From a virus: 38,856 nt of DNA. Location of the stretch: IMG/VR virus record IMGVR_UViG_3300020438_000102, positions 1 through 38,856 of that record; one strand, given 5' to 3'. Shown in pieces: positions 1-38,856 of this stretch. The translations under genes and the position numbers were made by a program. The first letter of the stretch is position 1, and every line of letters begins with the position of its first letter. A model generated the notes under the pieces. That model ran no database searches. It saw only the letters and a list, made by a program, of their open reading frames with translations, and was not told where the DNA came from.

Positions 1-324
1 AAACTGTTCTCTTGCCTCTATGTAGGACATTTCGCCCCTACCTTTACATAGGTATAATATTTCTCTTGTAAACTTATCTTCGCCTAGTGCAGCTACGTCT
101 GCGTTTAGTCTATCACTGGAACCCCAGTAAGTGCGCCAATCGCTTTCTTTAGTGCCGCGTCTTTTGTTTTTCTTGCCTTTAAGTGGTGGCTTAGTAGTTT
201 TAAATTTTGCTAGTTTCTTGCCTACGTATTTTTGGCCTGTAGTGGTGTTAGTAATAAGATAAACAAATCCTTCGTACTCATCTGGTATTTCGTCAATTTG
301 TTTACCGTTATATGTCCACTGCAT
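1..324 (-). CDS. GIY-YIG nuclease-like protein (Seg-like), partial, C-terminus outside window
   Basis: The 108 visible codons run off the left edge. Near residues 19-37 the protein reads GFVYLITN, then a Thr/Gly turn, then KYVGKK, which matches the two halves of the GIY-YIG nuclease motif. Further on are SDWRTYWGSS (about residues 69-78) and YIEAREQ at the edge, whose Glu fits the family's catalytic glutamate. This layout is typical of SegE-like endonucleases in T4-like phages, which cut DNA and often act as free-standing homing enzymes. A stop codon (TAA) sits directly before the ATG, so this start is forced. No clear ribosome binding site is seen, and the gene begins 13 bases after the oxygenase stop, suggesting translation coupled to it. 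Whether it is mobile or has a resident role cannot be told from this fragment. Confidence 0.75.
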   Translation of the reverse strand, partial: MQWTYNGKQIDEIPDEYEGFVYLITNTTTGQKYVGKKLAKFKTTKPPLKGKKNKRRGTKESDWRTYWGSSDRLNADVAALGEDKFTREILYLCKGRGEMSYIEAREQF

Positions 325-337
325 TTATTATATAGTG

Positions 338-994
338 TCAAAATGCAGTTCCCATCGTCGTAATTGGTTCTGGACTTATACTATCTACTAAAATATCAAA
401 TGCTACACTAAATCTGTCATTGTCAGCAACATGTTCAGTAGATGCATGATACAAATAGCTTGGAAAAAATGTAAGTCCGCCTTGTCTGTTTGGAATTGTA
501 TATTGTACTCCGTTATCAAATGGATTAAAATATACTGTACTTGTTTCATAATCTTCTAAGTGTCCATTTCCGCTGAGATATGAAAAGTGTGTTGCACCGT
601 GATTATGTTTTTTAATTTTTTGACCAGTGTGAACAATATTAGCCCACGAGTTTAGAGTGCAAATTTCGTTATTAACATTTAATTCTTTACAGAATTTTTT
701 ATATTCGTTCTTTACAAATAATTTGTAATCAACAAATGCATCTATGTCCTTTGTTTCATCAAATAAATCAAAGTATTGGAAATTGGAAGTAAGGCTATCA
801 TTACCTAAACCAGTACCCCCGTCATTTCTTTCTTTATCTTTATGTTTCTCTTTAATGATCGGAGCATTTTGTTCAATCCAATCCTTCATAATATATAAAT
901 TTTCTTTATTTTCATATGTTGTCACCCACAAGTTTATATTCCATGTAGGTGTAAAAGGAGTCAGTGGATCTATACTTGAAAAGTTATGAAGCAT
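338..994 (-). CDS. putative 2-oxoglutarate/Fe(II)-dependent oxygenase
   Basis: A 218-residue protein with the layout of the small phage 2OG-Fe(II) oxygenases (P4H-like fold, PF13759-like). Candidate iron ligands are His130/His132 in KKHNHGATHFSYLSG and His183 in FPSYLYHAS; Arg194 in DNDRFSVAFDI fits the 2-oxoglutarate-binding arginine. These enzymes hydroxylate a substrate using O2 and 2-oxoglutarate; the substrate here is unknown. The reading frame could begin 25 codons earlier, but the ATG at 994 follows an AGAAAGAGAAATA purine-rich site, and the earlier part would lie inside the upstream gene. It overlaps the 67-residue gene by 11 bases and so belongs to the same transcript as the gp46/gp47 genes. 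Family assignment is good; biological role is open. Confidence 0.75.
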   Translation of the reverse strand: MLHNFSSIDPLTPFTPTWNINLWVTTYENKENLYIMKDWIEQNAPIIKEKHKDKERNDGGTGLGNDSLTSNFQYFDLFDETKDIDAFVDYKLFVKNEYKKFCKELNVNNEICTLNSWANIVHTGQKIKKHNHGATHFSYLSGNGHLEDYETSTVYFNPFDNGVQYTIPNRQGGLTFFPSYLYHASTEHVADNDRFSVAFDILVDSISPEPITTMGTAF

Positions 995-1187
995 TATTTC
1001 TCTTTCTAGTAGTTTGATGTTTTTGATGTATTTCTTCCATACGTATCTTTGCAAGTTCTCTAATATCACGTAAACATTTTCTTACATATCTATGTGTTCT
1101 TACAGAATTGCGCTGTTCAAAAACATCGTTTGCTTTGAAGTATTCTAAGTATGCTTTTACCAATTTATCTTGTGTATCATCTGCCAT
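984..1187 (-). CDS. small conserved-type protein of unknown function, downstream of gp46
   Basis: A 67-residue protein, highly charged and probably all helical, with a basic tail (QTTRKRNNAS). I do not recognise a named family. The core RYVRKCLRDIRELAKIRMEEI reads as an amphipathic basic helix, which could suit nucleic-acid or protein binding, but this is inference. The frame extends 17 codons further upstream into gp46. I chose the ATG at 1187 because it lies 7 bases after the gp46 stop with an AGAGAT purine stretch before it. Position directly after gp46 and tight packing suggest co-expression with the recombination nuclease. Its end overlaps the oxygenase start by 11 bases. Confidence 0.7.
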   Translation of the reverse strand: MADDTQDKLVKAYLEYFKANDVFEQRNSVRTHRYVRKCLRDIRELAKIRMEEIHQKHQTTRKRNNAS

Positions 1188-1194
1188 AATATCT

Positions 1195-2964
1195 CTAAAC
1201 CACAACGTCAATGTCGTTTGCATAGCTTGTAAAGCCATTTTCTTTTACAACTCGCAGTACATGATTGACTCTTCCAACTAATTCGTCTTTGTGTGAGATA
1301 AGATAAATGTTCTTTTCTCTTTCTCTACCCATCTTCTTAAGAATACTTAGAGAATTTTCCACGCCTGCTGTATCCATGCCACTATCAATTAGCTCGTCTA
1401 TAAACAATAAATTTATATTTTGATACAAACTTTCCCAAACATCTCTAAACGCAAAGCTCATACCTAATATAAGTCTGTTTCGTTCACCTCTTGACAAGTT
1501 ATCAAAGTCTAAATCTTGTCCTAGCTGTGTTATTTCAACATTCAAGTCATTCATAAACAGGACCTGATGTGGTAATCCAATCTTATCAAGATAATACGTA
1601 AGTCTATTGTTTAGATAAGCTAAGTTTTGATCAATAATTTTCTTGCGAATAAAACTATCTTTGTTTGTTAATAGTTTTAATAAGAACTCTTGGTGTTCTT
1701 TGTAATCAGTTAGTTCATTAACTGGTAACCAATCTATTTTTTGTATTGCAGTTTCTTGTAGGTCGTCAATTTGTGCTTGATACGGATCAGCTTCTTCTTT
1801 CTTAGCCTCCCATGCTTGCTTCAAACTGTCAACGTTCTGCCTGTGTGCATATGCTTCTTTAGCTGTTTCATAAAATGTAGTAGGTTTTCCGTTAATGTCG
1901 CCTATATCATCAAGATTTTGAACTACATTAGTAAGTTTATTACCAATCTCTGTTTGATAAGCTAATGCATCATGTAACTCTTGGCTTTTACGATTAGCAA
2001 TTTCTGCTTTTTTGTCTGCATGAAGTTCCTGACCGCAAGTATAACATTTAGCATCTTCTAATTCTGCGATGTCTTTATTGACTTTATCAACAGACTTGTC
2101 AGCACGTTGTAATGCAGGCTCCAATGTGCTTAATTCTTTTTTAAGAGCCAAAATAGCATTGTTATGCTCACTCCAATTTTGTAATTTTTCATGAGAATCT
2201 AACTCAGAATCAATGTCTACGTGTTCTAATTCGTCTATTCCTTGGCGCAACTTTGTAGTATCTAAAGTACGTTTAGCAAGCCATGCTTTTTGTCTACCCA
2301 ATAATTGCTGTATGCTTTCTTCGATCTTTTCATTTGCTGTTTGGATAGCATTTATTTTTAAAGTTTCTTCGGTAATTGCATCTTTAGTTTGCCGAACCTG
2401 ATCTTTAAGAGCATCTGCTTTCTCAGTAAGTATTGTAATACCTAATAGTTGCTCGATTATAGCACGTTGATCGTTTGCCCTCATGCTCAAGAAGGGTTCT
2501 GTGTAGGTATTCAGTGCAACAATATGTTTGAACATGTCATGACTCATACCAAGTAGTGCATTTACATCATCTTGCGTTTGTCTACTATCACCTTGTGACT
2601 CGTCTATTAGTGATTCTTGATTATTAATATAAAATTTAAAAATATTAGGCGAACGACCTCGTTCAATGCGATAATCATTGCCGTCTTTTTCAAAATGCAA
2701 TGTAACTAACATGCCTTTCGAGTTAGTTTTATTAATCAAGTTGTTCTTTTTAATGTTAGTCAGTGCATTACCATATAATGCATAACTTAATGCATTAATA
2801 ATAGTTGTTTTACCAGTACCGTTACGTGATCCGCTATCATCACCACCTTGATCTAAGTTCTCACCTAGTACAAGTGTTAGTTGTTCGTGGTCAAAGTCAA
2901 CTGCTTGAGTTTGATTACCTACACTCATAAAGTTTTTTACGGTTAAGTCTTTAATCTTAATCAT
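1195..2964 (-). CDS. 46: recombination endonuclease subunit gp46 (Rad50/SbcC-like ATPase)
   Basis: A 589-residue SMC/Rad50-type ATPase. A Walker A motif GSRNGTGKT lies at residues 45-53. A long charged coiled-coil region has the zinc-hook CYTC (Cys307 and Cys310) near its middle. The ABC signature LSRGERNRLILG is near residue 490 and Walker B LLFIDELIDSG near residue 520. With gp47 it forms the phage Mre11/Rad50-like complex that resects DNA ends for recombination-dependent replication, in the cytoplasm. Length matches the T4 homologue. The ATG starts one base after the gp47 stop (TAA-T-ATG), so the pair is translationally coupled. All ATPase motifs appear intact. Confidence 0.96.
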   Translation of the reverse strand: MIKIKDLTVKNFMSVGNQTQAVDFDHEQLTLVLGENLDQGGDDSGSRNGTGKTTIINALSYALYGNALTNIKKNNLINKTNSKGMLVTLHFEKDGNDYRIERGRSPNIFKFYINNQESLIDESQGDSRQTQDDVNALLGMSHDMFKHIVALNTYTEPFLSMRANDQRAIIEQLLGITILTEKADALKDQVRQTKDAITEETLKINAIQTANEKIEESIQQLLGRQKAWLAKRTLDTTKLRQGIDELEHVDIDSELDSHEKLQNWSEHNNAILALKKELSTLEPALQRADKSVDKVNKDIAELEDAKCYTCGQELHADKKAEIANRKSQELHDALAYQTEIGNKLTNVVQNLDDIGDINGKPTTFYETAKEAYAHRQNVDSLKQAWEAKKEEADPYQAQIDDLQETAIQKIDWLPVNELTDYKEHQEFLLKLLTNKDSFIRKKIIDQNLAYLNNRLTYYLDKIGLPHQVLFMNDLNVEITQLGQDLDFDNLSRGERNRLILGMSFAFRDVWESLYQNINLLFIDELIDSGMDTAGVENSLSILKKMGREREKNIYLISHKDELVGRVNHVLRVVKENGFTSYANDIDVVV

Positions 2965-2965
2965 A

Positions 2966-3982
2966 TTAGTGTTCTAGTCCATTATAAATTTGCAATAACT
3001 TACTCTTATCGAAGTTAGTAGTATCTAACTCGGCAATTTCGTTACTTACAATTTGATCTACGCTTTCAAAAACAGAAATATCCAACTCAGTAGTAATTTC
3101 TTCTAGTTGTTTTTGCGGTATTAGTGTAATTTCACGACAGTTGTATTGGGTAATAAATGTTTCTTTAATAAAACTTGCCTCTTCGTAACTAATAGGCAAG
3201 TCTAAAGTGACTCTCAAGTACATTTTACTCTTAATAAGAGTATCTGCGTTATCAATTAGTTCACTAAGTTTAATAGTGCGGTACTTAGGACAATTAGGCC
3301 AGTTAATATACTCCGGCTCTTTGTTGTTTTCCTTATCAAGTATCATCATACCACGTTCGTCATCACCAACGTCGGCATAATTATGTGGAAATGCGTTACC
3401 AATGTAGTGTATAGCACCTTGCTTTTGTCTTTTATGAAAATGTCCACTAAAGACGTACTCTTGATGCTTAAAATGCTCAGGCTTTAGATCGCCGTGGTCG
3501 GGCATTCTAACTAATGCGTTCATATAAAAGCTAGGAAGTTCAAAGTGACCAAACAAATACTTTGTTTTGATGTCTTTCATCTTCTTCCATTCGTCACCAA
3601 CAAGCCAAGGCACAAGTGCAACGTCATCTTCAACAAAGATTTCGTCTACAAATGTAATACCCGGAATATGTTTTGCAAATGCAGTTGAGTTTACATCACG
3701 TTTGTCTTTGTAGTACAAATCATGATTGCCATCAAAGAAATAAAACTTTTCAAATGCTTTGCCTAGCTTTTCCATGCTCCTAATTGTAGCATCCATTGTA
3801 GTTAAGTTTAGTGAATTTCTATTGTGATGCCAGTCTCCACAGAAAATACCAGTTTCACAACCGGCAGCTTGTGCTTGTTCTATGTACCAATCAATAAATT
3901 CTTCGCAATCTTCGTTATGTACACGACTATTGCCCTTTAAACCAAAATGGATGTCTGTAAACACCGCAGCTTTATTAAACAA
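2966..3982 (-). CDS. 47: recombination endonuclease subunit gp47 (Mre11/SbcD-like nuclease), TTG start
   Basis: A 338-residue calcineurin-like metallophosphoesterase with the family's metal-binding blocks in order: D10-x-H12, GDWHH (49-53), GNHD (85-88), GHFEL (145-149) and GHFH (180-183). It is the nuclease partner of gp46, processing DNA ends in recombination and DNA-primed replication. The start is TTG at 3982, not ATG: a strong GGAGG (3990-3994) lies 7 bases upstream, no better start is nearby, and the first metal motif begins only nine residues in. A near-consensus sigma70 promoter sits just upstream, so expression should be early and does not need phage factors. The downstream partner gp46 follows after one base. 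Confidence 0.95.
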   Translation of the reverse strand: MFNKAAVFTDIHFGLKGNSRVHNEDCEEFIDWYIEQAQAAGCETGIFCGDWHHNRNSLNLTTMDATIRSMEKLGKAFEKFYFFDGNHDLYYKDKRDVNSTAFAKHIPGITFVDEIFVEDDVALVPWLVGDEWKKMKDIKTKYLFGHFELPSFYMNALVRMPDHGDLKPEHFKHQEYVFSGHFHKRQKQGAIHYIGNAFPHNYADVGDDERGMMILDKENNKEPEYINWPNCPKYRTIKLSELIDNADTLIKSKMYLRVTLDLPISYEEASFIKETFITQYNCREITLIPQKQLEEITTELDISVFESVDQIVSNEIAELDTTNFDKSKLLQIYNGLEH

Positions 3983-3989
3983 AGAGTAT

Positions 3990-3994
3990 CCTCC
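3990..3994 (-). promoter_or_regulatory. ribosome binding site GGAGG that sets the TTG start of gp47
   Basis: On the minus strand GGAGG is followed by seven bases and then TTG. It is one of the strongest Shine-Dalgarno sites in the window and the main reason for accepting the TTG start. Confidence 0.85.
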
Positions 3995-4008
3995 AATAAT
4001 ACTGTTAT

Positions 4009-4037
4009 AGTATATAGGTTATTTCAACAGTTGTCAA
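4009..4037 (-). promoter_or_regulatory. sigma70-type promoter for gp47-gp46 operon
   Basis: The minus strand has TTGACA (4037-4032), a 17-base spacer and TATACT (4014-4009), one mismatch from the full consensus. The expected start near 4002 gives a leader of about 20 bases carrying GGAGG before the gp47 TTG codon. It lies in the 58-base gap after gp55, so gp47/gp46 can be transcribed separately from gp55 by unmodified host polymerase. Confidence 0.82.
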
Positions 4038-4040
4038 CCG

Positions 4041-4883
4041 TTATTTTGATTTAAAATCGGATATAGGAGCATCTTCGTTTCTTTTTACAGCAGCTTCCCA
4101 TTCTCCTTCATGTTGTCTCGTGTAAGAAGGATTTAATCCGTTTTGTTCTAGTATATCATCTCTAATATTTTGATTACGCTTTTCAATGTTAATTACACGA
4201 ACAAAACTGTTAGTAACTGCGGCTGTGTAATACGCAAACGGATTTTGAGATTTTGATTCATCAAACTGTAGTCCAATTTGTGCTAATTGTAAAATTGCTT
4301 GTCCGCGCATTTCGTCGTTATATGTATATCCACGAACATTGCCCCGTGTAGCATACCTATCGCATAGTTTCATCCACATCATAGCAAGTTTATCTGTAGC
4401 TTTGCCGTGCTTATGGCTAAAGTTTCCGTTTTCCATACCCCCGACCCAATGACTTTTACCTACAATAATCAATTCTCCATCATCATTAAATTTATAATGT
4501 TGAAAAGGTGGAAAATTTAATTTTACTTTAGTATCAGCAACTGTTTTTGGATTCTTTTTTCTACCCGGCTCTTCTGGAATATGATCAAACGTCATAATAC
4601 GAAAGATAAGTTCTTCTTTAGTAATAGTCCTATAATCAATTTCGCACTCGGCTTGCTTAACTTTTTCTCCAGCAATCTTTCTAGTTTCATAATCGTGTAA
4701 CGAAAGCTTTTTTGCTTTGTTTCTTTTTGCTTCTGCAATGGTTCTAATGTTAATCTTGTCAATACTTTCTAGTATAATATCATAATTTGCATATGTACTA
4801 TCAGTATAGCTGTTGTATGTATTTTTTGATCTGTGTATCTCTGACAGAATGTCTCTGTTATTAAGATAATTTCGTTTTCTCAT
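4041..4883 (-). CDS. 55: late-transcription sigma factor gp55
   Basis: A 280-residue protein matching the gp55 family of marine T4-like phages. The most telling region is about residues 175-255: RGYTYNDEMRGQAI, then FDESKSQNPFAYYTAAVTNS, then FVRVINIEKRNQN, equivalent to sigma region 2, which contacts core polymerase and melts the -10 element. In T4, gp55 works with gp33 and the sliding clamp gp45 to direct host RNA polymerase to late promoters of the type TATAAATA. It is longer than T4 gp55 (185 residues), mainly because of a charged N-terminal part. ATG is preceded by AAAGGAGC at good spacing. It has its own consensus host-type promoter and faces away from the structural genes it should switch on. 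Confidence 0.9.
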   Translation of the reverse strand: MRKRNYLNNRDILSEIHRSKNTYNSYTDSTYANYDIILESIDKINIRTIAEAKRNKAKKLSLHDYETRKIAGEKVKQAECEIDYRTITKEELIFRIMTFDHIPEEPGRKKNPKTVADTKVKLNFPPFQHYKFNDDGELIIVGKSHWVGGMENGNFSHKHGKATDKLAMMWMKLCDRYATRGNVRGYTYNDEMRGQAILQLAQIGLQFDESKSQNPFAYYTAAVTNSFVRVINIEKRNQNIRDDILEQNGLNPSYTRQHEGEWEAAVKRNEDAPISDFKSK

Positions 4884-4903
4884 AATAGCTCCTTTATATA
4901 CTT

Positions 4904-4932
4904 ATTATAATATACATACATAATTTTGTCAA
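4904..4932 (-). promoter_or_regulatory. perfect-consensus sigma70 promoter for gp55
   Basis: On the minus strand TTGACA (4932-4927), a 17-base spacer and TATAAT (4909-4904) match the bacterial housekeeping consensus at all twelve positions. Start of transcription would fall near 4897, close to the AAAGGAGC ribosome site. This allows host polymerase to make the late sigma factor from the start of infection. Confidence 0.87.
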
Positions 4933-4939
4933 CTAAATA
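4932..4939 (+). promoter_or_regulatory. possible late promoter element (ACTAAATA) for the gp48 module
   Basis: ACTAAATA differs at two positions from the T4 late element TATAAATA and lies 20 bases before the gp48 ATG, somewhat closer than the three better elements in this window (24-30 bases). It overlaps by one base the -35 box of the opposite gp55 promoter. The match is weak, and the expected start would leave the GGAG ribosome site (4945-4948) at the very 5' end of the message. Confidence 0.4.
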
Positions 4940-4958
4940 CTAGTGGAGATATACCATT

Positions 4959-5891
4959 ATGGCATCAATTTTTGAATCTTTTAATAACTTAGCTGGAAAC
5001 CTAGTTGGCGGAAACCCTATCCAGACAGCACAAAGTGTAAGTCGCTTTACACAAAATATTGGCAATGCAGTTACATCCTTTTCAAATTTATCTTCTGGTA
5101 GGGGAAGTAGGATTGACAACGTAAGATCCGGGTTAAATGCAGTTGATAATTTAATTACTGCGGCAGGAGGCGGATCCTCTGGCGTAGGTAAAGCTATACG
5201 AATGGCAAACAACGCAATACAAGGCGTATATCCAGGAGCGGCACCTGAACAAAGAACATTTAGTCGTGCTATTCTTAGAGATACATATTCAACTGTAGAT
5301 GCAGAAGATTGGCGAGTAAAAATTACTGGTCCTGCTGATTTAATGCAAGGAGATGTCCTTGCACCTATTGCGGATACTGGAAATAGTATGATATTTCCGT
5401 TTACTCCAACAATAATTTTAGGTTCAAGCGCAAATTACTCAAATATACAACCAGTACATACTAATCATCCATTTTATGTATACGAAAGCAGTCAAACTGA
5501 TCAAATTACAATTACCGGCGAATTTTTTAGTGAGAATGCAAATGATGCAAAGTATTGGGTAGCATGTTTGCACTTTCTTAGAACAATGACTAAAATGTTT
5601 TATGGACAAAGTGAAGACCAAGGCAACCCTCCACCTGTGTGTAGATTAAACGGCTACGGAAAACATGTGTTTAACAATGTTCCGGTACTAATCACAAACT
5701 TTACTACTGATATGCCAGCGGATGTTGATTATATCGAATGTAATGTAAATGGTAATGTTGACTATGTGCCTACTCAAAGCATTTTTACAGTTACAGTAGT
5801 ACCCAATTATGCAAGATCAGCACATTCAAAGTTTAGTTTACAAAGTTTTGCACGAGGCGATACTTTGCAAACAAATGAAGGATTTATTTAA
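4959..5891 (+). CDS. 48: baseplate tail-tube cap protein gp48
   Basis: A 310-residue protein of the gp48/gp54 type that closes the baseplate and starts the tail tube. Residues 1-90 are rich in Asn, Ser, Gly and Ala and look flexible or weakly helical. The conserved core (about 95-300) contains EDWRVKITGP, FPFTPTIILGSSANYSNIQP and AKYWVACLHFLRTMTKMFYG, a pattern I associate with gp48 of marine T4-like phages. GGAG lies 10 bases before the ATG. Its TAA stop overlaps the ATG of gp53 (TAATG), suggesting coupled translation. The choice of gp48 over the related gp54 rests on recalled similarity and position next to gp53, so the gene name is less certain than the role. Confidence 0.78.
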   Translation: MASIFESFNNLAGNLVGGNPIQTAQSVSRFTQNIGNAVTSFSNLSSGRGSRIDNVRSGLNAVDNLITAAGGGSSGVGKAIRMANNAIQGVYPGAAPEQRTFSRAILRDTYSTVDAEDWRVKITGPADLMQGDVLAPIADTGNSMIFPFTPTIILGSSANYSNIQPVHTNHPFYVYESSQTDQITITGEFFSENANDAKYWVACLHFLRTMTKMFYGQSEDQGNPPPVCRLNGYGKHVFNNVPVLITNFTTDMPADVDYIECNVNGNVDYVPTQSIFTVTVVPNYARSAHSKFSLQSFARGDTLQTNEGFI

Positions 5892-6217
5892 TGGCAACTT
5901 TAACTGATTCAAACATAAAGAAATTACAAAATAAAGGTCCGTATGGGAAAACTCCTGTAAATTCTGCAGGATATCTTGATATTATGACAGCAAGACCAGT
6001 TCCAGTAGGCCTAGATGATATATTATATGAAATAACACCTGCGTATACTTATAGGCCAGATTTACTTGCAAATGACTTGTATGCAGCAAAAGATTTATGG
6101 TGGATTTTTGCTCAAAGAAATCCAGACGTTATTAAAGACCCAGTTTTTGATTTTGTAGCAGGCACCAAGATTTATCTGCCACAAAGAAAACATTTAAAAA
6201 ATATTTTAGGAGTATAA
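5891..6217 (+). CDS. 53: baseplate wedge subunit gp53
   Basis: A 108-residue protein. The block YRPDLLANDLYAAKDLWWIF, followed by AQRNPD and DPVFDFVAGTKIYLP, is characteristic of gp53 of T4-like phages and resembles a LysM-type fold. gp53 joins baseplate wedges to the hub during assembly. It is shorter than T4 gp53 (196 residues), keeping mainly the conserved part, as in other marine relatives. It starts inside the gp48 stop (TAATG) and ends directly before the next ATG (TAAATG). Confidence 0.9.
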   Translation: MATLTDSNIKKLQNKGPYGKTPVNSAGYLDIMTARPVPVGLDDILYEITPAYTYRPDLLANDLYAAKDLWWIFAQRNPDVIKDPVFDFVAGTKIYLPQRKHLKNILGV

Positions 6218-9200
6218 ATGCCAAGTTGGTTATCTACAGCTGCTACGCAAGCAAATATAAAGGCGTCTGCCGCCGAAGGCGTAATGTCACTTACTTCTAC
6301 AACAGTAAATTCCGCTGCAGGAGTAACCACCGCTGGTTTAAATGCCGGCTCTCAGTTTTTAACTGCAAATATCCCTAACAACACAACACAGACAATAATA
6401 AATTCACAACTAAATGGTTCTACAGCTCAGGCTATTGGAGGTATCAGTGGGTTATCAAACGGCTTGTTAAACCGAAGCCAATTAGATGCAATACAAGACG
6501 GCGGATTTAATTATCTACAAGAATCCGGTGCTTTAAAACTTGATAATATTTTAGGCGAGTTAGCTGCAGGCTCTCCTGCAGGCGACTTAGGAGGACTAAT
6601 AAACGATAACATAGACTTAGGTGTGTTTGGAGGATTAACACAACAAGAGACTACAGATATTATGAATTCTATCAATTCTTCAATATCAGCAATTAAATCT
6701 CCTGGGGACTTTGTAAAAGGGTTTGGATTTGATAAGTTGAATAATATTGTAGGCGGATTTTCTGATATTGGAAATTTTATACAAGAAACAATTAATGTTA
6801 TACCCAAAGATTTTAATTCTATTCTAGGAGCAGTAGGCGGAGAGTTTGATGTTCTTAGAGAATTAATTGAAGACATTGAAGACAGAAGTGGCATATCCTT
6901 AATAGACGGTGCAATAAGTGGCGCACCTGCAAAATTTAATCCTAATCCTCTTAGAGAATATAATTCACACAATTATGTTATTACATTTGGTATAATGAAT
7001 GCTGATACAATTAATAATCCTGAATTACTTAGACAAGACAGCTTTACAAAAGTAATAGCAAGGACAGGCGGCGGAATGTATGACAAGAGGCATCAAATTC
7101 CTGTAGAAAAAGAAATTGGCGGCCATGCAGAATACTTTATAGACAATTTGCAAACATCGGCAGTAATATCCCCTAATCAAAAAACTGGTATTGCATTAGG
7201 AACTGATCTTAGTTTTGAAATTACAGAACCGTATAGTATGGGAAATTTCTTACAGTCTGTTGTTGAGTCTGCTAAAGATTTAGGATACAAAAATTATAGC
7301 GAAGCTGTATACGGAATAAAAATTGAATTTACTGGTTATGACGAACAACTAAACATTGCTAATCTTGTTACAGCACCGGCATATATTCCTGTCAAAATTT
7401 TAAATATAGAGTTTGATGTATCTGGATCTGGATCTGTATATTCACTAAAAGCTGTTCCATATAGCGAAGTTGCACTAAGTGACGAAGCTGCAGAAACAAA
7501 AATGGATATAAATGTTGTTGGTTCTACAGTGTCAGATTTATTATCTGGGGTTGATAGAAGTGTAATGACTGTTATTAACCAGCGTATAGATGGCTTAGAA
7601 GATTCTGGGGCAATACCTAATCAATCCGGCGACAGGTATATAATTGCATTCCCCAAAGACCCTGCAGCAATTATGAAAATTGTAAACGGAGAAATATCTC
7701 CACCCGATCAGATACAAATTACAGCTGCAGAACAATTAAGAAGAGAAAAGGGGTTAGCTGAACTACCTGAGGATGATCCTAGAAAGCAAGAAAGTTTGGA
7801 TGCTGTAAAAGTTCCTAGCAAGAGTGCTATTTTTACAAATTTGGAAAATTATTGTCGTAATATTTCATTTATGAATGAAATAGGTCTTAGTTTAATGGTA
7901 CCTGATGACAACCAAGGCGGCACAGCACCTTCACCTGATTTAAGTGCATCATATAACGAAGAAGGTGTAGCAGATACAACAGCAGGAGAAATGACTGTAG
8001 CTGAAAAAGCAAGGGAAAAAAGCTTTTCTTCAGGAAGTCGTATAGATGAAATAATTGAAAAGGTATTAGTAGATAGTGAATATGCAGCAGAAAATGCAGC
8101 TGAAATTTCAGAAAATGGAATTCGTAAACTGTATAGAATTAATACACATGTATTTCAAGACACTAATCCCGAAGCAGAAAAAATTAAAGGTAGACCGCCG
8201 TTAGTATTTGTTTACGCAGTAGTTCCATTTTACACTGACGATGCAAGTTTTCAGCCTCCAAACGGCGTAGCAGCAAACCGTGGCGGAATAAGACAAGCTG
8301 CTACAAAAGAATACAATTATATCTATACTGGAAAAAATGAAGATGTATTAGATTTTAATATTAACTTTAACAATGCGTTTTTACAAGAAGCATATGCTAA
8401 CTTTGGTATGAATCCAGGAGCGTCGGCATCAGGAGGATCTGACAGAAAAACTTTTCAAAATACTGGCGATCAAAAAGGCGCAAGTACAAGTAAAGCTAAC
8501 AGCGGCGATAAATCGTCTGCAGGCGGAACAACAACAGAAAGAACAGAATTTGCTATTACAGGCGACAGTAGAACAACAGATATTAGAAAACGTTTAGCAG
8601 AAACATTCCATCATAGATTCCTAAATAACAATGTTGACATGCTGAGTGCTAGTTTAAATATATGGGGAGATCCTTTTTATCTCCCCACACAAACAGGAAA
8701 CTATATCGCTGATAGAGCAAGCGGAACTCCTTCTGTAACTGAAGAAGGGTATATGACATATTTAGAAAATGATGTGTATGTTATAGTTAACTTTTCTACT
8801 CCGGTTGACTATTCTATAGAAGGAGACAATATTTTAAGATCTCAACTTGTGCCGGAATTTAGTGGTATATACAGAGTCTTAAGTGTACAAAATAGTTTTA
8901 ATAAAGGTCAATTTACTCAAAGTTTAGAATTACTTAGATCGCGTGGACAAGAGGACGAAGGCGAACCGGGAACATTTGTAGAAATTAATGATGATGTTGC
9001 AGTAAATACCGGACCTGGAACACAACCAACTACAGGAGACGTAGGCGGCAACGAAGAAGGCGGTAACAATGATTCGCCTTGCGAATCTCCATTAGACTTG
9101 CTTCCTAAAGTTGGTGACAAAGTTGACCGTGTTATTACGGGTGTATTTCCTGAAATCAAAAAACTTGCAAATATTCCTAGTTTAACAGTTGCAGGTGTAA

Positions 9201-9346
9201 CATGGTCTCCGCCTGAATCGTTATTTGCAGCTATTCCTAGTGTAAGAAAGGCAGACGTTGATGCTGCCGTAACTCAAATCAACAATGCTACAGATCAAGC
9301 AGTGTCGGCTGTAAATAGTATAACAGGTATTAAAGGACCCTTCTAA
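6218..9346 (+). CDS. large probable baseplate hub structural protein (1042 aa)
   Basis: A large virion protein without a clear T4 counterpart by sequence. Residues 1-235 are Gly/Ala/Asn/Ser-rich. A central region (about 245-450) has alternating beta patterns. Near 803-831 is LNIWGDPFYLPTQTGNYI, and near 883-912 SGIYRVLSVQNSFNKGQFTQ followed by SLELLRSR. The last pattern, a beta strand pair ending in L-x-L-x-R, recalls hub proteins of the gp27/gpD type. Residues 915-1042 form an acidic tail with a Cys-containing segment. Its place between gp53 and the lysozyme-gp5 pair fits the gp27 role, the ring that anchors gp5. The next gene begins inside its stop (TAATG). AGGAG precedes the ATG. The hub role is inference from position and pattern. 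Confidence 0.6.
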   Translation: MPSWLSTAATQANIKASAAEGVMSLTSTTVNSAAGVTTAGLNAGSQFLTANIPNNTTQTIINSQLNGSTAQAIGGISGLSNGLLNRSQLDAIQDGGFNYLQESGALKLDNILGELAAGSPAGDLGGLINDNIDLGVFGGLTQQETTDIMNSINSSISAIKSPGDFVKGFGFDKLNNIVGGFSDIGNFIQETINVIPKDFNSILGAVGGEFDVLRELIEDIEDRSGISLIDGAISGAPAKFNPNPLREYNSHNYVITFGIMNADTINNPELLRQDSFTKVIARTGGGMYDKRHQIPVEKEIGGHAEYFIDNLQTSAVISPNQKTGIALGTDLSFEITEPYSMGNFLQSVVESAKDLGYKNYSEAVYGIKIEFTGYDEQLNIANLVTAPAYIPVKILNIEFDVSGSGSVYSLKAVPYSEVALSDEAAETKMDINVVGSTVSDLLSGVDRSVMTVINQRIDGLEDSGAIPNQSGDRYIIAFPKDPAAIMKIVNGEISPPDQIQITAAEQLRREKGLAELPEDDPRKQESLDAVKVPSKSAIFTNLENYCRNISFMNEIGLSLMVPDDNQGGTAPSPDLSASYNEEGVADTTAGEMTVAEKAREKSFSSGSRIDEIIEKVLVDSEYAAENAAEISENGIRKLYRINTHVFQDTNPEAEKIKGRPPLVFVYAVVPFYTDDASFQPPNGVAANRGGIRQAATKEYNYIYTGKNEDVLDFNINFNNAFLQEAYANFGMNPGASASGGSDRKTFQNTGDQKGASTSKANSGDKSSAGGTTTERTEFAITGDSRTTDIRKRLAETFHHRFLNNNVDMLSASLNIWGDPFYLPTQTGNYIADRASGTPSVTEEGYMTYLENDVYVIVNFSTPVDYSIEGDNILRSQLVPEFSGIYRVLSVQNSFNKGQFTQSLELLRSRGQEDEGEPGTFVEINDDVAVNTGPGTQPTTGDVGGNEEGGNNDSPCESPLDLLPKVGDKVDRVITGVFPEIKKLANIPSLTVAGVTWSPPESLFAAIPSVRKADVDAAVTQINNATDQAVSAVNSITGIKGPF
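8663..8687 (+). other. perfect 9-bp hairpin inside the hub gene
   Basis: TGGGGAGAT is followed by a seven-base loop (CCTTTTT) and its exact reverse complement ATCTCCCCA. The stem is unusually G+C-rich for this window. No T-run follows on either strand, so it does not look like a factor-independent terminator. Confidence 0.6.
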
Positions 9347-10659
9347 TGGCAGTTACAGTTAGCGATATGGATCGTAAATTATTGAAGTTGATTGCCGACG
9401 GAGAAGCAGTTAGATCAAATCCTTATTGTAGTGTATGGCCTGGTTCTGTAGAACCTTCACTTACTTCTATGACATTGTCTCAAGTCCAAGATTATCAAAC
9501 ACAACGAATTAACTCTGGAAGAGAATCTAGTGCAGTAGGAAAATATCAGTTTATTAAAAGCACATTAAAAGACTGCATAGGATATTTAGGATGCGATCCA
9601 TTAAGGGTATGTTTTACATCAGATGTACAGGATGCATTAATTATTAAAAGATTAGAAAAAACTAGAAGATATAGCAAATGGAAAAGCGGAGAATTAGATA
9701 GCGGAAAATTTATGATTTTTTTAGCTGCTGAATTCGCAAGTATGCCTGTACCTTATGATATTGCAGCAGGAAGTGTATACAAAGGACTGCCAAAAAGAAA
9801 TTTAAAAAAAGGTCAAAGTTTTTATGCTGGAGATGGATTAAACAAATCAAATCATAATCCTGACAGTGTATATCAAGCACTAGAAGATATTAGAAACGGT
9901 GGTGAGGGAAATATATCAGATGTTGACGTAACAACAACTGGAGGAAATAGAGCTAGACCACCTAGTGGGATAAGCACTAAATCACAAGTAGAAGCAACAT
10001 CTGCAGGATCACAAACAGGCGCATATAGACCTACTAGAGCAGGCGCTATGCCTTTGCCAAATGTAGATTTACCTGTAGTAGATAATCCATATGTATATTA
10101 TCAAATAGATGCGCTAGATGACAGGTATGATTTTAGATCTGGTGAAAAAGTAAAAGATATACTTGTACATGGAATAAATGCCGCGGCAATAAGTCCTGTA
10201 GTAGTTTCAGATCCTGGTGTAGCAGGAGGAACATCTGACGTTGGAACTTCGCCATCTTCTGCTGATGCTACTGGAGAAACCGAAAGTGTACAAAATCCAG
10301 ATGCATTAGATCCAAGAGGACAAGAACAATTACCTGATTTAGTTCCTAAAGAAGTACCTGCTCCTGTACCAACTGGCGAAGACGGAAATATAGATATTAC
10401 TGCTCCTGCATTACCTTATATAGAAAGTGTAATAGATGATGCATTAAATAGTATTCCTGTTTTCGGCGACTTAAAAAATGGAACTGCACCGTGTTTAGAT
10501 TCGGTCACAGGCGCCGGAGGTTATGTAGATGCAATAGACGGTGCAATAAACAACTTGTCTCCTGACGTAACAGGATTAGTAAATCAAGCCAAAGATGGGT
10601 TAACCGATAAGGCAAAAAATGCAGCACAAAATCTTACAAAAAGTTGGACTAATACATAA
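9346..10659 (+). CDS. lysozyme-like hub-associated protein
   Basis: A 437-residue protein. Its N-terminal 185 residues look like a phage muramidase/lytic transglycosylase: LIADGEAVRSNPY with Glu20 as candidate catalytic acid, and SSAVGKYQFI (61-70) with the GxYQ substrate-cleft motif typical of GH24/GH104-like enzymes. It should cut glycan strands of peptidoglycan as the tail enters the cell wall. The rest (about 190-437) is Pro/Gly/Asp-rich linker and an amphipathic Ala/Asn/Asp tail, probably a docking part. It sits between the probable hub protein and gp5 with TAATG overlaps at both ends, so the three are likely made together. In T4 the lysozyme is a domain within gp5; here it appears as a separate gene. 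No signal peptide or membrane segment is seen, and lysis genes are not nearby, which argues against an endolysin. Confidence 0.68.
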   Translation: MAVTVSDMDRKLLKLIADGEAVRSNPYCSVWPGSVEPSLTSMTLSQVQDYQTQRINSGRESSAVGKYQFIKSTLKDCIGYLGCDPLRVCFTSDVQDALIIKRLEKTRRYSKWKSGELDSGKFMIFLAAEFASMPVPYDIAAGSVYKGLPKRNLKKGQSFYAGDGLNKSNHNPDSVYQALEDIRNGGEGNISDVDVTTTGGNRARPPSGISTKSQVEATSAGSQTGAYRPTRAGAMPLPNVDLPVVDNPYVYYQIDALDDRYDFRSGEKVKDILVHGINAAAISPVVVSDPGVAGGTSDVGTSPSSADATGETESVQNPDALDPRGQEQLPDLVPKEVPAPVPTGEDGNIDITAPALPYIESVIDDALNSIPVFGDLKNGTAPCLDSVTGAGGYVDAIDGAINNLSPDVTGLVNQAKDGLTDKAKNAAQNLTKSWTNT

Positions 10660-13415
10660 TGGCAAGAAATGAACCACCAAGAAAAGGAACTACGTATACT
10701 CGTACAACAAGAGAATTACCACCTCTAAAAGTAGGTTCGCCGTACGAAGCTGTAATTGTTAATAATATTGATGTTAACAATATGGGAACACTAGAAGTAG
10801 AAATATTAAGATATACTTCTGCAGGAAACTTGCCAGAGAAAAGCGGACAACTTGAAACTGTACGCTATTTGAGTCCGTTCTATGGCACAACTCCTGCTAG
10901 AGGCTTAACAGAAAATGACGGATATGAATTTACGCAAAAAAGTTATGGTATGTGGGCAGTGCCGCCGGATATTGGCACTAAGGTATTAGTAATATTTGCT
11001 GAAGGAAATAAAAACTTTGGGTATTGGATAGGATGCATACCAGACGATTACATGAACTTTATGGTACCGGACGGAAGACCATCAACTACACTTACTACAG
11101 AAAACACACCTGAACACTTGATAGGTAAAAAATTACCTGTTGGTGAATATAATAAAATGGTTGAATCTGGTGAAAAAGTTGATACAACTCTTTTTAACAA
11201 ACCATATAACAAAGACTTTACACAAATATTAGAAGTTCAGGGTTTATTAGCAGACGAAGCTAGAGGCACTACTACAACTAGTGCAAGACGCGACTTTCCT
11301 AGTATGGTGTTTGGATGGAGCACACCTGGTCCTAAAGACAAGCGTAAAGGCAACCCAAAATTTGAAGTAGGGCCAGATGGTAAAAAAGTAGAGTTACCCT
11401 ACAATAGACTAGGCGGCTCATCGTTTGTAATGGATGACGGTGACGAAAGATTTGTTAGAGAAACACATGCAGAAGATGGTCCACCAAGATATGTAAACAA
11501 AGGCGCAGGATTTCCAGGCGGCGACGAAACTATACCGCAAAATGAATTGACTAGATTACGTACTAGAACAGGGCATCAGATAGTGATGCATAATTCAGAA
11601 GATTTAATCTATATTGCAAACAGCAGAGGCACAGCATGGATTGAACTATCTAGTGATGGTAAAATTGATATTCATGCCCAAGATAGTGTTAGTGTAATGA
11701 GCAATCAAGATATTAACTTTACAGCTGAAAGAGATTTTAACATTGACGCTGGTAGAAATATAAACATGAGGGCACAGGCTAGATTCTCCGACGGACAAAA
11801 AACGTTAGATGGCGTAGAGTCTGGTAGAATACAAATAGAAAGTGCGTTTGATACTAATATTTTAGTAGGTAACAATTATAAAAGAAATGTTTTAGGTACT
11901 AGTAATATAAAAATAGACATGGATAACTTTGTTACTATAGAAAACAATCACGAAGTTACAGCAGGAAATATCTTAAATACGTCTCTAGGTGGCTTCCATC
12001 AAAAATCTGCACATACTTTCTATAGAGAAAGTGCAAGTAATATTAACGATTTATCAGCAGGAGTATATCTTAATAAAGCTTCTGAAATAAATTCTCATTC
12101 TACTGGCGATACTAAAATACTTACTGTTGGCAATCATAATACTATTATACAGGGCGATCAATCTCTTACAATTACAGGTGCCAATACTATACAAGCCGAT
12201 GTGCAACATTTTGAAGCAACAAATGGTTTACATATATTAGGAGGCACAGCAATCGCAGGAGATGCAGATCAAATTAGTTGGAACACAGGAAAATCTGTTG
12301 CAGGAGTTGCAGCTTTGACTGCACTTAGTGCAACTTCAGCAACTTCAGCAAAGATTGCAGAACCAATTATACCACTTCCGCTTATTAACTTGCCTTATGT
12401 ATTTCCTGGTACTAAAGATACAGTGCCTTATGAAAGCATACACGCAAGAGCACCACAACACGAACCCTGGCCGCATCATGAAAATTTAAATCCGCTAGGA
12501 TTTAAAGCAGAACAAACTGACAGGGAATCACCAGGACAACTTATGCCTTCAGATAGGATATTGACACCTGATACATTTACAAAATCTAAATCTAATGTAC
12601 AAGAATCTGCAACAGTATTAAACTCTAGCGGAAATGACGATTACGGTACAACAGGCGATCAAACAATTGTTAATGGAGTAGATGTACCTCCGGAAACTGT
12701 ACCTGGAACAGAATCACTTAGATCTATTTCTAATTTCCAAGTTGACAAAGAAAGAACCGATGAATATATGGCTAAATCAGGATATGGAAAATATCTTGGT
12801 AGAATATTTGTCGGCGATGGTCCTCTTGGAACAATCACATCAGGTAAACGAGGACTTAAAGCAGACGTTGCAGAAATTTGGGTACCAAACTTCCAAGGAT
12901 TTATTGACGAACTAGAAGGCACCGGATACGAAATAAAAACTCTATTAGGATTCAGTAAGCGTACAATTGGTAAATCAAAAAACTGGAGTACACATGCTTC
13001 CGGAGCGGCTATTGATATTAACCCACCAAATCCTGTAAGGAACGGCACCCCTAATGGACTATTTAAACCTCGACCAAGAAATGCACCGGTTACAGACATG
13101 CCTGCAAATACAGGTGAAATAGCTAAAAAATGGGGGCTTGGCTGGGGCGGAAACTGGACATCTATAGATGATGCTATGCATTTCAGTACTGCTGCAAATG
13201 AAGGAGGAAGTTATAGATTTACTCCAGGAATAATTCCACAAGGTCCTAGCACCGACGCTACTGTAGATAAGGACGGATTGCCTACAGGTGAATATGTTGC
13301 TCCAAGTAAAGAAATTAATGAAGCACTTGAAGCAGAATCTCCTACGCCGCCAGAAAATGAAAATGCACCAGGACCACAAAACGCGGACGGTTCTCCAAAT
13401 ACTGGACCACAATAG
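10659..13415 (+). CDS. 5: baseplate hub/spike protein gp5 with C-terminal M15-type peptidase domain
   Basis: A 918-residue gp5 homologue, longer than T4 gp5 (575). The N-terminal 120 residues fit an OB-fold (VGSPYEAVIVNNIDVNNMGT, then GTKVLVIFAEGN, then YWIGCIPDDYMNFM). Residues about 314-531 hold short repeated beta strands (SVMSNQDINFTAERDFNIDA), as in the needle-like beta-helix of tail spikes. The C-terminal part (about 690-870) has the signatures of a zinc M15 peptidase: STHASGAAIDI with His779 and Asp786, and SIDDAMHFS with His841 and Asp837/838 as candidate base. Such enzymes cut peptide stems of peptidoglycan. No lysozyme domain is visible inside gp5; that activity appears to be in the preceding gene. 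A Pro/Glu/Asn-rich tail ends the protein. Start overlaps the upstream stop (TAATG). Confidence 0.85.
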   Translation: MARNEPPRKGTTYTRTTRELPPLKVGSPYEAVIVNNIDVNNMGTLEVEILRYTSAGNLPEKSGQLETVRYLSPFYGTTPARGLTENDGYEFTQKSYGMWAVPPDIGTKVLVIFAEGNKNFGYWIGCIPDDYMNFMVPDGRPSTTLTTENTPEHLIGKKLPVGEYNKMVESGEKVDTTLFNKPYNKDFTQILEVQGLLADEARGTTTTSARRDFPSMVFGWSTPGPKDKRKGNPKFEVGPDGKKVELPYNRLGGSSFVMDDGDERFVRETHAEDGPPRYVNKGAGFPGGDETIPQNELTRLRTRTGHQIVMHNSEDLIYIANSRGTAWIELSSDGKIDIHAQDSVSVMSNQDINFTAERDFNIDAGRNINMRAQARFSDGQKTLDGVESGRIQIESAFDTNILVGNNYKRNVLGTSNIKIDMDNFVTIENNHEVTAGNILNTSLGGFHQKSAHTFYRESASNINDLSAGVYLNKASEINSHSTGDTKILTVGNHNTIIQGDQSLTITGANTIQADVQHFEATNGLHILGGTAIAGDADQISWNTGKSVAGVAALTALSATSATSAKIAEPIIPLPLINLPYVFPGTKDTVPYESIHARAPQHEPWPHHENLNPLGFKAEQTDRESPGQLMPSDRILTPDTFTKSKSNVQESATVLNSSGNDDYGTTGDQTIVNGVDVPPETVPGTESLRSISNFQVDKERTDEYMAKSGYGKYLGRIFVGDGPLGTITSGKRGLKADVAEIWVPNFQGFIDELEGTGYEIKTLLGFSKRTIGKSKNWSTHASGAAIDINPPNPVRNGTPNGLFKPRPRNAPVTDMPANTGEIAKKWGLGWGGNWTSIDDAMHFSTAANEGGSYRFTPGIIPQGPSTDATVDKDGLPTGEYVAPSKEINEALEAESPTPPENENAPGPQNADGSPNTGPQ

Positions 13416-13430
13416 TAAGGTAAATATAGT

Positions 13431-13874
13431 ATGAGCGAACTAGAACAAAATCTATATAAAAAATTAAGCGTAGCAAGTTCTACAAAAGAACTTCCTGGCA
13501 GTAGGACTTATAGAGGATTTTCTTCTGCCACAAACGATAAAAGTTTTAAGGTTTATGACCACGAAGCTATAAAACAAGACATTATTAATCATTTCCATAT
13601 TAGACAAGGCGAAAAACTATCTGATCCAACTTTTGGATGTATTATATGGGACATATTATTTGAACCCTTCACAGTTGATTTACAACAAGCAATTATTGAA
13701 AATGTTACATTTATTATTAATTACGATCCTAGAGTTCAAGCTGAAGAAGTTATTGTAGATCAATACGAAAATGGCATACAAGTTACTGCAACTGTCAAAT
13801 TTATTAACTATTCTATAGTGGAAAAATTGCGGTTTAGCTTTGATCAGCAAGCAGGATTATTATTTAAAAATTAA
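13431..13874 (+). CDS. 25: baseplate wedge subunit gp25
   Basis: A 147-residue member of the GPW/gp25 family. The hallmark is GEKLSDPTFGCIIWDILFEP (about residues 60-79), followed by DPRV and a beta-rich end. gp25 forms the conserved wedge core with gp6 and gp53, next to the first sheath ring. Length matches the family. AAGG lies ten bases before the ATG. The next gene is gp6, its direct wedge partner, after a 51-base gap with a late-promoter-like element. Confidence 0.95.
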   Translation: MSELEQNLYKKLSVASSTKELPGSRTYRGFSSATNDKSFKVYDHEAIKQDIINHFHIRQGEKLSDPTFGCIIWDILFEPFTVDLQQAIIENVTFIINYDPRVQAEEVIVDQYENGIQVTATVKFINYSIVEKLRFSFDQQAGLLFKN

Positions 13875-13894
13875 ATACATACATTATTATATCA

Positions 13895-13902
13895 CATAAA
13901 TA
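13895..13902 (+). promoter_or_regulatory. late promoter element CATAAATA before gp6
   Basis: CATAAATA matches seven of eight bases of the T4 late element TATAAATA. It lies in the gp25-gp6 gap, 24 bases before the gp6 ATG, leaving room for the start site and the ribosome site AAAGGA (13912-13917). It could boost expression of gp6 and the giant gene independently of the upstream promoter. Confidence 0.6.
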
Positions 13903-13925
13903 CACAAGTATAAAGGAATAATGAT

Positions 13926-16900
13926 ATGTCATCAAGTGATAGACAGTCTAGATTACTAGTATCAGAAGACTGGAAAAGAATTTATAGTAGCTTTAGAAAT
14001 GCTGACTTTCAAAGCTACGATTTTGATAACTTACGCAGGGCTATGATTAACTATCTGCGTCAAAACTATCCCGAAGATTTTAATGATTATATCGAATCTA
14101 GTGAATATCTAGCCTTAATCGACATGATTGCATTTTTAGGTCAAAATATTTCTTTCCGTGTAGATCTAAATGCAAGAGAAAATTTCTTAGAAACTGCAGA
14201 ACGTAGGGAAAGTGTCTTACGTTTAGCTCGTATGCTTGCATATAATCCAAAACGTAATCAATGCGCTAACGGATTGTTTAAAATTACAACTGTAAAAACA
14301 ACAGAAACAATGTTTGATAGTCAGGGAATAAATTTATCTAATACTGTTGTTAAATGGAATGATAATGCAAACAATAATTATTTTGAACAGTTTTCAAAAA
14401 TATTAAATGCAGCACTGCCTATAAACAATAGTATAGGAAATCCTTTAAAGTCACAGGATATAGAAGGCGTGACTACACAAAAATATAGATTTAATTCTAC
14501 AAATAGTGATGCGGCCCTTTTTCCGTTTACAAAATCAATGGAAGGCACTAACGTAAAAATAGAACTAGTAAGTTCGGATATAGACAACGGCAGTATTGTT
14601 GAAGAGCCTCCACTGCCGGGAACAAGTCCAGCATTTTTGTTTAGAGATGACGGACAAGGCGCAGGAAGTTCTAATACAGGATTTTTTATGCATGGTAGAC
14701 AAGGTACTATGCAACAAGGCACTTTTAATATAACAAACCCAACTGCTAATCAAACAGTTGCAATTGATGCTCAAAATATAAACGACTCTGATGTATGGTT
14801 ATATAGTGTTGACTCAAATGGCTTTGAAACAGCTCAGTGGACAAAATTAAACGCCGTACAAGGTAATAACGTCATATATAATAGCATCTTTAATCAAGTT
14901 AGAGATATATTTGCTGTAGAAAGTCGTATTGGCGATAGAATTAATGTAGTTTTTAGTGACGGAACATTTGGAAACTTACCAAATGGTAATTTTAAAATAT
15001 ATTATAGAACAAGTTTGCCTACTCCTGCTGTAATTACACCGGGCGCAGTGGGTAATATAAATATCGCCATTCCTTATCAAGCTAGAAACGGAACTCAGCA
15101 AACTTTAACTTTGGGATTGAGACTACAATACACAATTATCAACGGTAGTGCAGCAGAGTCAAATGCTGATATCAAACTAAATGCACCTACTTCTTATTAT
15201 ACGCAGAATAGATTAATTACTGGGGAAGATTATAATGTAGGACCATTGTCTGTTAGCCAAGAAATTATTAAGACAAAAAGTGTAAACAGAATCAGTTCGG
15301 GAATTAGTAGATACTTAGATATAAAAGATCCTAGTGGAAAATATAGTACTACAAAATTGTATGCAGACGATGGCGTATTATATAAAGACATTTATGAAAC
15401 AAAACAAGACTTTACATTTTCGTCACAAAGTGACATAGAAGGCATTATTGTAAACAGACTACAAGGAATAATCGAATCTTCCGGTGTTAGAAATTTTTAT
15501 CTTGCACAGTATTCTAAACTAATTGTTGACGATCTTAGTGCAACATGGAACAGTTTTAGTAATTTAACTAACCAAAATATTGGTACTATTGTAGATAATG
15601 ATTCAACAGCATTTCCAGTAGGTACATTTACTTCTAGTAATTTTAAATCTATATTGCCTGGTGCTATGTTAAAATTTGTTGCTCCTGAAGGTAAACATTT
15701 TATGTCAGACAACAGTCATGCACTTATGGACGGCGAAGCAAATCATCCTTTTGCTGTGCTTTATAAATGGACAAAAGTTACAAATATTGTAGATGATGGT
15801 ACTATTATAGACCCTGATCTAAACACAGGCGGCATAACACTTAGTGACTCTATTCCAACAGGTGCAATACTAGAAGAAATTATTCCTGCTTTAAGCATAT
15901 TTTTTACAAACGATTTAAAAACACAAATTATTGATCAAGCATTTGCTTATAAAGATTTTGCATTGCGTTTTGATAGAACAGACGGTTTGTGGAAGTTAAT
16001 ACTTGCAGAGGATATTGACACAATTGATCAATTTGCATTAGGTAAGACAGGAGATACTTCCGGGCAAAATCTTGACGCAAGTTGGCTAACATACTTCAAA
16101 ACTAATGGAGAGAAATATACAGTAACTACAAGAAATTTACGATATATATTTGAAAGTGAAAATGAAACAAGATTCTCTTTTGATAGTTCTGATAAAATTT
16201 ATGATCCTAAATCAGGAAAAATTGTTAGAGACAAAGTGCGTGTCCTTGACATTAATACTCAGCCTGATATTAATAAACCTTTCACTCAAAACTATGACTG
16301 GAATATTAGTAATTCTTACAAAGACTCAGAAGGATATGTAGATACTAGAAAAATACAAGTTGAGTTTTTTGATTTAGATAACGATAATGTAATAGATGAT
16401 CCAGATCTTTTCAATCAAATCGTTAGTCCACTTGTAGCACCACAACAAAAACTTGTATTTCTAAAAAAGTTTACAACAAGTGATAACGTAGAAGAATTTA
16501 GATATTTTAATAACACAGATAATACAATTATTACAAAAACAAATCAAGCTGCAATCGGAGCTTATAGTCAGTATGAAAATGAAGGACAAATTTTCTACTT
16601 GTATGATGAAGGCATTTTTAAACAACTTAATAAAGTTTTAAATAATTTATCTACTGTTGATACATATCGTGCTTATACCGGTAGAGATAAAATTAGATTT
16701 GAGTACACACATGTTGCAGACTCCAACTATAGAATTGATCCTGCTATTAGTAATATCATTGACACATATGTTTTAACAAGACAATACGATACAAATATTA
16801 GACAGTATTTGAACGGAGTATTATTAAATTTACCATTACCTCAAAGTAACGACGAGTTGTTTAGAAACTACGGCAGCGAAATTAATAAAATAAAGTCAAT

Positions 16901-17546
16901 AAGTGACGAAGTCATTTATCACCCAGTTAAGTATAAGATACTATTTGGTACAGAAGCTAATGAAGATTTACAAGTGATTTTTAAAATTGTTAGAAACAAA
17001 GATCTTGTCGTTAATGACAATGAGTTAAAAGCTGATGTAATTACTGCAATTAACGAATTCTTTGCAATTGAAAATTGGGACTTTGGTGAAACATTTTACT
17101 TCCAAGAGCTTTCGGCATATATTATAAACAAACTAACACCTAAGCTAGTTAGTATTGTAATAGTTCCTAGACAAGGATCTCAAGCATTTGGTAGTTTATT
17201 TGAAATAAGATCAGAACCAGATGAAATATTTATAAGCGGAGCATCTGTATCAGACGTAGAAATAATTAAAGAAATTACTGCTGTACAAATTCAAGCAAGC
17301 GGCAAAGTAATTACAAATAGTGCATCATCTACGTCAGGAATAGCATCGGGTAATGCAACAGTTACACCTAGGACTACTAGCACAAATAACACCACAGTAG
17401 TTAATACATCTAATAATAGTTCAAGTGGTTCTAGTTCAAGTGGTTCTAGTTCAAGCGGTTCTAGTTCAAGCGGTTCTAGTTCAAGCGGTTCTAGTTCAAG
17501 CGGTTCTAGTTCAAATAATTCTAGCGGTGGAGGCTATAGTTACTAA
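13926..17546 (+). CDS. 6: baseplate wedge subunit gp6 with Ser/Gly repeat tail
   Basis: A 1206-residue gp6 homologue (T4 gp6 is 660). The N-terminal 110 residues are highly typical: DFDNLRRAMINYLRQNYPED, then SSEYLALIDMIAFLGQNISF, then RVDLNARENFLETAERRESV. Near 430-480 is the gp6/gpJ-like core with ITGEDYNVGPLSVSQEIIKT. gp6 dimers form the inner ring of the baseplate that passes the contraction signal. Most extra length is in the second half. The last 40 residues are almost only Ser, Gly and Asn, encoded by a 15-bp tandem repeat (17418-17522), then a short GGGYSY end. The stop overlaps the start of the giant gene (TAATG). Confidence 0.93.
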   Translation: MSSSDRQSRLLVSEDWKRIYSSFRNADFQSYDFDNLRRAMINYLRQNYPEDFNDYIESSEYLALIDMIAFLGQNISFRVDLNARENFLETAERRESVLRLARMLAYNPKRNQCANGLFKITTVKTTETMFDSQGINLSNTVVKWNDNANNNYFEQFSKILNAALPINNSIGNPLKSQDIEGVTTQKYRFNSTNSDAALFPFTKSMEGTNVKIELVSSDIDNGSIVEEPPLPGTSPAFLFRDDGQGAGSSNTGFFMHGRQGTMQQGTFNITNPTANQTVAIDAQNINDSDVWLYSVDSNGFETAQWTKLNAVQGNNVIYNSIFNQVRDIFAVESRIGDRINVVFSDGTFGNLPNGNFKIYYRTSLPTPAVITPGAVGNINIAIPYQARNGTQQTLTLGLRLQYTIINGSAAESNADIKLNAPTSYYTQNRLITGEDYNVGPLSVSQEIIKTKSVNRISSGISRYLDIKDPSGKYSTTKLYADDGVLYKDIYETKQDFTFSSQSDIEGIIVNRLQGIIESSGVRNFYLAQYSKLIVDDLSATWNSFSNLTNQNIGTIVDNDSTAFPVGTFTSSNFKSILPGAMLKFVAPEGKHFMSDNSHALMDGEANHPFAVLYKWTKVTNIVDDGTIIDPDLNTGGITLSDSIPTGAILEEIIPALSIFFTNDLKTQIIDQAFAYKDFALRFDRTDGLWKLILAEDIDTIDQFALGKTGDTSGQNLDASWLTYFKTNGEKYTVTTRNLRYIFESENETRFSFDSSDKIYDPKSGKIVRDKVRVLDINTQPDINKPFTQNYDWNISNSYKDSEGYVDTRKIQVEFFDLDNDNVIDDPDLFNQIVSPLVAPQQKLVFLKKFTTSDNVEEFRYFNNTDNTIITKTNQAAIGAYSQYENEGQIFYLYDEGIFKQLNKVLNNLSTVDTYRAYTGRDKIRFEYTHVADSNYRIDPAISNIIDTYVLTRQYDTNIRQYLNGVLLNLPLPQSNDELFRNYGSEINKIKSISDEVIYHPVKYKILFGTEANEDLQVIFKIVRNKDLVVNDNELKADVITAINEFFAIENWDFGETFYFQELSAYIINKLTPKLVSIVIVPRQGSQAFGSLFEIRSEPDEIFISGASVSDVEIIKEITAVQIQASGKVITNSASSTSGIASGNATVTPRTTSTNNTTVVNTSNNSSSGSSSSGSSSSGSSSSGSSSSGSSSSGSSSNNSSGGGYSY
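17418..17522 (+). repeat. 15-bp tandem repeat (minisatellite) coding for SSSGS units
   Basis: Six copies of AGTTCAAGYGGTTCT run head to tail from 17418 to 17507, followed by a diverged seventh copy to 17522. The first two copies carry T at the variable position and the next four carry C. The unit is a multiple of three, so copy changes keep the gp6 frame and only lengthen or shorten the Ser/Gly tail. Confidence 0.97.
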
Positions 17547-20500
17547 TGGCGTATGATAATAATCAAAATGAAAACGCACTTCCGACGCCCGACAGTGGCG
17601 ATAAGACATCTGTAAATTTTTTACCTAAGTTTTTTAGGACTGAAGCAAATAGAAAATTTTTACAAGGTACAATAGATCAGCTTATATCTAAAGGCGCCGC
17701 TGAAAAAATTGACGGATATGTAGGGAGAAAATATACTTCCTCTTATAAAGCAAATGATAACTATCTAGAAGAAACTTCCCAACAAAGAGAAGATTACCAG
17801 CTTGAGCCTACAGTTACAATTAGAGACAATTTAAACAATGTAGACTTTGCTAAAGATTATAAAGATTACCTCAATATAATTAAGTATTTTGGCGGCAGTA
17901 TTTCAAATCAAGATAGATTAAACAAAGTAGATACATACTCTTGGAACCCCCATATCAATTGGGACATGATTACTAATTTTAGAGAATACTATTGGTTGCC
18001 TAATGGTCCTTTGAGTGTTGCTATTGCCGGGCAAGCAAGAGATATTACAAGTACATACTCTGTTACAGTTGAAGATCAGGGCGACAACGATGTTTATATT
18101 TTTAATGACGGTCTTACAGCAAATCCTAAATTAAACTTATATAGAGGACAAACTTATAAGTTTGAAATTGACACTCCGGGACATCCTATTGCGTTTGCAA
18201 TAGAAAGATCTTTTGTTCCAGGTAAAGCTTTATTAGTAGCCGGTAAAGAAGGAATTAGGTCTAGCGGATTATTTGATGCAGAACTTTATGGTAATGAATA
18301 CGATATTGGAGACTTTGTTGTTACACCCGAAGCAGGAAGTGTAACATTTGAATCTGCAGAAAATGTATCAACACTATACAACGACGGAATTAAGAAATTT
18401 AACGAAGCCGGTAATGAAGTTGCTATTGTTTATGTAGAAAAAGGAACAATAACATTTACTATACCTGCTAATGCACCAGACAGACTGTATTATATAAGTT
18501 CCGCAACACCTGATACAAGTGGGTTAATTAAAGTATACGATATCGAAGAAAATACATTCTTAAACGTAGAGCAAGATATACTTGATAAAAAAACTTACAC
18601 TAGTTCTAATAATGTAGAGCTTACTTCGGGCATGTTGGTAAATTTTACAGGATCGGTTTCCCCTGCAAAGTATGCAGACGGCAGTTGGTATGTAGAAGGA
18701 GTTGGACAAAATATAAAACTTGTATCACAAAGAGATTTAGTATTGCCTTCAGCTTACACAGAGAATATTGAAATTCCGTTTGATACAAATAACTTTGATG
18801 TTTTTCCGTACTCAACAGCAAATAACTATCCGCAAAATAAAGATTATATTGTAATAAATCGTGGAGCAAACGATAGAAATCCTTGGAGTAGGACCAATAG
18901 ATGGTTCCATAAAGATGTAGTATTAAAGAGTTTCGAATTAAATGGACTAAATGAAAACTTAGATGATAATTTTAGAGCAAAACGCCCTATTATTGAATTT
19001 GAAGCAGGGATAAAATTATATAATTTTGGCACACAGGCAAAACTTGATATTGATTTAATTGATACAAAAACAACTGATGTGTTTAGTAACGTGCAAGGAC
19101 AAGAAGGTTATATTATTGATAATATAGAGCTTGCCGAAGGCATGCGTGTATTATTTACAAATGATAAAGACCCATTAGTTACTGGTAAAATTTATGTAGT
19201 AGAATTTAAGAGCATAGGAAAAAACAGAAGGGTTATAAGTTTTAAAGAACCAGTAGATTGCGCACCTCAAGATTTAGAAACTGTATTTGTAAAAATTGGT
19301 AAAGCGTATGCTGGCAAGACATTTCACTATCATAAAAATGTTTGGACACAAGCACAAGAAAAAAGTTTGAATAACCAAGAACCTGTATTTGATTTATGTT
19401 GTCCGAGCGGTAGAGAATATGCTGATCAAGATATTTTTGACGGGTCAACTTTTAGAGGTACTAAGTTATTTTCTTATAAAAAGGGAACAGGTTCAAATGA
19501 TCCTGAATTAGGGTTTCCGTTAACTTATAGAAACATTGAAAATACTGGTGATATACTATTTGAATTTAATTTGTTGACAGATGTGTTTACATATCAACAA
19601 GATGATGATAAAATTGATGTTTCTACAAGTATAGCTAATCTAAAAAAATATAAAACAAGGACAGTTTTTAATTATGTGAACGGTTGGAATAGCAAACCTA
19701 CTAGATTTAAACAGTATGTAATAAGAGATATTGAAGTATTACCTAATCAATTAAATAATTTTGAAGTAGATGTATATGATAACGCATATTTGTTAGACGA
19801 CCTTACAGTAAAAGTTTATGTTAACAATAAATTAAAAGTAAATCTACAAGATTATACCTTAGATAAGGGTGTTAATTTTATTGCGGTTAAATTTAATACT
19901 GATTTAGTTGAAGGCGACTTTGTAAAATTTAAGACTCACTCTGCACAAGACAAAAATGAAAATGGGTATTACGAGTTACCAGTCAGTTTAGAAAGAAATC
20001 CCCTAAATGCTGATCTTGTAGAATTTACATTAGGTGAAGTATACGATCATGTTGATAGTATTGTTGAAGAACTAAACGGATTTACAGGAGTATATCCTGG
20101 AAATAGTAATTTACGTGATCTTGGTAATGTAACACATCTAGGAAAACATTTTGTTAAACACGAAGCAGGTTTAGCAAATACTTTGTACCATCTTACAAAC
20201 AAACAGTATAATATTATAAAAGCTTTAAAATATTCTAAAAGGAAATATGCTACATTTAAGACAACTTTTATAGATACAGCTACAAATTTAGGATTTGACG
20301 GAACAAATAAAGCGCACGTAGATAAAGTTTTATTGGCTATTAATAAAGACAAACCTAAAGTACAACCTTTTTACTTTAGTGATATGGTAGCTAGTGGTGA
20401 CAGCAATAGAATAGAATACACTATAATTGATAAAGAAATTAATTTGTATCCATTGACGTCAACCTTTACACTTAGTGATTTATCTGCAAAAGCAGTATTG

Positions 20501-23500
20501 CTATATTTAAACGGCACACAACTTGTACATGATAGAGATTATACTTTTAATGACGATGGATTTGTTAACATTGCGTGTCAAAAAGAAAATGGCGATACAT
20601 TAGAAATTTACGAGTATGCAACTACCGACGGGTCATTTATTCCACCTACTCCGTCAAAACTAGGATTGTATCCTACATGGCATCCAGAAATTTTTATAGA
20701 CTCTACACAGTCTAACAAGCCACTAATCAATACAGCAGGTCCTTTTAAGATTTACGGTGAAGTTGAAGTAGGTAGTTATAAAAATCATCATGGATGGTTT
20801 TATCCTTTATATACATCAAATGCTGCAGCTAAGTCTGCAGATACTGCTGCCGGCGGCACAGGCACCTGTGTTAACTTATTATTTAAAGGACTGCCTGTAC
20901 AATTTTATATACCAACTGTGTCTGCAAATTATGCAACGATAGACGATCAAGAATTAGGAATTGAAGAATATCCAGTAAACTTATCATTTGTAAAAGGGCA
21001 TGACGGTAGCCAGATTAAATGTTATAAAGATTATAGAGATAATTTACTATTAGAATTAGAGAAACGTATCTATAATAATATCAAAGTAGATTATGCTAAT
21101 AATAATATTGATTATTATAATTTTGTAGGTGGCGATTTTAGAAAATATCAAAATTCAGTAAAAGTACAGAACAAAGTATTACTAACTGACTTTATAGAAT
21201 ATCAAGCAAATATAAACGAATCTTATTCCACAAATGATTATGATAGGAACAATGCGTTTACTTACAATTATTCAGCTGGTAATAATCCATCTGGAGATAG
21301 GTTGCCAGGATATTGGCGCAAAATATATATAAATGCATTTGATACTGATCGTCCACATAGTCATCCTTGGGAAATGCTAGGTTTTCAAAATAAACCCACA
21401 TGGTGGAATACAGTCTACGGTCCTGCTCCCTACACAAGCAATAATTTAGTACTTTGGGAAGATTTAGAATTAGGACGCATTGCAGAACCAGGCAAAGAAA
21501 AAATAGTAAAAAAATGGGCTAGACAGAATTTAAAGAATTTTATTCCTGTAGACGGAATGGGACAATTATTGCCGCCTGTAAATATAAATTATATTCAAGG
21601 ATTTAATCAAAGAAAAGCCAACGCTGCGTTTGAATTTGGCGATGCAGGCCCTATTGAAAATTCTTGGCGCAGAAGTTCTGAATATCCATTTGCAATTATA
21701 AATGCAATGCTGTTAGTTACACCTGCAGATATAATTGCAAAAGGTTTTGATGTATCAAGGGCTGTAAAAAATCTTGCAGGACAAGTTACATATGACGATA
21801 CTGGTAAATTTATTGAAAATAAAAATATTTTGTTTCCTAATACTTACGAAGATACTGCTAGAATCAGTACTAGCGGCCTTATAAATTATGTTTATAATTT
21901 AGTTTCTAGTAATGTGCTAAAAGTTTATACAGACTACCAAGATAACGTAAAACAATTAGATGTAAATTTAAGTTTTAGATTAGCTGGGTTTAGTGACAAA
22001 AAGAAACTTAATGTAATTTTAGAAAGTAAGTCACCTAAAACAGAAGTTGGTAGTACTGGAGTATTTGTACCACAAGAAAATTACGAGTTAGTGTATAATG
22101 AATCATCCCCAATTGATACGTTTTTATATAGCGGTGTAATTGTTGAAAAAACTACACAGGGTTTTAAGATATCAGGTTATGCACAAAATTCTCCCTCATT
22201 TAAATATTATAAACCGCTATTAGGTGCTACCAAATATGTTGTTGCCGTTGGCGGAATAAGTGAAGAATTTACTCAATGGGCTCCTAGAACCGTTTTTAGA
22301 AAAGGACAAATTGTATTTTACTTGAATACATATTACAGAGTAACTGACAGTTTTACATCTAATCAATCGTTTGACGAAGACAATTTAGCAAAACTTTCAG
22401 CTTTGCCTACATCAGGCGGCAGAGCAGCTGACTTTTATAAAAGTTTCGATACATCTACAACAGAAGAGCTAATTTACGGAACAATATTACCAGATATTCA
22501 ATCAACTGTAGACTTTTTATTAGGTTATGGAAGATATTTAGAACTTCAGGGATTTACTTTTGATGATGTAGAAGACAATATAGTAAATGACTGGATGTCT
22601 GTTACAAAAGAATTTATGTTTTGGACAACACAAGGCTGGGCAAACGGTACAATTATTAGTGTAAGCCCTTCTGCAAACATTTTAAGTTTTAAAACAGAAT
22701 ATGCTGTAGTTGACAATATTTTTGATGCGTTTTACGATTACAATGTTATTGCAACTAACGGACAAGTGTTAGAAAGAGACTTTAACAATGTAATAAGAAA
22801 AGACAATGAGTTTGGCATAAAGCCCCGAGATACTGATTTAGGTATATATGGTGCTTCGCTACCTATTATACAAAAAGAACATATAATTGTTTTAGATAAC
22901 AATACAATTTTTAATGATGTAATTTATCATCCTGCATCGGGCTATAGACAACAACGTATAAAAGTAAGCGGATACCGTTCAGATAACTGGAACGGCAGTT
23001 TAAATATTCCAGGCTTTATATACGACAATGCTATTGTAAAAGAATTTGTGTCCTACAAAGATTATAAAATTGGCGATTTAGTAAAGTACAAACAGTACTA
23101 CTATGTTGCAAATAAAAATTCAGTAGGACAAAACGATATAGATTTTAATAGTTGGACAAAATTAAATGAAAAACCTGTTCCTGATTTAATTACTAACTTT
23201 GACTTTAGGGCACAACAATTTAATGATTTTTATGAACCTAATACAGCTAGTTTTGATAATGATTTGCATGAATTAGGATCAAGATTAGTTGGGTTTCAAA
23301 AACGTGAATTTTTAAGTAATTTAATTGTTGATGATGTAAGTCAATTTAAATTTTATCAAGGCATGATTCAAGAAAAGGGCACAAAGAATGCTATCACAAA
23401 ATTATTTGCGCCCCTGAGTAATAATAGTCAAGAAAGTTTAGAATATTTTGAAGAATGGGGAATACGTTCAGCCCTGTATGGAAGTACAGATGAAGTTAGC

Positions 23501-26500
23501 CAAATAGAACTAGTGCTATCAGATGAAGACATGAAAATAAGCCCACAACCTGTAGAATTTGTAGATAATATGCCTTCTAGCAATTTTGATAACTCACTAA
23601 GAGTAGTGCCTAGTATGCTTATTGACAGGCCCAACGATTGGGAAACAAAATTTCCTGTAATTGAAAATCCTAAGGAATACACACAAACTTCTGGATATGT
23701 AGACGATGAAGATATTAACTTTAATGTTGGATCAGTAGGAGACTTAGCTTTAGGTAATGTTAATATTCTACCTTTAGGAGGATACATACATCTAACTTCT
23801 ACATTAGACGGCAACTGGACAATATATCAACATACAGAGACAGAACTAAAATGTACAGGAGTTGTAGAAGCAACAGAACTGAGTGCATCTGGAAAATTAC
23901 TTTACACTATTACTTTTGATAAGTGGGTCCAATCTTATATCAGCGACAATGATATTATTGCACTTCGCGGCGCCGAAGAATTTGACATTAACGGCTTTTA
24001 TAATGTTGAGAGTACTGAATTAAACACTGCTACTGTACAAGTTCCAATTGATAATGATATTAAAGGATTTGTAAATCAATCCTTTACAGTTACTCAACTA
24101 CGTAAAGTAAGATTATTAGATGAAACACAAATTAACGATATAGTTAATGAAGATTTATACTCTAATCAAAAAATATGGATTGACAATTATAATGACAAAA
24201 AAGACAACTGGAAAGTTGTTAAAAATGAAAAGGTATTTTCGAAATTAGAAGAATATGTAAATCCTACAGACTGGGATAGTACAGTACAAGACTTCACAGG
24301 ATCTATGACTGCTACTCAGGATAATAGAAATGTTTTTGTTGCATCAAAAGGTGACGAAGCAGGCAAAATTTATGTGTATAAACGCACAAAAGAAAATGCA
24401 AATCTACGACTAACTCAAGTTTTAAATTTTACTCAAGACGGATTGTCAGCAGTAGAATCTAATGATGACTTTGGTCATGCCATGGATGTTAGTTTAGATG
24501 GAGAATTCTTAGCAGTAGGTATGCCGTTTGCTTCTAATATTAAAACTAAACTTACTGGAGATTTTAATTCAACTACTGCATATGAAAAATTTGATATTGT
24601 AAAATATAGAGAAAGTTTTTGGAGAGCAAATAGATCAATATTGCCTGAAACCGGAACACAAAGTTTTAGCACTTTTGATTCGTATATAAACTTAACAACT
24701 CAAGCTGATACCGATAGTACTAATTTACAACTATTAGTAGCAGGCGATTTTGGATTAACTGCAACTAATACAGATCACATATTAGTTAGAGCTCCTATAG
24801 ATATGTATATAGGTACAAAAGGAAGAATAGACGGTGCTGCTGGCGATAAAGTTAATTTATATTGGAATCAGCGTAGTTACGCATATCCTACATTAGACAA
24901 TTACTTGCCGTTTGATGGTGCTATACCTGAGATTACAAGAAATTTTATAAACCAAGAACATGAGATTATCGAAAAAATTGATGCAATTCTAAGCGTTGAT
25001 ACTTTTGTAAGTTTGCCTGTTGTTGGAGATATTATAACAACAGATACAGCAACTGGAGAAGTATTTTACACAAATACATATAGAGATTCGGCCGTAATCT
25101 ACCTAAAAAATGTTGTTGGTATTTTGAATGTAAATGATGAAGCATTCATCCAAGGTTCTAGTAACTTTATTGGATTTTATACACAAGAATCTACATATGT
25201 AACATCTCCGGATGTTGGCGGCTTTTGGTATATTAATACTCAAACTGCTGGCAATGCATTTACCTATAACAATAACGGAAAATATTTAGACATAGGTAGA
25301 GGACTTGTATTTGCCGATGTTAGACCATCAACTAGTGTAAGGGCAGTTAATAACTATAATAACATTCAAGATGCAGTAGCAAGCATAGGTAATTTTGTAC
25401 AAGAAAAAAATAGAGCAAGTTTTATTACACAGTTAAGTTATAGAGGAAATCCTGTGTCACAGGACGGGGTTTCATCAGTTGAATCTCCTCAATTAAGTAA
25501 TAAATGGGTAGTGAGAATATCTAAAGAATACCAAGATATATTAGAAGCAGAAAATGCATTTGAATTACAAGGAAGTATTAGTAATGCTACGTTAGGCTTT
25601 GGATTCTATGATGGAGACAACAGTCCTGCAGAGCTGTCTAATACAGGTGGAATAGATTTAGAATTGTTAACTAGTTCACATCAGATTTATGATAAATGGG
25701 ATGGGTACATTGATCTTACTTTAAGCGAGTTTGATGCATCTGGCTTTGCATTTCAACCCCAAGTTGGCGACATCATAGAAGATGTACAAATACCTAGAGA
25801 TGGATCCGGCGGTTTAGCACTTACAAGTATAAGCACTAGTTTGGCAGAAGTCAAGTTTCTCCAAAGAAAATTTAATACTGTACGGCTTTATGTGACTGTG
25901 CAATCAGGAACTTGGACAGAACTTAATAATATTGGCAAATTTCAAATCCGCAGAAAAGCAGGAAATTTTAATACAATTGATCCGAATATTAGAGGGGGAG
26001 CAGATGTTGACAGAGTATTTGGAACCATTGACGACCCAGATAACCAAATTATTCTTGGCAATAATATAGTTGGTGATTTATTAGTATTCGAAAAAAGTTC
26101 AACAGACGCAACTGATAAATTTAGTATTGTTGATAATCCTGAGATTTTAGAATCAGAATACTATTTCTTTGAAGAATCAATAGAAGGTGGAATATCTAGA
26201 GCAGAAAATGCACCATTTAGTCTTAATAAAGACTGGACACAGATATATAATATCCCTGCTGATGAAAGAGGAACAGAAAGCGGGCTAGCTAACGAGGGCG
26301 CAGTTGCAATTTATAGACGTGGACCAGGCGGCACCTACGATTTAGATTATATTCTGACTAGTCAGTATAAGTTTGCTAATAGAAAATTTGGCGACACGAT
26401 TAAAATACGCAAGAACGGAAATCTTTATACTCTCTTAGTAGGCAGCCAAGGAGATTTAGACGGATCAACAAGGAGTGATCCTGGCAGTATAGAAATTTTT

Positions 26501-29500
26501 ATGCATGGTGCATCGTCGCTTGATGTTTTTAAAGGCGATTATCAAAAAACAAGTTATGATAAAGGCGATGTTGTAATATATAAAGACAAATACTATCGTG
26601 CTAATAAAGATACAAATGATTCTATAGGTACAAATATACTTAATCCTATTATTTGGGATAATATTAGCTGGCGTTATGGAGTAGATAACGACTATAGAGG
26701 AGTATGGGAAAATACGTATCCGTATACTAAAGGATCGATTGTACTAAAGGATAATAAATTTTATACAGCACAAACTAATATTGCAGGCGGTGCTGCATGG
26801 AATACAAATATATGGCTAGAAAACACACAGAAGATAGATTACTTAGGTTATTTGCCTAACCTTTCTACAGCATACTATGGCGAAAACACATTTGACCCAG
26901 CAACAAATATAATTCAGTTTAGTGAAAGTTTTGATGTTAGCGAAAATGGCGATGTGCTTATAGTTACAGCTACAGTTGAATCAACTGATAGTGGTCCTGC
27001 ATCATCTAAGCTTGCAATTTATAGAAAGAATGAAGAAAAATATGAATTATTCCAAATCATAGATAGTCCTAATGATAATAATGGATGGGCAGATAATGTT
27101 AGGCTCAAGCCAGACGGACTACAATTTATAGTATCAGCGTCATATTCAGATACAGACGGAATAACTGATAGTGGAGAAGTGTATGTATATACTCAAAATA
27201 ATGGCTTATTTACAACAACTCCTCAAACAATAAAAAGTCCTAATAGAGAACTATCAGAAAGGTTTGGCTCTTCAATAGCATTTAGTGACGAAAATTTATT
27301 TGTTACTAGTTTAAATGGCGACCAAAAAATTCCAACAACGTTTGATACATATGCAAATAAGTTAGAAGACTCAAGGTACATAAACGACCCACTTTCAGGT
27401 AGTTTAGGCGTTACAACAACTTTCGATTTATCATTCACTGAATTTAAAAACACAAAAATAGATTCTGGTGTTGTTTATGTTTATGAAAATTTCAACGACA
27501 CATATACATACAGTGATAAATTTAGATACGATAATGCAACAACTGATTTTGGAAAAAATTTATTAGCAAATGAAAATCATGTTTATGTTGGCATTCCTTA
27601 TTATTTAGAGAATGATAACGAACGCGGAATATTTATTGATTATAGAAAACCAAAAAATAAAAAATCTTGGTCTACTTACAAAGAAATAGTTTTACCTGTC
27701 GATACAACCTTAATAGAAAGCGTAATGCTTTACGATAGAAAAAAGAACGCAGTAGTAAGTTATGTTGACTATATTGATCCGGTACAAGGAAAAATTGCAG
27801 GCATAGCAGAACAAGATATAACATTTAAAACAAATTCTGATCCTGCTTATTATAATGTAGGATTATTATCAGATCCAAAAGTTGATGCTAATCAAGTTTG
27901 GACAACATCTCATGTAGGGCAAGTATGGTGGGATATTAGTTCAGCTAAGTTTGAGTATGCGTATCAAGGAAGTACATCATATCAAAAGAATGCATGGTCA
28001 AAGCTAGTTGACGGTGGATCTATTAATGTATACGAATGGGTAGAGAGTTCGTACTTGCCAAGCCAATATACAGATCTTTCTAATAGCGAAAAAGGTATAA
28101 AACTAGGTATAAGCGGACAGCCTTTGTACGGTGACTCAATGTATAGTGCAAAACTTATATATGACAGTGTGGCACAAATTTTTACAACAAAATACTATTT
28201 TTGGGTCAAAGATAAAAGAACTACTCCGGTAATAAAAAATAGAAACCTAAGTATTTTTGATATTGCAAAATTAATTGAACGTCCTAGAGAGCAAGGCTAT
28301 AGATATATAAGTTTTATTTCTAAAGACAAAATGATATTAAACAATTTTGAGAATGTAATTAAAGGCGATGATATTGTACTTAATATTAAGTATAGAAAAC
28401 AACTTCCTAAAAATACAAATACTCATAGTCAGTTTAAATTACTTGCAGATGGTGACCCAACTTCGCGCATTGATGAAGGAATAGAAAGAAAATGGCACGA
28501 TAGTTTAGTCGGGTTTGACACAAATTATAGACATGTTCCTGATAACAAAATTCCTGTACAACAAAGATACGGAATATTAAATAGACCAAGACAAAGTATG
28601 TTTGTAAATAGGACCGAAGCACTAAAACAAACAGTTGAAAGACTTAATTATATATTTGCTAATAATCTAATAGTAGATGACTACAATATTAGTGCATTAT
28701 TACAAAAAGAAGCAATTCCAACACCAGGTACAAATGAATTTGACGTAACTATTGACACATATGAAGAATTGCAGTTTGTAAGCACAAATAATATTAAACC
28801 TGCTAAATTAACTCCTATTCTAAACAACGGAAAATTGATTAGAGTTGATATTACAGATCCTGGCAGGGGTTATAAAACACCGCCAAGTTTTGAATTATCA
28901 GGCGGCGGCACTGATGCAACCATCGATATTAAAATTAATAACCTAGGAAGCATTACTTCTGTAAAGGTAACTTCGCAAGGTAAGAACTATATTGATTCAC
29001 AATTGATTGTAAGGCGATTCAGTGTGCTAGTAAAAGCTGATTCAACTACAAAAAATAATTGGTCCGTATATGGTTATAACGAAATAGATAAAACTTTCTT
29101 TAAACGTAAAACACAATCTTATGATGTAACAAAGTATTGGGACTATAAAGATTGGTATGCAGAAGGATTTAATCAGTTTACTAATATTAATCATCAAATT
29201 GATTCTAGTTATCAGTTACAACAAACAGATATACAATTTAACGATATTGTTAAAATAAAAGATATCGGAACATCGGGATGGCTTCTACTTAAAAGAACAG
29301 GCTTAACTAATGCCGCCGATTACACAAGAGATTATTTAACAATTGGCAGACAAAATGGTACACTAGAATTTAAGGCATCTTTATATGATACAAATACAAG
29401 TGTTATTGGTTACGATAATAGAACATTTGATAGCGGAACATATGATAATTTCCCTGCTCAAGAAATAAGAATTATATTAGAAGCATTACGAGATAATATT

Positions 29501-32500
29501 TTAATTAATAATTTAGCAGTAGAATATAATCAGTTGTTTTTTGCCTCATTAAGATATATCGTTGCAGAACAAAGAAACATAGATTGGATGTTTAAAACAA
29601 GTTTTATTAAAATTAATCATAAACTTGGGTCGCTAGCACAGCCGGCAACATTCAAAAATGATAATTTACAATATTTTGAAGATTATGTAAAAGAAATTAA
29701 ACCTTACAGTTCTAACATAAGAGAATTTATATCAACTTATGATAAAGTTGATGATACAAACACAGCCGTAACTGATTTTGATGCAGCACCAGTGTACAAT
29801 ACAGCAACAAAACAATTTGAAACACTAAAATCAATTGTTCAAAATGGCAAAATAGTAATTAATGATCAGCAATTGCTTAAATATCCAACAAAATATTTTA
29901 CAGATAATGCTGGCGCAGAAATTACAGAAATAAAAATTAAAGATTCTGGCAGCGGATACATTTTTGCACCAAAAGTAATTATTGAAAATGCAAACGGAGC
30001 AACAGCAGAAGCATTTATTGGATATGGAAAAGTTACAGCAATAATTTTACGTAATCCAGGCGGTAAATTTATTACGCCGCCTAAAGTGTCTTTAGAAGGT
30101 TCACAAATTGAAGGCGGCACTCCTGCTAAAGTTTATGCTATATTAGGTAATAGTGTTGTAAGAACTCCTACAATCAAAGTTAAATTTGACAGAGTTGCTA
30201 AAGATTATTATATACAAGAACTTTCACAAACAGAAACTTTTACAGCATCTGGCGTGGATACTATATACAATCTAAAATGGCCAATGGATACAAAATTAAG
30301 CAAAGTGAAAGTATTTGTAAATGAAATAGAAATGTTGCGTAGTACTTACACATATAAAAACATTGAAAAAATAGATGGTCATACTTTTGAGTACGGTCAG
30401 GTAGTATTTACAAAACCGCAAGCAAGCGGATCAAACATAAGAATAGAATACTATAAGCCATTATCTTTCTTACAAGCACCTGATAGAATTCTAGCAGCAT
30501 ATGCTCCGACTGATGGTATGTTTGGCAAAGAGCTTAATCAGTTAATGACAGGTATTGATTACGGCGGAGTAGAAATAAAAAGTTTTGATTTTGGCGGAAT
30601 AGCTGGATATGACAGTCAGCCTTGGTTTACAGATACATGGGATACTTATGAAAATACTTTTGAAGACGAAGTATTTACAAGTGACGGATCTACAATTGCA
30701 GTGCAATTACAACAACCGTTGGAAAACGGCGTAAAGTATAATGTTTATAAGAATAATGTAAAAATAGATGCAGAAGATTGGATTGAAGGAGAAGGATCGT
30801 CGTCAAATTTAAATGCTATAATGGCAACAATTATAGGTGACGGAACTACTGATATAATATACACACAAGACTTAGGAATTGTACTAGAAGACGGTGATGT
30901 GTTTATTGTTAGAAAAATTACTAGTGACGGAAGTGTTATACCGGATCTTGACAGTTATGATACTCAACTAGAAGGCGGTGACTTAAATTACACAACTGCT
31001 GCTGGTATAAATGCTGAAGAAATTATTACTGATGGTGATCTATTTGTTTCCTCAACTAGAGCACAAACAGAAGAATTAATCGCAGGTTCTGTGCAAGATA
31101 CTTTAGATATTAAAGTTTACACAAAAGAAAGTGGCGGCCAAGGACTTGTTACGGCAACAAATTATACTATACTATCAGACAGCACGTTAACACATACTTT
31201 GCAGCTTAAATTAGGTTCAAAAGATAGTGTATTAATCCAAGTTGATGGCGTTATACTTGACAACACACAATATACTTTAGATTGGGCTGCTAAAACAGTA
31301 ACATTGCCTGTAACACAAGATCAAAAAGTTTGTATTATAGAACAAGAACAAAGCACAACAGCAAAAATACTTTATATAGGCGAACAAACTGTACAAGTTG
31401 ATGAGCAGTCAGAATTTATAATTGATTATGAATATGCAGATAATTTGAGTGTAAGTGTTTCTATAAATGGCGAAATGGAAAATGTTGAATTATTTGATTA
31501 TAGTCAAGTTATAGAGGGCGACAATAGAATTGGATTTAGATTAGATAACGCTGCTACAATAGGACAGGTTATTAATTGGTCGTTATTTACTGATAATAGC
31601 ACGGTAAACTTTAGTCAAGTTATTGTTGATGAATTTACAGCAGGAGCTTCACAAACAACATACACTTTAGGACAAGCACCGTTCTATTCTGTACCTACAG
31701 AACACAATATTATTGTAAGAGTAGGCCAACAAATACTTAACAGCGGATATAGTAAACAGTTTACAATTCCTGAAGGCAATCAAAGAGAATATCAACTAGA
31801 ATTATTCCAACAGCCATTAGGTTCAATATCAGCTGATACTTTAAAGGTATTTTTAAACGGACAAGAAATATTTACTCCTGAACAATGGCGTATAGATATT
31901 GCAAATAGTTCTGTTTTGTTAAGTGACGAGTACGGTTTACCCGGAGATGTTCTTGAAGTATATAATCTGGGCGAAAGCGAATATAGTATTACAGGTAAAC
32001 AAATTACATTAGCTAATGCACCCGCCCAAGGCGAGTCTGTTTATGTACATCAATTTAGTAATCATGATCTTAAGAATATAGAAAAAATACAATATGATAT
32101 TGTACAGCGTGAACAACTTATTACTGATACTGAAGAAGGCACATACGCAAAAATTACTTCTGGAGAAATACCATTAAGGAACCCTGCAATAGATGCACAG
32201 TATGTATGGGTAACAAAAAATGGCATACTTTTAACTCCGAGTGTGGATTATTATTTACATGGTGATAGAAAACGTATACAACTTGTAAAAATTCCGCTAC
32301 AGAATGATGTTATAGAAGTTATACATTTTGCTGCTAAAGTATCAGAAGATGGATTTAGTTATAGACAATTTAAAGATATATTAAATAGAACACACTTCAA
32401 ACGACTAGATCAAGCTGCAGGTGTGCTAGCAAATCCTCTAAACCAAACAGATCTACGTATAACATTAAGTGAAAACGGATCAGATATTCCAGAACCAGAT

Positions 32501-33052
32501 AAAGGTAAAAATTTACCAGGAGTAATTTTTATTAATGGTGAAAGAATAGAATATTTTGTTAAAGAAAATAACATTTTGAGACAAATTAGAAGAGGTACAT
32601 TAGGTACAGGTGTGCCAACTGTGCATGCCGCAGGAACAAAAATTTATAATCAGAATAGAGAAAAAACTATTCCTTACAAAGATGAAAACCTTGTGCGTAC
32701 TATTACTGCCGATGGAATAACTAATCAATTTAGTATTGGCTTTGAAGTTGCAAGTATTAATGAAATTGAGGTTTTTGCAGCAGGAAAGCGTTTGAATAAA
32801 CAAAGTATAACATTGTTTAATCCAACGTTAGCCCCAAATAGTCCTGCAGGAGACGAAACTTTGCCTGCAGAATTTAGCATAGACAGTATATCGAATAGAA
32901 TAACACTTTTAGCAACTCCTACAGAAGATTCTAGGATAACAATAATCAAAAAAACAGGCAGATCATGGGTCAAAGACGGAGAACAACTTGGAGATGCAGA
33001 AACTTCAATTAGTAGATTCTTACGTGCAGGCTCATATGAGCAACCTGAATAA
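17546..33052 (+). CDS. giant multidomain virion protein at the gp7 (baseplate wedge) position, 5168 aa
   Basis: A single uninterrupted frame of 5168 codons. The N-terminus (KTSVNFLPKFFRTEANRKFL, about 20-39) and blocks near 1256-1347 (HPWEMLGFQNKPTWW, YGPAPYTSNNLVLWEDLE) resemble large structural proteins of marine T4-like phages. Visible parts in order: a cupredoxin-like beta domain (about 192-335); W/Y-rich modules resembling CBM5/12 (near 1577, 1836, 2341, 2999, 3049); FG-GAP-like propeller repeats (2249-2332 and 2929-3368), such as DDFGHAMDVSLDGEFLAVG; two GxGY-PP repeats (near 3758 and 4128); a run of Ig-like beta units (about 4230-4930); and an end block INGERIEYF with IRRGTLGTG (about 4994-5020). 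It follows gp6 with a TAATG overlap, the place of gp7 in T4 (1032 residues). It most likely forms the outer wedge and perhaps a host-facing projection. The gp7 identity is by position; the protein is about five times the T4 size. Confidence 0.72.
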   Translation: MAYDNNQNENALPTPDSGDKTSVNFLPKFFRTEANRKFLQGTIDQLISKGAAEKIDGYVGRKYTSSYKANDNYLEETSQQREDYQLEPTVTIRDNLNNVDFAKDYKDYLNIIKYFGGSISNQDRLNKVDTYSWNPHINWDMITNFREYYWLPNGPLSVAIAGQARDITSTYSVTVEDQGDNDVYIFNDGLTANPKLNLYRGQTYKFEIDTPGHPIAFAIERSFVPGKALLVAGKEGIRSSGLFDAELYGNEYDIGDFVVTPEAGSVTFESAENVSTLYNDGIKKFNEAGNEVAIVYVEKGTITFTIPANAPDRLYYISSATPDTSGLIKVYDIEENTFLNVEQDILDKKTYTSSNNVELTSGMLVNFTGSVSPAKYADGSWYVEGVGQNIKLVSQRDLVLPSAYTENIEIPFDTNNFDVFPYSTANNYPQNKDYIVINRGANDRNPWSRTNRWFHKDVVLKSFELNGLNENLDDNFRAKRPIIEFEAGIKLYNFGTQAKLDIDLIDTKTTDVFSNVQGQEGYIIDNIELAEGMRVLFTNDKDPLVTGKIYVVEFKSIGKNRRVISFKEPVDCAPQDLETVFVKIGKAYAGKTFHYHKNVWTQAQEKSLNNQEPVFDLCCPSGREYADQDIFDGSTFRGTKLFSYKKGTGSNDPELGFPLTYRNIENTGDILFEFNLLTDVFTYQQDDDKIDVSTSIANLKKYKTRTVFNYVNGWNSKPTRFKQYVIRDIEVLPNQLNNFEVDVYDNAYLLDDLTVKVYVNNKLKVNLQDYTLDKGVNFIAVKFNTDLVEGDFVKFKTHSAQDKNENGYYELPVSLERNPLNADLVEFTLGEVYDHVDSIVEELNGFTGVYPGNSNLRDLGNVTHLGKHFVKHEAGLANTLYHLTNKQYNIIKALKYSKRKYATFKTTFIDTATNLGFDGTNKAHVDKVLLAINKDKPKVQPFYFSDMVASGDSNRIEYTIIDKEINLYPLTSTFTLSDLSAKAVLLYLNGTQLVHDRDYTFNDDGFVNIACQKENGDTLEIYEYATTDGSFIPPTPSKLGLYPTWHPEIFIDSTQSNKPLINTAGPFKIYGEVEVGSYKNHHGWFYPLYTSNAAAKSADTAAGGTGTCVNLLFKGLPVQFYIPTVSANYATIDDQELGIEEYPVNLSFVKGHDGSQIKCYKDYRDNLLLELEKRIYNNIKVDYANNNIDYYNFVGGDFRKYQNSVKVQNKVLLTDFIEYQANINESYSTNDYDRNNAFTYNYSAGNNPSGDRLPGYWRKIYINAFDTDRPHSHPWEMLGFQNKPTWWNTVYGPAPYTSNNLVLWEDLELGRIAEPGKEKIVKKWARQNLKNFIPVDGMGQLLPPVNINYIQGFNQRKANAAFEFGDAGPIENSWRRSSEYPFAIINAMLLVTPADIIAKGFDVSRAVKNLAGQVTYDDTGKFIENKNILFPNTYEDTARISTSGLINYVYNLVSSNVLKVYTDYQDNVKQLDVNLSFRLAGFSDKKKLNVILESKSPKTEVGSTGVFVPQENYELVYNESSPIDTFLYSGVIVEKTTQGFKISGYAQNSPSFKYYKPLLGATKYVVAVGGISEEFTQWAPRTVFRKGQIVFYLNTYYRVTDSFTSNQSFDEDNLAKLSALPTSGGRAADFYKSFDTSTTEELIYGTILPDIQSTVDFLLGYGRYLELQGFTFDDVEDNIVNDWMSVTKEFMFWTTQGWANGTIISVSPSANILSFKTEYAVVDNIFDAFYDYNVIATNGQVLERDFNNVIRKDNEFGIKPRDTDLGIYGASLPIIQKEHIIVLDNNTIFNDVIYHPASGYRQQRIKVSGYRSDNWNGSLNIPGFIYDNAIVKEFVSYKDYKIGDLVKYKQYYYVANKNSVGQNDIDFNSWTKLNEKPVPDLITNFDFRAQQFNDFYEPNTASFDNDLHELGSRLVGFQKREFLSNLIVDDVSQFKFYQGMIQEKGTKNAITKLFAPLSNNSQESLEYFEEWGIRSALYGSTDEVSQIELVLSDEDMKISPQPVEFVDNMPSSNFDNSLRVVPSMLIDRPNDWETKFPVIENPKEYTQTSGYVDDEDINFNVGSVGDLALGNVNILPLGGYIHLTSTLDGNWTIYQHTETELKCTGVVEATELSASGKLLYTITFDKWVQSYISDNDIIALRGAEEFDINGFYNVESTELNTATVQVPIDNDIKGFVNQSFTVTQLRKVRLLDETQINDIVNEDLYSNQKIWIDNYNDKKDNWKVVKNEKVFSKLEEYVNPTDWDSTVQDFTGSMTATQDNRNVFVASKGDEAGKIYVYKRTKENANLRLTQVLNFTQDGLSAVESNDDFGHAMDVSLDGEFLAVGMPFASNIKTKLTGDFNSTTAYEKFDIVKYRESFWRANRSILPETGTQSFSTFDSYINLTTQADTDSTNLQLLVAGDFGLTATNTDHILVRAPIDMYIGTKGRIDGAAGDKVNLYWNQRSYAYPTLDNYLPFDGAIPEITRNFINQEHEIIEKIDAILSVDTFVSLPVVGDIITTDTATGEVFYTNTYRDSAVIYLKNVVGILNVNDEAFIQGSSNFIGFYTQESTYVTSPDVGGFWYINTQTAGNAFTYNNNGKYLDIGRGLVFADVRPSTSVRAVNNYNNIQDAVASIGNFVQEKNRASFITQLSYRGNPVSQDGVSSVESPQLSNKWVVRISKEYQDILEAENAFELQGSISNATLGFGFYDGDNSPAELSNTGGIDLELLTSSHQIYDKWDGYIDLTLSEFDASGFAFQPQVGDIIEDVQIPRDGSGGLALTSISTSLAEVKFLQRKFNTVRLYVTVQSGTWTELNNIGKFQIRRKAGNFNTIDPNIRGGADVDRVFGTIDDPDNQIILGNNIVGDLLVFEKSSTDATDKFSIVDNPEILESEYYFFEESIEGGISRAENAPFSLNKDWTQIYNIPADERGTESGLANEGAVAIYRRGPGGTYDLDYILTSQYKFANRKFGDTIKIRKNGNLYTLLVGSQGDLDGSTRSDPGSIEIFMHGASSLDVFKGDYQKTSYDKGDVVIYKDKYYRANKDTNDSIGTNILNPIIWDNISWRYGVDNDYRGVWENTYPYTKGSIVLKDNKFYTAQTNIAGGAAWNTNIWLENTQKIDYLGYLPNLSTAYYGENTFDPATNIIQFSESFDVSENGDVLIVTATVESTDSGPASSKLAIYRKNEEKYELFQIIDSPNDNNGWADNVRLKPDGLQFIVSASYSDTDGITDSGEVYVYTQNNGLFTTTPQTIKSPNRELSERFGSSIAFSDENLFVTSLNGDQKIPTTFDTYANKLEDSRYINDPLSGSLGVTTTFDLSFTEFKNTKIDSGVVYVYENFNDTYTYSDKFRYDNATTDFGKNLLANENHVYVGIPYYLENDNERGIFIDYRKPKNKKSWSTYKEIVLPVDTTLIESVMLYDRKKNAVVSYVDYIDPVQGKIAGIAEQDITFKTNSDPAYYNVGLLSDPKVDANQVWTTSHVGQVWWDISSAKFEYAYQGSTSYQKNAWSKLVDGGSINVYEWVESSYLPSQYTDLSNSEKGIKLGISGQPLYGDSMYSAKLIYDSVAQIFTTKYYFWVKDKRTTPVIKNRNLSIFDIAKLIERPREQGYRYISFISKDKMILNNFENVIKGDDIVLNIKYRKQLPKNTNTHSQFKLLADGDPTSRIDEGIERKWHDSLVGFDTNYRHVPDNKIPVQQRYGILNRPRQSMFVNRTEALKQTVERLNYIFANNLIVDDYNISALLQKEAIPTPGTNEFDVTIDTYEELQFVSTNNIKPAKLTPILNNGKLIRVDITDPGRGYKTPPSFELSGGGTDATIDIKINNLGSITSVKVTSQGKNYIDSQLIVRRFSVLVKADSTTKNNWSVYGYNEIDKTFFKRKTQSYDVTKYWDYKDWYAEGFNQFTNINHQIDSSYQLQQTDIQFNDIVKIKDIGTSGWLLLKRTGLTNAADYTRDYLTIGRQNGTLEFKASLYDTNTSVIGYDNRTFDSGTYDNFPAQEIRIILEALRDNILINNLAVEYNQLFFASLRYIVAEQRNIDWMFKTSFIKINHKLGSLAQPATFKNDNLQYFEDYVKEIKPYSSNIREFISTYDKVDDTNTAVTDFDAAPVYNTATKQFETLKSIVQNGKIVINDQQLLKYPTKYFTDNAGAEITEIKIKDSGSGYIFAPKVIIENANGATAEAFIGYGKVTAIILRNPGGKFITPPKVSLEGSQIEGGTPAKVYAILGNSVVRTPTIKVKFDRVAKDYYIQELSQTETFTASGVDTIYNLKWPMDTKLSKVKVFVNEIEMLRSTYTYKNIEKIDGHTFEYGQVVFTKPQASGSNIRIEYYKPLSFLQAPDRILAAYAPTDGMFGKELNQLMTGIDYGGVEIKSFDFGGIAGYDSQPWFTDTWDTYENTFEDEVFTSDGSTIAVQLQQPLENGVKYNVYKNNVKIDAEDWIEGEGSSSNLNAIMATIIGDGTTDIIYTQDLGIVLEDGDVFIVRKITSDGSVIPDLDSYDTQLEGGDLNYTTAAGINAEEIITDGDLFVSSTRAQTEELIAGSVQDTLDIKVYTKESGGQGLVTATNYTILSDSTLTHTLQLKLGSKDSVLIQVDGVILDNTQYTLDWAAKTVTLPVTQDQKVCIIEQEQSTTAKILYIGEQTVQVDEQSEFIIDYEYADNLSVSVSINGEMENVELFDYSQVIEGDNRIGFRLDNAATIGQVINWSLFTDNSTVNFSQVIVDEFTAGASQTTYTLGQAPFYSVPTEHNIIVRVGQQILNSGYSKQFTIPEGNQREYQLELFQQPLGSISADTLKVFLNGQEIFTPEQWRIDIANSSVLLSDEYGLPGDVLEVYNLGESEYSITGKQITLANAPAQGESVYVHQFSNHDLKNIEKIQYDIVQREQLITDTEEGTYAKITSGEIPLRNPAIDAQYVWVTKNGILLTPSVDYYLHGDRKRIQLVKIPLQNDVIEVIHFAAKVSEDGFSYRQFKDILNRTHFKRLDQAAGVLANPLNQTDLRITLSENGSDIPEPDKGKNLPGVIFINGERIEYFVKENNILRQIRRGTLGTGVPTVHAAGTKIYNQNREKTIPYKDENLVRTITADGITNQFSIGFEVASINEIEVFAAGKRLNKQSITLFNPTLAPNSPAGDETLPAEFSIDSISNRITLLATPTEDSRITIIKKTGRSWVKDGEQLGDAETSISRFLRAGSYEQPE

Positions 33053-33055
33053 ATA
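33048..33055 (+). promoter_or_regulatory. late promoter element AATAAATA before the 200-residue protein gene
   Basis: AATAAATA is one base from TATAAATA and includes the TAA stop of the giant gene. It lies 27 bases upstream of the ATG at 33082. A start site about six bases after the element would give a short leader holding the GGATA-type ribosome site, and supports the ATG at 33082 over the in-frame TTG at 33070. Confidence 0.62.
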
Positions 33056-33081
33056 CAGTATAGGATAATTTGGATAGAATA

Positions 33082-33672
33082 ATGCAAGATAACACTGGAA
33101 TATTATTACAGGGTCATATTAAAATTACAGACCCTACAACAAACGAAGTTCTAATTAATAAAAGGAATGCAATTCATTATGAAAATATGAGTATTGCATT
33201 GGCTGAAAGTATTGCTAATGCAGGCGAAGGTTTTATTTATGAAATGAGCTTCGGCAATGGCGGAACAAACATAGACCCTACTGGCATTATTACGTATCTA
33301 ACGCCTAACAGCACAGGTACAAATGCTAGTTTGTATAATCAAACATATACTAAAGTAGTAGATGATAGAAGTGTAAACAACACTGACCCAACAAGAAATA
33401 AAATAGAAACAAGACATTTAAGCGGTACAAATTATACAGATATCTTAGTAAGTTGTTTACTTGATTACGGTGAACCAGACGGACAACAGGCATTTGATAC
33501 AACAACCAATCAAAACGATGTATATGTTTTTGATGAATTAGGATTACGAAGCTATGACACAAATGGCACCGGCAAATTACTTACACATGTAATTTTTCAT
33601 CCTGTACAAAAATCATTAAACCGTTTAATACAAATTGATTACACCGTAAGAGTGCAAAGTTTAACAGGATAA
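33082..33672 (+). CDS. virion structural protein, probable baseplate/fibre connector
   Basis: A 196-residue protein. I recognise the opening (GHIKITDPTTNEVLINKRNA, then IHYENMSIAL) and FIYEMSFGNGGT as recurring in structural proteins of marine T4-like phages, but cannot assign a T4 gene number; it does not look like T4 gp8. It is beta-rich with no membrane segment. The frame could begin at TTG 33070, but that would leave almost no leader after the late element, so ATG 33082 is preferred. Position between the giant wedge protein and the fibre array suggests it links fibres to the baseplate. The fibre gene follows after four bases. Confidence 0.7.
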   Translation: MQDNTGILLQGHIKITDPTTNEVLINKRNAIHYENMSIALAESIANAGEGFIYEMSFGNGGTNIDPTGIITYLTPNSTGTNASLYNQTYTKVVDDRSVNNTDPTRNKIETRHLSGTNYTDILVSCLLDYGEPDGQQAFDTTTNQNDVYVFDELGLRSYDTNGTGKLLTHVIFHPVQKSLNRLIQIDYTVRVQSLTG

Positions 33673-33676
33673 TATA

Positions 33677-35731
33677 ATGCCATATCAGATAAGTTATACA
33701 GACAGTATTAATAAAGGATCAATAATAGTTGAAGATGCTACGCTGAACACAGAGACTAGTATTACCCTGCCTGGCAGAAATGTTACATCCTACGGTCAAG
33801 CAGTAGCAGAAAACTTTTTACATTTATTAGAAAATTTTGCAAATACAAATGCACCAGGACGCCCAGTAGAGGGACAGTTATGGTATGATAGTAGTGAAGG
33901 TGTTAATCAACTTAAAGTATATGATGGCACAACATGGACTGCTAGTGGAGGATTGAAAAAAAGCACAAGTCAACCAGATGTTGCAAACAGTACACTAGGA
34001 GATTTATGGGTCAACACAGAAAATCAACAGCTTTATTTGTTTAGTGGAGCAGGTTGGGTTTTAGTAGGTCCAGAATTTAGTGATGGATTATTAACTGGTA
34101 CGCAATCAGAGTCAATAATTGGTTCAGACGACTTAACATATACTTGTCTAACAATTAAAATTAAAGAAAGTCCAGTAGCTATAATTTCTACGCAAGCGTT
34201 TATACCTAAGACAGCTATTCCTGGTTTTAGAACAGGAATAAACGCAGGATTTAATATTTCAGATGCTGCTATTGTAAATAATGAAGTTTTAAAATATTTT
34301 GGTACGTCAGAAAAAGCAGAAGCACTAATTATTGGTACTGAAGTTGTTCCAGCTTCTAACTTCCTAAGAGCAAATGCTGCAAGTACATCAAATTTTCCAA
34401 TTACAATTAAGAATGATGAAGGACTTACTGTTGGCACCGGAAATCAATTCAAACTCAGTGTAGAAAACGAATCTGTTGTACTGCAACAAAGTATTGTAGG
34501 ATCTAATATTGATTTTAGATTAAAAACATCTTCGTCATCTCCTACTGTTATGAGATTAGATTCTGAAGGACTTATAGGAATAAACACAACGGCACCAGAA
34601 ACTGAATTAGATGTTAAGGGTAATGTTAAAGTTTCTCCTAGGACAGGATTTCCAGATTCTGGCACTATAAATGTTTCTAGCACAGTTGATGCAACAAACA
34701 TTAGCACAGGATCAATTACTACATCCGGCGGCGTAGGAATCGCACTAGATACATTTATCGGTGGCGACCTAGACGTAGGGGGTGTAATTATTTCCGGTAA
34801 TATGACTCCTGATGCTAGCGGCACAAGAAATATCGGTACAACAAATAACAAATATGATCAAATATTTTCAAATACTTTTGTAGGGAATTTACAAGGTAAC
34901 GTTACAGGTACAGTTACAGGCCGTGCAGGAAGTGCAGATAGGCTAGCAAGTGCAACTACATTTAATCTTAGTGGGGATGTAGAGAATAATAGTTTTGAGT
35001 TTGACGGACAAACAGGCGGCACTACAAAAACATTTAATATTTCTATTGCGAACAGTTTTATTGCTAACAAAGAAACAATTTATGATGCAGGAAATGCTGA
35101 CGAATTATTATTAAATGTAAGATCAGGTTCTACTGGTGTTTATAAAATATCAAAGCGTAATTTTATTAAAAGTATTCCACTTGTGCCACCTGGCGCAATT
35201 ATGCCCTTTGGCGGAGAAGAAGCACCATCTGGTTGGTTATTTTGTGACGGATCAGAAATACAAAAATCAGACTATACAGAATTATTTACAGCAATAGGAT
35301 ATAATTTTAAAGACACATCATTATTAGGTGATTCAGGTGTTAATAGTTTTGCACTTCCGGATTTAAGAGGAAGATTTGCACTCGGATTAGATAATATGGG
35401 CGGACCAAGTGCTAATAGAGTAACTGATATTGCTGCAGATGCTTTAGGAGGAAATGCAGGCTCTGAAACTAAAACATTAGGAATAGAAAATTTACCAGAA
35501 CACGAACACGATTTAGAAGCACCTTCCGGCACACAATACTATGGATTGCGTGTAGGAGCAGGTGAGCCAGTTGATGAAGAAGCAATTACATTTACTATTG
35601 ATCCGGGCACAGGCGGAACACAAGCATTTCCATCCAGCGGCGGAGTCAAAACAACAGGTAGTCTTGCAGATCCTTTAGGTACAATGAACCCATTCTTAGC
35701 TGTAAACTACATTATATATACTGGACAATAA
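33677..35731 (+). CDS. tail fibre protein with phage tail-collar domain (gp12-like)
   Basis: A 684-residue fibre protein. Residues about 1-135 form an adaptor shared with the next two genes: NVTSYGQAVAENFLHLLENF, then two G-x-LW repeats (GQLWYDSS and GDLWVNTE). The middle is repetitive beta structure with trimeric-fibre character (INTTAPETELDVKGNVKV). The C-terminus is a Phage Tail Collar domain: PPGAIMPFGGEEAPSGWLFC (about 504-523), LPDLRGRFALG (about 561-571) and EHEHD with His609 and His611. In T4 gp12 this region forms the receptor-binding knob with metal-binding His residues, so this is a good candidate for a short tail fibre or adhesin. AGGA precedes the ATG; the next gene begins one base after its stop. 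Confidence 0.82.
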   Translation: MPYQISYTDSINKGSIIVEDATLNTETSITLPGRNVTSYGQAVAENFLHLLENFANTNAPGRPVEGQLWYDSSEGVNQLKVYDGTTWTASGGLKKSTSQPDVANSTLGDLWVNTENQQLYLFSGAGWVLVGPEFSDGLLTGTQSESIIGSDDLTYTCLTIKIKESPVAIISTQAFIPKTAIPGFRTGINAGFNISDAAIVNNEVLKYFGTSEKAEALIIGTEVVPASNFLRANAASTSNFPITIKNDEGLTVGTGNQFKLSVENESVVLQQSIVGSNIDFRLKTSSSSPTVMRLDSEGLIGINTTAPETELDVKGNVKVSPRTGFPDSGTINVSSTVDATNISTGSITTSGGVGIALDTFIGGDLDVGGVIISGNMTPDASGTRNIGTTNNKYDQIFSNTFVGNLQGNVTGTVTGRAGSADRLASATTFNLSGDVENNSFEFDGQTGGTTKTFNISIANSFIANKETIYDAGNADELLLNVRSGSTGVYKISKRNFIKSIPLVPPGAIMPFGGEEAPSGWLFCDGSEIQKSDYTELFTAIGYNFKDTSLLGDSGVNSFALPDLRGRFALGLDNMGGPSANRVTDIAADALGGNAGSETKTLGIENLPEHEHDLEAPSGTQYYGLRVGAGEPVDEEAITFTIDPGTGGTQAFPSSGGVKTTGSLADPLGTMNPFLAVNYIIYTGQ

Positions 35732-35732
35732 G

Positions 35733-37640
35733 ATGAGTTATCAATTAAACAAAACAGACGGAACATTACTTACTGAACTTATAGACGGGCAAATTAATAC
35801 AACTTCTACTAACCTTGTACTAGTTGGCAGAAATTTTACTGGTTATGGTGAGTATTTTAACGAAAACTTTATCCGCTTGTTAGAAAATTTTAGTAACACT
35901 GCCGCACCAAGCAATCCTTTAACAGGGCAACTTTGGTACGATACCTCCGGTCAAAGACTACAAGTATACGACGGCACTACGTGGAAAGCATCAGGCGGCC
36001 CATATGTACAAAATACTCGTCCGCAAATGATCGCAGGCGATCTGTGGATAGATAATCTTAACAATCAAGTTTATGCATTTGATGGCTCAGATTTAATTTT
36101 AATTGGTCCTGAATACAGTCAACAACAAGGCGTAAGCGGATTTCAAATTGAAAGTATTCTTGATACACAGTCTAGATCAAGAACAGTAGCAAGTTTGTAT
36201 ATTGGCGGCGAAAGAGTTGCAATTACAAGTGCGTTAACATTTACACCAGTTTACAGTCAGCGTGTGTTAGAGCTAGTTACAGATAGTAATCCAGATGGCA
36301 TTATATACGAAGGTATGAATATCATTGATAGTACTAATTTTAAATTCTATGGTACAGCAAGCGGAGCAAATGCTCTTATTACAGGAGCAGGTGTTACAAG
36401 GACAGCTGATCAATTTTTACCATCTGATGCTAATGGAGTAACAGTTGGTACACTGACAGTACAAAACTCAGGCGGTGTAACAATAGGTTTATCACAGAAC
36501 CATGTGCAAAAAGTAGTCGGTCCAAGATTTTATTTTGAAAATCAGTTATTAGATAACGATATTAGTATGCGTGTAAGAACAACACCATCTGGCGCAATTA
36601 TTGTAGATGCATTATATATTGATGCTTCTGAAGAAAAGATTGGTATATTTACTAACACACCGCAGTATACTTTAGATGTTACAGGCGATTTACGTGTTAC
36701 TGGTAATATGCTAGTTGAAGGCGACACAACAACTGTAGAAACTGCCGTCCTCAAAGTAGAAGACAAAAACATTGAATTAGGACATGTTGCAGGCGATACG
36801 CCTACTTATGGTAACAACGCAACTGTTAGCGGTGGTGGCTTAACATTATTATCAAGCGACACTAATAAAACTTTTACATGGGAAACTACTGCAAATGCGT
36901 GGACGTCCAGTGTAAATTTAGATCTAAGCGATACAGCAACTTCGTACAAAATTGGTAACGTAGAAAAAGTATTAAATGATAGATTAGGTTCAAGTATAAT
37001 ATATGCAACAGGATTAGTAAGAGTTGGCACACTAGAATATTTAAACGTTGATAGTATGGGGCTAGACAGTAATACATTTCAAAGTTCAATTTCATTAAAT
37101 ATCGCCGCTGGCGGCGTGGACGGAGACGGCAGAGGCATAAACATTACAGGTGCAGGTGATATACATATTACTGATGCACAAAAAATTACAGGCATGGCAG
37201 ATCCTACAGCAAATCAAGATGCTGCTACAAAATACTATGCTGATAATACCGTAGCAACCGAAACTATAGTGTTCTCTATGGACATTACTGGACTAGGCTC
37301 TGGTGCTACACTATACGATAATATGATTACTTATTTAAATGATTTATATCCTGCAGCTTTAGAAAATAATCTAAAATTTGCAAAGATACACACAACTTCT
37401 TATGCAGGTGCAACTGTAAGCGGTATTAATATTACCGTAGCACCTAATAATACTGGTGTGCTTGAAAAGTCCTTTATTGATGTTGATTTAGCAGGCGGCG
37501 GCACAGGAACAGTAATACAAGATATTGTTTCTAACTCTAGTGCATCGGGTAATGCTGTTTTAACACCAACTAGGTCTATGATAACGTTCCGTTCAGACGG
37601 AAGCGTATGGCAATATGTAAGCGAAACTACATATCCATAA
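35733..37640 (+). CDS. tail fibre-like structural protein, second of three paralogues
   Basis: A 635-residue protein. The first 135 residues repeat the adaptor of the preceding gene: FTGYGEYFNENFIRLLENFS, GQLWYDTSGQRLQVYDGTTW and GDLWIDNLNNQVYAFDG. The middle carries the phage fibre pattern YTLDVTGDLRVTGNMLVEGD and VLKVEDKNIELGHV, common in fibre shafts. It lacks the tail-collar domain of its neighbour; its C-terminal part (about 510-635) is different and not recognised, so it probably has another tip. Start is one base after the upstream stop (TAA-G-ATG). Receptor binding is inferred from the modular build, not seen. Confidence 0.75.
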   Translation: MSYQLNKTDGTLLTELIDGQINTTSTNLVLVGRNFTGYGEYFNENFIRLLENFSNTAAPSNPLTGQLWYDTSGQRLQVYDGTTWKASGGPYVQNTRPQMIAGDLWIDNLNNQVYAFDGSDLILIGPEYSQQQGVSGFQIESILDTQSRSRTVASLYIGGERVAITSALTFTPVYSQRVLELVTDSNPDGIIYEGMNIIDSTNFKFYGTASGANALITGAGVTRTADQFLPSDANGVTVGTLTVQNSGGVTIGLSQNHVQKVVGPRFYFENQLLDNDISMRVRTTPSGAIIVDALYIDASEEKIGIFTNTPQYTLDVTGDLRVTGNMLVEGDTTTVETAVLKVEDKNIELGHVAGDTPTYGNNATVSGGGLTLLSSDTNKTFTWETTANAWTSSVNLDLSDTATSYKIGNVEKVLNDRLGSSIIYATGLVRVGTLEYLNVDSMGLDSNTFQSSISLNIAAGGVDGDGRGINITGAGDIHITDAQKITGMADPTANQDAATKYYADNTVATETIVFSMDITGLGSGATLYDNMITYLNDLYPAALENNLKFAKIHTTSYAGATVSGINITVAPNNTGVLEKSFIDVDLAGGGTGTVIQDIVSNSSASGNAVLTPTRSMITFRSDGSVWQYVSETTYP

Positions 37641-37644
37641 ATTG

Positions 37645-37652
37645 AATAAATA
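37645..37652 (+). promoter_or_regulatory. late promoter element AATAAATA before the third fibre gene
   Basis: AATAAATA lies in the 41-base gap between fibre genes, 30 bases before the next ATG, with a ribosome site AGGGG (37668-37672) in between. Only the first base differs from the T4 late element. Confidence 0.62.
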
Positions 37653-37681
37653 AGTATAATACACTTTAGGGGTTCGACAGA

Positions 37682-38856
37682 ATGGCATATCAAATTGATA
37701 GATACAATAATACACTGCTCACAACAGTAGAAGATGGTACAGTTGATCAAACAACTGACCTTAAATTCATAGGTAAAAACTATGCAGGCTACGGCGAAAT
37801 ACAAAATGAAAACTTTTTGTTTTTGCTAGAAAACTTTGCTGGAGCAAATCAACCACCAAGAGCGATCACTGGCCAGGTATGGTTTGATACAGGAAACAGT
37901 AAGCTTAAATTTTACGACGGCACACAATGGCGAGGCACAGGCGGCGCAGAAATCAGTGCAACTCAACCAGCAGGATTAACAGTAGGAGATTTTTGGTGGG
38001 ACAGTGCAAATGATCAACTTTATGTGTACAACAGTACTGCATTTATTTTAATTGGTCCACAAAACGCTGGCGAAGGCGTAACACAGATGCAAAGTCGTGA
38101 AGTATTAGATGATCAAGCAGGCTCAAGAAGCATTATTACAGGTACAATAAATGATGAAGTTGTAATGGTAGTTAGCCCCTCTGCCTTTACACTTGATAGT
38201 GTACAAAATCCAATTAACGGATTTACATTTATACAAAGAGGTATAACACTTATAAATTCTGCTAGCGGCGAAACATCTACAACCCATAGATATTGGGGTA
38301 CATCTTCAGATTCAGATAAATTAGGCGGATTTAGTGCTAGTGATTTTATTAGAACTAGTAATCCTAATTTTAACACAACAGTAACTTTTACTGACTTAGG
38401 CTTACAAGTTGGCGACAGTCAAGACTTACATATTAAAGTTGAAAATGGTACAGAAGCTGTAATTTCAAATGTTACAGGTTTAAATAGCAAAATTAAATTT
38501 AAAGCTACTAATAGCATAGGTACAGAAACGCATGTGGCCACAATATCGGGCGGCGGACTTTTACCAGCAATTAACAATAGTTTTGATTTAGGATCTGCTT
38601 CATTATTATGGAATGACGTATATGCAACAAACTTTGTTGGCACAGCATCGCAGGCAGCTTCACTTAACGATGGCTCAGGAAACTTTAGGACTGCTTCAGT
38701 AGCAGTTTCAAATAATACTGTAGTTGTAAGAGATGCTACAGGTAATATTGCAGCAAATTTATTCCAAGGTACAGCAACGCAAGCAAGATATGCTGACTTA
38801 GCAGAAAAATATTCTACAGCAGAAGATCTTGCTCCTGGCACAGTAGTTTGTGTTGG
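37682..38856 (+). CDS. tail fibre-like structural protein, third paralogue, partial at window end
   Basis: About 391 codons are visible and the frame stays open to the right edge. It starts at ATG 37682 after AGGGG. Residues 1-135 repeat the shared adaptor: KNYAGYGEIQNENFLFLLEN, GQVWFDTGNSKLKFYDGTQW and GDFWWDSANDQLYVYN. The middle has fibre-shaft patterns such as LLPAINNSFDLGSASLLWND. The last visible residues (YADLAEKYSTAEDLAPGTVV) match the start of the C-terminal domain that many phage fibres and spikes carry, where an intramolecular chaperone or self-cleaving module often follows. That part lies outside the window, so its nature cannot be settled here. Confidence 0.78.
   Translation, partial: MAYQIDRYNNTLLTTVEDGTVDQTTDLKFIGKNYAGYGEIQNENFLFLLENFAGANQPPRAITGQVWFDTGNSKLKFYDGTQWRGTGGAEISATQPAGLTVGDFWWDSANDQLYVYNSTAFILIGPQNAGEGVTQMQSREVLDDQAGSRSIITGTINDEVVMVVSPSAFTLDSVQNPINGFTFIQRGITLINSASGETSTTHRYWGTSSDSDKLGGFSASDFIRTSNPNFNTTVTFTDLGLQVGDSQDLHIKVENGTEAVISNVTGLNSKIKFKATNSIGTETHVATISGGGLLPAINNSFDLGSASLLWNDVYATNFVGTASQAASLNDGSGNFRTASVAVSNNTVVVRDATGNIAANLFQGTATQARYADLAEKYSTAEDLAPGTVVCV

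Follow-up and report, generated by a model that had tools for sequence, protein, structure and literature searches.

A peptidase-tipped spike beside a separate lambda-R-type lysozyme gene: a probable cell-wall drilling module in a T4-related marine myovirus

We propose, with a probability of roughly 0.7, that two adjacent genes of a T4-related marine myovirus specify the cell-wall drilling module of its virion, in which an M15-type peptidase at the tip of the central spike would work together with a lambda-R-type lysozyme held at the baseplate. The window, by which we mean the whole 38,856-base virus record analysed, had been the subject of an earlier note that read two peptidoglycan-cutting activities in these neighbouring genes. 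Both open reading frames are real and intact: the lysozyme/docking gene runs from its ATG at 9346 to 10659 (437 aa), and the gp5-type central spike gene, identified by Pfam and PHROG, from its ATG at 10659 to 13415 (918 aa), the two overlapping by one base. These and all other features with coordinates below are on the + strand. Matches to the M15 and lambda-R domains exceed chance by far, and the identity of gp5, together with the gene order, suggests that both products are located in the virion.

The two genes lie inside a conserved baseplate block. It comprises a gp53-like baseplate wedge gene (5891..6217; PHROG 7145, E 8.7e-23), the gene of a large baseplate protein of 1042 aa (6218..9346; PHROG 11190), gp5, a gp25-like wedge gene (13431..13874; PF04965, E 5.9e-10) and a gp6-like wedge gene (13926..17546; PHROG 10646, E 1.6e-288), and the large protein is recognized also by its conserved position, with homologues standing before the lysozyme/docking gene or before gp5 in relatives. 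The order gp53-large protein-gp5-gp25-gp6 is the same in Munch and Paride, jumbo phages of the RaK2/PA5oct type (Paride being a PA5oct relative), and Atu_ph07 has its gp53-large protein-gp5 part in common with the window; this common gene order places the window among the relatives of these phages. The block is preceded, on the other strand, by SbcC/SbcD-like genes and by one more gene, which stands where the late sigma factor would be. The locus is a phage baseplate block and not a type VI secretion (T6SS) locus with an immunity gene.

The N-terminal part of gp5 matches PHROG 13211, 'baseplate hub subunit and tail lysozyme' (E 3.9e-47), from residue 31 onwards, and the OB-fold region is assigned to about residues 31-127 (10749..11039), where PF04717 matches weakly (residues 94-127, E 0.0025). 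The beta-helical needle occupies about residues 325-590 (11631..12428, the right end being an estimate); DUF2345 is seen at residues 325-375 with an E of 0.0014, below Pfam's cut-off, and the needles of relatives match DUF2345 and Gp5_trimer_C better than the gp5 of the window does. T4 gp5 likewise has an OB fold and a needle, and lysozyme function at the hub, but in T4 the lysozyme is placed between these two parts. As the earlier note had stated, no such domain is visible here, no lysozyme family of Pfam or PHROG being matched anywhere in the protein, and its absence between OB fold and needle makes this a gp5-kind spike rather than a T4-type tail lysozyme. The needle terminates in the motif RxPxHEPWxHHEN (RAPQHEPWPHHEN, residues 597-609, 12447..12485), whose His residues may bind metal at the spike tip. 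Starting from 336 loci, we obtained 304 complete gp5 sequences and classified the 115 that were non-redundant; HEP[WYF] is present in 101 of them. The tip motif stands just 11-58 residues from the C-terminus in nine enzyme-less spikes, with 236-539 residues following it in the M15 group, and its closeness to the C-terminus in the enzyme-less relatives indicates that the M15 domain was appended beyond the spike tip.

That gp5 ends in an M15-type peptidase was confirmed. Peptidase_M15_4 of Pfam matches residues 772-843 (E 3.8e-15; 12972..13187), the core of a fold spanning about residues 717-862, and the HxxxxxxD plus H zinc motif of family M15 (LAS) is present as H779, D786 and H841, the residues named in the earlier note, which are invariant in 20/20 M15a relatives. 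In phage M15C endolysins the catalytic Asp is found three residues before the last His. Exactly there, three residues before H841, gp5 has D838, which was absent from the residues named before and is kept in 19 of the 20 M15a relatives. An AlphaFold model of residues 688-883, of moderate confidence (pLDDT 75.5), finds Ply500 (2vo9) as its best PDB match (E 8e-3, prob 0.98), followed by LysB4 and then by VanXY and MepA, all of M15/LAS type, with Hedgehog domains, a related fold, in between; TM-scores of the matches are 0.36-0.46. Searches of the PDB with the M15a and M15c profiles gave no match, the M15b profile reached Ply500 at E 0.055, and phmmer with the whole gp5 returned nothing useful from the PDB. 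Neither M15b nor M15c aligned significantly with M15a by hhalign, so these two subtypes are assigned by motif alone (RHDxGxAxD...HxD; NHxxGxAAD...HYDE). The M15a HMM had also picked up a needle stretch of locus L040, producing false second matches in L032, L040, L087 and L265, and L251, brought in by this contaminated HMM, was excluded; a genuine M15 domain can be recognized in the sequences of L032, L040, L265 and L088, the close relative of L087.

The upstream gene does carry the lysozyme-like domain claimed for it, at residues 4-198 (9355..9939), where PHROG 90, an endolysin family, matches with an E of 1.8e-21. Its residues of note are Glu20, G65-x-Y67-Q68 and Q95-D96; Glu20 is conserved in 96 of the 108 matches having a residue at that position and GxYQ in 111/111. 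A profile of 27 sequences of the domain reaches lambda lysozyme (3d3d/1am7) at E ~0.008, and hhalign against a lambda-R set made of lambda R and three lambda-R-like spike tips gives prob 98 and E 2.2e-13, placing Glu20 on the catalytic Glu19 of lambda. A confident structural model of the domain (pLDDT 91.6) had no significant Foldseek match in the PDB; among viral models it matched phage lysozymes/transglycosylases and hub proteins, with E values down to 1.2e-10. A SAR endolysin transglycosylase, the gp5 of Atu_ph07 and a phiM12 'baseplate hub' belong to these matches, and the last two argue for a virion role. Taken together, the profile, hhalign and viral-model matches make lambda-R-type lysozyme the best name for the enzyme, which is probably a lytic transglycosylase of the lambda-R (GH104) type, and we reject a T4-type identity. 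Phmmer with the whole 437-aa protein against the PDB returned nothing useful, and the lysozyme domain, used to scan genome contigs, retrieved no relative.

Beyond the lysozyme domain, the protein has a conserved segment of ~50 residues, named here for its DDRYDF motif at residue 258 (motif region at residues 246-275, 10081..10170, defined by HMM and alignment), which we propose to be the baseplate-binding segment, and a long low-complexity tail; outside the segment, the non-lysozyme part abounds in A, D, G, P, V and S. Every locus of the marine clade has, next to gp5, a gene with the DDRYDF segment, upstream in 63 cases and downstream in 2, whether or not a lysozyme is present; for spikes outside this clade the slot before gp5 is mostly without a gene. 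Of the proposal that the two activities are split across adjacent hub genes, the presence of a lysozyme in the upstream gene thus holds, but the status of its product as a hub subunit is not borne out, the product being a DDRYDF protein with a low-complexity tail that persists without the lysozyme in relatives.

The position of the peptidase beyond the needle had appeared odd in the earlier note, an impression that the wider set of spikes corrects: the spike tip is the usual site of enzymes in this phage group, and across related spikes it is a site of enzyme exchange. Among the 115 non-redundant spikes we found, at the tip, M15 subtypes, VgrG3-like muramidases (Pfam E to 1e-34), SLT-like, lambda-R-like, GH19-like and CHAP domains, M23 with T4 lysozyme, a trypsin-like domain, an S74 chaperone, or nothing. 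A lambda-R-type lysozyme is found inside gp5 itself in Atu_ph07 and in loci L208, L328, L333 and L220, which also speaks for a virion role of the separate one. Evolved VgrG spikes and RaK2-like gp5 have the same layout, and we likewise reject the idea that the location is unique to this virus, since other spikes in the group, T6SS VgrG3 and VgrG2b, and phage CBB are similar.

In T6SS, the muramidase of VgrG3 and the metallopeptidase of VgrG2b are C-terminal enzymes past a gp5-like needle, and the tip enzymes of such 'evolved' VgrG proteins vary by strain (PMC9927483, PMC6899460). Unlike the proteins of the window, these are secretion-system effectors with immunity proteins, have no role in phage entry and come with no separate lysozyme partner; the gp5 of the window works like an evolved VgrG but is not one. 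Closer are the RaK2-like gp5 proteins (CBB_240, Munch gp266), which share the gene order, an enzyme after the needle, the combination of peptidase and lysozyme, and a second lysozyme gene by gp5; in CBB, gp5 bears a C-terminal lysozyme and M23, and a T4-type lysozyme gene, CBB_239, adjoins it (PMC5259590). There, however, M23 and the T4-type lysozyme are on one gp5 with the extra lysozyme downstream, whereas the window has M15 on gp5 and a lambda-R-type lysozyme on the upstream DDRYDF protein. Atu_ph07 gp699 (gp5) has the same lysozyme type and C-terminal enzymes, but its lysozyme lies within gp5 itself, fused with a trypsin-like domain, and has no gene of its own. In the cyanophages S-CREM1 (lambda-R-like plus VanY) and S-SRM01 (lambda-R-like plus M23), baseplate-region proteins encoded close to the spike genes pair the same lysozyme type with a peptidase for peptidoglycan, but carry both enzymes on one polypeptide, off the spike. 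In Anabaena phage A-1(L) the hub protein gp15 makes a biochemically tested dual hydrolytic baseplate hub (PMC10966104), with all domains on the hub protein and a spike without enzyme. Dual wall-cutting baseplates are therefore already known from A-1(L), CBB and the cyanophages; no spike combining an M15 tip with a lysozyme-bearing DDRYDF partner appeared in the open-access literature searched.

How might the two proteins of the window act? A trimeric gp5 needle, ended by the HEPW tip motif, would by its expected geometry bear three M15 zinc peptidase domains, which might be the first to enter the periplasm and there cut the stem peptides of peptidoglycan, the sequence of events and the precise bond being our supposition. 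The separate protein, perhaps docked on the baseplate via its DDRYDF segment, would cut the glycan strands with its lambda-R-type lysozyme domain, and the two enzymes jointly would make an opening through which the tail tube could pass. That glycan strands and peptide stems would be attacked together, as proposed already from the window's letters, is plausible. One may object that the 9346..10659 product is a late-lysis endolysin merely encoded beside gp5, leaving the gp5 M15 domain as the only enzyme acting at entry. The endolysin label of PHROG 90 and the presence of free phage lysozymes and a SAR endolysin among the best database relatives speak for this, yet the DDRYDF half is kept in 27/27 marine loci without the lysozyme domain, relatives have that domain fused to gp5 or to another tail protein, and no holin or spanin family (Pfam, PHROG) was seen beside the gene among the neighbours scanned; we consider a late-lysis role unlikely. 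We attach slightly less weight still to the idea that the M15 domain is no stem-peptide cutter and instead has proteins of the phage or the host as its targets for processing, or binds the wall without enzymatic activity. Its zinc ligands are all invariant and D838 is so nearly, its nearest folds are those of the peptidoglycan endopeptidases Ply500 and LysB4, and wall enzymes occupy this place on other spikes, even though the metallopeptidase domain of VgrG2b, likewise C-terminal on a spike, showed no peptidoglycan hydrolase activity (PMC6899460) and D838 is replaced by N in one relative, L051, which belongs to the contig group of L049.

The drilling-module reading raises the question of whether tip peptidase and separate lysozyme belong together. 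A separate lysozyme gene accompanies gp5 in 35/35 non-redundant M15-tip loci with enough upstream sequence (33 upstream, 2 downstream), and in 23/23 loci when the securely assigned M15a subtype is taken alone, against 0/27 marine loci with a glycosidase tip. Nonetheless, we do not accept these raw counts as proof of a pairing rule. In a spike tree built on the N-terminal 430 residues, enzyme excluded, the VgrG3-type tips form one clade nested among M15 spikes, and tip class and lysozyme presence each change twice; two independent pairs (sign test p 0.5) put significance out of reach, so the rule is suggestive, not proven. It is quite possible, though at somewhat under even odds, that the pairing is a founder effect with no functional rule behind it, which would concern the pairing only and leave the domain identities unaffected. 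Against a founder effect, the two characters change together at both switches, and the M15 subtype changes five times on the tree, the lysozyme being retained each time; a single M15a clade is rejected (AU p 0.0003). Moreover, in the L044/L047/L059 group, where Glu20 of the lysozyme is replaced by Asn, the same protein has a GH19-like endolysin domain in both members that were scanned, L047 and L059. Short of proof, these observations support the view that one glycan cutter has to remain functional. We tentatively entertain a further possibility, in which the DDRYDF protein would be a dedicated spike adapter and the lineage would at all times need a glycan cutter at the hub, the adapter carrying the lysozyme when the tip is a peptidase and shedding it when the tip is a muramidase, so that tip and adapter would form one exchangeable two-slot drilling kit.

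The DDRYDF protein represents a baseplate-region family kept by a large clade of marine phages and undescribed in the literature searched. The suggested rule, that a peptidase at the tip requires a glycosidase as its partner, is testable, and the M15, VgrG3-like, SLT, GH19 and CHAP modules are candidate wall-active enzymes. In a T4-related phage, the spike tip is seen here to be a plug-in site for wall enzymes, as it is in the VgrG proteins of T6SS.

Among the related loci, the gp5-type spike at L213:6926-9256 has a Peptidase_S74 intramolecular chaperone as its end, which is unusual for a central spike, and Atu_ph07 gp5 (L002:7393-9990) carries a trypsin-like domain at the spike end (PF13365, E = 6.1e-17), the order of domains in this protein being a lambda-R-like lysozyme followed by the trypsin-like domain. 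The 1109-aa spike at L220:6926-10255 has lambda-R-like and SLT-like segments stacked beyond its needle, and this post-needle stack also includes a segment that, judged by eye, appears VanY-like.

At L049:7084-11521 and in L276, the gene order is permuted, with gp5 preceding the gene for the lysozyme/DDRYDF protein; in the L049/L051 group, Asn replaces the catalytic Asp of the M15 peptidase. Enlarged DDRYDF proteins are encoded at L047:7618-10002, L059:4835-7261 and L044:2624-5053. In these three proteins the catalytic Glu of the lysozyme domain is changed to Asn and an extra N-terminal region is present, which appears by eye to be SGNH-hydrolase-like; those of L047 and L059 also match a GH19-like domain.

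Within the window, an SbcC-like gene adjoins a 2OG-Fe(II) oxygenase-like gene on the minus strand (338-1069; PF13759, E = 2e-8). Directly after the baseplate wedge gene gp6, one ORF of 5168 aa occupies positions 17546-33052; no Pfam family was matched in its first 651 residues. The jumbo phage Paride has a very large virion protein in a similar position. Three tail-fibre-like ORFs follow in succession at 33677-38854, the first with a Collar domain, and their N-terminal regions are ~34-36% identical to one another. Judged by sequence, the three are a paralogous set, and they probably share a common attachment site.
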